Shown here: one piece after another, positions 1 to 64,000 of the stretch
Position numbering within the stretch: the stretch's first letter is position 1
How the letters are laid out: each line of letters opens with the position of its first letter
Virus record (IMG/VR): IMGVR_UViG_3300008267_013251
Span: 69,594 to 133,593 of that record
From: a virus
Length of the DNA stretch: 64,000 bases
Reading direction: 5' to 3' (one strand)
The notes under the pieces: generated by a model
The model's database searches: none
Seen by the model: the letters and a program-made list of their open reading frames with translations, nothing else
Told to the model about the DNA's origin: nothing
Translations under genes and position numbers: made by a program

Positions 1-172
1 ATGGAGTAAGTATATCTTTTGTGAATGGAACTTTGAAGCACCAGTAATCCGATGGTGTTATTAATTTTACTATATGTCCCATTTCTTCAAGTTTTTGAAT
101 AGTATTTTTTAGTGTTTTGACAACGCCGTTTACTTGTGGTTCCCAAGCGTCTGTGGCTATTAGTATGTTCAT
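1..172 (-). CDS. Glycosyltransferase family 4 (GT-B) N-terminus, partial
   Basis: Only the first 57 codons are in the window; the gene runs off the left edge. The N-terminus reads ILIATDAWEPQVNGVVKTL, the typical opening of retaining GT4 enzymes that transfer a sugar from a nucleotide-sugar donor (first Rossmann strand followed by the N-G-V-V loop). The ATG at 172 overlaps the TGA of the upstream phosphoesterase gene as ATGA, so the two are translationally coupled. The acceptor cannot be told from this fragment. Family call is confident, specificity unknown. Confidence 0.8.
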   Translation of the reverse strand, partial: MNILIATDAWEPQVNGVVKTLKNTIQKLEEMGHIVKLITPSDYWCFKVPFTKDILTP

Positions 173-840
173 ATATAATTCAGGGTAACTGCTCCTTGGT
201 AAACGGTTAAGTAGGAGCATTGTTTGTCAGTCCAGCAACCGGAATTGCCGTACCATATTCCTTTTACTAAAGTTGTTTCTGGGAAATGAGTATGACCACA
301 CAGGACAATATCTGCTCCGTTTTCTTTCGCATATTTCACCGCTTCAGTCTTTATTCTTTCACTATTTCTGAGGAATGTCTTGCTGTTCTTTTTGGCATAG
401 ACGGCTAGGGAATGGCTTTTATCTAATTTTTGCATAAGCCAATAAATTGCATCGGCACATTTGGTGAACATGGGATACTTTTGAATAAAGCTATCGAATC
501 TATCTCCGTGCAGGCAAATTATTTTTTTATTATCACTTTCAAAAGTGTATTCTTGGAAAAATTCAAGTCCTAGGAGGTTACTAACATATTCATAATGTCC
601 GTCATGATTACCGTTAATCCAGATAACTTCTGTGTGTTTAGATAATTTTCTGAGGTCTTTGAGAATGTGCCAATGGTGTTTTGGGAGTTTGTTGAAATTG
701 AGGCAATCGAACAGATCGCCATTGACTATGAGTCTTTGTGGCTGTAGTTTATCAATTTTCTTGAGGAATTTGTCTAAGGCTTCTGCTTGGCACACATCGG
801 AGCCTAGATGAATGTCAGAGATAATAATCGCATCAAGCAT
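169..840 (-). CDS. Calcineurin-like metallophosphoesterase
   Basis: 223 aa with the full set of metallophosphoesterase motifs in order: SDIHLGSD near residue 8, NGDLFD near 41, NGNHDG near 76, a CLHGD block near 109 and CGHTHFPE near 181. These Asp, His and Asn residues bind two metals. The layout resembles UDP-2,3-diacylglucosamine hydrolase (LpxH) and related enzymes, but also general phage phosphoesterases. It is the first gene of a minus-strand pair with the GT4 gene (ATGA overlap), which suggests a role in sugar or lipid metabolism. The substrate is not determined. Confidence 0.85.
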   Translation of the reverse strand: MLDAIIISDIHLGSDVCQAEALDKFLKKIDKLQPQRLIVNGDLFDCLNFNKLPKHHWHILKDLRKLSKHTEVIWINGNHDGHYEYVSNLLGLEFFQEYTFESDNKKIICLHGDRFDSFIQKYPMFTKCADAIYWLMQKLDKSHSLAVYAKKNSKTFLRNSERIKTEAVKYAKENGADIVLCGHTHFPETTLVKGIWYGNSGCWTDKQCSYLTVYQGAVTLNYI

Positions 841-918
841 ACTTTATTTAACCATGCTGGCGTTGCAAAGTATGTTAAAGTTATATGAATATATATTGAA
901 GAAATTGTGAAAGAAAAA

Positions 919-1101
919 ATGATCCTGAAACACGCAGCAATCCCTGAAGGTAATGCATTCCCAAATGGAACATTCTTTTTCAAGAGAAGAGTTTTTGGAT
1001 TCCTATGTCCTCAAAGCACAGCGTTTAGGATACACCAAGCGTTAGGATTTGGACATTGGTACAACAGTAATTGTTGGAAGTTCGAGGATTTAAACAATTA
1101 A
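919..1101 (+). CDS. Tiny Trp/Phe-rich protein of the MI-x-K family
   Basis: 60 aa. The start ATG 919 is chosen because the protein then begins MILK, as in other members of a small-protein family found here (2988, 5387, 5569, 5754, 5939). The C-terminal end GHWYNSNCWKFEDLNN carries the Asn/Ser-rich stretch with a Trp near the C-terminus that several members share. It is followed 22 bp later by a gene with a good ribosome site. No known domain. Coding status is inferred from the family pattern and gene spacing. Confidence 0.5.
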   Translation: MILKHAAIPEGNAFPNGTFFFKRRVFGFLCPQSTAFRIHQALGFGHWYNSNCWKFEDLNN

Positions 1102-1123
1102 CTCATTTATTTATGGAGGAATC

Positions 1124-1345
1124 ATGTTTACATCAGAATATCCAGAAGAAGAATACATCTCAGTTGGAAAACTAATTGAGATTCTATCTGACCTCGACAA
1201 AAGCCAACTAATAAAAGTAAATTCAAACCAAAGACTTAGTGTTTACTCCAGTATGGCATTTGAGACTGGTGGCAAAGCTATTGGTCAAATTAAAATTGGA
1301 GAAGAAACATATGAACCAATATCTGTCTATATCGGTGAATTTTGA
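1124..1345 (+). CDS. Hypothetical small acidic phage protein
   Basis: 73 aa, start supported by GGAGGA spaced 4 bp before the ATG. The sequence has a helical segment (KLIEILSDLDKSQLIKV) followed by a likely beta-rich part ending in YEPISVYIGEF. Resembles small phage proteins that begin with an ISVGKLIE-L-type helix, but I cannot name a family. It sits between a tiny MI-x-K protein and the 1366 gene. Confidence 0.65.
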   Translation: MFTSEYPEEEYISVGKLIEILSDLDKSQLIKVNSNQRLSVYSSMAFETGGKAIGQIKIGEETYEPISVYIGEF

Positions 1346-1353
1346 ATAAAATG

Positions 1354-1361
1354 TATAAATA
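1354..1361 (+). promoter_or_regulatory. T4-late-like promoter box TATAAATA
   Basis: Exact TATAAATA, followed by TCAT and then the ATG of the 1366 gene. In T4, late promoters have this box at about -13 to -6, which would put the transcription start at or beside the ATG here. No ribosome site lies between box and ATG. Confidence 0.5.
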
Positions 1362-1365
1362 TCAT

Positions 1366-1509
1366 ATGAAAACATTTAAAGAATGGCTACTGGTTGAGAA
1401 AAAAGTTGAAATTGTAACCTGCACTAAAAAAGTAGTAAAGATTCCTAAAGACAAAAATGAGAAAGAATTTCTCATGAAAAAATTTGTCAAAGGTTCCAAA
1501 AACAATTAA
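1366..1509 (+). CDS. Small protein with capsid-targeting-like N-terminus
   Basis: 47 aa, beginning MKTFKEWLLVEKK and otherwise Lys-rich. The N-terminus strongly resembles the T4 internal-protein capsid-targeting sequence (MKTYQEFIAE), which is cut after a hydrophobic-x-Glu site by the prohead protease; here LVE would be the equivalent site. An in-frame ATG exists at 1351 but is less likely, as it lies ahead of the TATAAATA box; the box ends 4 bp before ATG 1366. After removal of the leader about 36 basic residues would remain, fitting an internal DNA-associated peptide. Role is inferred. Confidence 0.6.
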   Translation: MKTFKEWLLVEKKVEIVTCTKKVVKIPKDKNEKEFLMKKFVKGSKNN

Positions 1510-1538
1510 TATGTAGTCCACATAAAGCTGGAGGCGGT

Positions 1539-2297
1539 ATGTTTCGCAAAGGATTCGTGCGAGATGATGGCAAGATTTTTTGGTCCTATAAATCAAGTAA
1601 AAATAAAAAGAAATACCAAGTCTGGTTGACTAAAGAAAAGTTCGACCAGTACGAATCAGCCAGAATCACAAGTTATAAAAGAAGAATTGAAAAATATAAA
1701 AAAAATCAAGAAAAATTACCAATTGAACAAAGAAATTTTAAAGGCAAGTACAATCCAGAAACTGGCTTGTACTTCATTTGTTTGCATGCAAGTGGAACGC
1801 CTAAATTTGGCACTCTTGCAGAACTCGAAGCATACAAACTAAAAAGACGAGAACAACAAAGAATTGCCTATGAAAAAAGGAAAAGTAAAATTCCCCCACC
1901 AAATGTTTGTTTAGGCGATAAGCATCCGTCTATTCCAGATTTAGTAGTAGTTGAAATCAAAAACCATAAAGTTAAGTATGGACCAGTAGAAAAACTGCAA
2001 AAGCGCAGAGAAAGAATTAAATTACTTTCAACTATTTACAGGCAAAAAAAGGGCAAAGAAATTGTTGAAAAATACAAACAAATTAGGCATGAAAAACAAA
2101 AACAACGCAAGGAAAATCCACACTTAAAATTCAGCAGAGGAGATGTCAATCCATTGACCAAATGGAAATTCTGGACATACTCAGCTTTAGGCAACGAGGT
2201 TTGGCTACCCCCTGAAGAGTTTGACAAAAAAAGAGCAGAACATAACAAAAAAGTAATTGCTGCATATCACGCTAAGAAACAGCTAGCACGAAGCTAA
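1539..2297 (+). CDS. Lys/Arg-rich protein made of four degenerate repeats
   Basis: 252 aa with GGAGGCGGT just before the ATG. Four repeats of about 55-60 residues can be aligned by eye: each has a short sheet-like segment (GKIFWSYKSS, TGLYFICLHAS, PDLVVVEIKN, KWKFWTYSALG), then a W/F-[LT]-x-x-E-x-[FY]/L stretch, then a strongly basic helix rich in Lys, Arg and Gln (for example EFDKKRAEHNKKVIAAYHAK). The protein is very basic and may bind nucleic acid. No catalytic motif or named family recognised. Confidence 0.75.
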   Translation: MFRKGFVRDDGKIFWSYKSSKNKKKYQVWLTKEKFDQYESARITSYKRRIEKYKKNQEKLPIEQRNFKGKYNPETGLYFICLHASGTPKFGTLAELEAYKLKRREQQRIAYEKRKSKIPPPNVCLGDKHPSIPDLVVVEIKNHKVKYGPVEKLQKRRERIKLLSTIYRQKKGKEIVEKYKQIRHEKQKQRKENPHLKFSRGDVNPLTKWKFWTYSALGNEVWLPPEEFDKKRAEHNKKVIAAYHAKKQLARS

Positions 2298-2313
2298 ATT
2301 AAAACAGGTTTCT

Positions 2314-2499
2314 ATGCACATATTCAATTTTCACAAGTATGTTTTGAGTGATTTGAATGATTGCCATTTTTCTGGTAATTTTTCAGGTGATGAAGCGTAT
2401 AGCAACAGTTTCGTAATATTTTTAAATCCATTTTCCAGACCTACAGTAAGCAGAGTTTTTAAAGGATCGACTCAATCTAATTTTGGATTCTGGAGTTGA
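2314..2499 (+). CDS. Tiny Ser/Phe-rich protein, member of the small-protein chain
   Basis: 61 aa, ending TQSNFGFWS, similar to the Trp-containing ends of the neighbouring tiny proteins. Its TGA at 2497-2499 overlaps a TTG start at 2496 (TTGA), which supports coding in a chain. Ribosome site is weak. No recognised domain. Confidence 0.45.
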   Translation: MHIFNFHKYVLSDLNDCHFSGNFSGDEAYSNSFVIFLNPFSRPTVSRVFKGSTQSNFGFWS

Positions 2500-2675
2500 C
2501 TCTTAATATTCCATTTCTGAAAGGCAGATCAACTGTGTTTGCAACACAGTCACAAATGTCTTGGTTGAATACAGCTTGGGGAAGCTGTCGGATAAATGGC
2601 ATGGGAAGATCAGAAGTCTTTGCTGGTAATAACCATGACTGTTGGAATTACAGCAAACTTTTTGGAAGGTGGTAA
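2496..2675 (+). CDS. Tiny Trp/Asn-rich protein with TTG start
   Basis: 59 aa from a TTG at 2496 that overlaps the previous stop. It contains SWLNTAWGSCRINGMGRS and ends NNHDCWNYSKLFGRW, matching the Asn-rich, Cys-Trp motif of the proteins at 919 and 5569. The TAA at 2673-2675 overlaps the next ATG (TAATG). An internal ATG giving a 39-residue product is possible. Function unknown. Confidence 0.45.
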   Translation: MTLNIPFLKGRSTVFATQSQMSWLNTAWGSCRINGMGRSEVFAGNNHDCWNYSKLFGRW

Positions 2676-2821
2676 TGGAAAATCGCATCAAAGTTTTCAG
2701 CCATTGGTGTGGCCTCAGTAGCTTCATCAGAATGTATCCAAAATCATGTTTTATTGGCATAACATACTACTCAGGGGCATTCGTACTAGATAAGACTAGA
2801 TGCGAAATTTGGGGGGATTGA
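2675..2821 (+). CDS. Tiny protein in overlapping chain
   Basis: 48 aa beginning MENRIKVFSHWCGLSSF and ending KTRCEIWGD. It starts in a TAATG overlap and ends in a TGATG overlap with the 2821 gene. The Ser/Trp/Cys content is like its neighbours but the sequence match is weak. No known family. Confidence 0.4.
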   Translation: MENRIKVFSHWCGLSSFIRMYPKSCFIGITYYSGAFVLDKTRCEIWGD

Positions 2822-2991
2822 TGACACTCACATCGTCTGAAATCAGTCATTTACTAGGCGCTTTACAGTCCATGAAGGACGAGGGTTATTATTATGGAAA
2901 TAAAGAGCAATATTGGAAAAGACATGATGTAATAGTTGCCAAATTACAAAAACAATTAGAGATTCTAAAAAATAAAAAGGTTGCGAAATGA
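2821..2991 (+). CDS. Small helical hypothetical protein
   Basis: 56 aa. ATG 2821 is preferred over the upstream ATG at 2800 because GGGGGGA lies just before it and it forms a TGATG overlap with the previous gene. The sequence (SSEISHLLGALQSMKDEG, then a Lys/Gln-rich helix) is unlike the tiny Trp-rich proteins and looks like an ordinary phage protein. Its TGA overlaps the next ATG (ATGA). Confidence 0.6.
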   Translation: MTLTSSEISHLLGALQSMKDEGYYYGNKEQYWKRHDVIVAKLQKQLEILKNKKVAK

Positions 2992-3164
2992 TATTGATCT
3001 ATAGTTTGTCAAGTAAGAATTCAGTTTTCGGTTCAGATCGTAATTACTCAGTTCAATTTCAAAGAGAAAAATACAGGTCTTCAGAATTCGGTTTTTTTGA
3101 GTCAAGACTCAGAAGAATTTATGCCAGATTAGCTCTTGGAGCCAATTTTGCTCATGATAATTAA
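2988..3164 (+). CDS. Tiny MI-x-K-type protein
   Basis: 58 aa starting MILIYSLSSKNSVFGSDRNYS, rich in Ser, Phe, Arg and Tyr. The start is fixed by an ATGA overlap with the 2821 gene. The end overlaps by 36 bp with the convergent membrane-protein gene at 3129. It shares the MI-opening and composition with the proteins at 5387-6127. Function unknown. Confidence 0.5.
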   Translation: MILIYSLSSKNSVFGSDRNYSVQFQREKYRSSEFGFFESRLRRIYARLALGANFAHDN

Positions 3165-3347
3165 TATCAAAACAGTCAGACACCAGTTTGCTCCTATTAA
3201 AATAGGAACCCAAGCACAATACCACCAATCTCCGTATTGAGGAAAAATATATTTAATTGCAAATACCAACGCAATCAATTCTATTCCTAGAAGTAGGAAA
3301 TAAATTGATAAAAATATCAAAATAACCAATCTAGCAAGACTTTCCAT
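3129..3347 (-). CDS. Small membrane protein with two transmembrane helices
   Basis: 72 aa with two long hydrophobic stretches (about residues 5-32 and 46-66) separated by a polar YGDWWYCAW loop, and a short basic C-terminal tail KIGSKS. It is transcribed away from the RCC1 gene at 3407. No Shine-Dalgarno is obvious. Could be a holin-like or superinfection-type protein, but nothing specific supports this. Confidence 0.5.
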   Translation of the reverse strand: MESLARLVILIFLSIYFLLLGIELIALVFAIKYIFPQYGDWWYCAWVPILIGANWCLTVLILIIMSKIGSKS

Positions 3348-3406
3348 AATAAACTATATATTTAATGAGTTATGTAAGATAAATATTTGTATTTAGGAGT
3401 TATATT

Positions 3407-4726
3407 ATGGCACAATTATGGTTATGGGGACAAAATAACTATGGACAGCTTGGAGACAATACTACAGATGACAAGTCATCTCCAATACAAACAATAGCTG
3501 GAGGTAGTGATTGGGTTGCGGTAGCCGGTGGCTACGACATGACACTTGCCTTAAAAAATGATGGAACAGTCTGGTCTTGGGGGTTTGACAGCCATGGGGC
3601 CTTGGGACAAAATACAGAGAATGTTGACCTTTCTTCTCCTACACAAATAGGGACTGATACTGACTGGGCGTTTATAAATGCTTCAAACTGGTACTGGGGC
3701 ATATGTGCGGGAATTAAGAATGATGGGTCGCTCTGGCTGTGGGGTTACAACAATTATGGAAATTTAGGAGATGATACTTCTGATGATAAATCATCTCCAG
3801 TTCAAACGGTTGCTGGAGGAAATGACTGGGCATCCGTCTCTTGTTCTGCAAACCATACTGGCGCTATAAAAACTGATGGCACATTGTGGATGTTTGGAAG
3901 AAACACTTATGGGGAACTTGGTGATGATTCTATTGATCAAAAGTCCTCTCCAGTTCAAACTATTGCTGGTGGAAACGACTGGGCACAAGTATCTTGTAGC
4001 AGAAGAAATACCGCTGCTATAAAAAATGATGGGACTCTCTGGTTGTGGGGGCGTAATTCAGAGGGCCAGCTAGGGGCAGAAAATACTGTCAATGTTTCAT
4101 CTCCTGTGCAAACCATTTGTGGAGGAAATAATTGGGCGCAGGTATCTGTTGGAAGATACTTTACAGGTGCAATCAAGACGGATGGCACCCTCTGGATGTG
4201 GGGAGGAAATAGTTATGGCGCACTTGGAACAGGAGACACACAGGATTATTCATCCCCTGTGCAGACTATTTGTGGAGGAAACAACTGGGCACAGGTATCA
4301 TGCGGTTATGACTTCACAGCAGCACTCAAGACAGACGGCAGCTTGTGGGTTTGGGGAAGAAACGGTGATGGACAGGCAGGAAACGAAAGCACTATTGATA
4401 TTTCTTCTCCAGTCCAGACTGTAGCTGGTGGCAATGGCTGGACATTTGTTTCAACTGGATATCATGGTACTACTGCATTGGGAAGCGCATATAATAATTA
4501 TCAAATAAAACTTACACCACCAAACAGAAACGAGGGCACAGAAGGCTACATGGATTATTGGATTGTAGGTGGAAAATCAATACAAAGAAGTGGTTACATA
4601 GAAACTACTGACGGGATTCAAATTAGAAAAGTAAATGAAGCTATGGATGGAGACACAATCACTAATGAACCAGAGAAGCTTACTGATCTCCAAAACAATG
4701 GCCACTACTTCATAGTAGAAAACTAA
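3407..4726 (+). CDS. RCC1-repeat beta-propeller protein
   Basis: 439 aa with about seven RCC1 repeats between residues 1 and 365. Each repeat reads roughly SSPVQT-x-[AC]GG-N-x-W-x-x-VS-x-G-x-x-x-T-[GA]AIK-x-DGTLW-x-WG-x-N-x-x-G-QLG. RCC1 repeats fold into a seven-bladed propeller used for binding proteins or glycans. The last 75 residues are a different short domain (YMDYWIVGGKSIQRSG onward). There is no signal peptide or enzyme motif. AGGAG precedes the ATG and GATAAATA lies about 25 bp farther up. Two related RCC1 proteins sit at 37-45 kb, so this is probably a virion adhesin or tail decoration. A strong terminator follows. Confidence 0.85.
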   Translation: MAQLWLWGQNNYGQLGDNTTDDKSSPIQTIAGGSDWVAVAGGYDMTLALKNDGTVWSWGFDSHGALGQNTENVDLSSPTQIGTDTDWAFINASNWYWGICAGIKNDGSLWLWGYNNYGNLGDDTSDDKSSPVQTVAGGNDWASVSCSANHTGAIKTDGTLWMFGRNTYGELGDDSIDQKSSPVQTIAGGNDWAQVSCSRRNTAAIKNDGTLWLWGRNSEGQLGAENTVNVSSPVQTICGGNNWAQVSVGRYFTGAIKTDGTLWMWGGNSYGALGTGDTQDYSSPVQTICGGNNWAQVSCGYDFTAALKTDGSLWVWGRNGDGQAGNESTIDISSPVQTVAGGNGWTFVSTGYHGTTALGSAYNNYQIKLTPPNRNEGTEGYMDYWIVGGKSIQRSGYIETTDGIQIRKVNEAMDGDTITNEPEKLTDLQNNGHYFIVEN

Positions 4727-4732
4727 AAACGA

Positions 4733-4765
4733 AACCGCCCCTTACGATTTTTGTAAGGGGCGGTT
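4733..4765 (+). terminator. Rho-independent terminator after RCC1 gene
   Basis: 13-bp perfect stem AACCGCCCCTTAC / GTAAGGGGCGGTT with a GATTTTT loop, followed by TTAGTTT. GC-rich stem in an AT-rich genome. It lies between convergent genes and could serve both strands. Confidence 0.85.
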
Positions 4766-4770
4766 TTAGT

Positions 4771-4941
4771 TTATGATTGTAAAGACTTGAGTTTTTGTTC
4801 TAATGCAATTTTCAAACAAATAACAAGTAAATCCCCTTTTTCTTCTGCTACATTAACTTTTTCCTTCTCACTCATACCTTCGGTTAAAAGCGGATCGATC
4901 TCACTATTCAATAAATTTGTTACACTAGCTGGAATTTCCAT
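4771..4941 (-). CDS. Small helical hypothetical protein
   Basis: 56 aa (begins MEIPASVTNLLNSE, ends EQKLKSLQS), with GGAGG five bases before the ATG. Predicted all-helical and acidic. Stands alone on the minus strand between the terminator and the membrane-protein gene. No family recognised. Confidence 0.65.
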   Translation of the reverse strand: MEIPASVTNLLNSEIDPLLTEGMSEKEKVNVAEEKGDLLVICLKIALEQKLKSLQS

Positions 4942-5077
4942 AATACCTCCGTTGGTTAATTTTATATATTATTAATAGAAAACATAATTTATATATAAAT
5001 TTTGGTGATGTATCGTCAATATAGGCATTAATGCAGCCAGAAAAAATTTTTAATATCTTTGCTAATAGGTGAATTCG

Positions 5078-5377
5078 ATGGGTATTCTAGCTTACATTTT
5101 CTGTGTTTTAAATGTTTTTCTTGCTTTGATAAGTATCTTCCCTTGTATCATGGGTGCTGCTATGGGAGCAGATAGCCCACAAGCACAAAACAACCCTTTG
5201 GCAATCGCCATGTGTTATATATTTCTAACATTTCCTGTAGTCTGCTTCATATGTGGAATTTTGCCACCAGTTTTAAATCACTTTAAAATGCCTATCTTAG
5301 CCGTTGGTTTTGGGCTTTGGCCTTGGATTGAAGCAATTTCTGTGATAGGATTCATGTGGTTTAACGACACCAATTGA
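5078..5377 (+). CDS. Small integral membrane protein
   Basis: 99 aa from ATG 5078, which has AGGTG in front; a GTG at 5069 is the other option. Three hydrophobic segments are visible (about residues 2-27, 45-65, 70-94) with a short polar loop GADSPQAQNN between the first two. No recognised domain; topology suggests an inner-membrane protein. Confidence 0.55.
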   Translation: MGILAYIFCVLNVFLALISIFPCIMGAAMGADSPQAQNNPLAIAMCYIFLTFPVVCFICGILPPVLNHFKMPILAVGFGLWPWIEAISVIGFMWFNDTN

Positions 5378-5386
5378 AATACAATC

Positions 5387-5569
5387 ATGATTTTGAAATA
5401 CATTTCTTGGTCTGCTACCAATTTGTTCGGCAATAGATTTGTTGCTGCATCTTTTTTTGATATGAGTTATAGTTTTTCTTGGAAAATTCCAGCACAAGAA
5501 AGCAGAGAAAGATCAAACGCCTTTAGCAGAGCTAATTACGACAGCAGAAATTGGAGTGATGGAATTTGA
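5387..5569 (+). CDS. Tiny MI-x-K-family protein
   Basis: 60 aa starting MILKYISWSATNLFGN and ending NYDSRNWSDGI. It aligns along its length with the next gene: MI-[LF]-[KR]-x-x-SWS, then LF, a DM-x-[YF]S-[FY]-x-W core, FS-x-x-N-[YF] and a final R-x-WS. Rich in Ser, Phe, Asn and Trp, unlike the Lys-rich proteins of the rest of the window. Its TGA overlaps the next ATG (TGATG). Confidence 0.55.
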   Translation: MILKYISWSATNLFGNRFVAASFFDMSYSFSWKIPAQESRERSNAFSRANYDSRNWSDGI

Positions 5570-5757
5570 TGATTTTCAGAAACACATCATGGTCATCCAT
5601 TTACTTATTTGAACAAGGCTTTATGTTCAGCTTTGCACATGTAGGAGATATGGATTTTTCATATCATTGGACTAAACATTTCCAACAATCAAAACAGATG
5701 AATACTGTTTTTTCTCTAAACAATTTTAGAGGAAGATGCTGGAGCAAAAACCTATGA
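5569..5757 (+). CDS. Tiny MI-x-K-family protein
   Basis: 62 aa starting MIFRNTSWSSIYLFEQG, closest paralogue of the 5387 protein. The start ATG 5569 lies in a TGATG overlap with that gene, and the end forms an ATGA overlap with the next. Contains the DMDFSYHW core and NNFRGRCWSKNL end. Function unknown. Confidence 0.55.
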   Translation: MIFRNTSWSSIYLFEQGFMFSFAHVGDMDFSYHWTKHFQQSKQMNTVFSLNNFRGRCWSKNL

Positions 5758-5933
5758 TACATAAAATTAATTGTAGATGTACAAAACCACATCGATCTAG
5801 CTGGTTTAGTGGAAGAGGTATGAGCCCTATTTTTGCAAGGCAAAGCTATTTTTCTCCACTTTTTCATGTACATGTTTATTGGTCCAGCAGTTTTTGTGGA
5901 AGTCAAGGCAGCATTTATAGATGGCCTTGGTAA
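5754..5933 (+). CDS. Tiny MI-x-K-family protein
   Basis: 59 aa starting MIHKINCRCTKPHRSSWF and ending GSQGSIYRWPW. ATG 5754 overlaps the previous stop (ATGA). Rich in Ser, Phe, Trp and Cys. More divergent than the 5387/5569 pair, but the length, opening and Trp-rich end agree. Confidence 0.5.
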   Translation: MIHKINCRCTKPHRSSWFSGRGMSPIFARQSYFSPLFHVHVYWSSSFCGSQGSIYRWPW

Positions 5934-5938
5934 ACAAA

Positions 5939-6127
5939 ATGATTTTCAAACAATCGATTGCGTATTCACTTCATTGGAATCATGAAATAAATTATAGCTT
6001 TTTATCTCAAAAATCTTTTCATTTTCCATTTAATATTGGAAGTTTTTGTTCTAATAATTTTAAGTTGAATAAGCAAGAAAGCGCATTCGGGCTGCTGTTA
6101 AATTCAGACGCAAATCAACTTGCATAA
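5939..6127 (+). CDS. Tiny MI-x-K-family protein
   Basis: 62 aa starting MIFKQSIAYSLHWNHEINYSF, the last of the tandem group. Starts 5 bp after the previous stop. The core NYSFLSQKSFHF and SNNFKLNKQ resemble its neighbours; the final Trp is absent. Function unknown. Confidence 0.5.
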   Translation: MIFKQSIAYSLHWNHEINYSFLSQKSFHFPFNIGSFCSNNFKLNKQESAFGLLLNSDANQLA

Positions 6128-6153
6128 TCGAAAATTTTTTTTAAAATACAGGA

Positions 6154-6738
6154 ATGAAAAAGTCTACCAAGCTTGATGAATTAAAACCTGATTATTTGTT
6201 GTTATTAAACAACACCATTCCTCACATAAAGAATATTCACGAACTGAATGATATTTTTGAGTTCAATTTTTCAGATAATTATCAGAACATGCCATACGGA
6301 TTAATTTCTTCTTACTATCATGCTAACAAGTCAAAGTTCCTAGAGAAAAAAATAGGACAGAATATCGATCTAGACAATCACCTATTTCTAGCCATGTGTT
6401 CTGATATGTTAAGAACAGCCAAGAAAACCAACATACTAGAAGAAATTTATAAAATAACCTCAGATTTATTTACGCTTCCAATATCTTATCAAAAAAAGAT
6501 TGTATTTATTAAAATGATACCACTTGAGAAACAAAAGCTAAGCTTGCTTGACTTTTTCTTTAACAAACTAAAATATAGCGCAGAAGAGATAGTAAAAAAT
6601 ATGTCAGAGGAAATGGAAAAAATAGACGCATCAACTAAAAATACATATAAATTAATACAAATGTTTATTCAAGACCCCAACAAAAATGTGAGGAAGAAAC
6701 ATTTAATTAAAAAAATTATTGAAAAATTGATCGATTAA
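6154..6738 (+). CDS. Hypothetical alpha-helical protein
   Basis: 194 aa, mainly helical and Lys/Asn/Ile-rich, with AGGA before the ATG. No signal peptide, membrane segment or motif recognised. It closes the plus-strand block and overlaps the convergent methyltransferase gene by 4 bp. Confidence 0.65.
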   Translation: MKKSTKLDELKPDYLLLLNNTIPHIKNIHELNDIFEFNFSDNYQNMPYGLISSYYHANKSKFLEKKIGQNIDLDNHLFLAMCSDMLRTAKKTNILEEIYKITSDLFTLPISYQKKIVFIKMIPLEKQKLSLLDFFFNKLKYSAEEIVKNMSEEMEKIDASTKNTYKLIQMFIQDPNKNVRKKHLIKKIIEKLID

Positions 6739-7358
6739 CGCTTCTGTAGAACAGCACAGTCTTTGCTGACTATGCAAATTTCATCGCAATATTCCTTCAG
6801 ATATGAATAACCTTTTTGAGTAGATGCTACATTTCCCTGCTCAACCCATGTGGTATCGTCAAAAAACACATAACCACCAGATTTAACTTTTGGCAAAAAG
6901 TTTACGCAATCTTCGTATGCTAATCTCTCGCAATGATTTCCGTCAATATGAAGAATGTCAATTGTACTTTCCCCAAACTGTTCAACAACTTCTGACGATT
7001 TCTTTCTAACAACATTAACAAATTGCTCTAGTTGATAATTCTGAATGTTCTGTAAAAACATTTCATATATGTTTTGTAAGTCTAAACTGCCCCACCAATC
7101 TTTATTGGCTTTGTTCACCATGTCCTCTAAGGCAGAATCCCTTGTCCATGGATCAATTCCTATGACAATACCTGACCCTTTGTCTTTCATAGCCAAAGCT
7201 TGCGGGAACAATGAAGAACCACCAAAAACACCTATTTCTAGACATGTCTGAGCATTTGTCGTATTAATCAACTCAACAAACTTTTCAGCTTTGTCTTTAG
7301 AACACCAGCCGGGAACTTTGGATAAGTATTTTTCAATAAAAAACTGAGCAGTAATCAT
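6735..7358 (-). CDS. Class I SAM-dependent methyltransferase
   Basis: 207 aa. Motif I CLEIGVFGGSS (SAM-binding Gly loop), an acidic end of strand 2 at GIDPW and a strand-4 block DILHIDGNH with GGYVFFDDT afterwards match the Methyltransf_24 type, used for small molecules or sugars. ATG 7358 is chosen as it overlaps the stop of the GT2 gene as ATGA and has GGAG in front; in-frame ATGs at 7364 and 7370 also exist. Part of the minus-strand sugar cluster, so a glycan or its precursor is a likely substrate. Confidence 0.75.
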   Translation of the reverse strand: MITAQFFIEKYLSKVPGWCSKDKAEKFVELINTTNAQTCLEIGVFGGSSLFPQALAMKDKGSGIVIGIDPWTRDSALEDMVNKANKDWWGSLDLQNIYEMFLQNIQNYQLEQFVNVVRKKSSEVVEQFGESTIDILHIDGNHCERLAYEDCVNFLPKVKSGGYVFFDDTTWVEQGNVASTQKGYSYLKEYCDEICIVSKDCAVLQKR

Positions 7359-8422
7359 CCCCATCTCCATTCAGAACTACTTCTTAGTTCTAATCTTTCT
7401 TGTTGTAGATCAAATGTTGGAACATTCATCCAAATATTTAGATTTTCACTATTGCTTCCTGCAAAAGGATCAAACTTACGATACTTTAATGTTTCTCTTT
7501 TGATGATTTCCATGTGCTTGGGTGTTAATGCATTTTTGTTTGCAACAATCTCTTTAAGCTCAACACCACACATATACATCCCATAATTTTCAACAGCAAT
7601 AAGGCTTTCAATATTCTTTCTTGCTATCTTGGTGGAAGGGACTTGATTCAACTGGTCATCAGGATTTGGTTCCCAGTTTACAGGAACATTATTATTAGTG
7701 TAACATTGATGATCTAAAATAAAAATGACACCCTTTTTATCTAAAATAAATTTTCTTCCGAGCATAGTCAGTCTGTTGCCAAAATCACAATCTTCAAGAG
7801 ATTTGCAACCATCCATTCTTTCATTGAATCCATTTAAAGTCAACGCATCTTGTAAGCTAAAACTGGTTCCTGCAAATGCCCAACTACCATGTGAGTGCTT
7901 CTGTACTTCCTGTTTCATTTGTAAAAATCTATGGTCATTTATGTAAACCTCTCCAGCAATTGGAAACACAACAAATCCATCTTCAGTTCTAATATTTTTA
8001 AGCCTATTGTGCATAGCAATCATGTAATGCCCAGACTTATAATGGTTCCAATATCTTTCAAGTAAATCATCCGGGAAAAATTCAGCATCATCGCAAGTAA
8101 TTAATAATTCTCCATCTGCATGCAAAATACCCGTATTTTTAGCAGCTGAAATATAAGTGTGGCCTTTATCGTACCAATAACGGTGGTTTTTATGAACGGG
8201 CACATGTTTTACAATAAAAGGAAGTCCCGGCATCAACCTGTCAAATTTTTCTTTATTTTCTTCATAAAATGTATCAACAAATATAAATTCAAATTCTTTG
8301 ATTGTTTGTCTTGATAAATTCCTCAGAAGATTTTCAAAATAACTTTTTATTCCCTGATTTTCTAAAAAGAAATCACAAGATGCTGTATGAATCATGAATG
8401 AAATTTTATGAACAAAATGCAT
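7355..8422 (-). CDS. Glycosyltransferase family 2
   Basis: 355 aa. The N-terminal GT-A fold shows the usual order: a strand KISFMIHTASC, FEFIFVDTF (nucleotide site), SAAKNTGILHADGELLITCDDAEFF with the DD-x-E metal-binding variant of the DxD motif near residue 110, and later an acceptor-side region with SLEDCDFGNRL. The C-terminal 100 residues are of unknown fold. GAGG precedes the ATG. It lies directly after the GH130-like gene with a 2-bp gap. Confidence 0.8.
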   Translation of the reverse strand: MHFVHKISFMIHTASCDFFLENQGIKSYFENLLRNLSRQTIKEFEFIFVDTFYEENKEKFDRLMPGLPFIVKHVPVHKNHRYWYDKGHTYISAAKNTGILHADGELLITCDDAEFFPDDLLERYWNHYKSGHYMIAMHNRLKNIRTEDGFVVFPIAGEVYINDHRFLQMKQEVQKHSHGSWAFAGTSFSLQDALTLNGFNERMDGCKSLEDCDFGNRLTMLGRKFILDKKGVIFILDHQCYTNNNVPVNWEPNPDDQLNQVPSTKIARKNIESLIAVENYGMYMCGVELKEIVANKNALTPKHMEIIKRETLKYRKFDPFAGSNSENLNIWMNVPTFDLQQERLELRSSSEWRWG

Positions 8423-8424
8423 CG

Positions 8425-9510
8425 CTAAACCTCGATCATTAAATTAGTTAGTTCATTGAGGTTTGTATCCAGTATTTTCACAATTGAATCGTTGTCTCCA
8501 TAACTGATTATTATTCTTTTCCCCTCCTTTACTAATCCAACAGGAAAAACGCATTTAATGATTCCGGCTTTTCTAAAATAAGGCTGTACAGCTGCGTCTG
8601 CTGGAAGGTAAGTGCGATTTGAACATTTCAAAACTTTGAAAGGAGGCTTGCCCTCGAAAATGTAGCAACCATTGTCGTAGTGGCACACATTACCGTTGTA
8701 TTGCGAGGTATGAAATGTTGCTAAGTAATTACCATCATCAAGCAATATCGCATTGGTATTTCCACGCAATCCCATCTGAATTGGCCATGGACAAGTCCAA
8801 GGCGTTTCATAGACCTTTTTGCAAGTTACCTTGGGATAGAAACTAAGTTCATAAATTATATGTGGACAAACTGAAGCAATTAGATAAACCTTTTCTTCAT
8901 GCACAAAAGGCATCCAGTTTTTCTGTCGCCCTTCGATATCACTAGGGCTGATCCGAAACTGCATGCTGTCAACAAATACAGGTGACTTATCCAAGTCCAT
9001 GATGACGGAGCCACCTATGAATTCCTTAAAGTTATCTACAGCCGAATAAGTCATTAAAAGCTTTTTCTCATTGATCCATAAAATTCTTGGATCAGCCACA
9101 TTACGCATCGGAAATTTATGAAAATAGCTCGGTATCAATTTGAATTTTCTATCAAGCAAACAACCAACAAATGACATTTCATCTGGCCTGTATACCATCA
9201 CATATTTATCATCACCATATGGAGCAAGACCTGCGTTAAACGATCCCTTTTCCGGTAAATTTAATGAGTGAACTTCACCAGCAATTTTCGTAAGTAAGCT
9301 TTTATCTGGTCTTGGTTGATTGCTATAATGAGGCGTTACTTCAGGCTTTTTTACTTTGTTAGAATGATTCGGTCTTTTGTTGTTAAGAGCATAAATGTTA
9401 TTTCTTCTGGGAACTGCATTCAAAGATTCATTCTTCAAAGGCTGCGGTTTACCAAAATGTTTATGCAAAGCTTCTTGCCTTCTTGGATCACCAGAGTTAT
9501 TAAATGCCAT
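8425..9510 (-). CDS. GH130-like five-bladed beta-propeller glycosidase/phosphorylase
   Basis: 361 aa. After a basic, low-complexity N-terminus (about 90 residues) it shows features of GH130 and DUF377 proteins: YVMVYRPDE, a NVADPRILWI block, repeated KNWMPF, WTCPWPIQMGLRGNTNAI and near the end RIIISYGDNDSIVKIL, like the ISYG-x-ND-x-x-A signature. Family members phosphorolyse or hydrolyse beta-mannosides. Catalytic Asp of GH130 cannot be assigned with certainty. AAGGAA precedes the ATG. Context with GT2 and methyltransferase suggests glycan work. Confidence 0.6.
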   Translation of the reverse strand: MAFNNSGDPRRQEALHKHFGKPQPLKNESLNAVPRRNNIYALNNKRPNHSNKVKKPEVTPHYSNQPRPDKSLLTKIAGEVHSLNLPEKGSFNAGLAPYGDDKYVMVYRPDEMSFVGCLLDRKFKLIPSYFHKFPMRNVADPRILWINEKKLLMTYSAVDNFKEFIGGSVIMDLDKSPVFVDSMQFRISPSDIEGRQKNWMPFVHEEKVYLIASVCPHIIYELSFYPKVTCKKVYETPWTCPWPIQMGLRGNTNAILLDDGNYLATFHTSQYNGNVCHYDNGCYIFEGKPPFKVLKCSNRTYLPADAAVQPYFRKAGIIKCVFPVGLVKEGKRIIISYGDNDSIVKILDTNLNELTNLMIEV

Positions 9511-9511
9511 T

Positions 9512-9802
9512 TTATTCCTTAATAAATTCTAGCCTTAGCTCCTCAAGAATCTCTTCTGCGACCTCTTCAGGCACATTGAGTTCCTTGACTTTATTAAGAA
9601 AGTTATTTCTAACAAAAATCCGATAAGCCAATCCTTTTCTTTTTGCGGAAGCTTTGAGTAATGATTCAGATTGACGACATGCTTTTATCAGTTTATAAAT
9701 TTGTATTGCAGCAGATACAATAGCAATAATTGTTAGAGGATCAAACCCATAACCCTTTTGGACTTTGTCCTTAACAATTCTTTCAATGTCTTGTTCAGTC
9801 AT
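9512..9802 (-). CDS. Hypothetical helical protein
   Basis: 96 aa with a short hydrophobic helix (PLTIIAIVSAAIQIYKLI, about residues 22-39) flanked by charged helices. Possibly membrane-associated. AAGGAAG precedes the ATG, which overlaps the upstream nucleotidyltransferase stop as ATGA, so they are co-translated. No family recognised. Confidence 0.65.
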   Translation of the reverse strand: MTEQDIERIVKDKVQKGYGFDPLTIIAIVSAAIQIYKLIKACRQSESLLKASAKRKGLAYRIFVRNNFLNKVKELNVPEEVAEEILEELRLEFIKE

Positions 9803-10542
9803 TTTTTCTTCCTTTTCATCGTCATGCTCATCGATTCATCTTCTATTTTCAGAATGTACTTCGACAATTTATCTAAGTAACCTTTGTTTCTTAATTCTTT
9901 AAATACAAGATTTTCTAAGGAATATTCTCCTCCCTTACTTACACCAGCCGAACGCATATCACGAAGTTTTTTCTTCAAAGCATTTAGCAATTCGAGGCTG
10001 TCTGACTTGTCTTTTACAAGAGAATCGATTTTATCAATTAAATTTTTTGTCTTCTTTTGCAATAGAGGATCATCAAAATTTACTTTTTCTTTAATAGGTT
10101 TTTTATTCCATTTATTTTTAAGTAAGGAAAAGACACCTTGGTTTGGCGATGTTTTTTCATTGATATCCTGTGCATAAAGCTCTACAGGTACACCGAAAAT
10201 CTTTATGTCATGTGTTAAAGTCCATAATGCTTTTTTATCTTTTAAAAAATCATCCAATATTTCAATGTCGCAATCAGCTATTTTCTTTTTATCAACTAGA
10301 ATATGAACATCTAGGTCTGAGAAATCAGTATAGTTATAATTCGCATTTCCACCTGTCAATAAAATATCTTTTATTGCTTTTGCCGGGATAAGTGCAAATT
10401 CTGCCCAAAATTTTCCAATTTCAACAAGCCTTTTCCTCACATCGGCTTTAATCTTATCGTTGTTCCAAAACTTTGGATTTAATTCGTCATGATACTGCAA
10501 AGTAGTTTGGAATTCTAACAGGTATTGCTCTAGAGTTTTCAT
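9799..10542 (-). CDS. Nucleotidyltransferase-fold protein with capsid-targeting-like N-terminus
   Basis: 247 aa. The central block LTGGNANYNYTDFSDLDVHILVD near residue 62 is the Pol-beta-type motif (GG then S/T-D-x-D), followed by a third acidic strand VPVELYAQD near residue 125. Such proteins transfer nucleotides to RNA, protein or drugs. It begins MKTLEQYLLEFQ, which resembles the T4 capsid-targeting leader with LLE as a possible cut site. An AATAAATA box is 7 bp upstream and no ribosome site is seen. Likely first gene of the minus-strand sugar operon. Target unknown. Confidence 0.75.
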   Translation of the reverse strand: MKTLEQYLLEFQTTLQYHDELNPKFWNNDKIKADVRKRLVEIGKFWAEFALIPAKAIKDILLTGGNANYNYTDFSDLDVHILVDKKKIADCDIEILDDFLKDKKALWTLTHDIKIFGVPVELYAQDINEKTSPNQGVFSLLKNKWNKKPIKEKVNFDDPLLQKKTKNLIDKIDSLVKDKSDSLELLNALKKKLRDMRSAGVSKGGEYSLENLVFKELRNKGYLDKLSKYILKIEDESMSMTMKRKKK

Positions 10543-10549
10543 AGTAATT

Positions 10550-10557
10550 TATTTATT
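10550..10557 (-). promoter_or_regulatory. Late-promoter-like box AATAAATA
   Basis: One mismatch to TATAAATA, 7 bp before the ATG at 10542. No Shine-Dalgarno between. Confidence 0.35.
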
Positions 10558-10608
10558 ATAGCCACTTTGATTCCTTAAAATTCTTAGATGTATTTGGACT
10601 AGCATTTT

Positions 10609-10616
10609 CATAGATA
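10609..10616 (+). promoter_or_regulatory. Weak late-promoter-like box CATAGATA
   Basis: Two mismatches to TATAAATA, followed by AAAT and ATG 10621, the same 4-bp spacing as other boxes. Weak on its own. Confidence 0.25.
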
Positions 10617-10620
10617 AAAT

Positions 10621-11136
10621 ATGCAACCTATCATATTTGTTGATTTAGATGGTGTTCTAGTTGATCTGCAAGGCGGTCTTGGCTCAATCTTACAAATTGA
10701 CCTGAATAATCACACTAGGGATGAGTTCGAGCCGATCCTCAAAAACTATCTAAAAAACCTTGATACCAAACAATTAGTTGACTTCTGGTCTAAATTACCA
10801 AAAACCAAAGATTGTGACAAATTATGGAAATTTGTTACAAATTTTCAACCACTCATATTGACCGCATCCGCTAACAATGAAGCAAGCTGCTTAGGGAAAA
10901 AATTGTGGTGCAAAAAGAATCTAGGACTCAGTAGTGATAGAGTTTTCTGTAGTAAGAGCAGTACAGAAAAACAAAAATATGCAAGTCCGAAATCAATATT
11001 GATTGATGACTATAAACGAAACATCAGTCAATTCAATAAAAATGGCGGGCATGGAATCCTCCATACCCGCACAAACAAAACCATTTTACAATTGAAAAAG
11101 CTCATCAAAAAATTAGGCTCTACTCAAAAACAATAG
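10621..11136 (+). CDS. HAD-superfamily phosphatase / 5'-nucleotidase-like
   Basis: 171 aa. Motif I DLDGVLVDL with the nucleophile and acid/base Asp at residues 8 and 10, motif II ILTAS near 80, motif III Lys around KQKYASPKS and motif IV ILIDDY near 123. This layout matches 5'(3')-deoxyribonucleotidase-like proteins in phages, which dephosphorylate nucleoside monophosphates. Divergent from the 10542 gene. Substrate is inferred only from the fold. Confidence 0.75.
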   Translation: MQPIIFVDLDGVLVDLQGGLGSILQIDLNNHTRDEFEPILKNYLKNLDTKQLVDFWSKLPKTKDCDKLWKFVTNFQPLILTASANNEASCLGKKLWCKKNLGLSSDRVFCSKSSTEKQKYASPKSILIDDYKRNISQFNKNGGHGILHTRTNKTILQLKKLIKKLGSTQKQ

Positions 11137-11560
11137 CTTTTTCTTTTGGACGCAAAACAAAACTTTTAATTTCTGCATTTGAGATTTCAACAATACAACT
11201 TGTATTGATGTAAAAATCTCCTTTTGCAGAATATGTTTTTGCGTTCAAAACATATTTCTGAATGTCTTGTGGTAGCTTTGTATCAAGTTCTAATCTAGCT
11301 ACAATTTGTTCTTTACTCAAATATATGCAAGAAGCTTCTCCGCACGGAGTAAGTTGTTCCTTATTATCTGAATCATATGTAGCGTAATATACCTTTACTG
11401 GCTTATAATTAGCTGCCATCCGTTTTAAACAGGTATAGGTAAACAAAGTTCTGTCGGTTGGATTTTGTTTGTTTGAACAAACGGCATCAGCCTTTATGAA
11501 AGGCAAAGACAATTCTGTTGGTTTAGTCTGCGCCATTAGTAAGAACAAACAAAATAACAT
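11120..11560 (-). CDS. Hypothetical exported protein
   Basis: 146 aa starting with a hydrophobic MLFCLFLLMAQTKP stretch that looks like a short signal peptide, followed by a soluble part with six or so Cys (DAVCSNK, YTCLKR, TPCGEASCIYL, TSCIVE) that could form disulfides outside the cytoplasm. GGAGAA precedes the ATG. It overlaps the convergent HAD gene by 17 bp. No known family. Confidence 0.65.
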   Translation of the reverse strand: MLFCLFLLMAQTKPTELSLPFIKADAVCSNKQNPTDRTLFTYTCLKRMAANYKPVKVYYATYDSDNKEQLTPCGEASCIYLSKEQIVARLELDTKLPQDIQKYVLNAKTYSAKGDFYINTSCIVEISNAEIKSFVLRPKEKAIVFE

Positions 11561-11580
11561 GGTGTTCTCCTATAAAAGAA

Positions 11581-11615
11581 AAAGGGGCAAGCTCATAATA
11601 AGAGCTTGCCCCTTT
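11581..11615 (-). terminator. Rho-independent terminator
   Basis: 14-bp perfect stem AAAGGGGCAAGCTC / GAGCTTGCCCCTTT with a 7-nt loop; on the minus strand it is followed by TTCTTTT. It lies just after the 11633 gene stop. Confidence 0.8.
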
Positions 11616-11632
11616 GAATGCAAGAAATTAAA

Positions 11633-11971
11633 TTACTTGCAAGAAACGCAATCAACAACGCTTGCGGTTGCGCCACGAACACGGCCACGAAGGCGACCAT
11701 CAAACAGAGGACGGCGAGCAGCAACAGCGCAATCACAGCTGGTGCAGCACTCGGCAACCTTCACAGGGACCAAAACAGTCTCCTTCTTCACAACAGTCTT
11801 GGGAACCATGACGGTTTCCTTCTTGTAGACCGTGGTGGGAACGAGAACAGTCTTGGGTTCAGCCTTAGCAACAGGCTTGACAGGAGCTTGTGCGGGAGCA
11901 GACTTCTCGCCTGCGCTCGAAGAAGCAACAAGAACCAAACCTGCCACAGCAGCCATAACGAAACTCTTCAT
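11633..11971 (-). CDS. Secreted Pro/Val/Thr-rich protein with Cys motif, host-like base composition
   Basis: 112 aa. Residues 1-20 are a signal peptide (MKSFVMAAVAGLVLVASSSAG). Then comes a low-complexity region of repeated [KT]TVLVP-T-TVYKKETVMVPK units, then ECCTSCDC, an Arg-rich RRPLFDGRLRGRVRG patch and a final CVSC. The gene is visibly richer in G+C than its surroundings, has AAGGAAG before the ATG and its own terminator, so it looks like a self-contained unit taken from a bacterium. The style recalls small exported planctomycete proteins; this is weak. Function unknown. Confidence 0.75.
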   Translation of the reverse strand: MKSFVMAAVAGLVLVASSSAGEKSAPAQAPVKPVAKAEPKTVLVPTTVYKKETVMVPKTVVKKETVLVPVKVAECCTSCDCAVAARRPLFDGRLRGRVRGATASVVDCVSCK

Positions 11972-12135
11972 AACTCATCTTCCTTTCGTGAATACAGAAA
12001 TGCTGAATTGCATCTCATGCTTAGAGTATGCCAAAAGCCAAGTAGAAAGTCAATCCCTTGGCAACAAGTTAATTATAGAAGCATTAGGGGAAAAACTACA
12101 TGAAAATTTTTCTATTTTTTGTAAACTCTACAAAA

Positions 12136-12498
12136 CTAAATCATACTTAAAGCCACAAGTCCTTGTTTTTTACCACCGTGATATTCTACTCCAATATTGC
12201 TTTCAATTAAATACTCAGTTAAATCTTTTCCATTAGACAACTCTATCCCGGCCCTTGCTCTGCCGTACTTTTCCGCTCCTTCATCAGTCACCATGACTGA
12301 TTTTCCTTCAATCAAATCCTTCACAAATTCTTTGACTTGTCGGCCTTTTACAGTTGAAATTTCAGGAGTATCAATGCCATCCAGTCTTACATGAAACTTT
12401 TGTGTAACGCCAAATCCAAGATCGATCATCATTTCAAAAGTATCTCCGTCAATAACTCTTAGCACTTCTGCATGATATCTATTTGTATTTTTAGCCAT
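12136..12498 (-). CDS. Staphylococcal-nuclease-like (thermonuclease) domain protein
   Basis: 120 aa. VLRVIDGDTFEMMI near residue 10 and VRLDGIDTPEIS near 37 match the OB-fold core of SNase, with the catalytic Arg and Glu (R in VRL, E in TPE), and EKYGRARAGIEL supplies the second catalytic Arg. The family cuts DNA or RNA with calcium. It is close to the domain's full length but has no signal peptide, so it would act inside the cell or virion. AAGGTG precedes the ATG. It could help degrade host DNA or repair. Confidence 0.8.
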   Translation of the reverse strand: MAKNTNRYHAEVLRVIDGDTFEMMIDLGFGVTQKFHVRLDGIDTPEISTVKGRQVKEFVKDLIEGKSVMVTDEGAEKYGRARAGIELSNGKDLTEYLIESNIGVEYHGGKKQGLVALSMI

Positions 12499-12506
12499 AA
12501 AACACC

Positions 12507-12896
12507 TTATTTCAAGTTTTTAAGTTTATATAATGTTTGATATAACAATCCAGCAATTTCATCTATAATGTTATGCAAATGGGTATCTTTCTTCTCTAGT
12601 GCGCTGTGAGATTCCAAGATAAATTTAGCAGAATCTTCTAAATATTTGACAATATCAATATCAGAGGAGTCTACACCCTGAATTTCAAACTTTTGTAATC
12701 CATACTGTCCTTGGTAAGTTTCAATAAATTGATCTGCTAAACCTAAAACATCATCATAAAAAGAACCTAGGGCCTTATGTTGGGCATAGGATTTCGTTCT
12801 CAAATGTGCGTAATGAGCAGTATCTCTCATATGAAATAACTTGGAAAAAACATTGCTAACATTTGATGCATTTTTAAATTCATTCAGACTAATCAT
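12507..12896 (-). CDS. Helical phage protein, DUF5856-like
   Basis: 129 aa from ATG 12896, chosen because GAGG precedes it; an ATG at 12944 lacks one. Helical, with a core HYAHLRTKSYAQHKALGSFYDD and FIETYQGQYG that I associate with a phage-wide family of unknown function (DUF5856). The His, Glu and Asp in the helices could bind metal, as in ferritin-like bundles, but this is a guess. It begins MISLNEFKNASN, faintly like the capsid-targeting leader of other genes. Confidence 0.65.
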   Translation of the reverse strand: MISLNEFKNASNVSNVFSKLFHMRDTAHYAHLRTKSYAQHKALGSFYDDVLGLADQFIETYQGQYGLQKFEIQGVDSSDIDIVKYLEDSAKFILESHSALEKKDTHLHNIIDEIAGLLYQTLYKLKNLK

Positions 12897-12952
12897 TTTT
12901 GAACCTCGAATTCTAAATAATATATTAGTATTTAGTGGAAACATAAAAAGAA

Positions 12953-15900
12953 ATGATTGATTTTATAAGCTGGAAAAGAAATTTAATCGAATCTGAACAA
13001 GATCAAAAAAGTTCTGATATTGAAATGCTTTTGAAACTAGCATATGATATATTAACAAGGACTGCTATTCCAGATAACGAAAAAACTTATGTTGAAGAAA
13101 CAATTCTAAAAGATGGTAAAATAAAATCTCCGAGCGATCTTGTAGGACTAGAAATCAGCAAACTATTAGGTATAATTGAAAAATATAAACCTCAAGCTAA
13201 AACTAACAATGCTTATCTAGCCATTAAAAGAAGACTGGGAAGCCCTGTAATCAATCCTACTTTCACTTTACAACCATTTAAAAGAAAAACCAGAATATTT
13301 GGACCCGTCAGCCTGTCAGAACCAGAGCAGCCAAAAAAGCTAGCTTCAGCTGCCGAAGTTACAGAAGTTACCATCGGAAAAACAGAAAAGCCATCTAAGC
13401 ACATGTCGATTTTTGAGGTAATTGTTCCTAAAGATGCGGAAATACCTTTCAAAGCCCTCACACAAAGATTTCCAAAATTACTTGAAAAATCAAATGAACA
13501 AGAGAGAACTTTTGTTTTCAAACTGAATAATTCTGACCCAACAATTATTGATAACTTTATTGAAATCATACGAACTCTAAATTCGGCAAAAGTAAATTAC
13601 GAAAAGTTTTTACATGTAGTAAATGATCAAAAGGCTTTGGCTACTTTAATTCCCAATCCATCAAAACCATTTTCTGGACAACTTCCCTTATGGGTAGAAA
13701 ATGGTCTTGGAGCTTCAGCAGTAATAAAACTTCCTTATTTGTTGAACAAAGAAAAAACCGATCAAGCAAAAAAAGAAATTAAATGGCTTTTTTATAACCA
13801 TCCTGAAGTAAAAGATGGAATTGAATATAAACCACCTGTGTTCTCTGGAGATGGTACTATCTCTGTTTATGGCAACAGAGTACAGTACTTTAATATAATA
13901 CAAGAACTCAAGAAGCTAGGATTCAATACCAAACAGTTAGAAGATGTATACGAAAGTAAAGTTTCTGATGTTTTCTTAGAATCGAAAGATAATCCAGAGA
14001 TTTATGGAAGTATCAAAAACGCCAAAAGTGGACAAGAAAAAAGCGTTGCCTTATCACAATTCAAAAAAATGGTTTTTGCTAAAATCCCGTACTTGAAACA
14101 ACTTGAAGAACTGAAAAAATCAAATCTGCCAAAAGGGCTAAAGTTATTCCCCAAGCAATGGGAAGGAATAGCACATTTATATTCACGCAGCAACGCAATC
14201 AATGGTGACGAGACTGGCGTTGGTAAAACCATTCAGTTTTTAGTTGCATCTAAACTTAGAATGATCGACTCAGGCAAAAAATGCTTAGTAGTAACATTAT
14301 CTGACCTAAAAACACAGCTTCTTCAGAGTATCGAAGAATTATTTGGATCACAAGAAGCATCCCAAGTTAGTTTTGATATAGAAAAACCAAAGAACTGGAC
14401 TATTGTCAATTACGAAACATTCCAATCACCGAAATTCATGATTCGTGCTGGCGTTCCCGATGACAAGAAAATTGATGATTTTATTCAAAAAAATATTGTT
14501 GGAAATTACGAGGTCATGGTTTTAGATGAAGCACACAAGGTAAAAATAGCACAATCGATAAGAAGTATTGTAATAGCTAAAATATCTAAATTCATCCCAG
14601 TAAAATACAACATGACAGCAACACTATCAGCTAACAAACCAATCGATATTAAAAATCAATTACAAGTAGTTGGGCATCAATTCGGCAAAATGTCTGATGA
14701 AGATTTTACTCATAATTTCATCGAACATACGGCACTAATTGCAAACACACCTGCATTCAATAAAAAATATAATTTATACAATAAAAAAGTATCAATAATA
14801 GATGGAAATAAAAACAAACTCGCACCTCAACCAGTTGCTTATGAAGATGCTCTGAAACTACTTGCTGCATCCCAAGAGGGAACCACTCTTTTTATGTACG
14901 ATGATACTACTGATCCCATGACATTAATGTTAGCAGACAGAGATAAGTTTTTGGCAAACGATAAGTTTAATAAAGCACAAGAAATGAATAGGCTTTTGCA
15001 TGTTACTGGGGTTTACGATAAGAAAACAAAAAATCAAATTAATAAAAAGCTGCCAAAACTTCAGAAGAAAATTGTTGGCATGAAAATCAATCAAGAAAAA
15101 TTCTGCCAGCAAGTCAGGAATATCAGTAGGCAAAAAATACTTTTTGATAAACTTCCTATTCAGAAAAATCTGAACTTAGAGTCTGTAACAGGCTGGCTCA
15201 ACAACATTACTATGCCATCCACTAAAGATGTTATGATTAGTAATTTTTTGGCTAACAAATCAACAATAAGCCAGAATGTGATGGCATCACAAGAATATAA
15301 TCAAACCACAGATCAAAACGCAAAAAATATTTTAGCCAAGTTTGGAATTAATAATGCTGATGATTATGGAATCTTTTTTGCATACCTTTTTGGCAAGAGT
15401 AGCGCCAAGCCATTAACCGCTGCCGAAAAACAAAAAACTAATATAACCACTATTAGAAGACTAATAGCTATGTCCAAGGTTCCAATCACAATAAACAAAG
15501 TTAAGCAACTTCTGAAAAATAATGCCAAGCAAATAAAAGAAGAATCTCAAAAGATTTCTGTTGCCGATGATAAAATGCAAAAAGATACAAAAATTGTCAT
15601 ATTTACAAATTTTAAACCAGTAGCCAGAGAAATCATCAAGAAAACACAAGATGCCTTAAATGAATTTTGCAAACAAAATAAAATGCCAAAATGTGGCCTT
15701 GAAGTTTTAGGATACTATGGAGATATAACCGATAAGCAACTTGAAACAAATAAATACAGGTTTAAGACCGATCCTAAAGTGCGTGTCATTGTCATGACTA
15801 TGCAAAAGGGAGGAACGGGAATAGACTTCCCAAATATCGCTAGAAACATGATTATCAACGATGTTTTTTATACCCCTGAATCTGCGGATCAAGCCGAAGG

Positions 15901-16234
15901 TAGGATTTACAGAATAAACACCTTAACTAGTCCAGAAGTTTATTATCCTGTAGCGAAAAACTTGGAAATTGATAAAAACATTTTTGAAACGCTGAGAGAA
16001 AGAAGAAAACTTGCAAGCATAATACAAAGATCACAAGAAGACTATATCAAAAATAATGATGTTTCAAATCTGGAAAAAATTAAATCCGCTGAACAAGAAT
16101 CGCAAAATATGGAAAAAAACTTAGAGGCTAGTATAGTTGATCAAATAGATAACATCTGCAAAGAAGTTAAGGTTTTTGATAATTACAACATCAGCTTGCG
16201 TTTCCGTGATTTTATTCATTTTAGTGATATATAA
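12953..16234 (+). CDS. Large SNF2-like (superfamily 2) helicase/ATPase with capsid-targeting-like N-terminus
   Basis: 1093 aa. Walker A GDETGVGKT near residue 418, DEAH in VLDEAHKVK near 523, motif III NMTATLSANK near 555, and C-terminal motifs V-VI QKGGTGIDF and QAEGRIYRI near 950-985 identify an SNF2/Swi2-type DNA translocase. The first 400 residues contain two ferredoxin-like or repeat regions of unknown kind. It begins MIDFISWKRNLIES, where LIE could be a prohead-protease site. Between the helicase lobes is a long insertion (about 590-860). A packaged helicase would recall phage P1 DarB, which enters with the DNA and blocks restriction; that is inference. No methylase domain seen. Confidence 0.85.
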   Translation: MIDFISWKRNLIESEQDQKSSDIEMLLKLAYDILTRTAIPDNEKTYVEETILKDGKIKSPSDLVGLEISKLLGIIEKYKPQAKTNNAYLAIKRRLGSPVINPTFTLQPFKRKTRIFGPVSLSEPEQPKKLASAAEVTEVTIGKTEKPSKHMSIFEVIVPKDAEIPFKALTQRFPKLLEKSNEQERTFVFKLNNSDPTIIDNFIEIIRTLNSAKVNYEKFLHVVNDQKALATLIPNPSKPFSGQLPLWVENGLGASAVIKLPYLLNKEKTDQAKKEIKWLFYNHPEVKDGIEYKPPVFSGDGTISVYGNRVQYFNIIQELKKLGFNTKQLEDVYESKVSDVFLESKDNPEIYGSIKNAKSGQEKSVALSQFKKMVFAKIPYLKQLEELKKSNLPKGLKLFPKQWEGIAHLYSRSNAINGDETGVGKTIQFLVASKLRMIDSGKKCLVVTLSDLKTQLLQSIEELFGSQEASQVSFDIEKPKNWTIVNYETFQSPKFMIRAGVPDDKKIDDFIQKNIVGNYEVMVLDEAHKVKIAQSIRSIVIAKISKFIPVKYNMTATLSANKPIDIKNQLQVVGHQFGKMSDEDFTHNFIEHTALIANTPAFNKKYNLYNKKVSIIDGNKNKLAPQPVAYEDALKLLAASQEGTTLFMYDDTTDPMTLMLADRDKFLANDKFNKAQEMNRLLHVTGVYDKKTKNQINKKLPKLQKKIVGMKINQEKFCQQVRNISRQKILFDKLPIQKNLNLESVTGWLNNITMPSTKDVMISNFLANKSTISQNVMASQEYNQTTDQNAKNILAKFGINNADDYGIFFAYLFGKSSAKPLTAAEKQKTNITTIRRLIAMSKVPITINKVKQLLKNNAKQIKEESQKISVADDKMQKDTKIVIFTNFKPVAREIIKKTQDALNEFCKQNKMPKCGLEVLGYYGDITDKQLETNKYRFKTDPKVRVIVMTMQKGGTGIDFPNIARNMIINDVFYTPESADQAEGRIYRINTLTSPEVYYPVAKNLEIDKNIFETLRERRKLASIIQRSQEDYIKNNDVSNLEKIKSAEQESQNMEKNLEASIVDQIDNICKEVKVFDNYNISLRFRDFIHFSDI
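16226..16233 (+). promoter_or_regulatory. Possible late-promoter box GATATATA
   Basis: Two mismatches to TATAAATA, 23 bp before ATG 16257, leaving a short leader containing TTGGAG as ribosome site. The same GATATATA lies ahead of the 58923 gene. Confidence 0.3.
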
Positions 16235-16256
16235 GTTATATTAATTGGAGAACAAC

Positions 16257-16913
16257 ATGAAGACAAGACTCGAATTGCAATACGATGTAGCTTTAAATGC
16301 TCTTTCCAACGGTTTGACAGAAGCTGGAATAACAGTTGGTGATATAAACACTTTGCGAGTAAAAGGTCAAAGATTAGTTGAAACCAATCGCAACCAATAT
16401 AATAGCGTATTCGGAATGCTTGAAAATCTTGTCGCACAAAGAATTAATGAAGAACAAGCGCCAGCAACAGCGCCAGCTTCTCCAGCAGCAGCCAGCAAGG
16501 AACAGCAAGCATTTGCTGCTAAAAGCACACAATTACAAACTGCAATAAGAAATTACTTCGCAAGTATATTCAAGCTAGGTGGCGGTCCAAGCGTACAAGA
16601 ACAAATGAAAAAGATGATTGGAACTGTTAATAGCTTCACTAATCAAGTACTACAAAAGAAGTTTGGCGTAGGAGGAAAGCCAGCTGTTGATCCTATGGCA
16701 GCAAAAATGGCCCAGTCTTCTGCTAAACCACCAGCTGGAAAACCTCAAGGCGCACCCGCACCAGCTGGAACCCCAGCCAAACCTGCTTCTGGTCAGCCAC
16801 AATACAATCCATTAGCTACACAATCAGTAGCTACAACTGATATCAAAGCAGGCCAGCAACAAGCTGCACAGCCTCAATATAATCCATTTGCAGCACAATC
16901 AGTAATAGCCTAA
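16257..16913 (+). CDS. Ala/Pro/Gln-rich protein, probable virion or scaffold component
   Basis: 218 aa starting at ATG 16257 (GGAGAAC just upstream). Helical N-terminal 75 residues, an Ala/Pro-rich hinge (PATAPASPAAASKEQQ), a helical middle and a low-complexity tail containing two copies of QPQYNP-[LF]-A-[TA]-QSV. Composition suits a scaffold, head or linker protein. It directly follows the SNF2-like helicase and may be co-expressed. No named family. Confidence 0.65.
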   Translation: MKTRLELQYDVALNALSNGLTEAGITVGDINTLRVKGQRLVETNRNQYNSVFGMLENLVAQRINEEQAPATAPASPAAASKEQQAFAAKSTQLQTAIRNYFASIFKLGGGPSVQEQMKKMIGTVNSFTNQVLQKKFGVGGKPAVDPMAAKMAQSSAKPPAGKPQGAPAPAGTPAKPASGQPQYNPLATQSVATTDIKAGQQQAAQPQYNPFAAQSVIA

Positions 16914-16914
16914 T

Positions 16915-17982
16915 CTATATCTGAGAATTATCGTGAACTCTGTTCACTCTTATGAAAGTTGTACATTTAGAGAGGTCTTTTAGCTTTGTCGTACCAACAT
17001 AGGTGCAAGTGCTTCTTAGACCTCCTAGTATTTGCTCCATAGTTTCAGATACTAGACCCTTGTAAGGAACTTCAATCACACGGCCTTCACTCGCTCTGTA
17101 TTGTGCTTTACCACCGTAGTGTTTTTCCATAGCCATGCTACTGCTCATGCCATAGAAAACCATTTTTTGTTTTTTACCGTTTGCATCACACACAAATTTG
17201 CCACCGCACTCATCATGCCCTGCAAGATATCCACCAAGCATAACAAAGTCTGCTCCAGCACCAATTGCTTTAGAAATGTCTCCCGGCATACGAACACCAC
17301 CATCTGAACAGATATGGCCACCGACTCCATGGGCAGCATCAGCACACTCAATAATCGCTGATAGTTGGGGCATCCCAACACCTGTTACCAAACGAGTCGT
17401 ACAAGATTTCCCACCGCCAATTCCAACCTTAACTATGCTCACTTTGCCTACTAACAGCAATTCAAGCGTCTGCTCTGGTGTACAAACATTTCCGGCCATA
17501 ATAATGCTGCTGGGAAACCAATCCCGCACTTCTTTACATTTTTCAACAAATGACTGTGTGTATCCATTCGCAACATCAATACAAATCTTGGGAAATCGAA
17601 CCTGTCGATTTTGCAGAATCCTAAGCTTCTCATAATCTGCATCGCTCGTTCCAATCGTATAAAATACTTTATCTACAACATTAGGGTCTTCATCTTTATA
17701 AAATTTTTCAAGTTCAGATAAAGAATAGAACTTATGAAGAGCAGTATGGCAGTTATACTTGGCCAAAGCCTTAGCCATTTCCATAGTGCCAATTGTGTCC
17801 ATGTTGGCAGCAATTATCGGGACACCAACATCAACGGCAACAGCATCTTTCGGATTCGTATCGCAATTTAAAAAACGAAAACTTCTGTTAAGATCAACAT
17901 CGGCTCGACTAACAGCTTGACTTCTTTTTGGCTTGATGAGAACATCACTAAAATCAAGCTTGATATCATTTTCAATTTGCAT
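16915..17982 (-). CDS. guaC: GMP reductase (IMPDH/GMPR family)
   Basis: 355 aa, about the length of bacterial GuaC. The TIM-barrel shows DFSDVLIKPKRS at the N-terminus, PIIAANMDTIGT near 55, the catalytic Cys loop GGGKSCTTRLVTGVGMPQLS near 175 and GGHICSDGGVRMPGD plus GADFVMLGGYLAGHDE near 225-250. These fit GuaC better than IMP dehydrogenase, and no CBS domain is present. The enzyme turns GMP into IMP with NADPH. ATG 17982 has GGAGG in front; an upstream in-frame ATG lacks one. It could shift G pools toward A for an AT-rich genome. Confidence 0.9.
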   Translation of the reverse strand: MQIENDIKLDFSDVLIKPKRSQAVSRADVDLNRSFRFLNCDTNPKDAVAVDVGVPIIAANMDTIGTMEMAKALAKYNCHTALHKFYSLSELEKFYKDEDPNVVDKVFYTIGTSDADYEKLRILQNRQVRFPKICIDVANGYTQSFVEKCKEVRDWFPSSIIMAGNVCTPEQTLELLLVGKVSIVKVGIGGGKSCTTRLVTGVGMPQLSAIIECADAAHGVGGHICSDGGVRMPGDISKAIGAGADFVMLGGYLAGHDECGGKFVCDANGKKQKMVFYGMSSSMAMEKHYGGKAQYRASEGRVIEVPYKGLVSETMEQILGGLRSTCTYVGTTKLKDLSKCTTFIRVNRVHDNSQI

Positions 17983-18020
17983 GTTGCCTCCAAATCTCTC
18001 CATGCAATTATAGGTATTTT

Positions 18021-18620
18021 TTATTCAAATAGGAATGTCTCAGAGGCTAATGTCTCGTTAATTTCGTTGAGTGTATCAATACGCATTTCAATTTTCATGC
18101 CTAAAGTATAATACGGCGCAGCGTAGTATTCCATGCTCTTTTTAGCTTCCTCTATAGAAGTAAAATATACAATTGATTTTTTATCTTTAGGAATATCTAA
18201 GCTTGCGTTGTCAAGCTCTTTATTGTTAGTAATATCAACTATTTTAAAATATTTTGGTAGCTGTCTTCTTTCAAGAAGCAAAGCAACCTGTTCGACAACA
18301 AGTTTAGAAATGAAATAATATTTTACATAGAAGTCATATTTGTTTTGATTATATGGCTTTTTAAAAAATGGATTTATCTCTTTAATGAAAGAATCAATCT
18401 CTCCCTCATCAATAAGCTCTTTTATTTCCTGTTCTTTTCCTGAAATAAATGATATGTCAAAATATGAGGAAAGCTTGTAGTTTGTAAGCAACCTAAAAAT
18501 ATTGAATATATCAATTTTATCTATGTATGTATTTTTTTTAGACTTCGAAGTTTTTTTCTTACCTACAAAGTTTCTAAGAATATATTCAGATATACCATTA
18601 ATAGCAACAACATCAATCAT
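18021..18620 (-). CDS. Hypothetical protein
   Basis: 199 aa, Lys/Ile/Asp-rich and mostly helical, with an Ile-rich N-terminus and a KKKTSKSKKNTY basic patch near residue 20. No domain recognised. It overlaps the 18613 gene by 8 bp and is likely part of the same transcript as the SNF2 helicase upstream. Confidence 0.65.
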   Translation of the reverse strand: MIDVVAINGISEYILRNFVGKKKTSKSKKNTYIDKIDIFNIFRLLTNYKLSSYFDISFISGKEQEIKELIDEGEIDSFIKEINPFFKKPYNQNKYDFYVKYYFISKLVVEQVALLLERRQLPKYFKIVDITNNKELDNASLDIPKDKKSIVYFTSIEEAKKSMEYYAAPYYTLGMKIEMRIDTLNEINETLASETFLFE

Positions 18621-18810
18621 CAGTATTATTTAGAGTAACTTCGGCAGCTTTATTCAGCCCAAAGTTGACTAATTTCTTGTGTAAGGAAGACTCTCCAAAA
18701 AATGACAACACTAAATCATCTGCCATTTTGAGAACTTCTTCTTGAGTCACAGTTTGTGGAAATTTTCTGATTTCCAAAATCCTGTAAAACCACTCATTTT
18801 GATCAATCAT
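18613..18810 (-). CDS. Small hypothetical protein
   Basis: 65 aa. ATG 18810 is preferred: it lies inside the end of the helicase gene (ATG-ATTGA overlap) behind an AGGATC site; a longer reading frame begins farther inside the helicase. Helical, with VTQEEVLKMADDLVLSFFG. No family recognised. Confidence 0.55.
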   Translation of the reverse strand: MIDQNEWFYRILEIRKFPQTVTQEEVLKMADDLVLSFFGESSLHKKLVNFGLNKAAEVTLNNTDD

Positions 18811-20875
18811 TGGATTTGATCCTGTTGAAAAGAACCTCGTACCTTCCAACAATAAGGCAAAGTGCTTTCAAATACAAGGAGTCTGTAGAATACTTTTCAA
18901 TCAAATTTTTCAAAGCCTTTACATCGGTTCGAGATATCAAAGGATAAGCCGTATCTTCAGGTTTTGCATTAATGATTAACTGTGCTTTTTCAACAGCTTC
19001 ATTTTCTGTGAATGTGGGGATTACACCATTTGACCTCGCAGATTCGTATTCACAAATGACTTCAACATAATTCCTACCATTCTTGACTGGAACCTTTTCT
19101 GGCTCTACAGCTTGATGTGCCTCTTTCTCAAAAGTCTGGGCAATCAAAGTTTCTTTCTGATCCAGAAGTTCAAACAGCCGACGATCAAGAGGATGATCTG
19201 AAATAAATCGGATAATTTCTACTTTATTGCTCTTCTGACCAAACCGGCACACACGATCCTCTGACTGCTTGTTGAGAGCAGGCACCCAATCCAAATCAAC
19301 GAACAGCACTTTCCAAGCACGGGTCATATTGAAACCTGTGCCACCAGAATAAATGGTGGATGCGATTCCTTTGATTTTTCCACTATCAAAATCATCAATA
19401 ATCATCTGCCTCTCATGAGGTTTGGTGTCCTTATCAATAATGCCCCATCCCTTCTGCAAACGCAGAGCATCAAGGGGTGCCCTGTGTGCAGAGAAAATAA
19501 CCAGAGGAACCTCTTGCTCTTCACATTCATTTACATATTCCATCATCGCTGGAATACGGCTTTTCGCAATCTCTGTGCGAATACTGCTAAAAGCATGAAG
19601 TGGAGGCAAAGAGCCCCGGCTTAAGATAGAGGCATACTCCTTTTCCAGATTATCGAGTGTCTTCTTGATGACCTCTCCAGAAGATGAGTCAAGAGAGACA
19701 AGAATGTTTGTGTAAATCTTGTCTGGCAGTTGAGGCAAAACATCTTTGCGCTTTCTTGCAAGCCTTACTCTTGAAATCAAATCTGGCAATTCTGGGGAAG
19801 GTGTTCCCCACTCAACTCCAAAACGAGCCTTACGACCATTAAATAATTCGAAGAAATAATCATAAGGCCTTGTGCCATATTTGTTGAATACAATCTTTTC
19901 AAGATTGCAAGCAGCAAAGACACCCCACAAGTCTTCGGGCCGACTCAACAATGGAGTACCAGTAAGAGCCCAAGTGCTCTTGGTGTTTCTAGAAAGAGTA
20001 CGCAGCTTTTTGTGACCGCTGGTTTTTGTACCTTTATACTGGTGAGCTTCGTCAACGATAAGATAAGTCTCATTGAGGACATTTTTGAAATTGTCCTCAA
20101 GGGCACAGACAGGGTACTGGCTATCTTCTGTTTTTTTCGGCAGAAGAAAATCAGGCAAAAGTTCCCTGTTAACAATTAGAATCTCGTTCTTATTAGGCAG
20201 ACGGAATTTGTCTTTGCCAACTAGAACTTCAACCTCGTACTCCGAAACAGCTTTGGTGCTGTTAAGTACAGAAACCTTGTAGTCAGGCCTCCATTTGTTT
20301 GATTCCTTTACCCAGTTAAACTTCAAGCTTGATGGGCAAACAATCAAAACCCTCGCCTCCATCGGCAAGGCGCAAAGGGTTTGAATTGTCTTGCCAGTAC
20401 CCATTTCATCACCAAGCAAAGCTGCGCTGTGGCTGGCAAGAAAATTGGCCCCTTCTTTTTGATAGTCAAAAAGTTTGTTGAAGTTTCTACATTTAGGCTG
20501 CTCAACAAACTCCGAAAGAAGCGACTCCGCAATTTTGATGTTCAATATTTTCCCAACTTCGACTGCTCGTTGAATCGAAGCTTTAGTCAAAGGAAATTTC
20601 CAGCATCCCTGCTGCTTGTCCCAAGAACGATTGGGAATCGTTTTAATAAGTTCTACATGTCCAGCGTTGAAAGGAATGAAGATGCAACCATCCTCCGTAA
20701 TTTCAGAAGGACGGTTGACATCTTTTTTTACTGATTGATTCTGAAATTCAGCAGGCACACAATCATTGTGATAGGTGTACCATTCATCGCTATAGTTAAC
20801 GGCAACTCCCTCACCAGCAAAAACAGTTTTCTGGCAAGCCGAGCAGTTCTTTTCGAATTTGTTAACAATAGCCAT
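18803..20875 (-). CDS. SNF2-family DNA helicase/ATPase with N-terminal zinc finger
   Basis: 690 aa. The start ATG 20875 is fixed by GGAGG. A Cys/His finger (CSACQ then YHNDC, residues 8-38) precedes a HARP-like segment (residues 60-115). Motifs: GDEMGTGKT near 155, DEAH in LIVDEAHQYKG near 275, LTGTPLLSRPEDLWG near 308, and a C-terminal lobe with YSGGTGFNMT near 515 and SEDRVCRFGQ near 538. The architecture resembles SMARCAL1-type annealing helicases used in fork remodelling. Likely replication or recombination function; upstream of two small coupled genes. Confidence 0.9.
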   Translation of the reverse strand: MAIVNKFEKNCSACQKTVFAGEGVAVNYSDEWYTYHNDCVPAEFQNQSVKKDVNRPSEITEDGCIFIPFNAGHVELIKTIPNRSWDKQQGCWKFPLTKASIQRAVEVGKILNIKIAESLLSEFVEQPKCRNFNKLFDYQKEGANFLASHSAALLGDEMGTGKTIQTLCALPMEARVLIVCPSSLKFNWVKESNKWRPDYKVSVLNSTKAVSEYEVEVLVGKDKFRLPNKNEILIVNRELLPDFLLPKKTEDSQYPVCALEDNFKNVLNETYLIVDEAHQYKGTKTSGHKKLRTLSRNTKSTWALTGTPLLSRPEDLWGVFAACNLEKIVFNKYGTRPYDYFFELFNGRKARFGVEWGTPSPELPDLISRVRLARKRKDVLPQLPDKIYTNILVSLDSSSGEVIKKTLDNLEKEYASILSRGSLPPLHAFSSIRTEIAKSRIPAMMEYVNECEEQEVPLVIFSAHRAPLDALRLQKGWGIIDKDTKPHERQMIIDDFDSGKIKGIASTIYSGGTGFNMTRAWKVLFVDLDWVPALNKQSEDRVCRFGQKSNKVEIIRFISDHPLDRRLFELLDQKETLIAQTFEKEAHQAVEPEKVPVKNGRNYVEVICEYESARSNGVIPTFTENEAVEKAQLIINAKPEDTAYPLISRTDVKALKNLIEKYSTDSLYLKALCLIVGRYEVLFNRIKSND

Positions 20876-20936
20876 TTCAGAATCCTCCATTAGTAAGTAA
20901 ATCTGCAATTAGGCATGATCAGAAAAAGATTCGCCA

Positions 20937-21794
20937 TCATGCATTCTTGACAATAATTTGATATTGCTGAATGTCTTCACTAGCTACAATATCTTTGAGC
21001 CTTTCAATAATCTTGTTAAATCGTTTGTGAATTGCCCATCGGCAATACTTCTTTCCAGTACGAGGACTTGGATTGTCATCGATAAACTTTTCTACCCATT
21101 TTTTACGATTTTGAAGATAACACCGAATGATTTTTCGATCTGTTTCATCATAGCATGCATTATTAATAAGATACTCAAAGCTAACATTTTTTTCTAGACT
21201 GCCCAAAAGACTAAACTGCTTATTATTTTTTTTGGATTTGGCATCCAAACTTTCCAAGCTGTTACGGTTATTATCATTTGCAAATGACTCATCAATTGGC
21301 AGAGAACTATATTCACAAACGGTATTCTTTTGCTTTTGCTGCATACGAAGTACCCTTTTGAATTCTTGCAGTTTTGACTTAACAGCAATATAGGCATAGG
21401 TAGTGAACAAAACATCTGGCTTGGTGTAGTACCAGATTGCATTCCTGAATGCCATCAATCCAATCGCATATGCATCTTCTTGATTCTTTTCTTCAATCTT
21501 CAGTTTATGAATCAAATTGTAAATAATTCGGTTGGAATTTTTAATTAATTCCTCTTCCATAACAAGCGGAATCAACATGCTAGGTAGATCATTATAGAAT
21601 TGCAACTTAATATCTTCCGAAACTTCATTTAATAGCGACTCTGGGTCTTTGGACAACTTTCCAACAAAACTGATGAATGTGCCCTTTTTTTGATTCAGAG
21701 CCTTGAACCATTGTTTACTCAAATTATTAGCTTGAGCTATCACTTGAAAATCACTTTTGTCAGCAATGTCATAAAGATTAACTACAGTACTCAC
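20937..21794 (-). CDS. RNA polymerase sigma-70-like factor (first of three)
   Basis: 285 aa from GTG 21794, which has GGAGG 8 bp upstream; an upstream ATG at 21809 is also possible. A region-2 block (EDAYAIGLMAFRNAIWYYT...LFTTYAYIAVKSKLQEF, residues 110-160) is the -10 binding and core-binding part of sigma-70. The C-terminal part (DRKIIRCYLQNRKKWVEKF, then a basic helix) could act as region 4. It aligns by eye with the protein at 27325. Could be the phage late sigma factor. Confidence 0.7.
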   Translation of the reverse strand: MSTVVNLYDIADKSDFQVIAQANNLSKQWFKALNQKKGTFISFVGKLSKDPESLLNEVSEDIKLQFYNDLPSMLIPLVMEEELIKNSNRIIYNLIHKLKIEEKNQEDAYAIGLMAFRNAIWYYTKPDVLFTTYAYIAVKSKLQEFKRVLRMQQKQKNTVCEYSSLPIDESFANDNNRNSLESLDAKSKKNNKQFSLLGSLEKNVSFEYLINNACYDETDRKIIRCYLQNRKKWVEKFIDDNPSPRTGKKYCRWAIHKRFNKIIERLKDIVASEDIQQYQIIVKNA

Positions 21795-21902
21795 TAATAT
21801 ATCCTCCATAATTACTATTGATAACACCGAATTACCATAGAGCCTGTTAAGGCCTATGTCAACCTATGTTAATAGCAGCTAAGAATGGTTTCGCCGGATT
21901 GG

Positions 21903-22037
21903 CTACTGTACTTTACGAACTTTGACTTTAATTTTTTCATGCCTTAAATCCATAATAGCACGAAGAATGTTGAATACCTCCGCTGGCTTGGCCTTGCGAA
22001 GATCGATAGTTTTGATTCTAGAAGACTTTGATTTCAT
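21903..22037 (-). CDS. Small basic hypothetical protein
   Basis: 44 aa (begins MKSKSSRIKTIDLRKA, ends HEKIKVKVRKVQ), with GGAGG 11 bp before the ATG. Very basic, helical. Fills most of the otherwise empty stretch 21828-22133; the rest holds nothing I can support. Confidence 0.55.
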   Translation of the reverse strand: MKSKSSRIKTIDLRKAKPAEVFNILRAIMDLRHEKIKVKVRKVQ

Positions 22038-22133
22038 ATAAAAGTATTACCTCCAATTTGCTATTTACGCTCTACGCAAAGAAATATCTTGGAAATTCTA
22101 TATAATAGTGCCTCAACAAGACTAAAATATCAT

Positions 22134-22838
22134 ATGGAAAAGTCAAGAGTCACAATCCAGTATGGTTCCAAACCATATTTATTGATCGCACCTCATGGAT
22201 ACCATGGAGACGATTACAATACTGATATCATAACAGAAAGAATAGCCAGCGTACTAAATTGCAACGCCATTATTAATCATGGATGGCAAAAATCAGAACG
22301 CTTAGACATCGATAAAGACAAAGCTAATTGCAACAATGTTTCACACATGAGAGATGTTGTGGCAGACGAATTTCTATACCCCGTCTTAAGAACTGCAAAC
22401 ACGATAGCAAAAAGAAATGGAATTTGTATTGTAGTCTGGATACATGGGATTGCTAACCAGATCAGACAGATTACGAACGAAAAGAATCTAGACATGATTT
22501 TTGGAAATGGCGCAGGCAAAAATTATAACAGCTTTAGTTGCCCGCTTTCTTTAAAAGAATATGTCATTTATATGCTTCACCAAAATGGTATGAAATGCTA
22601 CGACAGCGCTCCGGGTAGCATGTATTCTGGATTTGGCCATAACAACATGAACCAACTTTGGGTCAGACACTACCCAGATATAAAGATACATTCTTTTCAA
22701 ATGGAAATTATAAAAGAACTTAGAGAAGATGAAACTATTAGCCTTTTAACCGCCGAATATATGGCTGATGCTTTTAAAAACATGGTGAACTATAAAACAT
22801 GGGTAAGGCCATCACATGTGTTTTACAAAAAGGTTTGA
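22134..22838 (+). CDS. N-formylglutamate amidohydrolase-like hydrolase
   Basis: 234 aa from ATG 22134. LLIAPHGYHGDD near residue 16 (metal His), ASVLNCNAIINH near 38, VVWIHGI near 104 and IHSFQMEIIKELR near 195 parallel the PHGG, H and Q-x-E signatures of the FGase superfamily, zinc amidohydrolases related to M14 peptidases. It could cut an amide in a peptide, polyglutamate or cell-wall compound. No signal peptide. TCAT precedes the ATG as at the 1366 gene, after CTAAAATA, a weak late-like box. Stops 1 bp before the convergent gene. Confidence 0.55.
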   Translation: MEKSRVTIQYGSKPYLLIAPHGYHGDDYNTDIITERIASVLNCNAIINHGWQKSERLDIDKDKANCNNVSHMRDVVADEFLYPVLRTANTIAKRNGICIVVWIHGIANQIRQITNEKNLDMIFGNGAGKNYNSFSCPLSLKEYVIYMLHQNGMKCYDSAPGSMYSGFGHNNMNQLWVRHYPDIKIHSFQMEIIKELREDETISLLTAEYMADAFKNMVNYKTWVRPSHVFYKKV

Positions 22839-22839
22839 A

Positions 22840-23100
22840 TTACACAACTTTTGAAGACACATTTCCTAAGTTGTATTCCTCAATAAAATTTAAAAGTGTT
22901 GCCATAGTATCATAATGAATTGGACAAGTAAAATAGAGATTTCTATGTTCGTTGATGTAACAAACTAGTTTTAAAGTATTGACATTTAAAATTTTCCAAA
23001 CAGTATCCCCAAAGCCAGCAATACTTCCGTCACATTTTTTGATTAGGAAAAGCTCAGAAATTTCTGTTCTACCAAACTTAGCGTTGATTGATTTAGGCAT
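22840..23100 (-). CDS. Hypothetical protein
   Basis: 86 aa with GGAGG before the ATG. Contains IAGFGDTVWKILNVNTL and VCYINEHRNLYFTCPIHYD; mixed sheet and helix. No family recognised. Confidence 0.6.
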   Translation of the reverse strand: MPKSINAKFGRTEISELFLIKKCDGSIAGFGDTVWKILNVNTLKLVCYINEHRNLYFTCPIHYDTMATLLNFIEEYNLGNVSSKVV

Positions 23101-23174
23101 GACAATCCTCCATGAATCATAGTCAAAATATTATCATCCATGATAAAAAAGTCAAGAAAAAACCACATAGTTAC

Positions 23175-23182
23175 AATAAATA
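23175..23182 (+). promoter_or_regulatory. Late-promoter-like box AATAAATA
   Basis: One mismatch to TATAAATA, then AAGT and ATG 23187, exactly 4 bp. There is no ribosome site before the ATG. Confidence 0.4.
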
Positions 23183-23186
23183 AAGT

Positions 23187-23498
23187 ATGCCAAGCGTATC
23201 CAAATCACAACAAAGATTTTTCGGGGCTGTAAAAAAATGCCAAGACACAGGCGTTTGCCTGAGCAAAAAAATAAAACAAGTAGCAAAATCTATGAGTAAA
23301 AAAGCTGTTAAAGATTTTGCTAAGACAAAACACAAAAAGCTCCCTGAGAGATTCGGGGAAGGATTTTTGTCGTTCGGTGAGTTCGTTCTATTAAGAGAGG
23401 GTAAAAATATGTGTGAGTGCAAATGCTCCGGTTGCAAAACAGATTGCAAATTATGTGATTGCAAAAACTGCTCTTGCAAGGGATGTAAGTGTAAATAA
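23187..23498 (+). CDS. DUF3008-like protein with cysteine-rich metallothionein-like tail
   Basis: 103 aa. The first 60 residues (MPSVSKSQQRFFGAVKKCQ, then VAKSMSKKAVKDFAKTKHKKLPE) match the DUF3008-type small basic protein common in phages. Then comes GEGFLSFGEFVLLREGKNM, similar to capsid-targeting leaders, and a 28-residue tail with 11 Cys spaced mostly as CxC or CxxC and separated by Lys, like a metallothionein. This tail could bind zinc, copper or iron-sulfur, or crosslink. Ahead is an AATAAATA box and behind is a strong terminator, so it may form a single-gene transcript. Confidence 0.75.
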   Translation: MPSVSKSQQRFFGAVKKCQDTGVCLSKKIKQVAKSMSKKAVKDFAKTKHKKLPERFGEGFLSFGEFVLLREGKNMCECKCSGCKTDCKLCDCKNCSCKGCKCK

Positions 23499-23521
23499 AA
23501 AAAATATTTTAAAATTTAAAA

Positions 23522-23550
23522 AATAAGACCCTCACTATGAGGGTCTTATT
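23522..23550 (+). terminator. Rho-independent terminator
   Basis: 13-bp stem AATAAGACCCTCA / TGAGGGTCTTATT with a 3-nt loop, then eight T. It lies between convergent genes (23498 and 23555) and its T run favours the plus strand; the A run on the other side suits the minus strand as well. Confidence 0.85.
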
Positions 23551-23554
23551 TTTT

Positions 23555-23896
23555 TTATTCACTTAAGAATCTAATATAGCACTCCCCATAAACTTCTATT
23601 TTACCAACTATTGCCTGATATTCTTTTTGAGTCATGTCCAAGTCAACTGCTTTCATCAATTCTTTATACTTAGTTTTGCAAAGTTTTTTTGCCTGCTGAA
23701 GGCCTTCCTCCTTAAGAGTATTAATTACCTCGGCATATGGCTGATCCTTTGCAGCAAAGTGGTAGTAAGAAACGATTGCATCTCCACCTTTCTCCTTAGC
23801 CTTAGATGCTGATTCTTTCGCACCAGCTTTTCTATTCTTTAAAAAAACCATAACATCTTCTGATTGCTTATTATTTGTAGCTTCTGAAAAATTCAT
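23555..23896 (-). CDS. Hypothetical protein
   Basis: 113 aa, Lys/Glu/Ala-rich with helical segments (KNRKAGAKESASKAKEKGG, EEGLQQAKKLCKTKYKEL). GGGGGA precedes the ATG. It overlaps the next gene by 4 bp. No family recognised. Confidence 0.65.
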   Translation of the reverse strand: MNFSEATNNKQSEDVMVFLKNRKAGAKESASKAKEKGGDAIVSYYHFAAKDQPYAEVINTLKEEGLQQAKKLCKTKYKELMKAVDLDMTQKEYQAIVGKIEVYGECYIRFLSE

Positions 23897-24651
23897 AAGT
23901 CCCCCTTAGTTGTAACATCATTCTGTTTAATCAAAAAATCAAGACATCCAGCCATAGAAAGACCATGCATTCTTTTTGGCTTTTTAACAAAGTCACTCAA
24001 ACAAGCTGGTGGTTTACATTTGAAATTCTGCATCCAGAAATTTGAATTCAAAATCTCCTTCATATAATCCTTGATACATGCCTCATGAGTGAATAATCCC
24101 ATACTGACAACTTGATTCCATATTTTTTTTATAATCTGTTTTGCAGTTGGAATCAAATCAACATCTATAAAACCAAACATAATATTCTCTTCAAACTTTT
24201 CAATATTTACCTCAATTATCCCCGGCACGAAAATGCAACTATCAATCTTGCCGTACTTACTGACATATGACTTTGTGTTTTCTAGCGTGGATGCAAACTG
24301 ACCTTTTTGAAACTTCCCTAGATGACTATATTTTTGATCATAAGTTTCATATTCAGCAGACTCCAGAAGACCACAAAACGAATCAAAAACATAATATTTT
24401 TTATTTAAATGATGAGCCAAATGAGAAAGCTTTGCTGTCATGCCACCAGCATAACACCCAAATTCAACCATCGCTCCGTCTGTATTTTTATACCTAAGTA
24501 TATAGTCTGCCATATACAAAGCATCGGGCAAAAAATGCCCGCACGGAATATTTTCCTGTGCCTTTTTGAATTCATCCAGCAGATAGCTTCGAAACTCTTT
24601 CGTATCGATGCCATCATCAAAAGATTTAGACAAAAATATTTCTTCATCCAT
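23893..24651 (-). CDS. TylF/macrocin-O-methyltransferase-like SAM methyltransferase
   Basis: 252 aa. MVEFGCYAGGMTAKL near 58 is the SAM Gly loop, YYVFDSFCGL near 84 matches the TylF FDTFeG-like signature, GIIEVNIEKF and FGFIDVDLIPTAKQI near 160-175 the metal-binding Asp region. Members methylate sugar hydroxyls on natural products and glycans. An AATATATA box with 4-bp spacing is the only upstream signal. With several GTs here, it may methylate a virion or host glycan. Confidence 0.75.
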   Translation of the reverse strand: MDEEIFLSKSFDDGIDTKEFRSYLLDEFKKAQENIPCGHFLPDALYMADYILRYKNTDGAMVEFGCYAGGMTAKLSHLAHHLNKKYYVFDSFCGLLESAEYETYDQKYSHLGKFQKGQFASTLENTKSYVSKYGKIDSCIFVPGIIEVNIEKFEENIMFGFIDVDLIPTAKQIIKKIWNQVVSMGLFTHEACIKDYMKEILNSNFWMQNFKCKPPACLSDFVKKPKRMHGLSMAGCLDFLIKQNDVTTKGDL

Positions 24652-24654
24652 GAC

Positions 24655-25566
24655 TTATATATTGCCAACGGATAGACTTAATTTGCCACCTATAATTTCT
24701 GCCTTTAAATACTTAATTGAATTTTCTCGTATTTGCCTTACTCTCTCCTTGGTCAATTTTAAATCTTTACTTATTTCTTTCAAAGTCCTCTTACTCTGCC
24801 CAAGCAAACCAAAACAATTTACTAGAACAAAATATTCACGCTCATCCTTTTCCTTGATGATTTGCAAAATTTTCTTTATGTCCGTATTAACTCCTTCAGC
24901 ATTTTCAAATGAAACTGAAGCGTTAAAATCATTTTCATCTATTTTTTCACCGAAAAAACCACTATCTAAATTTGTTGAGAAAGATTCATAAAACTTTTTA
25001 TCCGAAGCATGCTCTCTGAGAGTATTGTTCATTAACACCCAAATGCAGTAGGTGGAAAATTTAAAACCCCTTCTGAAATCAAAGCCATCAACAGCTTTAA
25101 TAATATTGATAAAACAATCACTTATAAGATCGTTTATATTATCACCATAGTAGTCTTTTCTTTTTTTCAAGACTTTAGCAGCCAAGCGTGTATTACAACG
25201 CACTAAGAAGTTTCTTAATGATATAGATTTTTGATGATAATATAATGTTTTTTGTTCGTTTTCAGATGTTTGATCTAACTCATATGCTTTGTAATGTTTA
25301 AAAGACATGTACTTGAAATAATTGAATTTCCTGAAAATGAAAAACTCTTGTTCTTTGCTAAGCAGAGGCTCACAATAAAACTGTCTAAGCTCTGGTGTGA
25401 CTTTTTGTATTTGCTTGTCAATTTGATCTTTCTTTTTATCGAAGTCTTGAATGCTTGGCATTTCTCCAGTAATTTCATCTATCATCGTATTGTCATCAAA
25501 AATGTCAAGATGCCAAAACTTGTAATTTTTCTTATTTATCTCTTGTTGGATTTCAGATATGCTCAT
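24655..25566 (-). CDS. RNA polymerase sigma-70 factor (primary-type)
   Basis: 303 aa. Region 1.2/2.1 (LLSKEQEFFIFRKFNYFKYM near 102), region 2 with NDLISDCFINIIKAVDGFDFRRGFKFSTYCIWVLMNN near 175 and region 4 with TLKEISKDLKLTKERVRQIR near 270 are the best conserved of the three sigma-like proteins here and resemble RpoD/RpoS class factors. Region 3 is short. It would recruit host RNA polymerase to phage promoters. AGAGGA precedes the ATG. Confidence 0.9.
   Translation of the reverse strand: MSISEIQQEINKKNYKFWHLDIFDDNTMIDEITGEMPSIQDFDKKKDQIDKQIQKVTPELRQFYCEPLLSKEQEFFIFRKFNYFKYMSFKHYKAYELDQTSENEQKTLYYHQKSISLRNFLVRCNTRLAAKVLKKRKDYYGDNINDLISDCFINIIKAVDGFDFRRGFKFSTYCIWVLMNNTLREHASDKKFYESFSTNLDSGFFGEKIDENDFNASVSFENAEGVNTDIKKILQIIKEKDEREYFVLVNCFGLLGQSKRTLKEISKDLKLTKERVRQIRENSIKYLKAEIIGGKLSLSVGNI
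24656..24663 (-). promoter_or_regulatory. Weak late-promoter-like box AATATATA
   Basis: Two mismatches to TATAAATA, with AGTC between it and ATG 24651 (4 bp). It overlaps the stop of the sigma gene. Confidence 0.25.
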
Positions 25567-25649
25567 GTTTTCCTCTAAGATAAATTCAAAACAAATGTTT
25601 GAATATTAAAATTATTATTTATCTTAGATGTATTTGCGTCAACTAAAAT

Positions 25650-26900
25650 TTATGATTTTAGTATTTTTTTCCAACTTCTTTCAACATCTTGTTCTGTTAT
25701 TTTCAAATTCTGTCCTTTGTACTTGTCTATATTGAAACTAAAGTCAAACAAAACTTTTTCGATGACTTGCTTTAATCCTCTTGCTCCTGTTTCGAACCCA
25801 TATGCAATTTTTGCAATCTTTTCTAATGCCAGACGATCAAAATCCAAATCTACATCATCATACTTGTAGGACTTTTTATATTGGTTGACTAACGAATTTT
25901 TTGGCTCCAACAATACATGCAATAAATCATCAACTTGCAACTTTTCTAGCTTCTGAATTAATGGGAATCTACCCACGAACTCTGGAATCATGCCGAAGTA
26001 CACCAAATCTTCTGGCAAGACTTCCAATTCTTCATCGGCCTTATGAACCGTACCAAACCCCATTCTTTGGCCATTTCTTCTTTGTACAATATCTTCTAAG
26101 CCAACGAATGTTCCACCCACTATAAAAAGTATATTTGATGTATCAATCTGCAAAAACTTTTGTTCTGGATGTTTACGGCCCCCTTGAGGCATCACATTAC
26201 ATACTGTTCCTTCTATGATTTTAAGCAGACCCTGCTGCACACCCTCTCCACTAACATCCTTGGTTATTGAAACATTATTCCTACTTTTTGCTATCTTATC
26301 AATTTCATCGATGTAAATTATACCTTTTTCGGTCTTTTTTATATCATATTCTGAGTTTCTGTAAAGTGATGTAATAAGGCTTTCAACATCCTCTCCGACA
26401 TAACCTGCTTCTGTTAATGATGTTGCATCTCCTATTGCCAAGGGCACATCAAGAAATTCTGCTAGTTTTTTGATGAGTAAAGTCTTTCCTGATCCTGTTG
26501 GCCCAACCAAAAGAACATTGCTTTTTTCAATCTTTACATCTTTGAATGGGCACAACTTGTCGCTTTTAGGGGAAAATATTCTTTTATAATGGTTTGCGAC
26601 AGATATAGCTAGCGCACACTTCGCATTGTTTTGACCAATTACATGTTGGTCTAAATGTTCTTTTATCTGCCGTGGTACAATTTGTGATAATTTCTTGGTA
26701 ACAGACTGTGAAGAAAAAGACTTTTTCTCTCGATCAAATTTGTAAGTAAAAATATGCTCACATGTATTATGGCAAACAGAACATATACAAACGGAATTGC
26801 CTAAAGCATTTCCTTCAATTAGAAAGCCAACTTCTTTGGTTGTTTTGCCACAAAAAGCACAACGAGGGGGTGCTTTCTTGATTGTTTTTCTCTTTTGCAT
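25650..26900 (-). CDS. clpX: ClpX, ATP-dependent unfoldase subunit
   Basis: 416 aa, full length for ClpX (424 in E. coli). N-terminal zinc finger with CAFC and CSVC pairs (residues 16-45), Walker A GPTGSGKT near 130, pore loop GYVGED near 165, Walker B IIYIDEID near 195, [18 protein letters not shown] near 210, RKH loop near 235 and an MGFG loop near 275 in place of IGF that docks on ClpP, then GRFPL and an AAA+ lid. All functional parts appear intact. No ClpP gene lies in the window, so it may work with host ClpP or alone on phage substrates. Confidence 0.95.
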
Positions 26901-26945
26901 AAATCAAATTTAATTCGTAACTTTGACATATGCAACTAAATTTAT

Positions 26946-27320
26946 TCATCGCAATTTGAAAGTTAAATCATTGTCTTCCTTTACGATGAGCCCTTGTGTT
27001 TTCAAACAACTCAATCTGGATTTCAACATGCTACGAAAAACTTTTTGCGATGCCATCGACTTATATCCAGAGTTTAAAACAAACAACATAATCGATGAAA
27101 AAGTTAAACCATCAGGTGAACTTTTTAATGCATTTAAAATTGTGCTATCAAGGCTGTCTGGGTTCTTTGCTCCTTTCGGACGACCCGGACCTTTTCTTGT
27201 ATTCACCTCAACTGTGCATGGATAGAAAGTATCAATAAGAGAATGAATTGTTGCCAACTCGCTCTCCAGCTGATTCTTCTTATTCATCAAGTAAGAAAAG
27301 GATAACCCTATCTGCTTCAT
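26946..27320 (-). CDS. AT-hook / winged-helix-like DNA-binding protein
   Basis: 124 aa. An N-terminal helix, then an AT-hook-like RKGPGRPKGAKN (residues 43-54), then a helical domain with LSSPDG-type turn and SRLSCLKTQGLIVKEDN that looks like a winged-helix recognition end. AGGAT precedes the ATG. It is placed between sigma-like gene 27325 and clpX, suggesting regulation. The AT-hook is minor-groove binding in A/T tracts; function inferred. Confidence 0.55.
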   Translation of the reverse strand: MKQIGLSFSYLMNKKNQLESELATIHSLIDTFYPCTVEVNTRKGPGRPKGAKNPDSLDSTILNALKSSPDGLTFSSIMLFVLNSGYKSMASQKVFRSMLKSRLSCLKTQGLIVKEDNDLTFKLR

Positions 27321-27324
27321 TTTT

Positions 27325-28116
27325 TTATCCTACTATCCTAGCAAATTCTGGAATTGCTTGCGGATTATCCACTATGAACTGTTTGATCTTCTTTTTAGCC
27401 ATGTTGAGAGTTCTGAAATCCGTAGGCCTGCTTTTCTTTATTGCAACAAAGTTGTTAATTTCAAACATCTGCTTTTCCGTAATTTTTGCTTGCGGAGCAA
27501 TTGTTTGCAAAAAATCAACAATGCTTATCGTTACCTCATTCATTCTTGGGTCTATGATAGAATTTTCAAAAGAATCCTTGAACAGCGACCCGCTAGAACC
27601 AGAAGAATTGCAGTCGCTAAATAAGGAGATTTTACTCCACTTGCTATCCTTCTTTTCTCTAGAAACTCGTTTTTTATAAATAGTAATATTATTTCTGATT
27701 CCATTGATAGCAAAAGTTGTGAATTTTATATCTTCTCTTGTATATTTCCACACGCTATTTCGCAACCCTTCCATGCAGAATTGCTTTAACTCAGCCATAC
27801 TATCGATCTTGCCTTTCTTTTTACCTATCTCATGATATATTGCAGGTACATATTGTCTAATTAAAAATGATTCAACAGATGCCGGATAAAGCATCTTGTC
27901 CCTATTTTCTGTATAAAATTTACCTAAAAACTTTTGTGCTAGTTTTTGTTTTTCTGTCAAAAATTTGACAAAATAGAAGAATCCATAACGATATCCAACA
28001 TTATGCTCGTTGAGTAACAACTTATTCTTTTTGTCTTTCCTGATCCTCTTAATTTTCTCTGTACATGCAGCAATAAGCCTGTTTGCTTCTGCCAGCTTGA
28101 TATAGTCAACATCCAT
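27325..28116 (-). CDS. Divergent sigma-70-like factor (third)
   Basis: 263 aa. A region-2-like block (MAELKQFCMEGLRNSVWKY, then REDIKFTTFAINGIRNNI; residues 105-145) aligns with the protein at 20937. The C-terminal 60 residues are helical (NMAKKKIKQFIVDNPQA) and could be region 4. Region 4 is less clear than in the 24655 protein. GGAGG precedes the ATG. It may be an early or late specificity factor. Confidence 0.6.
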   Translation of the reverse strand: MDVDYIKLAEANRLIAACTEKIKRIRKDKKNKLLLNEHNVGYRYGFFYFVKFLTEKQKLAQKFLGKFYTENRDKMLYPASVESFLIRQYVPAIYHEIGKKKGKIDSMAELKQFCMEGLRNSVWKYTREDIKFTTFAINGIRNNITIYKKRVSREKKDSKWSKISLFSDCNSSGSSGSLFKDSFENSIIDPRMNEVTISIVDFLQTIAPQAKITEKQMFEINNFVAIKKSRPTDFRTLNMAKKKIKQFIVDNPQAIPEFARIVG

Positions 28117-28238
28117 GTTTACACCTCCTTTGACTTGCTAGAATAATTTACTAAATCACCAACGAAATGGCAACTTGAAGAAAAAACTTGTCTTGCTCAA
28201 ATATTTGAATAAAATGGTTAATCAAGGGAGGATTGACA

Positions 28239-28445
28239 ATGCTTGTGTTGACCAGAAAAGAAGATGAAAAAATTACTATTCGCTGCCCAGATGGCTCATT
28301 TATCAACATAACAATTTGTAGGATAGATGATAACAGAAAAGTCAGAATAGGTATCGATGCAGACAATCGATATAAAATTACTAGGACCGAACTCATAAAA
28401 AGGTCTAATCAGACAGAAACAGAATTCTTCAAAAAATACGAATAG
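28239..28445 (+). CDS. csrA: CsrA/RsmA-like RNA-binding regulator
   Basis: 68 aa from ATG 28239. MLVLTRKEDEKITIRCPD and KVRIGIDADNRYKITRTEL match CsrA, including the LTR/R RNA-contact and the RIGI strand of the dimer. CsrA binds GGA in 5' leaders and blocks or protects translation. Its own leader has GGGAGGATTG over the ribosome site, so autoregulation is possible. A C-terminal extension of about 8 acidic/Lys residues is unusual. A terminator follows. Confidence 0.85.
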   Translation: MLVLTRKEDEKITIRCPDGSFINITICRIDDNRKVRIGIDADNRYKITRTELIKRSNQTETEFFKKYE

Positions 28446-28456
28446 CTAGCAAAATA

Positions 28457-28487
28457 AAAACCCTTGTTAGGCAACGACAAGGGTTTT
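28457..28487 (+). terminator. Rho-independent terminator
   Basis: Stem AAAACCCTTGT / ACAAGGGTTTT around a TAGGCAACG loop, then TTATTTTTTTTT. It follows csrA and overlaps the end of the convergent 28467 gene. Confidence 0.8.
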
Positions 28488-28751
28488 TATTTTTTTTTCA
28501 AATTCTTGCAAAGTTAAGCAATCAATTTCATACGCTTCTAATATTATTTCAAAGTCTGCATCATCAAGTTGCATTTCAAATTTGAATTGCTTTAGGTTGG
28601 TGTATTGCTTTTTTTTCAAGATTTTATAAGCAGCTAAAAGTATATTTTTTCTTGAACTTTCTATTATTTTATTACATTTTGGGCACAATATAAACCCATC
28701 TATAAGTCTTTCAGGTAAAATATCTGCACAAAATGGACAGTATGATATCAT
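28467..28751 (-). CDS. Zinc-ribbon protein
   Basis: 94 aa from ATG 28751. Two Cys pairs (CPFC near residue 5 and CPKC near 23) form a zinc ribbon; the rest is helical (AAYKILKKKQYTNLKQF). A TATAAATA box lies 6 bp before the ATG. Probably nucleic-acid or protein binding. Function unknown. Confidence 0.65.
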   Translation of the reverse strand: MISYCPFCADILPERLIDGFILCPKCNKIIESSRKNILLAAYKILKKKQYTNLKQFKFEMQLDDADFEIILEAYEIDCLTLQEFEKKIKTLVVA

Positions 28752-28757
28752 CAAAAT

Positions 28758-28765
28758 TATTTATA
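28758..28765 (-). promoter_or_regulatory. T4-late-like promoter box TATAAATA
   Basis: Exact TATAAATA on the minus strand with ATTTTG between box and ATG 28751. Confidence 0.5.
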
Positions 28766-28769
28766 CAAC

Positions 28770-28810
28770 GGCAAACAAATGTGCAGAAAAAATCTGCACA
28801 TTTGTTTGCC
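28770..28810. repeat. Perfect 18-bp inverted repeat (hairpin)
   Basis: GGCAAACAAATGTGCAGA, a 5-nt A loop, then its perfect reverse complement. It lies directly upstream of the TATAAATA box and after the ParB-like gene stop. It lacks a T run on the minus strand, so it may stabilise RNA ends or act as a weak terminator for the upstream gene. Confidence 0.7.
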
Positions 28811-28821
28811 AAAAAAACCAA

Positions 28822-30048
28822 TTATATGACTAAGCCTTTGTTCTCAAAGACACCATTCCATCTATTCAGGAAAGACTCACAATCTTCTTGGTTTTCAATT
28901 ACAGCGTTCAGCAGTTCCTTAGCAAAGTCTAAAACTATTGGCTGGACTACTGAATTTTTTTCTAAAAGCATCTTCTCCATGGGCTGAATCCATTTAGATA
29001 CGATATCTGTATAGGATACACCATGCTCATCAATTGATACTTTCTCAGAAGATTTGCTAGGTTTGCTGTTCCTTTTGCCAATGTTGCTTTTAGCTGGAGG
29101 AGGAACAACATTTCTACCAGACACCCTAGTTTCAATATGATTAATTGCTTCTTTCTGCTTTTCCTCTTGCTGTCGATAGTTTTCGATCAAAGCATCAGCA
29201 GCTTCCTCTGCCGATTCATCTCCACTATGGCTTGCCTGCGCTTTTTCAGCCAAGGCATTCTCGATCTTCTTTTTTGTGGAAATAATACTTCGAGCTTGTT
29301 TTTGCTTTTTAACTAGGCTTTCTTGTTCAGCTTTGGTATAAGCTTCTTTGAAAGCAGCTAATCGCTCGGCTCTTGTTTCGAACATAGACAGCTTCTTGGC
29401 AGCAGAAATATTCATTCTGTTGCTAAACAAAGCATCTAAAATATCAAAATCTTCTGCTAACTTATCAAGTAAAGACCTGACATTATCAAGCCATTGTTGG
29501 TTATTTCCAGTCATTTCAAGGATTTTGTTGTCGGGAATTTCTTTCTCTCGACAATATTGAACAAATTTGTATTCAGTACCAGCACCAAACTTCACCTTGG
29601 TTTTATCTTCTTCAAATGCCATGACATAACAGTCAAGCTCATCAATATCTTCATATAAACGGATAAACACTTGGGAGTAAAGTTCATCGGCAGGTACCTT
29701 GGACCCAATAGCCTGATCATAACAATCGGCCTGTTCAGCAATCAGTTCTTTGATTGCAAGCAACCTTCTATGACCATTAATCAGGTGAATCTTGTTGTTC
29801 TTGATTCTGCCTATGAGCGCCGTCAGCAACCCCCGCTCTTGAATTGACTTCTTCAGAGCGTTTATTTCCTCAACGGAACAGCCGTTGGCTGAGTACTCAA
29901 ATGTTTCTGTAAAAGAACGAGGATTGATGAATGTCAAATCTGACGCATGTCCCTCTGCGTCCATTTCATCGGAAGTTTTTTCTATGATTATATTGTTGAT
30001 ATCAACTTTATAAAAATTATCAGCTAACTTCAAAGCTCCGTCCATCAT
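28822..30048 (-). CDS. ParB-like nuclease/partition-domain protein
   Basis: 408 aa. ParB/Srx-type N-terminal domain with EEINALKKSIQERGLLTALIG and HLINGHRRLLAIKEL (residues 60-105); GHRR is the conserved ParB C-motif for CTP/DNA binding. A middle helix-turn-helix like region (KILEMTGNNQQWLDNVRS near 190) follows, then a long Lys/Glu/Ala-rich coiled region (260-320) and a C-terminal domain. Such proteins in phages may help partition, regulate transcription or cut DNA. No ParA here. GGAGG precedes the ATG. Confidence 0.75.
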   Translation of the reverse strand: MMDGALKLADNFYKVDINNIIIEKTSDEMDAEGHASDLTFINPRSFTETFEYSANGCSVEEINALKKSIQERGLLTALIGRIKNNKIHLINGHRRLLAIKELIAEQADCYDQAIGSKVPADELYSQVFIRLYEDIDELDCYVMAFEEDKTKVKFGAGTEYKFVQYCREKEIPDNKILEMTGNNQQWLDNVRSLLDKLAEDFDILDALFSNRMNISAAKKLSMFETRAERLAAFKEAYTKAEQESLVKKQKQARSIISTKKKIENALAEKAQASHSGDESAEEAADALIENYRQQEEKQKEAINHIETRVSGRNVVPPPAKSNIGKRNSKPSKSSEKVSIDEHGVSYTDIVSKWIQPMEKMLLEKNSVVQPIVLDFAKELLNAVIENQEDCESFLNRWNGVFENKGLVI

Positions 30049-30105
30049 TGTGTCCTCCTTGATGAATTAAAACCCCGTTTTAAAATACCGGACCAAAAAA
30101 AATAG

Positions 30106-30882
30106 TCAACTCACCAAGAATTTTTTACGGTCCTGTTCATAAACCTTCAAGTTATTTTTTAGCAACTCCATGTAAGAGTTATTTTCATTGACCAGCTTAG
30201 TAATAGTTGACCCGCCCTCATGATATACAAAGCTAGAGTTGCTGTAAAATTGTGGAAACCCAGCTTTTCTACATTTGTCTCCAAATAACTCATGTTCGTA
30301 CCAACAAAGTGGATATTCCGGGAGACCGCCTAATATGTTAAAAATTTGCTTGTTTATTAAAGTACAAATGAAAGGCGAGTTGGTATCGGTAAATTTTTCT
30401 GGAGGTAATTCAGCTGATTGGTTTTTCTGTAAGAATTTCAATCTAGAATTCATAGGATTATTTGTTACACTACAGATAGTTGCTATGTTTTCATTTCTTA
30501 ATTTATAAAAATCATTGCACAAATTCCAAAGAAAATTAGGCTCAACAACTTTGGTATCGCTATGCATCACACAAGCTACACTTGATTTGGATTGGCGTAT
30601 TCCTTCGTTAACTGCTGCCCCAAATCCAACAGGTCTGTCAAACTGAATTAAATGGACACCTGTAGTTTTTGTAAAGTTCGTAATAAATGATTTGTTTTTG
30701 GAGGCATCATCTACAAGGTATATTTCGCATCTAGGTTTTTTTACTTTTTCAAAAATAGATTGCAACAATTCAATAACTCTTGAATTCTCGTCACGAAATG
30801 GAATGATAATATCAACAAAAAAATCTGTAACACTAAACCTAGCCTGATACTTAAATGTTTTACCCTTCAAATTGTCTTGCAT
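30106..30882 (-). CDS. Glycosyltransferase family 2
   Basis: 258 aa. VDIIIPFRDENSRVIELL near residue 20, CEIYLVDDASKN near 51, VGFGAAVNEGI near 83 and VACVMHSDTKVV near 98 (HSDT in place of DxD) are the GT2 order. The C-terminal CHKPxxY-type acceptor part has LCWYEHELFGDKC. No membrane helix. Similar GT2 fold to the 45889 protein. Overlaps the 30860 gene. Confidence 0.85.
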   Translation of the reverse strand: MQDNLKGKTFKYQARFSVTDFFVDIIIPFRDENSRVIELLQSIFEKVKKPRCEIYLVDDASKNKSFITNFTKTTGVHLIQFDRPVGFGAAVNEGIRQSKSSVACVMHSDTKVVEPNFLWNLCNDFYKLRNENIATICSVTNNPMNSRLKFLQKNQSAELPPEKFTDTNSPFICTLINKQIFNILGGLPEYPLCWYEHELFGDKCRKAGFPQFYSNSSFVYHEGGSTITKLVNENNSYMELLKNNLKVYEQDRKKFLVS

Positions 30883-31270
30883 AAATTTCCAAGTTGCCTT
30901 TCCAGTTCGGTGAGTTCATATCACACAGATAATATCCAAGGTCACCAAATTGCTTCTTATCTTTTTCGGATAATGCGTAAAATAATAAAATTTTGGGGCA
31001 GTCTATTAGAGTCTTTGTCTTAATTCTTAACTGCGGAAAGAATTTAGCTGGATCGAAATCAAATCTTGAATTCGTCAAAGACCTTGTTATGCCTTCTAAC
31101 TTTACTTCCTTAATTTCTTCGGTATCAATCAAAACAAAATTTGGCTGGGGAAATAACTTTTTAAAACTTTGACTGAAGTCAACTGCATCCTTCAATTTAA
31201 TTTTATTGTAAGCAAAACATGCCAAAATAAAATTTTTTGGAACAATTTCTTCAATCATGTGATCGTGCAT
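30860..31270 (-). CDS. Hypothetical protein
   Basis: 136 aa, alpha/beta in look (FILACFAYNKIKL, PNFVLIDTEEIKEV, PKILLFYALSE). Could be linked to the GT2 gene it overlaps by 23 bp. No family recognised. The start is at ATG 31270; an in-frame ATG four codons on is also possible. Confidence 0.6.
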   Translation of the reverse strand: MHDHMIEEIVPKNFILACFAYNKIKLKDAVDFSQSFKKLFPQPNFVLIDTEEIKEVKLEGITRSLTNSRFDFDPAKFFPQLRIKTKTLIDCPKILLFYALSEKDKKQFGDLGYYLCDMNSPNWKGNLEIYARQFEG

Positions 31271-31271
31271 A

Positions 31272-31901
31272 TTAATTTTGATTCTCTAATTCAACATTCC
31301 AGTAAGCTGAATCTAGCCATTGTTTCCAAGATTCATAATAAATATTCATCCTTAAATCTCTCAACCTCGGCTTGATTGGCGTTTTATTGAGTGCCATTCC
31401 ATGTGGAAATCGTGCGTGAGTCACCTCATGAAGTGAACGATTACCTTTAATTGAGTTACAAAGCGTACAAGAAAGGACACAATTTTCCCATGTAGTTTTG
31501 CCACCCTTAGATTTGGGAACGATATGATCTATGGTTAACTCTTCACTTCCCGGTCGAATACCACAATACTGACACTTGTAATCATCTCTTTTGAAAATAT
31601 TGGCTCTAGAAAAAATCACAATTTGCTTGGGGAATTTATCGTATTTAGTAAGCCTTATAATTTGAGGTATTTTAAATGAAAATGATACAGTTTTAATAGC
31701 ATCATTTTCATTTTCTGGCTTAATCTGAGACCATTCTTCCCAAGTATAAGGCACACAAGACTCATCTATAATCAAAGCCTTTTTTTTACCATTTTTATCG
31801 GCTGAAAACAAAAGATTCAACGCCTTATAAACAGGACTAGTCCCTATAACTGTCCAGCTTTTGTTTAGCACCAAAACAGGCTTGGTAAGTTTTTCAAGCA
31901 T
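31272..31901 (-). CDS. HNH endonuclease
   Basis: 209 aa. The HNH block near residue 115 reads KCQYCG, TIDHIVPKSKGG and NCVLSCTLCNSIKGN: two CxxC zinc pairs and the catalytic His and Asn. The N-terminal 100 residues (LVLNKSWTVIG, TVSFSFKIPQIIRL) match the McrA-type/phage HNH family. ATG 31901 is chosen since TATAAATA ends 5 bp before it; a longer frame runs upstream. It could be a free-standing homing nuclease or a processing nuclease. Confidence 0.85.
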   Translation of the reverse strand: MLEKLTKPVLVLNKSWTVIGTSPVYKALNLLFSADKNGKKKALIIDESCVPYTWEEWSQIKPENENDAIKTVSFSFKIPQIIRLTKYDKFPKQIVIFSRANIFKRDDYKCQYCGIRPGSEELTIDHIVPKSKGGKTTWENCVLSCTLCNSIKGNRSLHEVTHARFPHGMALNKTPIKPRLRDLRMNIYYESWKQWLDSAYWNVELENQN

Positions 31902-31906
31902 TAACA

Positions 31907-31914
31907 TATTTATA
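31907..31914 (-). promoter_or_regulatory. T4-late-like promoter box TATAAATA
   Basis: Exact TATAAATA on the minus strand, TGTTA, then ATG 31901 of the HNH gene. Confidence 0.5.
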
Positions 31915-31950
31915 AATCTCGACAATTGTTCTAAAAATATATATTTATAT

Positions 31951-32421
31951 TTATTCGTCAAACCATTTAGTGGTTCTTAAGTAGAACGACCTGAATGGTA
32001 TCACATATGAATTGCCATCACTAAAAATAATATGATGCTCATAGAAATCCTTCTTCAGATGAAACTCATCATAAAGCCAAACTGCCGGTTCTTCTGAAGA
32101 AAAACCCATGCCTGAAAATAAATCAAGTTCAGGCTGATATGGCATATCGTATGAAATGTATAAAATTTGATTATCGGATTGCTTGCCAATCACAAAAAAG
32201 TATTCTTCTGTTTTATAGTTATTTGCTCTACAGAAAACGGGGCAACCAAGAAGAGTATGATGCTCGTAGAAATATACTACATTTTCAGGCAGTCTTTCTC
32301 TGATTTCATCAAAGTTATCTTGCAAAGAATCCATTCTTTGATTCCATGTTTTTTCAAATTGATCAGTTTGGCTGTCAATATCGTTCATGGAATTAATAAT
32401 ATCTGCCGTTATGAATCGCAT
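31951..32421 (-). CDS. Hypothetical protein
   Basis: 156 aa with GGGAG before the ATG. Helical N-terminus, then sheet segments with aromatic residues (ENVVYFYEHHTLLGCPVF, VIGKQSDNQILYISYDMP). No family recognised. Confidence 0.65.
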   Translation of the reverse strand: MRFITADIINSMNDIDSQTDQFEKTWNQRMDSLQDNFDEIRERLPENVVYFYEHHTLLGCPVFCRANNYKTEEYFFVIGKQSDNQILYISYDMPYQPELDLFSGMGFSSEEPAVWLYDEFHLKKDFYEHHIIFSDGNSYVIPFRSFYLRTTKWFDE

Positions 32422-32480
32422 TGCTTACTCCCTTTTAATTCATAATTATTATATCCTTATTTCGAGCTTATGCCATAATA

Positions 32481-32732
32481 CTAATGTCTATTTTTATAAT
32501 TACGGCCTGATCGATTCTTAAGGCGATTATTTGATTTCATAAAACGACTGCCACATTTGTCACAAAGGCACTTTACACCCATTGGATTATTTGGACCTTT
32601 AGCACTATCTCCAAGATATTCAGCATGAATTAAACCGCCACAATTACACTTAACAGGATATCCCTGCCAGCATTCATCACAGCGACAATTACCTCTACTA
32701 TGTTTTCCCGTGTTAATTTCCAAGATGTCCAT
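32481..32732 (-). CDS. Zinc-ribbon protein
   Basis: 83 aa with eight Cys in pairs: CRCDEC, CNCGG, CLCDKCG, a likely double zinc ribbon, then a basic Asn/Arg tail (NNRLKNRSGRNYKNRH). GGTGG precedes the ATG. Probably binds nucleic acid. Not assigned. Confidence 0.65.
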   Translation of the reverse strand: MDILEINTGKHSRGNCRCDECWQGYPVKCNCGGLIHAEYLGDSAKGPNNPMGVKCLCDKCGSRFMKSNNRLKNRSGRNYKNRH

Positions 32733-32746
32733 CTTTCCACCATTTC

Positions 32747-32983
32747 TTATTCTTCGTCTTGGTTATCATTTTGCAAATTGTTATTTTTTTGAGAAACATC
32801 ACCAAAACTGTGGTTCAACAAAATTTTCTGATATGATAATACGAGAGAAAATGCCTCTTCTCTCGTAAATCCAGAATTCATCAATAATTCAAAATATGTA
32901 CCAAGCATCGTAGCCATGGTATTGAAACCAGTTGATGCTTGATCAAAAGAATGAATTCTCTTTAAAAAATCAGGGTCGTTCAT
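32747..32983 (-). CDS. Small helical hypothetical protein
   Basis: 78 aa, helical (FNTMATMLGTYFELLMNSGFT, REEAFSLVLSYQKILL) with an Asn/Gln/Asp/Glu-rich tail. AAAGG precedes the ATG. No family recognised. Confidence 0.6.
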   Translation of the reverse strand: MNDPDFLKRIHSFDQASTGFNTMATMLGTYFELLMNSGFTREEAFSLVLSYQKILLNHSFGDVSQKNNNLQNDNQDEE

Positions 32984-33021
32984 ATAAGCCTTTATTTGAC
33001 AATAATATTATAACAATCAAT

Positions 33022-33029
33022 CATAAATA
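33022..33029 (+). promoter_or_regulatory. Late-promoter-like box CATAAATA
   Basis: One mismatch to TATAAATA, then TTGC and ATG 33034. No ribosome site. The same TTGC-ATG follows the box at 52998. Confidence 0.45.
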
Positions 33030-33033
33030 TTGC

Positions 33034-33495
33034 ATGAAATCTTTTTATGAATTTTACACAAAGCTCACGGAAGGCAGAACATCTGGGAAAACTGGTCTAT
33101 ATCCTTTAGGATATGGAGGCATAGGCAATTATCCTCCAGAATACCTTATTCCACAAAGCGCAGACGCAATTTACTATGTTTCGGCTGACGAAAGATTGCA
33201 GAAATGCTGGGAAAAAGAACCTTTCAAAATAGATCATCTTAAACCGCATCCTCTTTGGACAAAGCCACATGGTAAAAAACTATATGTTGCAGCAACTGCC
33301 AAATTACCTCCGGGAACAGTCATTCCTCCTAAACCGTTACCCCCGGTGAAGGCAGAAAAGCCATTTAAGATAACGAAAAACAATAAACAAAAATGCATGG
33401 TTTCAGAACCAAAATGCTTGCCGGGAAATCTATCAGACAAAAAGGCAGAAAAGTTTGGCGACCCCTGTCCAAAAACATTCAAAATGCCAGATTAA
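33034..33495 (+). CDS. Structural-type protein with capsid-targeting-like leader
   Basis: 153 aa beginning MKSFYEFYTKLTEGRTSGKTG, similar to the T4 leader MKTYQEFIAE with LTE then Gly as a possible cleavage point. The rest is Gly, Pro and Lys-rich without clear domain (YPLGYGGIGNYPPEYLIPQ, PPGTVIPPKPLPPVKAEK, and a CMVSEPKCLPGN stretch). ATG 33034 lies 4 bp after CATAAATA; a longer frame upstream (32932) begins antisense to the 32747 gene. Virion role inferred. Confidence 0.65.
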   Translation: MKSFYEFYTKLTEGRTSGKTGLYPLGYGGIGNYPPEYLIPQSADAIYYVSADERLQKCWEKEPFKIDHLKPHPLWTKPHGKKLYVAATAKLPPGTVIPPKPLPPVKAEKPFKITKNNKQKCMVSEPKCLPGNLSDKKAEKFGDPCPKTFKMPD

Positions 33496-33833
33496 TCAAA
33501 AGAAATCGTTTCTTTTTCAATTGGCTTATCACTTGGCTGATTGATGGACTTTATTTGTGTAATATTCTTCTTCAAAGAATCATTTTCTGCTACTAATTCA
33601 ACGATTTGTTTTTTAACAGCTTTATCTTCAGGTGGATTTTTTAGGACAATCCCCATGCCAGTCATTATGCCAATAAAAAACAAGCCAACATATTTGAAGA
33701 AGGCAACTACAATCTTAACTACAGACATCAGTCTGGCTCTTGCTCTGGATGCCGGTGTGTCTGCCTGCAAATCTTCAGACATTTTACTCCAATTGTGTTT
33801 AATGTTAGCCAAACAATTTTGGCATTTGCACAC
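33492..33833 (-). CDS. Membrane-anchored small protein with Cys pairs
   Basis: 113 aa from GTG 33833 (GGAGG 4 bp before). N-terminal CKCQNC, a charged stretch, then a membrane helix near residues 37-63 (VVKIVVAFFKYVGLFFIGIM) and a Lys/Glu-rich helical tail. Topology suggests a single-pass protein. Function unknown. Confidence 0.55.
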   Translation of the reverse strand: MCKCQNCLANIKHNWSKMSEDLQADTPASRARARLMSVVKIVVAFFKYVGLFFIGIMTGMGIVLKNPPEDKAVKKQIVELVAENDSLKKNITQIKSINQPSDKPIEKETISFD

Positions 33834-33847
33834 AATGCCTCCTAAAC

Positions 33848-34189
33848 CTATATAGGAACAGCGTCATTTTTATCCACAATATTTATTTTCATTTTTTGAC
33901 CCAAAAAATGACCTATATAATAATCTTTATCTTTATATTTTGCTTTATCACCACGATATCCATGGCAAAACCCTAAAATCCATTTTGCGGATACACCCAA
34001 AGATTGCTGAAGATCATAAATTTTATTTCCAGTAAATTTATGGCTTCTGATTAATGCAATTTCCAAAAGATGACAAGATGGATTATATTGGTCTGCTAAT
34101 TTATAGCATCCATCCTCAAATACAAGCTTAAAATCGTCGCTAAAATCAATAAACAAACGATTAGCTAAATCTACTAGGCTTCGTAGCAT
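33848..34189 (-). CDS. Hypothetical protein
   Basis: 113 aa from ATG 34189, which has GGGGCACGA before it; a longer frame starts earlier. Helical, with HLLEIALIRSHKFTG and LQQSLGVSAKWILGFCHGYRG. Its start lies before the end of the upstream peptidase gene only if the longer frame is used. Not recognised. Confidence 0.6.
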   Translation of the reverse strand: MLRSLVDLANRLFIDFSDDFKLVFEDGCYKLADQYNPSCHLLEIALIRSHKFTGNKIYDLQQSLGVSAKWILGFCHGYRGDKAKYKDKDYYIGHFLGQKMKINIVDKNDAVPI

Positions 34190-34209
34190 TCGTGCCCCAA
34201 AAACGAAAA

Positions 34210-34956
34210 TCAGAAGTGTTTGCAAATACCTGTCAAAACATCACAGTATATTTTTGTACGCTTGTCAAGAGGCAAACGACTAGGCAACTCCAAAGTAATA
34301 TTGGGAATTTTTCTTTTTTCAAAGAAAAATTCCATCGATTTATGATGCTTAGGTTTATTAACATTTGGATTGCTGACTATGCCGTTTTTTACTGGGTCTC
34401 CATGGATTGACCCATCTTCGATTGGCTCCAGATGTTTCTTCAATATAGAAACAGTCTTTTTCAACAAACCATCTGAAAATCCTTTGCTCGGATACAAATA
34501 AAATCCATCAACCGATTCATCTTCATGTAATGAAAGTAAAGCATTTGGGGAGAATTTCAAAATCATTTTTTTAGTTTTAGCAACAATTTTACGATCATTC
34601 GAGTCCCATTGCCTGTTCAAATCTTTATTAGCAGAATCTCTCCGAATGTGTCGCTCAATACCATGTGGGTTCAAAACTGGTATAGATAATAAATTTATAT
34701 TTTTATAATTGTTTTTATCAAGCAAAAATTTGAGTATACCGTGTGGCCCTCCCGGCTCATCTCCATGTAAACCTGAAAGTATTGCAAGTTTAGGGAAAGA
34801 ATCTCCCGCTTCATGGGTACATCTGAAAATATCATTATTTTTTGAGTCTTTGCAAAAAACTTTAAACTCACAGTTATTATCTACACAAGCTTTTTCAAAC
34901 CCAAGCTTCAAGAGTTTGTATTTGTTTTTTTCTGAAAAGAATTCTAATAGGTTCAT
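34210..34956 (-). CDS. M14-type zinc carboxypeptidase/aspartoacylase-like hydrolase
   Basis: 248 aa. LSGLHGDEPGG near residue 60 gives the H-x-x-E zinc pair, SLHEDES near 145 the third ligand His, and TLELPS near 220 the catalytic Glu, with NPHG and DLNRQW (a Asn-Arg substrate clamp, near 110). This fits succinylglutamate desuccinylase/AstE-like and M14 carboxypeptidases. It begins MNLLEFFSEKN, similar to capsid leaders, and has a TATAAATA box 4 bp before the ATG. It could process wall peptides or virion proteins. No signal peptide. Confidence 0.75.
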   Translation of the reverse strand: MNLLEFFSEKNKYKLLKLGFEKACVDNNCEFKVFCKDSKNNDIFRCTHEAGDSFPKLAILSGLHGDEPGGPHGILKFLLDKNNYKNINLLSIPVLNPHGIERHIRRDSANKDLNRQWDSNDRKIVAKTKKMILKFSPNALLSLHEDESVDGFYLYPSKGFSDGLLKKTVSILKKHLEPIEDGSIHGDPVKNGIVSNPNVNKPKHHKSMEFFFEKRKIPNITLELPSRLPLDKRTKIYCDVLTGICKHF

Positions 34957-34960
34957 AAAT

Positions 34961-34968
34961 TATTTATA
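34961..34968 (-). promoter_or_regulatory. T4-late-like promoter box TATAAATA
   Basis: Exact TATAAATA on the minus strand with ATTT before ATG 34956. Confidence 0.5.
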
Positions 34969-34970
34969 AG

Positions 34971-35558
34971 TCAGTTGTAGAAATAATGATGAAACCAATT
35001 ACAAAAGTAATCACAATAATCTCTTTGGAAATATTTTGACCAAGAATTATGCATATCAGGAAAATTTTCTTTCATATATGCAATAAATTCTTTTTTATTC
35101 CTATGTCTGTACTCGAATGACTGCGCTTCATTTAAACTTTCAAGAAAAGAACTAGGCATTTTTGTGAAATGCACAGAAAACCACGAATCGTTGATAATCA
35201 CAAAACTCTTCCAAATCAAATAATCTGCTTCGTCAACTGTTTCCGCTATATTGTATGATTCAGCATTTTTTATATTATTTTTTAAATCATAAATCGTATC
35301 AAAAAACTTTTCCCAATCTACCTCATGATTTCTAGATGATATATCATTATTACTACTTCCGGGCTTCATTTCTACATTAGTAAATTTAAAATTATAAGTG
35401 CTCAAACTATTTCGTACATTTTCCATACTAAAGAATATAAAGTTTATAGAACTTACTTTTTTTTCGGTTTTTTGATAAGCAATAAAACCTTTTCCATGGG
35501 GAACCGGGAAATCATGGAAGCCTTTTGCTTTAGAAAGAAAATTTTGGAATGCCAACAT
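34971..35558 (-). CDS. Hypothetical protein
   Basis: 195 aa, AAGGGAA before the ATG. Mixed fold, rich in Phe, Asn, Tyr and Ser; ends FCNWFHHYFYN. No family recognised. Confidence 0.6.
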   Translation of the reverse strand: MLAFQNFLSKAKGFHDFPVPHGKGFIAYQKTEKKVSSINFIFFSMENVRNSLSTYNFKFTNVEMKPGSSNNDISSRNHEVDWEKFFDTIYDLKNNIKNAESYNIAETVDEADYLIWKSFVIINDSWFSVHFTKMPSSFLESLNEAQSFEYRHRNKKEFIAYMKENFPDMHNSWSKYFQRDYCDYFCNWFHHYFYN

Positions 35559-35794
35559 TAAAATAAATTCCCTTGAGTCAATTGACTCTCAATCAATACT
35601 GTTGCTTCCCATTTACCAGTTTCATAGTTATAAGTAATTGGATATTCAAAATCAAACTCTTCCATATTATCAAAAGCATTACCAAGATTTTTGGTAAAAT
35701 CTATTGTTTTAAAAATTATTAAATCATTTATATGAGGATATCTTTTTTTAAAACCCTCATATGTATTCAATTTATTTGAGTCAATAATTGTCAT
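35558..35794 (-). CDS. Hypothetical protein
   Basis: 78 aa, overlaps the next gene by 1 bp and the previous by 4 bp, forming a tight run. Contains IIFKTIDFTKNLGNAFDNM. Not recognised. Confidence 0.6.
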   Translation of the reverse strand: MTIIDSNKLNTYEGFKKRYPHINDLIIFKTIDFTKNLGNAFDNMEEFDFEYPITYNYETGKWEATVLIESQLTQGNLF

Positions 35795-36129
35795 GAATCT
35801 ATATTGCCTCTAGGACGATATCCTAAAAATTCACCTAGTCTCGAAGAGTAAATTTGTTGCTGAGCAACTAAGTTGAATATTTTTTGGGAATTGTTGTTTT
35901 CAAGTTCAACCATTTTTTCAAGAGTGTTTTCAGTCCAAGTTTGCATGTTCTGATGTTGTTCACTATTATTATCAAATGTTTTTGTGAGGTAATTCATCAC
36001 AAGCTTCATAGCCTCTGCATGATCTTGAGCATAGGCACGGGTTCTGTAAAAAATAAATATACAAAACATAAGATTAAAGCACAACAACACAGTTAAAACA
36101 ATAAAAAAAATAAGATTAATATTTTCCAT
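35791..36129 (-). CDS. Single-pass membrane protein, possible spanin-like
   Basis: 112 aa with an N-terminal membrane helix (IFFIVLTVLLCFNLMFCIFIF, residues 7-27) followed by a helical, Glu/Gln-rich cytoplasm- or periplasm-facing tail. The N-in helix plus coiled tail looks like an inner spanin or other membrane anchor. ATG is 4 bp after a weak ATAAAATA box. Uncertain. Confidence 0.5.
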   Translation of the reverse strand: MENINLIFFIVLTVLLCFNLMFCIFIFYRTRAYAQDHAEAMKLVMNYLTKTFDNNSEQHQNMQTWTENTLEKMVELENNNSQKIFNLVAQQQIYSSRLGEFLGYRPRGNIDS

Positions 36130-36158
36130 AATCTATTTTATGTTGCACGGAATATTAA

Positions 36159-37070
36159 TCAAGTAGCTGGTGCTGATGTGATATTCAATATTCCATTTTG
36201 TTTCCAACCAACAGAGTTAAACAACTCAATTCTATCATCTATGAAGACATTAGGTAAATTTGTTGTTCTGTTTGCTAAACAAGTAGCAGTTTGAATATTC
36301 ACAAGCAAGCTAAATTCAACCGAATTAGCAACATATGAAGGGCAGAATATATTTTGTGGCATCCAAACTTGTACATTTGTATTAAGAGCAGCATCTGTGC
36401 CAAGATATCTCTTAATAAGTATATTCAATGTCCATATAAACTCTTGATTAAAGTTATCTAAATCATTATTACAATTTATATTAACTATTATTGTCCATTT
36501 TTCTGTTGTGCTGCCATCTGCGTTTCTTCCTTGAAGGTGCGTAGTATGAATGAAATTACCTGATGCTTGATCGTAATAACATGTCAAATTAGGATTGAAC
36601 GCAATATTGCTGCGTTGACAAAAACTCGTCAATGCAGAACTTGTATTGAGGTTTGTTTGCAAAGTGAACTTCAAAGGCAAGTTCTTGCAGCCACATTGAG
36701 CAATAGATGATGTAGTACTGAGTGGGTTCAATGCCTGACCGCTGGTGGGAGTGAAGTATGGAACAAAATAGAATATATCACCTATAAATGTACTCGATTG
36801 TTCTTGCTCTCCCAAATATGCTGGCAAATAGGCAGAACCAGATATAAGCATCCCACCAGAACCTGTATAGTATGTTGTTTTTGCTACATCGACTGTTGTA
36901 ACAGTAGCAACACCACTAACAATTGGGCCTCCAAGTATGTTATATAAAGTATATGGAGCATATGGGCTTGCAGATAATAGAGAATATGTACCTATATCAA
37001 TATCGCCAACGCTTCCTGTATAAGATGTTATATCTGTGCTGTAAGATAAAAGATATGTTATTGAAGACAA
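36159..37070 (-). CDS. Probable tail/virion protein
   Basis: 303 aa from TTG 37070 (13-bp overlap with the end of the giant adhesin gene). Ser, Thr, Tyr and Gly-rich, with repeated TSYTGS-, TYYTGSG-type strands and a few Cys. Composition and position next to the giant gene suggest a tail fibre part or chaperone. No named family. Confidence 0.55.
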
Positions 37071-40000
37071 GCCGATTGTTGAGCCTCCAGTAAAATAGCC
37101 TTTATAACCTCAGTACCGTAATTTAATTTTTCAGTTGATGCAATAAAACCACTTGCACCTTGGCCTGCTGTCATATAGCCAACAAAGAAATTACCATGAC
37201 AAGAAGCTGAAAAAGCCCTTGGTATTTTCAAATCTGCTGATGTAACACCACCAACAGTTTCTACACTATATGTAATTTTATCTGTTGTAACATATACTGA
37301 AAACAACCCTGTATATCCTGCCGAAAAATATCCTCTCGCATCGTTGCCGTCTAGACTGCATATGCCATAACGAGCAGGGCTAGACAAATTAGCGCCAGCA
37401 AGAGATGCTATCCCATCTGTTGTGTAATTTATTCTTTCAAAAGATGAGAATATTGTTGATCCAGCGATGTCCAAACCGCCAGCTATATACCCAAAAGAAC
37501 TTCCTTGAGATACTGCTCCCGGTCCAAATCTACTTGTCAACATATTACTAGAATTTGCAGAAAAAGTTCCAGTTGAATATAGTATTTTGTCTGCTCTGTT
37601 TGATGATATTGATACACCACCAATACCACCTAACATATATCCTTTAGTTTGGTTGCCCGTGCAGCCTACACCACCATATCTAGCTTGTGACAAAGAATTA
37701 GATGTATATGCGTCCATCACATTTGTTGCGTATATTATTTTATAAATACTGGATACTTGTGTTGTGTTATAGTTTGATCCAGTCGATCCCCCTGCAAAGT
37801 AACCTGCCGTTGCACCACTACCCGGATTTATTTTCGGATAATGCAAATAATCTCCATATATGCTGCCAAGATAATTTGCAGAACCGAAAACGATCAAGGA
37901 GCCGGAACCTACATATTCAGAATTTTCAAGTATAGCAGTACCAACTAAAGATATATTTTCAACTATGTCATACGCAAGGCAGTAGTCGGCACATTCACTA
38001 TCAAAACAAAACGGAGTCTCTTCCAACTGAGGACAAGATTCATTTAAAATTCCTTGCTCTATCAAATACTGTTCATCATTTTTATAGACTGGTTTTGTGA
38101 ACTTTTGGAACTTCTTAATTGGCCAATTCCAGTTTTGTTTTTTCAATTGTTCGCAAGCCTCACGGGGACTTCTCGCAATCAAGGTTACAATAGACCTTTT
38201 CCTACATTCGGGAGATTCTTCATTGAATGGACCATTACAGTTAGTTAAGTCTAAGCACTCTCCTTCGATTCTATAACCATAATAAATTTCTTGTGCAATA
38301 CTGTAAAATATAGGCAGGGAAACATTTATAACTGCTAATACTTTATAAGTTATCGGCAAAGAAAGTGTAAAGCTATAATTATTATAAGTGCCACCTAAAG
38401 TCACTCCACCTGAAGATGTATATGCATATGAATTACATGAAAAAGTTGCAGAGCCATATATTATTATTGTTCCCTGTGTGTCTATATTTGTATTAATTAT
38501 GAATTGAGCATTTCCAGAAATTAATATGTTGCCTTGTGATAAGTATATTGGTTGCGGAACTGTGATCTGAGAAACCGCAGCCAAAGCATATCTTGCTTGA
38601 GACAAAACAACAGGCGATAAAGATGAAATTACATCTGTGGAAAATATAATTTTATCAATTACATCCGAAATAGTAGAAGAACTCCTTCCTCCACCTATAA
38701 AACCTTTTGCGTTAGAGTATCCACCTTTGGTTAAATTAACCCCAGCCAACGCATATCTTCCAGAACTAAGCACATTTGTCAGAGCAGATGTTGTGTCAAC
38801 AGCAAAAGCTATGGTATCAACGGAATCATAATTTTCTCCAATCCCACCTAAAAAGTAACCCTTATCGAATCTGTTTCCTATACCAGTTAAATATCTCTTG
38901 CCATCTGTCAAGCTTGCTGATTCAGTATTTCTACTTATTTCAGTAGTATAGTAGAATATTTCTGTCAACCTTGTGCCGAAGCCTGCTTCAATGCTGCCTC
39001 CACCAACATATCCCTTGTAACTATTTCCATCTATCGTACCCATGGCATTTCTTGCTGTCTCCAAGTTCGCACTTGTCAACGCAAGTTTTGTTTCTGTGGC
39101 AAACAATACTTTGATAGTATTTTCTGTTTCACTACCTGTGAAACCGCCAACGAAGTAACCTTTAGATATACCTTGTGATATTCCACCTAGTGTGTCAGTA
39201 ACAGTATCTAAATCCAAACTTGTCACTAAATCAACTACATCTGTAGAATATGTGAGCCTTTCTGTAGAAAGAATGTAAGCACCAGTATTGCCACCAGAAA
39301 AGTAACCAACCGTTATGTTTTCTGATAAACCCGCTTGTTTTTCTCTGGCAACATTAAATGCTGCTGTCGTACTTACCAAAGCCTCAGTCGTATAATCTAT
39401 TTTATCAAAAGTTGACACTACGGTTCCGGCGACCGAACTTCCTCCAGCAAAGTACCCATAATCTCCATCTCCAATTAGAGGTGGAAAATCAAATTCAACA
39501 AAAACCCTGCTCACAGCTGAGAGGCCTGCCCTTGGCTGATCAAGAGCTTGATCTGATAGTAGCGATAAGGCATTAGTAGCAAAATCAAGTCTATATGTAG
39601 TGTCAACTATCGTGTTTTCTTGATTTCCTCCTGAAAAATAACCTCTACTGTAATAATCCGATGCGCCAGCAGAACTTGATACTCTTTGCTGTAAATTTAC
39701 AGTAGTCAAAAGACTTGTTACTTGTGTATTATAATTTACCTCATAAATCCTATTAGACAAAATTGCAGCGCCTGTGTCTCCACCAGCAAGATATCCTTTA
39801 TTGTTGTTTCCATCTATGCTTATCATAGCGGATGTGGCAATTTCAATCTTTGCCGTGGTAACAGCATTTAGCGTATCGTTCGAGTAATTCAAAAACTCTG
39901 CTGTTTGCAGCATGGTCCCGCTACTGTAACCACCTATAAAATATCCGTCCAACCAAGCGTGAGATACTGATCCCATGTATCTTTTTTGTTCGGATAATAC

Positions 40001-43000
40001 AGGAGATGTAAGAGAATTAGTTGTGTCAATTGAATAGTCTATCTTATCAAAAGTATCTACCTGAGCAGAGGAATAGCCTCCAGCGTAATAGCCGTATGCG
40101 CTGTTGCCATGCAAAGATGCCATTCCCGATCTTATAGTAGATAAATCTGCTGTAGTGACAGCAGCAATAGTATCATCTGCATATGCGATGCGATCTGTTG
40201 TATTTACAGATGCTCCTGTGTAGCCTCCTGAAATATATCCTTTAGAATAGGAGTTTGTAGTGCCCGCTGAGTAAACCCTTGCCTGCGACAGGGTGGCCAC
40301 AACAGCCGACATAGTTTCTGTGTAGTAGAGCATCCTGTCTACTTTGTTACTAGCTGATGTCTGTATTCCACCTGCGAAATAAGCAGAAGCTCCAAATGTG
40401 TTTATAGGACTAGGAACTGGACTAGGTTCAGGTGCTGGCGCTGGGCTCGGAGATGGTGATGGGCTCGGAGACGGTGATGGGCTCGGAGATGGTGATGGGC
40501 TCGGAGATGGTGATGGGCTCGGAGATGGCGATGGGCTCGGAGACGGTGTTGGGCTCGGAGACGGTGTAGGTGTGGGTGTCGGTGTCGGGACGGGCACAGG
40601 AGTCGGAGGAGTACCATATAAAGCTAAAAATCCGTTCTGAAAAGTACTAATTTCAGTCCATTGAGTAGTAATGTCTGCAACAGTATTGACAGGGGAAGTA
40701 TATTGTAACTGATTGTCTGTTCCCAAAGCACCGTAATATCCACTTCCCCAAACCCAAAGAGAGCCATCAGACTTTATAGCGCAAGCATTTGAAGAATTGA
40801 CTCCATATTTTACTTGCACCCATGTATTACCTCCGATGTATGTTTGAACTGGCGATGATTTACTTGAAGTAGTACCATCACCCAAAACACCGCTTGCCCC
40901 AGCCCCCCAACAAAATAATTGTCCATTATTTCTAATAGCTGCCGTATTTGAAAAACCACAAGACACATAGACCCATTGCTCACCTGCGACCAACAAGTCT
41001 GGAATAATTCTGTCTGCTGTGTCGTTTAATCCAAGCTGACCTTGGTCATTTCTTCCCCAAACATATAATTCATTCGAAGGATAAGCAATCGCAGCAGCAT
41101 GATAGTAGCCACACGAAACTTGGCTCCATTGTGAATTTGTTGCTTCTTGCACAGGAGAACTCTGACTTACTCCATGACCACTAGGCAGAAGGATACCATT
41201 GCCTAATTGCCCCCAGTAATTATCTCCCCAGAGCCAAAGACTTTTGTCACTAGCTTTTATTGCAGCTGTAAAATTTGCTCCAGCTGAAACAAATTTCCAA
41301 TCATATGAAGTATCTAAAAGACTCGGACTTAATACATTTGTTGTATATCCATTTCCACATTGTCCGAAATAATTGTAGCCCCATGTCCACAAAGACTGAT
41401 CGTTCCCTATTCCAGTAGTATGAAATCCACCACAAGATATCATACTCCAATTAGAAGCGCCAGTAGTTACATTGACAGGACTATTAACAAAAGGACCGAA
41501 ATTACCACCTAACTGACGAGAACCATTTGCTCCCCACATCCACAACTTATCGTAGGAATCTATTGCTCCAGCATGTAAGTTGCCAGAAGATATACCTTTC
41601 CATGATGATCCCGCTGCTATATTTTGAACAGGGGAACTTCTACTAACTATTGTTCCATCACCTAAAGTTCCATTTTGATTGTAACCAGAACCCCAAATAT
41701 TACTTCCTTCTGTCGGGGTCGGAGTAGGAGTCGGAGATGGAGAAGGTGTTGGCAAGGGCAAAATGCCCAAGCCTGCTGAACCATAGGCATTTCCAGAAAC
41801 TTTAAACCATTGATTGCCACCAGCAATAGTCTCGACAGGAGAGTCATAAGAAACATTATTATTTGTTCCAAGCTGCCCAAAATTATTTTGACCCCAATTC
41901 CAGAGACTATTATCAGTCTTCAAGGCTCCAGTCCAATTGCTGCCAGCATCAACAGCAGTCCAGTTATATCCTCCCGCTTGGGTCTGTACCGGAGAACTAA
42001 AAGCTAATGTAGAGCCAGTATAATTAACCCCACACGCTCCATAAATGTTACTTCCCCAACACCATAGTTGTCCTGTTCGGGTAATTGCAGCTAAGTGTGC
42101 ATCTCCAGCAGCAATAGTACTCCAAGGCCCAGTCAAAATAGCCACATTTATTGGTGAACTTTTACTAACAACAGAATCATCTCCAAGTTGACCTATGTAG
42201 TTGTATCCCCAAGTGTAAAGAGTGCCGTCTGTCTTAAGAGCAGCACTAAACCTATCTCCAGCTGCAACATATTGCCAATCTGTATCTATGCCAATTTGAA
42301 CAGGGCTGCTTCTATTCGTGGTTGTCGAATCACCAAGGGCTCCAAATTCATTGATTCCCCATGCCCATAATTTACCAAAGACATCAACAGCCAAAGTGTG
42401 ATTTTTGCCAACTGAAACATCAGCAATATCAACTTTTGTTGAAGAAAGTAAATTTACTGGATTTGTATTATTTCTACCGCATTCACCAAATGTATTGTTA
42501 CCAGCCATGTAAAGAATGGCTGTGTTTGAAATAGCAGCAAAATTCGTATCCCCAGCTGATATTTTATTGAATTTCAAGCCACCAAGCTGAATTGGAATAG
42601 AAGAGTTTGTAGGACCAAGTGCGCTATAACCATAAACTGGATATCCCCACCCATACAGGTATCTGTTGGAATCAAGAGCAATTTTGTATGAGTTTCCTAC
42701 ATCTACATCAACCCAATCTTGTATGAGTCCTCCAACCTGTACTGGTGAGCTTCTTGCAATTACGCCCGAAGCTGCGCTAGTATTATCTCCAAGCTCTCCA
42801 TTTAAATTTGTTCCCCAAGTATAAATCTGATATGTTGGTGTTGGTTCTGGTGGTGCGGGAGTTGATTCTGGCTCAGGGGCTGGTGTTGGTGTTGGTACTG
42901 GAACAGGTGCGGGCACAGGTGAGGGAGATGGACTAGGTGATGGAGAAGGGCATGTGTAAATTGTTCCAATTACACCAACTCCAATTCGATATCCCGGTGG

Positions 43001-43558
43001 CACCTCTCGCAACATACTGCTGTATGTTACCCGTAATTTTCGTGTTTCCTCATTGAAAAAAATCGGAGGGTCACCAAATTTCTCACGATTGCGTCTTAAT
43101 GTTTCTCCCCTTTCAGGTTCAGGCACTCTTTGACATAAAAGTTGCCCTAAAAGCCAACCTTCGCAAACCTTGGTTCCTTCTTCTGTCCATATTGGATACC
43201 CACCTGACTGAGTTGGCTCCAACCTACTTACTCTCAATAAGGAAGTAGTTCCCCCTCGACACGATGGATAAGGCTCTAATCCCTCAAGATTGCATTCTCT
43301 TGGACCAATCTCGTATAACTGAATACATCCACAACAATTATTGTCAAAAGTTATGTCAAAACCTACACTCGTTGCATCATCACCTAATGGAAATATTTCC
43401 CATAGTTCACGGGTACCGCTGGGCACAATGTTAAGACTGGAACACGCCGGTTCATTAATAAGAGTTTCTGGATTAGGGCTATAATTTGGATTCAGTTGTG
43501 CCCGAAAAGTACGGACTTCATTAAAGAATTCTCCAAAATAAAAACCATTGCAAGCCAT
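37058..43558 (-). CDS. 2166-aa giant RCC1/kelch-like adhesin, probable tail fibre or receptor-binding protein
   Basis: Domains: residues 1-200 Cys-rich unique N-terminus; 201-243 Pro/Thr/Ser linker; RCC1 propeller 245-600; short Pro/Thr linker near 600-618; second RCC1 propeller 620-980; long (SP)n/(TP)n linker 983-1049; many kelch-like repeats of about 50 residues (GY-[FI]-[AS]GG, then D-x-I-x-[YF]-T-x-D, then ARxxLAAVSxx) from about 1060 to 1660; a Cys-rich middle near 1756-1869; more kelch-like repeats to the end. GGAG precedes the ATG. Propeller repeats joined by Pro-rich hinges are typical of adhesins and phage fibres. Binding partner unknown; the GC-rich linkers differ from the AT-rich surroundings. 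Confidence 0.8.
40443..40568. repeat. 18-bp minisatellite encoding the (Ser-Pro)n linker
   Basis: Seven tandem copies of an 18-bp unit (consensus GGGCTCGGAGATGGTGAT on the + strand) with a few substitutions. On the coding strand this reads as repeated Ser-Pro pairs. The unit is in frame, so copy-number change would lengthen or shorten the linker without frameshift. Confidence 0.9.
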
Positions 43559-43661
43559 TTTTTCTCCAATAAACCTCTTATACTATTAACTTTTCATAAA
43601 TCAAAAACTCACATAATTTTTGAAATTATTTCCCAATCCAATTTTTTACCAACGCCAAATC

Positions 43662-45107
43662 CTAGTTATTAGGAGGTGCAAACTGAATCTCTCCCAATCC
43701 AGCTGTAAAACTATAACCAGCAGAAACATTTGTCCAAATTCCACCTGTAGCTAATGTTTGTACTGGAGAAAATTGAATGCCATAAGTGTTATTACCGATT
43801 TGTCCACTACTTCCTAGCCCCCATGTCCATAAAAGGCCATCATCTGTAATACCTGCTGCATGATTACTACCCGCTGCAACCTTAGTAAAAAAACCACCAA
43901 CTATATTTTGTACTGGAGAGCTTCTTGGTAATAAATCTGGGGAAGCAAGCTGTCCGAAGGTATTATTTCCAAAAGCCCATATTTTGCCATCATAATCAAC
44001 GACTTGTGTGTGTGAATTTCTTGTGTCTACATAAACCCAAGATTGAGTTGCCATGACTGTTTGAACAGGGCTGCTTCTATTAACAGTATCATTTGTGCCT
44101 AGCTGTCCATATGAATTATTTCCCCATACCCATAGCTCTGCTCCTGTTGAACTATTATTTTTCAAGGCAGCAACAACGAACTTTCCGCATGCAACTTGAT
44201 GCCAGTCAGTATCAGCACCAACTTGAATAGGAGATTTTTCGTATTTTTGAGTTAATAAAGGCAACGCAAAATAACCATCATTATTATTTCCAAGCTGGCC
44301 GTATGAGTTATTTCCCCACACCCAAAGCGTCCCGTCCGTTTTTATGGCAGCAGTATTTAAATATCCACACGAAACACTAGACCAAGTTGTATCCGAACCA
44401 ACCTGCGTAGGACTACTCCTCGTATCCGTATCATTCTGTCCTAAAATACCAGCTATATTATAACCCCAAGTAAAAAGTGTATTGTCGCTCTTTATTGCAG
44501 CTGTATGAAATGTTCCACAAGATATTTCAGACCAATTATTTGCAGTTCCTATTAAAACAGGAGATGTACGAGTAATATTTGTACCATCTCCAAGCTGTCC
44601 GTTGTCATTCATCCCCCACATCCACAAATAGCCATCTGTGGTAATTGCCCCAAAATGATTTCCACCAGCAGAAATTTTAGAATAGTAAAAATTACTATCG
44701 ATAGTTTGTACGGGGTAACCATATGATGGTGGAAATCCATATGGAAAATTAAAATTACCAAGTTGCCCATAACTGTTATCACCCCACAACCAGAGATTCT
44801 TAAATACTGCTGGAATAGGTGGCGGTATCGGGACTAAAGGAGTCGGTGTCGGAACAGGAACCGGGGCAGGTGTGGGCGTAGGCGTTGGTGTCGGCGTTGG
44901 TGTCGGCCCCGGAGGAGTCGGAGTCGGTACAGGCACAATAGGTGCTCCGGGGCTAAAAGGAGCAATTGGAGAAACGGATGGAGTCTGTGCAATTATCGTA
45001 TCATCAGGTATGCGAACGCCACCATCCTTTTTTTCGAAAAGGATGTCAGGTGTTTGAATTCCATAATGATTTATAATATCATCTTGAACTTTTCGTTTTG
45101 ATGGCAT
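43662..45107 (-). CDS. RCC1-repeat protein with Pro/Thr linker
   Basis: 481 aa. N-terminal 50 residues (KVQDDIINHYGIQTPDILF), a 40-residue (TP)n/(VP)n linker at about 55-95, then seven RCC1 repeats (WGxNSYGQLGxNxTxNRSSPVQT-type) to the end. Compare the 3407 protein, which has the same repeats without a linker. Likely a tail or surface component. GAGAG precedes the ATG. Function is inferred from repeats and place beside the giant adhesin. Confidence 0.85.
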   Translation of the reverse strand: MPSKRKVQDDIINHYGIQTPDILFEKKDGGVRIPDDTIIAQTPSVSPIAPFSPGAPIVPVPTPTPPGPTPTPTPTPTPTPAPVPVPTPTPLVPIPPPIPAVFKNLWLWGDNSYGQLGNFNFPYGFPPSYGYPVQTIDSNFYYSKISAGGNHFGAITTDGYLWMWGMNDNGQLGDGTNITRTSPVLIGTANNWSEISCGTFHTAAIKSDNTLFTWGYNIAGILGQNDTDTRSSPTQVGSDTTWSSVSCGYLNTAAIKTDGTLWVWGNNSYGQLGNNNDGYFALPLLTQKYEKSPIQVGADTDWHQVACGKFVVAALKNNSSTGAELWVWGNNSYGQLGTNDTVNRSSPVQTVMATQSWVYVDTRNSHTQVVDYDGKIWAFGNNTFGQLASPDLLPRSSPVQNIVGGFFTKVAAGSNHAAGITDDGLLWTWGLGSSGQIGNNTYGIQFSPVQTLATGGIWTNVSAGYSFTAGLGEIQFAPPNN

Positions 45108-45167
45108 GCCCTCTCTCGTACTTTCATTATTGACCTAGTTTATATAGGCAAAAACCACGACTAAATA

Positions 45168-45857
45168 TCATAATTTTTCCAACATAGTCTTAATCAGAGG
45201 ATGCCTTACAATTGCATTGTCACTAAACCTAATAACAGCTATTCCCGGAGTTCCCTCCAGTCGTTTTACGATATCCATCAAGGCAACAGGGCCTCTTAGG
45301 TCCGATTGAGCGGGGTCACCATTGATAATCAGCTTAGCATTACTTCCAATTCTGGTTAAAAACAGTTTTAATCCCATGTAAGTAGCATTTTGGGCTTCGT
45401 CAAAAAGGCAAATAGCGTCTTTATGCGTCCTACCTCTTTGATATGCGATAGGTGAAACCTCAATACTGTGGTTGATAATGTCTCTTTGCAAGCCAGCTTT
45501 GCCAACCAAATCATCGAGAGAATCATACATCGGCATCAAATATGGCGCTACTTTTTCAGAAAATGATCCCGGCAAATATCCAAGACTTTCTTGACTTTCA
45601 ATAATTGGCCTTGTCAAAGTAATTTTTTTCTTACTTTTAGTCAAAATTGCTTGGCAAGCGTAGGCTGTACTCAAAAAAGTTTTACCAGAACCAGCTGCAC
45701 CGAGGCAAAAGATAATGTCATTTTCTTCGAATGTTTTCCATGCATTTTTTTGCTCAGAATTCAAAAATTCTATATGGAATGTGCCTGATTTTTTTTCTCT
45801 GGTTTCTGTAATTCTTGGTTGGCTTTTTGGTTGTCTGACAGTTTTTTTCTTGCTCAA
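45168..45857 (-). CDS. phoH: PhoH-like P-loop ATPase
   Basis: 229 aa from TTG 45857 (GGGGGATAAA in front). A Lys-rich N-terminus, then Walker A CLGAAGSGKTFLS near 53, LTRPIIESQESLGYLPGSF near 77 and Walker B ICLFDEAQN near 145, plus INGDPAQSDLRG near 175, the PhoH signatures. PhoH proteins are RNA-linked ATPases common in large phages. Function in the phage is not known. Confidence 0.9.
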   Translation of the reverse strand: MSKKKTVRQPKSQPRITETREKKSGTFHIEFLNSEQKNAWKTFEENDIIFCLGAAGSGKTFLSTAYACQAILTKSKKKITLTRPIIESQESLGYLPGSFSEKVAPYLMPMYDSLDDLVGKAGLQRDIINHSIEVSPIAYQRGRTHKDAICLFDEAQNATYMGLKLFLTRIGSNAKLIINGDPAQSDLRGPVALMDIVKRLEGTPGIAVIRFSDNAIVRHPLIKTMLEKL

Positions 45858-45888
45858 TTTATCCCCCGTTGATAGGTTTATAATCTAT

Positions 45889-46623
45889 CTATAATGCTCT
45901 TGCATGAACTTGCTGATAAACCTTTGGAAGTAATTTATAAGCTTTTTCCGTAAGCTCCTCATAATCATTTACATCGACTCCAAAAATGCTGTAATGATGA
46001 GCTACATTATTTTGCATAACTTGTGGCCTTAAACCGCTCAATTGGGCCTTGATAGTCATAATAAACGAATGGCCTATCAAAGGTAAATTATTTGGCCATG
46101 GAGCTATTTTGTTGTAACCATCTCTTGACAAAAGCATGCACCATTCCTGAATGAAATCAACTTTTTGATTTCCCATCTGGTACGATCCCATCTGCAATCC
46201 TACCATGCCAGATTGATTTGCTTCCGCAACATTTACAAACACATCAATCCAAGATGGATTCAGAATTACTACATCTGAATGCATGAATATTAAATACTTT
46301 GATCGAGGGTCTGAAGCTTGTACCCCCAGATTGGCTGCTTCGGACCAATAAAGATTCTTGGGATTTCTAACAACCTTTACTTGTTCTTGTATTTCATCAA
46401 GAAATAATTGAGTTTCTGGACCAGAAGCGTTATCAACTACAATTACTTCATAAGAATTATTCCTTGAATTTACAGCTATCGACTGCAAGCATAAGTTCAA
46501 GTAAGACGGTCTGTCTTTGTGGATTATGATGATGCTTACTGCTTCACCAACACAATCATCAAGATTAAAAACGAGATCAGGTTTATTACCTTCTAATGGA
46601 TTGTGAACATGTGGTGTTTTCAT
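45889..46623 (-). CDS. Glycosyltransferase family 2
   Basis: 244 aa. SIIIIHKDRPSYLNLCLQS near residue 31, EVIVVDNASG near 58, WSEAANLGVQAS near 95 and LIFMHSDVVI near 112 (HSD) show the GT2 fold. The C-terminal part is short. Its start is in an ATGA overlap with the 46620 gene. May add sugars to virion proteins or host surface. Confidence 0.85.
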   Translation of the reverse strand: MKTPHVHNPLEGNKPDLVFNLDDCVGEAVSIIIIHKDRPSYLNLCLQSIAVNSRNNSYEVIVVDNASGPETQLFLDEIQEQVKVVRNPKNLYWSEAANLGVQASDPRSKYLIFMHSDVVILNPSWIDVFVNVAEANQSGMVGLQMGSYQMGNQKVDFIQEWCMLLSRDGYNKIAPWPNNLPLIGHSFIMTIKAQLSGLRPQVMQNNVAHHYSIFGVDVNDYEELTEKAYKLLPKVYQQVHARAL

Positions 46624-46832
46624 GCGTCTTCAACCTCTAGTTCGTGAGGATGTCTCTCACAAGCAAAACTGAGCTCTCCTTCTGGAGTTGTAATTTTTTC
46701 AACCCAAGAAGCTTTTTCCTTAGACATAAAACTCTCTACGACATCCTTTGATTTAGATGCCTTGTCCACTCTGACAAATAAATTACGGCCATCAATTTCC
46801 TGTGCGACAGTTAAACAAATAAATACTTTCAT
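46620..46832 (-). CDS. Small hypothetical protein
   Basis: 70 aa from ATG 46832, which has AGGAG and is in an ATGA overlap with dUTPase. Charged with a VFICLTVAQEIDGRN N-terminal strand. No family recognised. Confidence 0.6.
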   Translation of the reverse strand: MKVFICLTVAQEIDGRNLFVRVDKASKSKDVVESFMSKEKASWVEKITTPEGELSFACERHPHELEVEDA

Positions 46833-47308
46833 AAAGCTCCTGTTGAACCAAAACCACCTAAATTTCTTTTTGTGACACTCAAAATATTGACAACAGACCA
46901 ATCAACTTCGTTGTTTTTTTCGAGTAAAAACTGAGCTATTCTCTCTTTTGGCTGTATTGTTATTTCGTTCGATGAAATATTCATCAAAATCACCTTAATT
47001 TCATCTCTGTAATCTGAATCAATTATTCCGGGAGCATTTGGGATAATCAGTCCTTTTTTACCCATAGAACTTCTGATGCAAATCTTCCCGTGATACCCAT
47101 GTGGAATTTCAACCTTGATTCCAGTACCTACCAGCATAGGAATAAAAGATTTCAGAACTAAAGGTTCTGTTATTGATGCCCTCAAATCGTACCCAGCTGC
47201 CCCATCAGTTTGTCTCTGAGGAAAATAGTCACAATTATCAACAACAATGTTGACAACAACTTTTTTTTCTTTCTTCTGTTTCAGCTTCTCAAGAATTCGC
47301 TTGATCAT
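46829..47308 (-). CDS. dut: dUTP pyrophosphatase (dUTPase)
   Basis: 159 aa. All five dUTPase motifs are present: DGAAGYDLRAS near 34, IRSSMGKKG near 76, IDSDYRDEI near 94 (motif 3 has a Asp in place of the usual Gly), PKERIAQFLL near 115 and RNLGGFGSTG at the C-terminus for the closing tail. It turns dUTP into dUMP plus PPi, keeping uracil out of DNA and feeding dTMP synthesis. A basic N-terminal 20 residues precede the domain. Confidence 0.95.
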   Translation of the reverse strand: MIKRILEKLKQKKEKKVVVNIVVDNCDYFPQRQTDGAAGYDLRASITEPLVLKSFIPMLVGTGIKVEIPHGYHGKICIRSSMGKKGLIIPNAPGIIDSDYRDEIKVILMNISSNEITIQPKERIAQFLLEKNNEVDWSVVNILSVTKRNLGGFGSTGAL

Positions 47309-47699
47309 CTTGTTTCTCCGAAAGAACGCCTTGTTCCATCTGCTCTTGTAATTCTAAGATATCCTGTTTTGCAATGACAGGGGTAGGATCAGTTTTATTT
47401 TCTTTGAGTAGAAACTCCTTGTTTTTTCTCTCGCTATTGATTTTGATACAATCATTCAAAATGCTTTCAAAACGAGAAAAAAAATTCTTCAGGGCTGAAT
47501 GAGGATATTTTTTAGCTCTTTGCAACATCATATTTTTGATTGTTACATCTTCAATTTTTGCTTCAATATAATTGATTATTTGACTCAAATAAATTGGTGT
47601 CAAATCCGTTGTCTCTCTAAGCCTTTTTTCTCTGTCAGACAGTCTATTTTTGACTGAATCAGAGTTTGATATCTTGAAATTCGTATTTTCTGCCGTCAT
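47289..47699 (-). CDS. Hypothetical helical protein
   Basis: 136 aa, charged helices with Lys, Asn and Glu; GGAAG before the ATG. The end overlaps dut by 20 bp. No domain recognised. Confidence 0.6.
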   Translation of the reverse strand: MTAENTNFKISNSDSVKNRLSDREKRLRETTDLTPIYLSQIINYIEAKIEDVTIKNMMLQRAKKYPHSALKNFFSRFESILNDCIKINSERKNKEFLLKENKTDPTPVIAKQDILELQEQMEQGVLSEKQDDQANS

Positions 47700-47940
47700 A
47701 GTCTTCCTTCATTTTATCGAACTGTTGTTGTATATCTTGTGTCTCCGCATATTCAACTGGGCCGACAACTTGAATTGGTGCGTAGATATCCTTGTTTATT
47801 TGTTCCAATACTTGTTTTTTTTCATCATCAGTCATTTCTGAAGCAGTTATTATGTCATTTGATTCTTGATCATAAAAACATATTATCTTTTTTCCATCTA
47901 TATCAACAAGAAAAGACAATAAACTTTTTACTGTTATCAT
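47659..47940 (-). CDS. Hypothetical protein
   Basis: 93 aa, starting MITVKSLLSFLVDIDGKKI. Acidic, with helices. It overlaps the 47289 gene by 41 bp. Its start codon shares a base with the late-type box of the divergent 47956 gene. Not recognised. Confidence 0.6.
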   Translation of the reverse strand: MITVKSLLSFLVDIDGKKIICFYDQESNDIITASEMTDDEKKQVLEQINKDIYAPIQVVGPVEYAETQDIQQQFDKMKEDYDGRKYEFQDIKL

Positions 47941-47947
47941 ATAAATA
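47940..47947 (+). promoter_or_regulatory. T4-late-like promoter box TATAAATA
   Basis: Exact TATAAATA, 8 bp before ATG 47956. No ribosome site lies between. Its first T belongs to the start codon of the divergent 47940 gene. Confidence 0.5.
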
Positions 47948-47955
47948 AGATAGTA

Positions 47956-48411
47956 ATGAGATTTTCAGGGTTCAAAAAATTCATCGAATCTATCGGTGGA
48001 GGCAGTTTTCTTCCAACGACTTGGACTGGCACAGAAGCCGATCCAAGTTCTTCCCTTGCTGGGCATCCTACATTTCTACCGGGGACAGATGTTGCAATCA
48101 GTTATTCTCCCATGGAAATTCCCAACACTCAAGTAGACGGCGTAGTCAAACATTTCAGCTACCGCACTAATCCAATTACTATTGAATTGGAAAACGGAAC
48201 TAAACTAGCGATGGATGTAAAACAATATAATAATATTGTAGGGGATTTGCCAATTGTTCCAAAGCTTACATCACTTGTAATTCATTTTCAAAGAAGACCA
48301 GATGACAACAAGTCTGAAGTATCACAGATTGTCAAATGTATAGCTAAGTTTATTGGACCAGAGTACCTTAAAGCAAGTTACGGAATTAAGAATAAAAATC
48401 AGATGCCATGA
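47956..48411 (+). CDS. Probable virion protein with capsid-targeting-like leader
   Basis: 151 aa beginning MRFSGFKKFIESIGGGSFLP; FIE then Ser would be a possible protease site, as in T4 leaders. The rest has sheet-like segments (VKHFSYRTNPITIELENGT, LTSLVIHFQRR). Preceded by an exact TATAAATA. No named family. Confidence 0.6.
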   Translation: MRFSGFKKFIESIGGGSFLPTTWTGTEADPSSSLAGHPTFLPGTDVAISYSPMEIPNTQVDGVVKHFSYRTNPITIELENGTKLAMDVKQYNNIVGDLPIVPKLTSLVIHFQRRPDDNKSEVSQIVKCIAKFIGPEYLKASYGIKNKNQMP

Positions 48412-49352
48412 GCAACTAAGAATTTTCTCACTTCATCTGGATTACTAAATCCTTGTGGCATGTCTACTATGACATTCGCAATAATGTCGCCTCGTTTGAG
48501 GTTGTTTCTGATGTCATACATGCCTTTATTCTTCACTCGTAGTTTAGTCAAACATTCTGTTTTAGCAGGCATTTCAATTTCAACGACATCATTTTCTGCT
48601 GTTGGTATTTCTATCTTTCCACCAAATAACATGGTACTAAATTTGGCCCTTACATTACAAAGAAGATTTAATCCATCAATTTTAAAAGTTTCGTCAGGTT
48701 CGAAAACACATTGCACATAAAGATTGCCAATTCTACCGTTATTTCCTATATTTCCTTGCCCATTTAGGCACAGAGTCATATTATTCTGTATTCCTTTAGG
48801 AACCATAAAACCAATTGTTTGTTCGTCCGAATTGGTTTTTTTGGAACCAAAACATTTTTCACATTTATTTAAAGCAATCTTCCCGTGACCCAAGCACCGA
48901 CCACAAAGGGTTTGAAACTGGAAGATAGAGTTCAAAGCATTAACGACATGTCCTGAGCCATGACAAGCATCACAAGGCCTAAAGGATGTTGCTCCGAACC
49001 CCCTGCAAGTACCGCATGGTAATTTCTTGCTAATGCGTAAACTTTTTTCACCGCCATGGATACTGTCTTGTATTGTTATCTTGTAAATAATTTTTATATC
49101 TAAATTTTCTTGATCAAATATATCAAAAACTAAATTGTTATTTCCACCTTGTAAACTGAAATCGTATTGTTGTCTTTTTTCTTTGTTTTTCAAAGTATCA
49201 TAAGCATTTTGTATTTCAACAAACTTAGAATGCACTTCAGTATTACCCGGATTTCTATCAGGGTGATACTGAAGTGCTTTTTTGCGATAAGCTTTTTCTA
49301 TTTCATCTTGAGAAGCAGCATGGCTAACTTCCAAGATTTCATAAAAGTTCAC
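48399..49352 (-). CDS. dnaJ: DnaJ (Hsp40) chaperone
   Basis: 317 aa from GTG 49352 (overlaps groES stop region). J domain with FYEILEV near residue 3 and the HPD tripeptide in YHPDRNPGN near 30. Then Cys-rich CxxCxGxG repeats (CGTCRGFG, CDACHGSG, CGRCLGHG, CEKCFGS) near residues 115-170 and a C-terminal substrate domain. The Gly/Phe linker is short. It stimulates DnaK ATPase; no DnaK lies here, so it would work with the host one. Useful in folding phage proteins. Confidence 0.95.
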   Translation of the reverse strand: MNFYEILEVSHAASQDEIEKAYRKKALQYHPDRNPGNTEVHSKFVEIQNAYDTLKNKEKRQQYDFSLQGGNNNLVFDIFDQENLDIKIIYKITIQDSIHGGEKSLRISKKLPCGTCRGFGATSFRPCDACHGSGHVVNALNSIFQFQTLCGRCLGHGKIALNKCEKCFGSKKTNSDEQTIGFMVPKGIQNNMTLCLNGQGNIGNNGRIGNLYVQCVFEPDETFKIDGLNLLCNVRAKFSTMLFGGKIEIPTAENDVVEIEMPAKTECLTKLRVKNKGMYDIRNNLKRGDIIANVIVDMPQGFSNPDEVRKFLVAHGI

Positions 49353-49354
49353 GA

Positions 49355-49693
49355 TTAGACTAAAACACCTTTAATGCAATGTGGCTCCATCAAAACACGA
49401 TCTCTCTCTGAATCATCAAAATTTGGCACAGGCACACCACTACCAGAAAGAATAACACGATCACCAATCTTGAATCCCCAGTTTTCTGGATTCAAGTTTG
49501 GCCCCAAATCCTTTACAAACGCTTGGTATTCATTTGTAGGCTTGTTGTTGTTCAAATGCAGCTTGGTGTTCATAATCTCTTGTGCTGTAAGCAGTTCAAG
49601 AAGTACTTGAGAGCCAACAGGCTTGCAGCCCTTAACTTCCTTAACTTCGAAATTAGCACAAGCCTTAGTCTCACAATTTTTCTTACACGCCAT
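49355..49693 (-). CDS. groES: GroES-like co-chaperonin (Cpn10)
   Basis: 112 aa. VGSQVLLELLTAQEI near 28 and FKIGDRVILSGSG near 77 are the Cpn10 beta-barrel, with a mobile-loop-like middle (MNTKLHLNNNKPT near 42) for GroEL. It would cap host GroEL, like T4 gp31, whose role is folding the major capsid protein. No GroEL here. AGGAG precedes the ATG; directly upstream of dnaJ. Confidence 0.8.
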   Translation of the reverse strand: MACKKNCETKACANFEVKEVKGCKPVGSQVLLELLTAQEIMNTKLHLNNNKPTNEYQAFVKDLGPNLNPENWGFKIGDRVILSGSGVPVPNFDDSERDRVLMEPHCIKGVLV

Positions 49694-49702
49694 TCTAAAC
49701 TC

Positions 49703-50080
49703 CTAATTTGTTGAATCTGTTGTAGTAACTACGGAAATTGTGTTCGTAGTTGCCAAACTATAATTATTATAGTTACCAAAGTGCGGTAGTGAATCGCTGA
49801 AAGGCAAAGGAACATAATTTGAAACAAAATCCTCTTGGAAACTAACTGTATTCCAAGTAGTATTGTTATATGTTGTCGGACACAAAGTTGTATCTGTTTT
49901 AACCTTATCATCATTAATGATCAAGCTTGCTGTAAAAGGTTTCTTTTTTTGATTTATGAATTCTGCTATTGCTTGTTCTGCAATTATTTCTGATAAATCA
50001 TGGTAAGAATTTACAGCCTTCTTATAAACAGAAACTAAAAGCTCTTTTAAGTCTGCAAGATTAAATTCAACCTTATCCAT
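49703..50080 (-). CDS. Hypothetical protein
   Basis: 125 aa. Helical N-terminal half (NLADLKELLVSVYKKAVNS, EIIAEQAIAEFINQKKK) and Thr/Asn-rich C-terminal half (SLPHFGNYNNYSLATTNT). GAGGAAT before the ATG. Could be structural. Not recognised. Confidence 0.6.
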   Translation of the reverse strand: MDKVEFNLADLKELLVSVYKKAVNSYHDLSEIIAEQAIAEFINQKKKPFTASLIINDDKVKTDTTLCPTTYNNTTWNTVSFQEDFVSNYVPLPFSDSLPHFGNYNNYSLATTNTISVVTTTDSTN

Positions 50081-50082
50081 TT

Positions 50083-51039
50083 TTATTCCTCGATGATGTA
50101 GCTGATGAAATACGATCTGGTGTCTATTTCACCAATTAAAATGGTAAACTCCGCATTTTTCCATGTAAGTTCGGCATAATGGTCGAATATCGGTCCTTGC
50201 CAGTCTTTCCCATGTGGAAATGCTTCACATAAGCGTATGAATTTATAAGCATCCGTACCAGATAATGATTCCATATATGTGATAGGTTTAACATTTATTG
50301 CATCACAATGAACATAATCAGAAAGACATCTTAAAAGTTTCGATATTGTTACCCTTTGAAAACCATGTCTTTTTAAAGAAATTGATTCTTCTATGCTTTT
50401 TATTGTTGAACAAATTTCTTTAGAAATATTTGTACATCCCATTTTATACATGACATCTTTTTTATTTTGCAAATCATCTTTCAAATTATCAATCAAATTT
50501 GAGTTGTGATAATAATTTTCTATATTGAATATATTCGAAGAACTTGATATTGTTGTATTGTTTTTAATATGTATCGACTGATTTTTCTTATTTGTTCTTG
50601 AAAGCCATCTGGTCTTTTCTGGAAGAAAGCGAGTATACACTTTAGTAACTTCTGGATTACCTACAAAATTCAAAAAATCTGGTTGTATTTCATCTATGAT
50701 AACTTTCGATAGCGATGTTAAATCCTTTTTGAGCGAAAAAGCTTTTTCTTCACAAAATTGTATGATTGAATTAATTTCATGACACTTTTGAAAAAAAGCA
50801 GGTGTAAAAACAGTTTCCAAAAAACCAGATAATCCTTTATGGTTTAAATCAATTGCATTAAAAAATTCATGAATCCTAGCAAAAGGATTATTGTAATTTT
50901 TAGACACAGGGCTACTTAATAGTGCTAATAAATTTTTCAAGCAAGATACAGAGCTAAATGTATCTATTTCTTGTTTTGTTTCACACAAGATTGAAGAATA
51001 CAAAAAATTATTAGCTTGTTTAATTTGTTCTAGATTCAT
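50083..51039 (-). CDS. Hypothetical protein
   Basis: 318 aa, Lys/Ile/Asn/Ser-rich and mostly helical. Contains TTISSSSNIFNIENYYHNS and a C-terminal sheet (ELTWKNAEFTILIGEIDTRS). Its start overlaps the IF3 gene by 20 bp, so it is likely co-translated with it. No domain recognised. Confidence 0.6.
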   Translation of the reverse strand: MNLEQIKQANNFLYSSILCETKQEIDTFSSVSCLKNLLALLSSPVSKNYNNPFARIHEFFNAIDLNHKGLSGFLETVFTPAFFQKCHEINSIIQFCEEKAFSLKKDLTSLSKVIIDEIQPDFLNFVGNPEVTKVYTRFLPEKTRWLSRTNKKNQSIHIKNNTTISSSSNIFNIENYYHNSNLIDNLKDDLQNKKDVMYKMGCTNISKEICSTIKSIEESISLKRHGFQRVTISKLLRCLSDYVHCDAINVKPITYMESLSGTDAYKFIRLCEAFPHGKDWQGPIFDHYAELTWKNAEFTILIGEIDTRSYFISYIIEE

Positions 51040-51565
51040 TTTTTTGTCCCACAGGACTTATCGTGCAGCACAGTTTTTGCCCCGCAAACTTCAAAACACC
51101 GTCAACTTGTCCATAATCTTTAGTTACTAAGAACAATTTTTCAAATGTTTGAAAACCAATATCCTTGTGGTTCATTTCTCTATGAGTAAATTTCATACTC
51201 ACTAGAACCTTTTTTTCTTCTTGCAGAAACCTTACAGCCATCTTGGCTTTGGTTTCCAAATCATGATCTGTAATTGATGGTGTCAGACGAATTTCTTTCA
51301 GAACGACCATCGTCTTTTTCTGTTTTTTACGAGCTTCTTTCTCTCGCAACTTATTTTCATATTTAAACTTACTAAAATTTTCAATTATACAAACGGGAGG
51401 ATTTGCTCCCGGTACCGTTTCTATAAGGTCTAAACCTTGTGTTTGTGCATATTGCCTAGCTTTATCAACAGTCATGATACCTAGCTGATTATTATCATGA
51501 CTAACTCTTACTGTATTTGCCCGAATTTGAAAATTTATTCTGTATCTTTTATGATCAAAACTCAT
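51020..51565 (-). CDS. infC: Translation initiation factor IF-3
   Basis: 181 aa, the same length as bacterial IF3 (180). The N-terminal domain starts YRINFQIRANTVRVSHDNNQ and has GIMTVDKARQYAQTQGLDLIE and NPPVCIIENFSKFKYE; a Lys/Arg linker (KLREKEARKKQKK) leads to the C-terminal domain with VVLKEIRLTPSITDHDLETK, KVLVSMKFTHREM and DIGFQTFE. Both halves are intact. In bacteria IF3 keeps the 30S apart from 50S and rejects wrong start codons and wrong mRNA leaders. Carried by a phage it could bias which mRNAs are started. The start is ATG, unlike the AUU of host infC. Confidence 0.95.
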   Translation of the reverse strand: MSFDHKRYRINFQIRANTVRVSHDNNQLGIMTVDKARQYAQTQGLDLIETVPGANPPVCIIENFSKFKYENKLREKEARKKQKKTMVVLKEIRLTPSITDHDLETKAKMAVRFLQEEKKVLVSMKFTHREMNHKDIGFQTFEKLFLVTKDYGQVDGVLKFAGQKLCCTISPVGQKNESRTN

Positions 51566-51582
51566 CAGATTTATTTAGCTCC

Positions 51583-52302
51583 TCATTCTGCTGTGGGTGA
51601 ATCTAAAACCTCAATCAAAAAACCTTCTCTGTCATTTGGAAATCTTCTTGCCCAACAAACATTGTCACCCAAATAGCAATGATAGTTCGGAACATTTGAT
51701 GCTATAGGTGCTGGTGCAGTTGCACATATTTCCAACAACTTAAATTCTAGGAAGTATTTTCCTGAAAGACAAGTGTCATCAGGCATCCATTCATATATAA
51801 GAGTACTTCTTATTAATTGATTTTCTAATGTTGTTCCATCTAGTTGCTCAATATCTTGAAATTCCATTTCTCCGATAGCAGAATTATTCAAAAATCTTAA
51901 AAGTCGTATGCCTGTTCCTTTCTTCCAACTGTATATTTCTGTATTCATTTGACCACGAAATACATTTACAGTTTTATTTTCTTCGTCTATTGATTCTACA
52001 AGCATTCTTTCAAATGCACGACCATTACCAACTTGGATAATAGTATCCATATTAATTTGCTCAAATCCAATATTATCTGCAAATTGAATAGTCGATGTTA
52101 GTGTCGTTATATTAGACTTCAATTTAGCGTTAACCCACATACTTGCTTCAACAACGAGGTTGGTCAAGTTTATTGGCTGCTCACAGTCTGTCACATCTAC
52201 TTTGAAAACTGGTCTGGTATCATGCCTTTTTATCGTAAAATCAGCACAATCTACCGGAACACCATGACAGTCGTACTGAATTTGATTGCTATAGTTTATC
52301 AT
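51583..52302 (-). CDS. Probable virion/tail protein
   Basis: 239 aa from ATG 52302, 5 bp after a CATAAATA box. Rich in beta-like segments and charged residues, Cys near the end (HCYLGDNVCWARRF). No known family; the box and composition suggest a structural gene. Confidence 0.6.
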   Translation of the reverse strand: MINYSNQIQYDCHGVPVDCADFTIKRHDTRPVFKVDVTDCEQPINLTNLVVEASMWVNAKLKSNITTLTSTIQFADNIGFEQINMDTIIQVGNGRAFERMLVESIDEENKTVNVFRGQMNTEIYSWKKGTGIRLLRFLNNSAIGEMEFQDIEQLDGTTLENQLIRSTLIYEWMPDDTCLSGKYFLEFKLLEICATAPAPIASNVPNYHCYLGDNVCWARRFPNDREGFLIEVLDSPTAE

Positions 52303-52307
52303 ACTAT

Positions 52308-52315
52308 TATTTATG
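52308..52315 (-). promoter_or_regulatory. Late-promoter-like box CATAAATA
   Basis: One mismatch to TATAAATA, then ATAGT and ATG 52302, 5 bp. No ribosome site. Confidence 0.45.
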
Positions 52316-52361
52316 CTGTCTAAGGAATTTTGTACTTTGAACTGTATTTGTATGTTTTACA

Positions 52362-52745
52362 TCAATTACTAGATTTCATATAAACTTGAAAAACTTCTAA
52401 TTGACAATCATAATTGATCTTTTTCAATTCATCAATTCTAGCTCTTTCGTTTTTAGTCAAAGATTTGGTTATGTGTTCAAATGGTACTGGAAGAAGCCGT
52501 TCCAGTTGATTGGACTCATTCATTTCCAAGCTGACTATAAAATTATAAGTTTTTATTTTTTCAATTTGATTGGCATGAAAAACGAACGAGTTATTTGTGT
52601 GGTCTATGAGTGCAGGGTTCAAAGGAATAAAGTTATTAGTAGGAATATTTAAGCGACGATTGCTAAAAAACTCTGCGTATTTAAACACAAAGTATACTTC
52701 AGTAACGCCTTTTATTTTTTTTAAGTTGAAATACTTTTTGTACAT
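52362..52745 (-). CDS. Hypothetical protein
   Basis: 127 aa, Lys/Asn/Phe-rich with helices (VYFVFKYAEFFSNRR, YNFIVSLEMNESNQ). No recognisable ribosome site. Not assigned. Confidence 0.55.
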   Translation of the reverse strand: MYKKYFNLKKIKGVTEVYFVFKYAEFFSNRRLNIPTNNFIPLNPALIDHTNNSFVFHANQIEKIKTYNFIVSLEMNESNQLERLLPVPFEHITKSLTKNERARIDELKKINYDCQLEVFQVYMKSSN

Positions 52746-52780
52746 TACAAAAACTCATCCGGTAACAAATTATACCAGAA

Positions 52781-52993
52781 TTATTTTTTCTTTTTGTTTT
52801 TTTTCTTCTTTTTCTTGGGAACAAGAATCTTGGGAAATTCCTTATTCATCTTTTCCCATGCAAAAGGAGGTGAAGAGGAATGTGATGTAAAGCCAGCACT
52901 AGGTGGATATGCCCCATATCGAGCCCACGCTTCTCTAGCCCTTGTAGTAGCTGATGATTCTCTTGTTTTTAACCACTCTGCAAATTTCTTCAT
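52781..52993 (-). CDS. Small protein with capsid-targeting-like leader and poly-Lys tail
   Basis: 70 aa beginning MKKFAEWLKTRESSATTRA, with Arg/Ala-rich middle (REAWARYGAYPPSAGF), ending in a run of Lys and Asn (about ten Lys). A leader like T4 internal proteins plus a highly basic tail fits DNA packing inside the head. A CATATATA box with TTGC lies 4 bp before the ATG, as in the 33034 gene. Confidence 0.6.
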   Translation of the reverse strand: MKKFAEWLKTRESSATTRAREAWARYGAYPPSAGFTSHSSSPPFAWEKMNKEFPKILVPKKKKKKNKKKK

Positions 52994-52997
52994 GCAA

Positions 52998-53005
52998 TAT
53001 ATATG
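52998..53005 (-). promoter_or_regulatory. Late-promoter-like box CATATATA
   Basis: Two mismatches to TATAAATA, then TTGC and ATG 52993. The TTGC-ATG context matches the 33034 gene. Confidence 0.35.
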
Positions 53006-53006
53006 T

Positions 53007-53327
53007 TCAATAAAATCTTTTTGGCATTCTAACTTTTTTAGTGGTTATTTTTGTCAACAAATCAAGGTCCATATTTTTTTTTGCTTCTGCGAACATGTCC
53101 ATCAAAAAATAAAACTTATTCGATAATTTACTTAAATTTGGTATAGTTGTATAATACCCTGTATGTTCTACAAAATGTTTGGCCGTTCTAGTAGTATAAA
53201 AATACTTTAAAAAAACTGATTGAAGCTTAGTTTTAAAATATCTCTTGATCCAAACATGTTCTTTAGGTAAATCAAATTTATGATAACCTTGATTTATAAA
53301 ATACAAATTTCTTTCGAAATAATTCAT
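53007..53327 (-). CDS. Hypothetical protein
   Basis: 106 aa, Phe/Tyr/Lys-rich (YFKTKLQSVFLKYFYTTRTA). Its ATG lies just before the stop of the 53324 gene. Function unknown. Confidence 0.6.
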   Translation of the reverse strand: MNYFERNLYFINQGYHKFDLPKEHVWIKRYFKTKLQSVFLKYFYTTRTAKHFVEHTGYYTTIPNLSKLSNKFYFLMDMFAEAKKNMDLDLLTKITTKKVRMPKRFY

Positions 53328-53527
53328 CTTTCTATATTGATTTTATAGCCTGCTTTAGCTAAAGTCCTCATTACTTTTTGCTCTTCTCCAGCAGCAAGTA
53401 ATTGACGGCCATATTTATCCTCATACTTAATTTTATAAATCTCCGCTTCTGGCAAGGTGATAGAATTGTCTTTTTGGGACAATCCCATATTATCAACAGC
53501 AAGCAAACTCTTTTCAAAAACTTTCAT
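53324..53527 (-). CDS. Hypothetical small protein
   Basis: 67 aa with AGGAG before the ATG. Contains IYKIKYEDKYGRQLLAAGEEQ and ends in KVMRTLAKAGYKINIER. No family recognised. Confidence 0.6.
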   Translation of the reverse strand: MKVFEKSLLAVDNMGLSQKDNSITLPEAEIYKIKYEDKYGRQLLAAGEEQKVMRTLAKAGYKINIER

Positions 53528-53537
53528 CTAGAAACTC

Positions 53538-53867
53538 CTATCTGAGGTCATCCATTAAAGAATTTCTCAATTCTTCAATTTGTATCCTTAGCAATTCAAT
53601 GTCTTCTGACTGTTTATTTTGAACTTCCAAAAGCTTCATGTTAGCTTGCTTGTAAAAATTCAAATCATCCAAAAGATTCTTCAAATCGGCTTTCGAGTTA
53701 GCAAAAAACTCATGGACCGCAAAGTCATATTCTGGTTCCCAGTCTCCTCCAGCCCACATCAAGTAGTTTTTAGCACCTATACTGGTGACTGAAAAATCTC
53801 CTTGAGGAAGACTGTTGAGTCTTTTTTTTATTGCTTCCAGATCGGCCTTACACCTTATATTTAACAT
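53538..53867 (-). CDS. Hypothetical coiled-coil-tailed protein
   Basis: 109 aa. The N-terminal part (CKADLEAIKKRLNSLPQGDF) and a WAGGDWEPEYDFAVHEFF block are followed by a Leu-heptad-like helix (NFYKQANMKLLEVQNKQSE) that may dimerise. AGGAGG precedes the ATG. Not assigned. Confidence 0.65.
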   Translation of the reverse strand: MLNIRCKADLEAIKKRLNSLPQGDFSVTSIGAKNYLMWAGGDWEPEYDFAVHEFFANSKADLKNLLDDLNFYKQANMKLLEVQNKQSEDIELLRIQIEELRNSLMDDLR

Positions 53868-53885
53868 GAGGCCTCCTGTAACATT

Positions 53886-54308
53886 CTAGTTGTAATAACA
53901 GTAGCGAACCAGCAAAATTAAAAATCCCGGCTTGTAATGATGTGGTACTTTACAATCAATTAATTGATTCATGCAAGTAACGATAATTTGAGAGTCTCTG
54001 GTCACAGAGCCATCAAACTCATCATCATCATCAACAATCTTTTCGTACTCTTGGTGCGAAAATTTTTCAAGCAATCGCAAACAAACATCAACCGACTTTT
54101 CAAAAGATTTTTCATTGGTAAAAGAATTTACAATATTAAAATCTTTTTGTGTGATGTTTTCTGTAGGTTTGAAATGGGGATAAAACTCAAATATTTTATG
54201 AAAACATTCATTGATTTTATCGTATGCAGTAGTTTCAGTCACAAAACTGCTATCTTTAGATAACTCGGCATCAAAAACATCAGTAGCACGGATTTTCATA
54301 AAGCTCAT
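53886..54308 (-). CDS. Hypothetical protein
   Basis: 140 aa from ATG 54308 (GGAGG before it; a longer frame lacks this). Helical, acidic middle DDDDEFDGSV, and a hydrophobic end GFLILLVRYCYYN. No family recognised. Confidence 0.6.
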   Translation of the reverse strand: MSFMKIRATDVFDAELSKDSSFVTETTAYDKINECFHKIFEFYPHFKPTENITQKDFNIVNSFTNEKSFEKSVDVCLRLLEKFSHQEYEKIVDDDDEFDGSVTRDSQIIVTCMNQLIDCKVPHHYKPGFLILLVRYCYYN

Positions 54309-54379
54309 AAATCCTCCTTGAAAAAAGTGACATCCTGTCAACCCAAGAGCAAGATACCAAAAAAAAGAACTCTGTCAAC

Positions 54380-54646
54380 TCAATCTTTTTTTTGATCGTA
54401 ACCTACTACTGCATGATGTAAAACTGGGTAACCGGGGCAATTGTCACCCAAAGGCACACGGTCATCTGAAAAATCAGTTCGCAAATGGTCAGCAACAGCC
54501 TCATCAATTTGCTTCTTCTGTCCTGTCAGTTTGAGGCAATGATACACACCGGATTTCAAAGAATCCTCTGATAAATATCTGCACCCATCATTGGCCTTAG
54601 CCATCAAGTTACAAACATGAACTACATGCAAATTAGATAACGGCAT
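54380..54646 (-). CDS. Hypothetical protein
   Basis: 88 aa with AGGGG before the ATG. VHVCNLMAKANDGCRYLSED and LRTDFSDDRVPLGDNCPGY; no family recognised. It follows the deformylase gene closely. Confidence 0.6.
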   Translation of the reverse strand: MPLSNLHVVHVCNLMAKANDGCRYLSEDSLKSGVYHCLKLTGQKKQIDEAVADHLRTDFSDDRVPLGDNCPGYPVLHHAVVGYDQKKD

Positions 54647-54654
54647 ACAAACCC

Positions 54655-55197
54655 CTAATTAACTACCTCAACTTCTTTACCGTGGTCAGAAATCAAAATT
54701 CCATTGTGATGATCAATCTCATGTTGACATACTACGCTAAACAATCCTGAAAAAGTCTCGCTGATATCGTTAACAGTAGCATTACTCTCATTAATGGATA
54801 ATTCCTTGCCTTTAAACAAAGCGTTGTTGTATCGCTTAACCAAAAATCTACGCATACCGCCATTTTTGTCCTTGATACTCAAACAGCCCTCTAATGAATC
54901 TTGTTTAGCCTCTTCACTTGTGTATTCCATATCAACAAAACACCTGTAATTCATGCCATCCTTACTGGCTATAAAAAACTTGAGTGGAATACCACATTGA
55001 ACAGCAGAAAGTCCAACTCCATGATTTTTCATGCATAGTGAAATCATGTGTTTTGCTAGCAACGACAGAAATGCCACATCCTCGCTTGATGCTTCAGCAA
55101 TCTTGCTGGGATGTGGCATTTCTGCAATCTCAACAATTTTTAATGGGAACCATTTTTGAAATGTTGCATGAGTGCTTGCACTTTCGTGTTGAGCCAT
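54655..55197 (-). CDS. def: Peptide deformylase
   Basis: 180 aa. All three deformylase motifs are intact: GVGLSAVQ (motif 1, GxGLAAxQ), EGCLS (motif 2, metal Cys) and QHEIDHHNG (motif 3, HExxH with two metal His and the Glu base). The enzyme removes the formyl group from new N-termini. An extra N-terminal 20 residues (MAQHESASTHATFQKW) arise because the only in-frame start overlaps the CopG-like gene by 58 bp. With IF3 and bS21 it makes a translation cluster. Phage deformylases are known elsewhere. Confidence 0.95.
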   Translation of the reverse strand: MAQHESASTHATFQKWFPLKIVEIAEMPHPSKIAEASSEDVAFLSLLAKHMISLCMKNHGVGLSAVQCGIPLKFFIASKDGMNYRCFVDMEYTSEEAKQDSLEGCLSIKDKNGGMRRFLVKRYNNALFKGKELSINESNATVNDISETFSGLFSVVCQHEIDHHNGILISDHGKEVEVVN

Positions 55198-55406
55198 TTT
55201 TCAAGACTTTCTGCATTAGAAACGATAGAATTTGGGATGTTTAAAACAACTTTAACAGAATCTGGCTCCGCTGACAATTGCTTGTCAACATAGTCTCTAA
55301 TAACTTGACTAATTGATACTCCACGCTTGTCCGCATGTTTCTTCAAAATTTCTTTATAACGAGTATCAACAACCAAATTCAGTATTCTATCTTTTCTTGT
55401 TGCCAT
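55140..55406 (-). CDS. Ribbon-helix-helix (CopG-like) protein
   Basis: 88 aa from ATG 55406. RILNLVVDTRYKEILKKHADKRGVSISQVIRDYVDKQL has the strand-helix-helix pattern of RHH repressors; the C-terminus (SVKVVLNIPNSIVSNAE) is a second short sheet-like part. It would bind DNA as a dimer and may repress nearby genes. It overlaps the start of def. Confidence 0.65.
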   Translation of the reverse strand: MATRKDRILNLVVDTRYKEILKKHADKRGVSISQVIRDYVDKQLSAEPDSVKVVLNIPNSIVSNAESLEKWLNTKVQALMQHFKNGSH

Positions 55407-55410
55407 GATA

Positions 55411-55695
55411 TTATCTTCTTTCTTCCTTTTTCTTTTTCTTCTTAGGAGCCTTTTCAATAAAAGATTCCTTAAGTTTCAACTTAAGGAGAGTTGCATCCTT
55501 TTCTCTCTGCTTTCTTCGGGCAATTTGACTTTTTGATTCATAGTACTCAAGCCTTTTGATTTCCTTCATAATGCCTGCTTTGTTACAAGCTTGCCTGAAG
55601 GATGACAATAAATTCCTGAAATTCCTTTCCCGTTCCTCGAAAGAGGCATTCATGGGCAAGTCTCTAGCTTCAACTTTTACATTACACTTCCGCAT
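55411..55695 (-). CDS. rpsU: Ribosomal protein bS21
   Basis: 94 aa. The core (FEERERNFRNLLSSFRQACNK, AGIMKEIKRLEYYESKS, RRKQREKD) matches bS21, which sits near the 3' end of 16S rRNA beside the anti-Shine-Dalgarno. It is longer than the E. coli protein (71 aa) by an N-terminal segment and a Lys/Arg C-terminal tail (KKKKKKEERR). Phage bS21 genes are known and are thought to alter 30S initiation. Overlaps the 55682 gene by 14 bp. Call is firm. Confidence 0.85.
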   Translation of the reverse strand: MRKCNVKVEARDLPMNASFEERERNFRNLLSSFRQACNKAGIMKEIKRLEYYESKSQIARRKQREKDATLLKLKLKESFIEKAPKKKKKKEERR

Positions 55696-56821
55696 TTTTT
55701 AACCCTTTTATCTTAAGTAATTTGCCAAAAAACTTGGGAGTTGTTAATTTAATAATTTCCGAAAAATTAACATTCTTATGTTTAATAGCAAATTTATCCG
55801 AATTTTGCCTTTCATCAAAAAATTGATTAAGACATGAAATTATATTATTGAAATAGTAAGCATTCAATGTACTATCATCCATGTTATTGAAATTTAAGAA
55901 TGAAAAATAGTTTTTCATCCTATTTCCAGAATTGTATACCTCGAACTCTTGAATCTTTTTACCCTCGAACCATGTCAATCTTTCAAGTACCGACAGACAC
56001 TTGGACTGACTTAGGGCACCAACGAAAAATGAATTACCAAAATAATCAATATAGCTTCCAATTAAATGGCATATCGTTAGTATTTTCTGAAAATCGCTTT
56101 CCTTAATAAACAATAAATTTTTATGTTCTAATCTCATGCTCAAATCAAAAGTAAAATCATTTTGAATACAGATTACGCCTATGCCATTATCCAAAAAACT
56201 TTTGATTATACTTTGATATAAAAATTCATAATGCTCGATTGCATGATTTTTACCGTATTGAAAACTAATGGATTTCTTAAATGGCATTATTACAACTTTA
56301 TTTTGTGGTAAATCTGGCAATTTTTCATTTAAGAATGTAGGCAAATGTGCTCTTGAAAAGAAGGGTGGAAAAGTTACAAGAATCTCTGGGTGTTTTTGAA
56401 TAAATTCATCAGTCAAATAACTTTTAAAAAATTTATTATACTCATGAGCGTGTTTTACATTGAAAAATACTTCGTTCAGACTACGAGATAAGACTCTTAA
56501 TAATGTAGATTCATTATTTATACCATCCGTATGTCTATACAATTCATCGGTATTATGACCATTTCCTAAATACCAAAACTCATCAGCTTTACCAAAAAAG
56601 CATCGTAATCCATTCCAAGAAATTACGATGTTGTACGAATTGTCATCTGCAACTTCATAGTCATAAACAGTCTTGGCAAAGAAAACTGTTTGTGCAAGCT
56701 CTCCAACTATTACGAAAATTTTTACGGACCTTATATCAGCAAGGCTCTTTTGTGTGATTTTTTCTCGTTGTAAACCTGTTTTGTTTACATATCTGATGAG
56801 ATATTCTTCAGGACCATTCAT
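55682..56821 (-). CDS. Glycosyltransferase-like (GT-B) protein
   Basis: 379 aa. Two alpha/beta halves with a hinge, typical of GT-B (for example VKIFVIVGELAQTVF near 30, NKVVIMPFKKSISFQYGKN near 175, GVICIQNDF near 215, LIGSYIDYFGNSFFVGALSQ near 245). The last resembles the donor-site in heptosyltransferase-like GT9 or related. No exact family. It overlaps the 56808 protein by 14 bp and looks similar in order. Confidence 0.5.
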   Translation of the reverse strand: MNGPEEYLIRYVNKTGLQREKITQKSLADIRSVKIFVIVGELAQTVFFAKTVYDYEVADDNSYNIVISWNGLRCFFGKADEFWYLGNGHNTDELYRHTDGINNESTLLRVLSRSLNEVFFNVKHAHEYNKFFKSYLTDEFIQKHPEILVTFPPFFSRAHLPTFLNEKLPDLPQNKVVIMPFKKSISFQYGKNHAIEHYEFLYQSIIKSFLDNGIGVICIQNDFTFDLSMRLEHKNLLFIKESDFQKILTICHLIGSYIDYFGNSFFVGALSQSKCLSVLERLTWFEGKKIQEFEVYNSGNRMKNYFSFLNFNNMDDSTLNAYYFNNIISCLNQFFDERQNSDKFAIKHKNVNFSEIIKLTTPKFFGKLLKIKGLKNAEV

Positions 56822-57965
56822 TATTTTGTCTATCTATTATATTTTGAACATAATCGGCATCATCAACAAGACCAATCTTGATACTTGTGTCAGACCTTAA
56901 CAACTCATTTGTTGCTTCATGAATAATTGAATTAAATTCTGCAATATTTTCACAAACTTTTTTATAATTACACAAAACAATTTTCTGCTTAGTGTTCGCA
57001 ACATTCAATAATCGCAATCGCAGCCCTTCCTGTCCAGCCCCATAAAGTTGATCAGGGCTTTCAACAAGCAAATATGGACAATTTGCAGCCATGCTCAAAC
57101 GAGTGGAGGCCGTCCAAAATTGAATCGTAAATTCAAAATGTTTTAAAAAAGCAATAACATTTTCTAAATTTCTCGATTCGGGCATCAAAGTCAAATCAAG
57201 TATATCATCTACTGGACACTTATGTACGCTTTGTTTTTCTCCCATCCAAACTGGATTGAAACCTTTTTCCTTAAGATCATGTATTAATTGAACATAAAAA
57301 TCTTGACTCAAATTTCTTCCATAAGACTTTCTTGATCTCGCAAATATTCCAACCATTCTTGGCAGTTTGTTTTTTTCGGCCCACTCCAAAGATGCTATCG
57401 ACGGTTTTGGCAAAGGCAGAAAATGCCTTTTGTTTTTTTCAGGAGCAGAAAAAAAAGATCGTCTTATATTATCTTTCAAACAAACTGGACAAACTTGTCT
57501 TGAGTCTCTACTGCCAAATGCTTTGCCACATTCAAGGCATCTTGATTCCATAAGCATGTTACCTAAAAAATGGCTTGGCAGAACCTCTCCAAAATTTTTC
57601 AAGTATAATTCTAGTTTTTTTATTGTCTTAGAATGATGATGCAGAGCCCTCACGGTTTCTCTAAGACCCATACAGTTTTCACTCAGTTCCCAAAATTCAT
57701 CTACTAAATGTTTATATAAAAATTCCCTTCCATACCAACCAACTACAACTATGTTTTTGTCTTTGTTCCTTTTAGCTATTTTCGGTAACAGATAATGAGG
57801 AATCAGCCATTCACAACCGAACTCAACTAAAGCAATTATAAAAATAGTTTTATTTTTTTTATACTGATTATAAACATTTCTATAAAACTCTATATTTTTG
57901 AGCTTCTGCTCTTGAACAAATTCTTTTCCATCCAAATTGTCGTATCCGACATTTAGAAAGATCAA
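56808..57965 (-). CDS. GT-B-like protein with zinc-ribbon insertion
   Basis: 385 aa from TTG 57965 (TTGA overlap with the 57962 gene). N-terminal NVGYDNLDGKEF, a Cys pair insertion (CLECGKAFGSRDSRQVCPVCL, near residue 145) and C-terminal half with PRMVGIFARSRKSYGRNL and FTIQFWTASTRLSMAANCPYLLVESPDQLYG, reminiscent of nucleotide-sugar-binding GT-B domains. Probably related to the 55682 gene by layout. The zinc ribbon is unusual. Function unknown. Confidence 0.5.
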   Translation of the reverse strand: MIFLNVGYDNLDGKEFVQEQKLKNIEFYRNVYNQYKKNKTIFIIALVEFGCEWLIPHYLLPKIAKRNKDKNIVVVGWYGREFLYKHLVDEFWELSENCMGLRETVRALHHHSKTIKKLELYLKNFGEVLPSHFLGNMLMESRCLECGKAFGSRDSRQVCPVCLKDNIRRSFFSAPEKNKRHFLPLPKPSIASLEWAEKNKLPRMVGIFARSRKSYGRNLSQDFYVQLIHDLKEKGFNPVWMGEKQSVHKCPVDDILDLTLMPESRNLENVIAFLKHFEFTIQFWTASTRLSMAANCPYLLVESPDQLYGAGQEGLRLRLLNVANTKQKIVLCNYKKVCENIAEFNSIIHEATNELLRSDTSIKIGLVDDADYVQNIIDRQNNEWS

Positions 57966-58144
57966 GTTGCTACCCTTGTCATCGTAGCTGGCTTACCACA
58001 CTTCGGGCAACGAAATTGTCTTTTTTTTCCACAAGTAGAGCAATGATTTTTAAGCTCATACAAATCTTTCAAATCCTCTGAGGTTCCTGTGGATGTTCTC
58101 CCCCAACGGCATTTCAAACACCTAATCATGTATTGCTTTTCCAT
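57962..58144 (-). CDS. Small double zinc-finger protein
   Basis: 60 aa from ATG 58144 with three Cys pairs (CLKC, CSTC, CPKC). The stop TGA overlaps the next TTG start. Probably a zinc-ribbon RNA or protein binder; alternative start ATG five codons later. Confidence 0.55.
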   Translation of the reverse strand: MEKQYMIRCLKCRWGRTSTGTSEDLKDLYELKNHCSTCGKKRQFRCPKCGKPATMTRVAT

Positions 58145-58167
58145 AGAGATATTATAGTTAAAAACAA

Positions 58168-58199
58168 AAAAGCCCATGCAAAAAATTGCATGGGCTTTT
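58168..58199 (-). terminator. Rho-independent terminator
   Basis: Stem AAAAGCCCATGCAA / TTGCATGGGCTTTT with a 4-nt loop; on the minus strand it is followed by TTGTTTTT. It ends the 58216 gene transcript. Confidence 0.85.
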
Positions 58200-58215
58200 A
58201 ATTATTATTTTATTA

Positions 58216-58923
58216 TTAAGCGTGGTATTGACCGTCTTTAAAACTTCCACCTAAAGAATTACTAATCTTTTCAATTTGGTTTCTCAAATTCTCAAATTTC
58301 TTTTTGAAAGAACTAGCCTTTTTCTCGTTGAGGCCAGTTTTAGTATTCATTTCAACTTCAAGATTGTATAGGTCACGCTTGAGTTTTTCCAGTTTTGGAT
58401 ACGCTGGATGAGCAGCTAAACCCGCTGTCACCTTCACTTTATTTTCTTTATCAACAGCATCTGGACCAACTGTATCAGGGTAAATAGGATTGGGATTATT
58501 GGCTAATCCTACGGCTTTTTCGCCGTTGTCTAGTTTGCCAGCTTTTTCAAGTGATGTCTTAACTAAATCATTGAGAGGCTTGCCTCCATCAACTTGATAT
58601 TGTCCAGCTTTTTTTTCTACTTTACCAGTTCCATCTTTTGCCTTCTTAGCTTTTTTCTTTGCTTTGGCTTCATTCAAAGCAGCTTCCATAAGCACAGTTG
58701 TCTCGTCGGGGAACATCTTGCCACTTCTGGTAATAACATCAGTCCAATAACTGGCATCGTCAGAGCTTAGTGATTTTTCTTGGACAGCATAATTACCAAA
58801 GAAGTCACTCTTAGGAGTTTGATCAACCTCTGTAGCCTTAAATATGCCTTTATTCTGGGCACTATCCCATAAATCACAAAGCCTGTTGAACTCATCTTTT
58901 TGTTGTTGCCATGAATCAGTCAT
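58216..58923 (-). CDS. Probable virion or scaffold-type protein
   Basis: 235 aa with GGAG before the ATG and GATATATA about 25 bp upstream. Lys/Ala/Asp/Gly-rich: an N-terminal helical part, an AKKKAKKAKDGTGKVEKKAG stretch (residues 82-101) and a C-terminal coiled part. Low-complexity composition suits a head or scaffold protein. Followed by a strong terminator. Not recognised. Confidence 0.6.
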   Translation of the reverse strand: MTDSWQQQKDEFNRLCDLWDSAQNKGIFKATEVDQTPKSDFFGNYAVQEKSLSSDDASYWTDVITRSGKMFPDETTVLMEAALNEAKAKKKAKKAKDGTGKVEKKAGQYQVDGGKPLNDLVKTSLEKAGKLDNGEKAVGLANNPNPIYPDTVGPDAVDKENKVKVTAGLAAHPAYPKLEKLKRDLYNLEVEMNTKTGLNEKKASSFKKKFENLRNQIEKISNSLGGSFKDGQYHA

Positions 58924-58953
58924 GAATTATCTCCATTTAGACCTTATTATATA

Positions 58954-59520
58954 TCATGGTTTCAGCAATTTTTTGCATTCTTCAATTGTCAAACCCTTAA
59001 ATTGCTTGTACCAACCGTCATGTTTGCCAACATATTTGTTGCGCCCTGCAATTATGAGTCGCAAAGCATTCCTCGTATCATGCAAATACTTGCATTTATT
59101 GATAATAGTAATATCGAAAGTATCCAAACTATTGTAGGCTGCTGCCCTTACTAATAAAGTAAACAAACCGAACAAGCATTTGTCTCTCCAATAAGGAGAC
59201 AAAACTACGAGCATGGCAGTTTTTTTAGCAGTTTTGTATATCTTGCTTTTTCTCTTAATGAAAAGTTTGGATTCAAGAGATTGAATAAAAACTTTTAACT
59301 TTTGAAACTTATATTTCTTATGGTTTATAAAAATATGATTAGGCTTGGGGTAATCTGCATGAAATATTTCTCTACAGTCATACCAACACGGTACACAAAC
59401 TTTATTTCTGAACTCTTCTGCTACCGAAAACGCTATATTGCAGCAATTGTATAAGATGGGTATTTCACAAATATCATCCCTCACAAATTGCATCAACACA
59501 TTTTTCGTTATCTTCAGCAT
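58954..59520 (-). CDS. Hypothetical protein
   Basis: 188 aa, Cys/Lys/Tyr-rich, alpha/beta. Overlaps the 59474 gene by 47 bp; a start at 59493 (MQFVRDD) is also possible. Ends KQFKGLTIEECKKLLKP. No family recognised. Confidence 0.55.
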   Translation of the reverse strand: MLKITKNVLMQFVRDDICEIPILYNCCNIAFSVAEEFRNKVCVPCWYDCREIFHADYPKPNHIFINHKKYKFQKLKVFIQSLESKLFIKRKSKIYKTAKKTAMLVVLSPYWRDKCLFGLFTLLVRAAAYNSLDTFDITIINKCKYLHDTRNALRLIIAGRNKYVGKHDGWYKQFKGLTIEECKKLLKP

Positions 59521-59971
59521 CTTTTATATATTCTATATTTTTTTTACTATTTATATCTGTTTTTTCAAAATACTGATCTAAGTTATTTATTTTCACTATT
59601 TCCCAATGCATATCATCCTTCGGCACATATTCTTCTTTTGTATAATAAAAAATTTCAAACAAATATTCATATGTCTTTGCTATAACCATAGGTTTCGTCA
59701 TACCATTGTATAAGTCCATAAATATTTTTCTAACTAATCTTATTGCTTCTTTTCGAGGAGCTTTCCCCAACTTTGTCATCAAGGTTACAGCTTTTTTTGG
59801 CCCTATGTTTTCTAAGAACAGAGCCTCAACTATTTGTTCCTTCAAATCTCCATCTCTAAGTTCCGCTATGGCTTTATAACATGCCATAACATCGCCTTTT
59901 TGAGGCCTATGAGTCAATACATCCTTAAAGTATTCATGAAAATTTGAATCATCAATAACAAGTTCACTCAT
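59474..59971 (-). CDS. Hypothetical protein, polymerase-linked
   Basis: 165 aa, helical. VIDDSNFHEYFKDVLTHRPQ, then IGPKKAVTLMTKLGKAP and RKIFMDLYNG. Its ATG overlaps the stop of the polymerase gene. I recall similar small proteins beside polymerase genes in other phages, but the role is unknown. Confidence 0.65.
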   Translation of the reverse strand: MSELVIDDSNFHEYFKDVLTHRPQKGDVMACYKAIAELRDGDLKEQIVEALFLENIGPKKAVTLMTKLGKAPRKEAIRLVRKIFMDLYNGMTKPMVIAKTYEYLFEIFYYTKEEYVPKDDMHWEIVKINNLDQYFEKTDINSKKNIEYIKDAEDNEKCVDAICEG

Positions 59972-62495
59972 CTTTTTTACTTTCTTCTATCAATACGAGT
60001 CGATAATCCATACTTTTTTCTTTTGGGAGTTCATACCTTTTATGCCTTGGAGGAGACTTAAAGGTATAAGTCGAAAACCCATTAGATGGTGGACAAACCT
60101 GTATACTAATTAAGTTGCCTTTTTTTAATTCTGATTTAAATCTTTGGTAATCATCATCCCAAATCGTTATCCTTCCCATCTCAAAATTATCATCCATAAC
60201 AGACAAGCTAGCAAAAGAGCCTTTGCCACTTTTGAACTTTTTAATATTTACTTCGAGTATCTCACAAATTACTGTTGACCATAAAACGCCTGCTTCATCT
60301 TGTAGTTTGAGATTGTTAAAGTTTTTGTTCGGCTGATAACCTGCTGCATTTCTAATACGGTTATCCCATGGATAACCATAATATGTCTCCTGAGCCAGCC
60401 TACTATTATTTAGTAAAGGCAAAACCTTCGCATCGTCAATTTTTACTTCCTCGCTGACGAATGTTTCCAAAGTTGGCTTAACAGGAGCCTTATCAGCAAA
60501 TCGTTTAAGTGCTGCTTCAGCTTTTTTCTTAGCACCTGCTAACAATGAAATATATTGATCTTTATTTTCAAAATCCTTTCTTTCGATATAATCAGATAAT
60601 ATCTGTATATTTTTGGGTGTCGCAAGCTTTATGACATGCAGTTGCTCTGGCAATGCTTCCTTGATGACTTCGGCAAGTTTAGTCAAAGAGGCTTCAAATC
60701 TTTTTTGTCTATCCTTCACTATCTTTTGATAATCTGCAAATAATAACCAAAATTTATAGAGTTCAACCGGATTGTTTTCCTTGAAAACTCCTAAAGGGAT
60801 CAAAGCCCTTAGAACAGTTGCCTCGGTTCCAAAACGGGAAAGAAAGTCTTCAAAGCCATCGTATGGCTGGAGTTCAACAATTCGCTTGGCTTTATCCTCA
60901 CCTATACCTTTGATGTTAGAAAAACCTATGTAAATCTTACCATCAAATATGCTAAATGTTTCCTTAGACAAATTAATATCTAATGGACAAACTTCAACCC
61001 CATGATTAATTGCCTCGGAGATATAGTCCCTTAGCTTTTCGTCATCACTTTCACATTGTAGAGTTGCTGTGTAGAATTCTAAAGGATAATGTGCTTTTAA
61101 ATACAACTGCCTAGCAGAAATATATGAATAAGCTACGGAATGGCTTAGATTAAAACCGTATTCAGCGAAAGATTGTATCTGATCAAAAAGTTTTGTTACC
61201 TCTTCTTTAGTAGTTTCCAAAACAAGCTGGCCATTCTCAATAAACTTGTCTTTATATTTCCCAAACGCTTCTATTTTCTTTTTAGAAATAGCTTTTATAA
61301 CGACATAACAATCACGAAGAGGAATCTTGCCTACAGCAGCAAGAATTTTCATAACATCCTCTTGGAAAATCATAATGCCATAAGTTTTACCTAAAATTGG
61401 TTCTATAACAGGATGCAATTTATATTCCTGTTTGCCACGCTTTCTGAGTGTGTATGTCTCATCCATTCCTTGATTCAAAGGGCCGGGACGATACAGAGCT
61501 ACAAGGTTAACTAAATCATCAAAGCAATCCATTCCACATTTTCTAGCTAATTTTCTGATACCTTCAGAGTCATACTGGAAAACACATTTAAGATCACCAG
61601 CATTAGCCATTTCCATGCATTTTGCATCATTCAAGTAAGACAAATCACTCCAATCCCATTGACCTTCTAATGCAGAAATGTTTTTCAAACTGTGCCGTTG
61701 TTTTACCATCTTTACTGTTAATGCAATTTGCCAAAGACTACTTACAACCAACAAGTCAAATTTGATCAAGCCAACTGGGCCAAGGTCTTGACCACTCAAG
61801 CCTTCAACCCACGCAGAAACAGCTTCTCCTTCGGAGCCTTTGACCAACGGCACAAATTTATCAATGGGTTGATTGCAGAGTATCAATCCACCAGCATGTT
61901 TTCCCATGCTTCTATTGCGATGTAATAATTTTTGAACTGCTGCTGCCACATCAGGATGCTTTTGACAATATGCATTCAATTCAGGATACAACTCCAAAGC
62001 TTTCTGATAAGTTAAAGCCTCCCCCTCATCATCTTTAAGTCGCAAATTTGTTGTGATTTGAAGAATTTCTGATCTGTCAAGCCCATGAACACGGGCCATA
62101 TCAATAAAAGTGCTTTTGAGTCCAAAAGTACCATAGTTTCCAATATTGCATACTTTGTCTTCGCCAAAAGTTTGAGGAGCCCAAGTATTCTTCAGATAAT
62201 CACGAACTATTGGCAAATAATCTACATCAACATCTGGATATTCCCCATTTTTTGTCGATGGTTCCTCATCAAGATTTACATAATCAACAATATCAAGAAG
62301 CTTACATATTAAAAGATTGTTTTCGTTATTTGGATATTTTTTACCTTCATAAAACATTTTGATAAAATATTCTTCTAGGTCTTGAACCTCAACCTCGATT
62401 AACTCCCATTTGAGTCTTTTTTCAAAATTCTTATGAAGACACAATTCAGGATAAAGATGCTTCCTTTCAAGAAGTAGGGATTTCAATTTTTCCAT
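59964..62495 (-). CDS. dnaE: DNA polymerase III alpha-subunit-like (C-family) replicase without PHP domain
   Basis: 843 aa. Motifs: PDVDVD with two catalytic Asp near residue 87, GLIKFDLL with the third Asp near 244, FQYDSEGIRKL near 305, LYRPGPL near 335, MIFQEDVM near 375, SHSVAYSYIS near 455, helix-hairpin-helix near 530 (IKGIGEDKAKRIVEL) and an OB-type domain near 735-770. The 250-280 residue N-terminal PHP domain of bacterial alpha and the usual palm GSGRGSS loop are missing or strongly degenerate. GAGG precedes the ATG. It should still be able to make DNA, but proofreading must be elsewhere. Confidence 0.9.
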   Translation of the reverse strand: MEKLKSLLLERKHLYPELCLHKNFEKRLKWELIEVEVQDLEEYFIKMFYEGKKYPNNENNLLICKLLDIVDYVNLDEEPSTKNGEYPDVDVDYLPIVRDYLKNTWAPQTFGEDKVCNIGNYGTFGLKSTFIDMARVHGLDRSEILQITTNLRLKDDEGEALTYQKALELYPELNAYCQKHPDVAAAVQKLLHRNRSMGKHAGGLILCNQPIDKFVPLVKGSEGEAVSAWVEGLSGQDLGPVGLIKFDLLVVSSLWQIALTVKMVKQRHSLKNISALEGQWDWSDLSYLNDAKCMEMANAGDLKCVFQYDSEGIRKLARKCGMDCFDDLVNLVALYRPGPLNQGMDETYTLRKRGKQEYKLHPVIEPILGKTYGIMIFQEDVMKILAAVGKIPLRDCYVVIKAISKKKIEAFGKYKDKFIENGQLVLETTKEEVTKLFDQIQSFAEYGFNLSHSVAYSYISARQLYLKAHYPLEFYTATLQCESDDEKLRDYISEAINHGVEVCPLDINLSKETFSIFDGKIYIGFSNIKGIGEDKAKRIVELQPYDGFEDFLSRFGTEATVLRALIPLGVFKENNPVELYKFWLLFADYQKIVKDRQKRFEASLTKLAEVIKEALPEQLHVIKLATPKNIQILSDYIERKDFENKDQYISLLAGAKKKAEAALKRFADKAPVKPTLETFVSEEVKIDDAKVLPLLNNSRLAQETYYGYPWDNRIRNAAGYQPNKNFNNLKLQDEAGVLWSTVICEILEVNIKKFKSGKGSFASLSVMDDNFEMGRITIWDDDYQRFKSELKKGNLISIQVCPPSNGFSTYTFKSPPRHKRYELPKEKSMDYRLVLIEESKKDE

Positions 62496-62546
62496 TGTGT
62501 CCTCAAAAACAAATTCACAATAATAAATAGAATACGAGGTTTAATC

Positions 62547-63125
62547 ATGGCACTTACCAATTTTAGAGAATATCTGAACTCCAAAGGCAAAACAATAGAA
62601 AAAGCCGAAGATATTATGGATTTGCAAATGGATAAGTCACCAGATGCACCAGAAAAATATGCTACCCATGGGAAAAACTATGCGTTTTCGGCAGCATTAG
62701 ATAGCAAGCCATTGCCGTACTCAGCCAAAACAATTGATGTAGCTCAAGGTAAGGAAGATCAAGCTGGTTTAGGTTTCTTTGGAACTCCCGGCATCGAGTA
62801 CACAGACACCAGAACAAATGTTGTTAATTTTTCTGAATTGAAGGAACATTGTGGATGCGAAAGCAAAAAGGCACCATTTGTTGTTGCTTACTCATCAGGA
62901 GCATTCCATCCTGATCCAATTCAAGCAATCAAATATATTGTGTATCTGACCAATGAGAATGAAAATATTCTAAAAGCTTTGATGCACGAAGCAAGGAAAA
63001 TGGGATGCCTTGAAAAGTATACCGATTATCTAACAAGATTCCCAGAAGTATATCGAAGTCTTGGAAAGCGTTATGGCGGTGATGATGGGATTCATCACTT
63101 AGCTCATAAAATAAGTTCTATTTAA
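62547..63125 (+). CDS. Hypothetical protein with capsid-targeting-like leader
   Basis: 192 aa with an AATAAATA box (62522-62529) and GAGG between it and the ATG. N-terminus MALTNFREYLNSKGKT resembles the leader family. Middle: NFSELKEHCGCESKK, then FVVAYSSGAFHPDPIQAIKY and C-terminal HEARKMGCLEKYTDYL, LGKRYGGDDGIHHLAH. Probably virion-related, no known family. Overlaps the convergent 63118 gene by 8 bp. Confidence 0.65.
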   Translation: MALTNFREYLNSKGKTIEKAEDIMDLQMDKSPDAPEKYATHGKNYAFSAALDSKPLPYSAKTIDVAQGKEDQAGLGFFGTPGIEYTDTRTNVVNFSELKEHCGCESKKAPFVVAYSSGAFHPDPIQAIKYIVYLTNENENILKALMHEARKMGCLEKYTDYLTRFPEVYRSLGKRYGGDDGIHHLAHKISSI

Positions 63126-63387
63126 AATCATCTAAATCTATATCATCTTCGAATATTATCGGAGTATTTTCTCCAACATATGCGCCAGCTATGTTGAAAT
63201 TAAAATACTCTATTGCATCCTCATAATCCATATCATTACACAATTTTTGAAGTATCTTCTTCTTGCTGTAAACAACTGATAATTGATGAAACTTGGTCCC
63301 CGTCCCCATGATTGCATCATCGAAACCATCCATAAAAAGAACATTGCACCCGAATTCTTCACACATATTCGCAATTTTTTCTCGCAT
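63118..63387 (-). CDS. Phage-conserved hypothetical protein
   Basis: 89 aa from ATG 63387 (GGAG before it). FMDGFDDAIMGTG near residue 18 and AGAYVGENTPIIFEDD near 66 are recognisable blocks of a widespread phage family of unknown function. It may bind a small molecule or protein. Confidence 0.7.
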   Translation of the reverse strand: MREKIANMCEEFGCNVLFMDGFDDAIMGTGTKFHQLSVVYSKKKILQKLCNDMDYEDAIEYFNFNIAGAYVGENTPIIFEDDIDLDDFK

Positions 63388-63456
63388 GTTTTGTCTCCTA
63401 AACTTAAATATAATAGATGAAGATGAATGCAAGTCAACAGGGTGTTAAAATTTAAT

Positions 63457-64000
63457 ATGTATGAAATAGTAGTAGCCAGATTTGAAGAAGACTTGTCATG
63501 GCTTAATGGCATTAAACATAAAATCAAAATTTATAATAAAGGTCAAAACAACATCAATCGAGATTTTATTCCTCTTGCAAATATTGGAAGAGAAGCGACC
63601 ACAATTCTTTATCACATAATAACTCAATATGACAACTTAAGTGAATACACTATTTTCTTACAGGGAAATCCATTTCAACACTATACAAAAACAAAAGAAC
63701 TTTTACACGGCATACCAGAAAGCATAGAACCACTTTACAAATTCAGCGATGGCTGCTGGGCAATCGCAGATAAAATACTAAATGAAACTCAAGAGAAAAT
63801 TAGTCCGATGCGAGTCTATCCAGCAGATTTTCACGACACATTTTTTAGAGTTCCAAAGAAAAATTTTCTATACGCTTCTGGAGCACAGTATATTGTTCAT
63901 AAAAATAATATTCGAAACAAGCCAATCACATTCTATAAAAAAATCATGAGTTCATTTTCTTGGAAAGGACACGAACCATGGAGTATAGAAAGAGTTTGGC
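63457..64000 (+). CDS. DUF3431-like glycosyltransferase-type protein, partial
   Basis: 181 codons from ATG 63457 to the right edge. Contains VVARFEEDLSWL near residue 6, ANIGREATTILYHIITQYDN near 40 and YTIFLQGNPFQHY near 68, the DUF3431 signatures of a GT-A-like fold. GT target unknown. No clear ribosome site. Start is ATG-TATGAA in frame; C-terminus beyond the window. Confidence 0.75.
   Translation, partial: MYEIVVARFEEDLSWLNGIKHKIKIYNKGQNNINRDFIPLANIGREATTILYHIITQYDNLSEYTIFLQGNPFQHYTKTKELLHGIPESIEPLYKFSDGCWAIADKILNETQEKISPMRVYPADFHDTFFRVPKKNFLYASGAQYIVHKNNIRNKPITFYKKIMSSFSWKGHEPWSIERVW

Follow-up and report, generated by a model that had tools for sequence, protein, structure and literature searches.

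Chained arrays of tiny tryptophan- and serine-rich proteins, a new family in large uncultured phages

Introduction

The closest described counterpart of the gene arrays reported here is the "ORFanage" of the T4-like cyanophage S-PM2 (AJ630128), a single same-strand stretch of about 33 tiny ORFs, many of which overlap by 4 nt (PMC4503421). These ORFs are of unknown function and unique to the phage, and they were lost in laboratory passage with a gain in fitness (PMC4503421). Another point of reference is the host takeover cluster of SPO1, in which 26 genes serve to remodel the host, including one whose product binds the ClpCP protease (PMC6873191). Very small phage genes tend to be written off as noise or omitted from annotation. 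The internal head proteins of T4 provide a third parallel: they are small and basic and combine a conserved end, which is a cleaved N-terminal signal, with a variable remainder, and they occur in few copies.

The arrays described here are organized like the S-PM2 ORFanage, with tiny ORFans strung together in a single accessory region, but the S-PM2 proteins are acidic (D+E, 17.8%; W+S+F+C+N+R, 21%) and start mostly with MT, and none of the 33 matches the array profile better than an E value of 0.3. The arrangement has a known counterpart, whereas the protein family itself is undescribed; we found no description of such arrays in the open-access literature searched. With the SPO1 cluster the arrays share their clustered organization, while a host-directed function is for them a proposal.

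Layout of the array in a large uncultured phage

The window analyzed here, a stretch of 64,000 nt, corresponds to positions 69,594 to 133,593 of a 145,015-bp IMG/VR virus record (IMGVR_UViG_3300008267_013251; hereafter, G000). A second record, G001, overlaps the right end of G000 at 99.7 to 100% identity and extends about 72 kb beyond it; hence, the phage is larger than the G000 record. It encodes pieces of DNA polymerase III alpha, the PrkA-DUF444-SpoVR group, and DnaJ, and its SpoVR shares 59% identity with the SpoVR of an uncultured phage of 595 kb. The phage collection searched contained no DNA closely similar to G000, and no T4-type capsid gene was found in either G000 or G001, which together are an incomplete genome.

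The window holds only the tail of the array. Upstream of the window, at record positions 60.0 to 67.4 kb and on the same strand, is the main cluster, which contributes about 22 further ORFs of 46 to 108 aa, several of which begin with GTG or TTG, to give a total of about 31 ORFs in 16 kb, with ordinary small genes scattered among them. A preliminary description, made from the window's letters and a list of its ORFs, had recognized two clusters and attributed them to repeated duplication; the duplication holds, but the clusters number at least four. An 86-nt junction is also duplicated around a 190-aa ORF, and two further candidates are found elsewhere in G000 on the opposite strand, at 26,963 to 27,187 (ending in CSHNWSRKI) and 16,091 to 16,315.

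Successive array ORFs are joined head to tail by TGATG, ATGA, or TAATG junctions, with the predicted ribosome-binding site of each gene situated within the final codons of the preceding one (TGCTGGGGG...ATATGAT) and TGCTGG...ATATGAT as a recurring form. Chains of at least three such ORFs comprise 28 ORFs, against a mean of 0.18 in dinucleotide shuffles (maximum of 3 in 100 shuffles), and the same test yielded none on the reverse strand. This placement of the ribosome-binding sites suggests that the array might be translated as a single coupled operon. Rfam gave no match on the array pieces searched, and a promoter scan did no better than shuffles.

All nine window ORFs listed by the preliminary description exist, and all lie on the plus strand. 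They were said to follow one another by overlaps, which holds with two qualifications. The first ORF (919..1101; 60 aa, MILK...NSNCWKFEDLNN) is isolated, with no chain partner. The next chain opens with a 61-aa ORF (2314..2499) that shares a 4-nt overlap with a 59-aa, TTG-initiated ORF bearing DCW close to its C terminus (2496..2675), which in turn overlaps by 1 nt (TAATG) a 48-aa ORF (2675..2821). The last of these and the 58-aa ORF at 2988..3164 (MILIYSLSSKN...) are linked through an unrelated, ordinary 56-aa gene (2821..2991), the start of which is overlapped by the 3' end of the 48-aa ORF. The final cluster comprises a 60-aa ORF with the C terminus NWSDGI (5387..5569), a 62-aa ORF ending in RCWSKNL (5569..5757), a 59-aa ORF (5754..5933; MIHK...), and a 62-aa ORF (5939..6127; MIFK...); the first junction is a 1-nt overlap (TGATG), the second is a 4-nt overlap, and the third is a 5-nt gap.

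Arrays in other phages and their gain and loss

We scanned IMG/VR with the junction motif and then with a stricter junction pattern. The first pattern matched L243, part of the 20.8-kb contig G029, which has twelve array-type ORFs and, as judged by sequence inspection, a T4-type capsid gene; among the matches listed, only G029 and L236 had array-type ORFs besides the G000 phage. The stricter pattern led to an array in G054 (84 kb, 44.6% GC), and the growing profile recovered L236, a two-ORF example. At least three phages besides that of G000 thus carry such genes, with independent arrays in G029 and G054 and the two-ORF case in L236. The same stricter pattern produced 104 matches in bacterial genomes, of which none was in an array. 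The array region is also missing from G010, a relative with about 70% nucleotide identity where aligned, and the chain test detected no array in the relatives G004 to G006, G008 to G012, G030, G032 to G035, G037, G041, the first 400 kb of G039, or the huge phage LR756511.

The contig L284/G031 encodes a capsid protein 99% identical to that of G029 and carries orthologs of three G029 array ORFs, but in this otherwise orthologous stretch it has an extra paralog and an inserted 259-aa gene. G029 itself contains a tandemly duplicated unit (3059/3259/3429). One of the G054 arrays is located between the two remaining parts of a DUF5131 gene, which correspond to model positions 1 to 26 and 127 to 243, with the second part in frame with an array-type N terminus. 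The arrays come and go: they differ between very close strains and recur in independent phages.

A protein family without database counterparts

Nearly all array proteins are 45 to 76 aa long, with a mean net charge of about +3.4 to +4.6. The preliminary description had drawn attention to their unusual composition, which is borne out across the 31 ORFs (W+S+F+C+N+R, 46%; D+E, 6%; K, 4%). In the array proteins, tryptophan accounts for 5 to 9% and serine for 13 to 17%, while D, E, V, T, and L are scarce. This extreme composition is unchanged across 26 to 45% GC. A composition scan by itself is unspecific in other genomes, where many antisense ORFs score high. AlphaFold2, applied to 11 and 26 sequences, returned no structure, with pLDDT values of 51 and 54 that, given the shallow and divergent alignments, are compatible with either disorder or an unpredicted fold.

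The proposal that these are paralogs holds, with significant pairwise similarity for a subset: 16% of the pairs among the 31 ORFs reach a P value of ≤0.05 relative to shuffles, versus 2 to 6% in shuffled sets and 6 to 7% in reversed or unrelated control sets. Part of this excess remains after trimming of both protein ends. The end-to-end alignment reported for the 5387 and 5569 products is confirmed, with about 36% identity over the full length (Smith-Waterman score, 95; z = 13.6 versus shuffles), and the 2988 ORF shows pair similarity to the record ORF at 60960 (z = 6.7). Recurring motifs are an M-I-[LIF]-[KR] start, a C-W motif, and a W-x3-[IL] end. The C-W lies close to the C terminus in 9 cases versus 0.4 expected, and the serine preceding it uses AGY as well as TCN codons, an indication of selection at the protein level.

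A profile built without any sequence from the G000 phage placed seven G000 ORFs, five of them in the array, in the top 15 of 64,570 (P ≈ 6e-14); the individual E values of this cross-phage profile are weak (0.002 to 1.4), and the evidence is therefore the joint ranking. Among the window ORFs, those at 5387, 5569 (rank 7 of 64,570 by the other-phages-only profile), and 2496 are profile seeds or strong matches, and those at 919 (E = 0.44 with a profile built without it) and 5939 (E = 0.71) match weakly. The ORFs at 2314, 2675, 2988, and 5754 are not picked up by the profile, so their membership is argued from context, size, start, and composition. Profile A2, seeded from the G000 phage alone and including the 919 ORF, retrieves the sequences that seeded it along with a duplicated fragment and is silent in about 30 other records.

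The preliminary description knew of no matching family, and we likewise obtained no credible match to the array proteins in Pfam, PHROGs, NCBIfam, PADLOC, or PDB; a tblastn search of cultured phages gave nothing below an E value of 3, and single-protein scans of IMG/VR returned the same phage only. Several large uncultured phages devote many kilobases to a family absent from all five of these resources.

Coding potential and selection

The synonymous codon use of the array ORFs is that of the phage's long genes (z = 10 versus a base composition null), and the per-ORF codon score is -1.04 in the array, compared with -0.99 in long genes and -1.21 in spurious ORFs. As no relative covering the nine window ORFs with sequence differences was found, the selection estimates come from array members of other phages. 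Between G029 and G031 the array frames are unbroken, and the three orthologs, which share 67 to 94% amino acid identity despite many synonymous changes, have frame 0 dN/dS ratios of 0.22, 0.28, and 0.04; third codon positions account for 51 of the 90 differences (P ≈ 5e-6). The check on frame conservation and dN/dS suggested in the preliminary description, carried out in these array-bearing relatives, is thus in its favor. Purifying selection in frame 0, together with the opposite pattern (dN > dS) in the +1 frame, marks this as a genuine protein family, and we are highly confident that the core array members are selected protein-coding genes belonging to one new family.

The +1 frame deserves comment since it encodes hydrophobic Gly/Leu-rich segments (S-W-S-W reads as L-G-L-G), has gene-like codon statistics, and is poor in stops in two arrays, as might be expected of the true or a second coding frame. 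It nonetheless contains 2.6 to 4.1 stops per 100 codons, and a frame rich in W, S, N, and F automatically produces a Gly/Leu-type +1 reading. The codon position test in the G029/G031 pairs rejects a second-frame or transmembrane reading, which we consider very improbable. Still less credible is the notion that these are chance ORFs in a noncoding or decayed stretch, with terminal motifs that merely reflect start codons and ribosome-binding sites. The ATGA and TGATG overlaps and GGAG-type sites do impose part of the MI start and the W-G or W-S end, such that some of the resemblance may be convergent, and the chained ORFs of S-PM2 likewise start mostly in one way (MT). Against this stand the chaining, the codon use, and the cross-phage profile, and the dN/dS ratios well below 1 refute it for the family. 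The junction motif, chain test, composition, and codon position test together furnish a tested recipe for finding such genes.

Possible functions of the arrays

The role of the array proteins is more conjectural. Genes for host takeover and counter-defense are typically small, clustered, lineage specific, and quickly replaced, and those of SPO1 are not known to form a paralogous family. As such traits are typical of these genes, the most economical reading is that the arrays provide a quickly changing stock of small accessory proteins directed against varying host or defense targets, which we regard as a serious candidate somewhat short of probable. Comparative genomics suggests that each array might be an accessory set with rapid turnover, in which the ends are conserved and the middle is diversified. 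In the least certain step, the members would bind various host or defense factors in takeover or counter-defense, which would account for copies being added, dropped, and diversified. That Trp is conserved throughout the array members speaks against such varied targeting, since this is not usual among proteins whose targets are unrelated. The PADLOC models, which represent defense systems, gave no match and are uninformative on counter-defense. If the members do target host or defense factors, each array would be a ready list of screening candidates.

A more speculative and rather unlikely possibility is a combinatorial repertoire, in which dozens of paralogous proteins, none with a stable fold by itself, would be produced together from one coupled transcript and act collectively, for example, by coassembling around host or defense components. 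In it, the proteins are proposed to be sticker-like, with Trp, Phe, and Arg set among Ser, Asn, and Gly spacers, and the family may have originated through overprinting of a Gly/Leu-rich frame that is still echoed in +1. Were the members to act together, this would represent an unfamiliar mode of protein use.

Their small size, basicity, and richness in Trp would also suit Trp/Arg-rich peptides with membranes or the cell wall as their site of action, either as lysis helpers or as antibacterials against competitors. This too appears unlikely to us, as no transmembrane stretch was found in the array proteins (highest 19-residue hydropathy, 1.05), no recognized lysis gene adjoins the arrays, and 31 members in one phage are many for lysis. 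We are slightly more doubtful that they belong to the virion, for instance as internal head or decoration proteins that have a terminal signal in common but otherwise vary. The conserved ends and variable middle are in keeping with this idea, as is the 8-kb distance between the array and the capsid gene in G029, and the T4 internal head proteins share with the array proteins their small size, basicity, and conserved end with variable remainder. However, the array proteins match no virion family, and their presence is sporadic with gain and loss at the strain level. The T4 proteins differ from those of the arrays in their cleaved N-terminal signal and few copies.

Alternatively, the products might be irrelevant, with the ORFs serving to retain ribosomes along a lengthy transcript or to couple the interspersed ordinary genes. 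The tight coupling, the presence of those genes, and the very divergent middles fit such a role; we nevertheless judge it improbable in light of the conserved amino acids of the orthologs and the composition held constant across the GC range. Finally, conserved ends and a variable middle recall the variable proteins of a diversity-generating retroelement, an explanation with almost nothing to recommend it given that no reverse transcriptase was found in G010 or in the two records of the G000 phage (genome incomplete) and that no template repeat is apparent.

Gene neighborhoods

A Mom-like gene, with a weak match below the Pfam cutoff (E = 2.7e-4), lies inside the G029 array, and three cytosine methylases adjoin one G054 array. 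DNA modification of this type commonly counters restriction. Glycosyltransferases and RCC1-repeat proteins are also among the array neighbors, so the link to DNA modification genes may be due to chance. The ordinary 56-aa gene within the window chain (2821..2991) has no Pfam match, and a stretch similar to it by eye (GEYYGNREQFWKRHERV) occurs in a gene inside the G054 array.

A possible insertion and a split gene at the arrays

An ORF of 190 aa in L008, a piece of this phage's sequence, is flanked by an 86-nt direct repeat (4685-4770 and 5336-5421), the copies of which are 87% identical and contain, on each side of the ORF, the end of an array gene together with its junction. The ORF looks as if it had been inserted via a duplication of this junction. 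In L458, a locus of a different IMG/VR contig (G054), a DUF5131 gene on the minus strand (16381-19805) is interrupted by an array of tiny ORFs; about 100 model positions are absent from the split gene, and its second part is joined in frame to an array-type N-terminus.

The same contig also has (50494-51315) a look-alike, recognized by eye, of the 252-aa basic protein without a Pfam match encoded at 1539-2297 of the window. The array-region ORF that starts at record position 60474 and has 108 aa is related (35%, E 8e-9) to a sequence distant from the array, on the minus strand of L005 (17246-17503).

Other genes and genome extent

The window encodes RCC1-type repeat proteins at 3407-4726 (by Pfam match) and at 37058-43558 and 43662-45107 (both by eye), one of which has 2166 aa and long Pro-rich repeats. 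Immediately 3' of the first gene, a strong terminator-like hairpin (4731-4767) lies between the window's two clusters of array-type ORFs. DNA polymerase III alpha is found in separate pieces, two detected by Pfam (L006, 11968-13605; L009, 2527-3753) and one of 843 aa by eye (window 59964-62495), which possibly represent a split gene.

Directly to the right of the window, SpoVR, DUF444, and PrkA genes are grouped on the phage DNA (L009, 4985-11421; record 137.5-143.9 kb), a set constituting a bacterial stress operon that other large phages also carry. The right end of the record is overlapped by a second record of this phage (G001:C1:1-71677), which lengthens it by about 72 kb.
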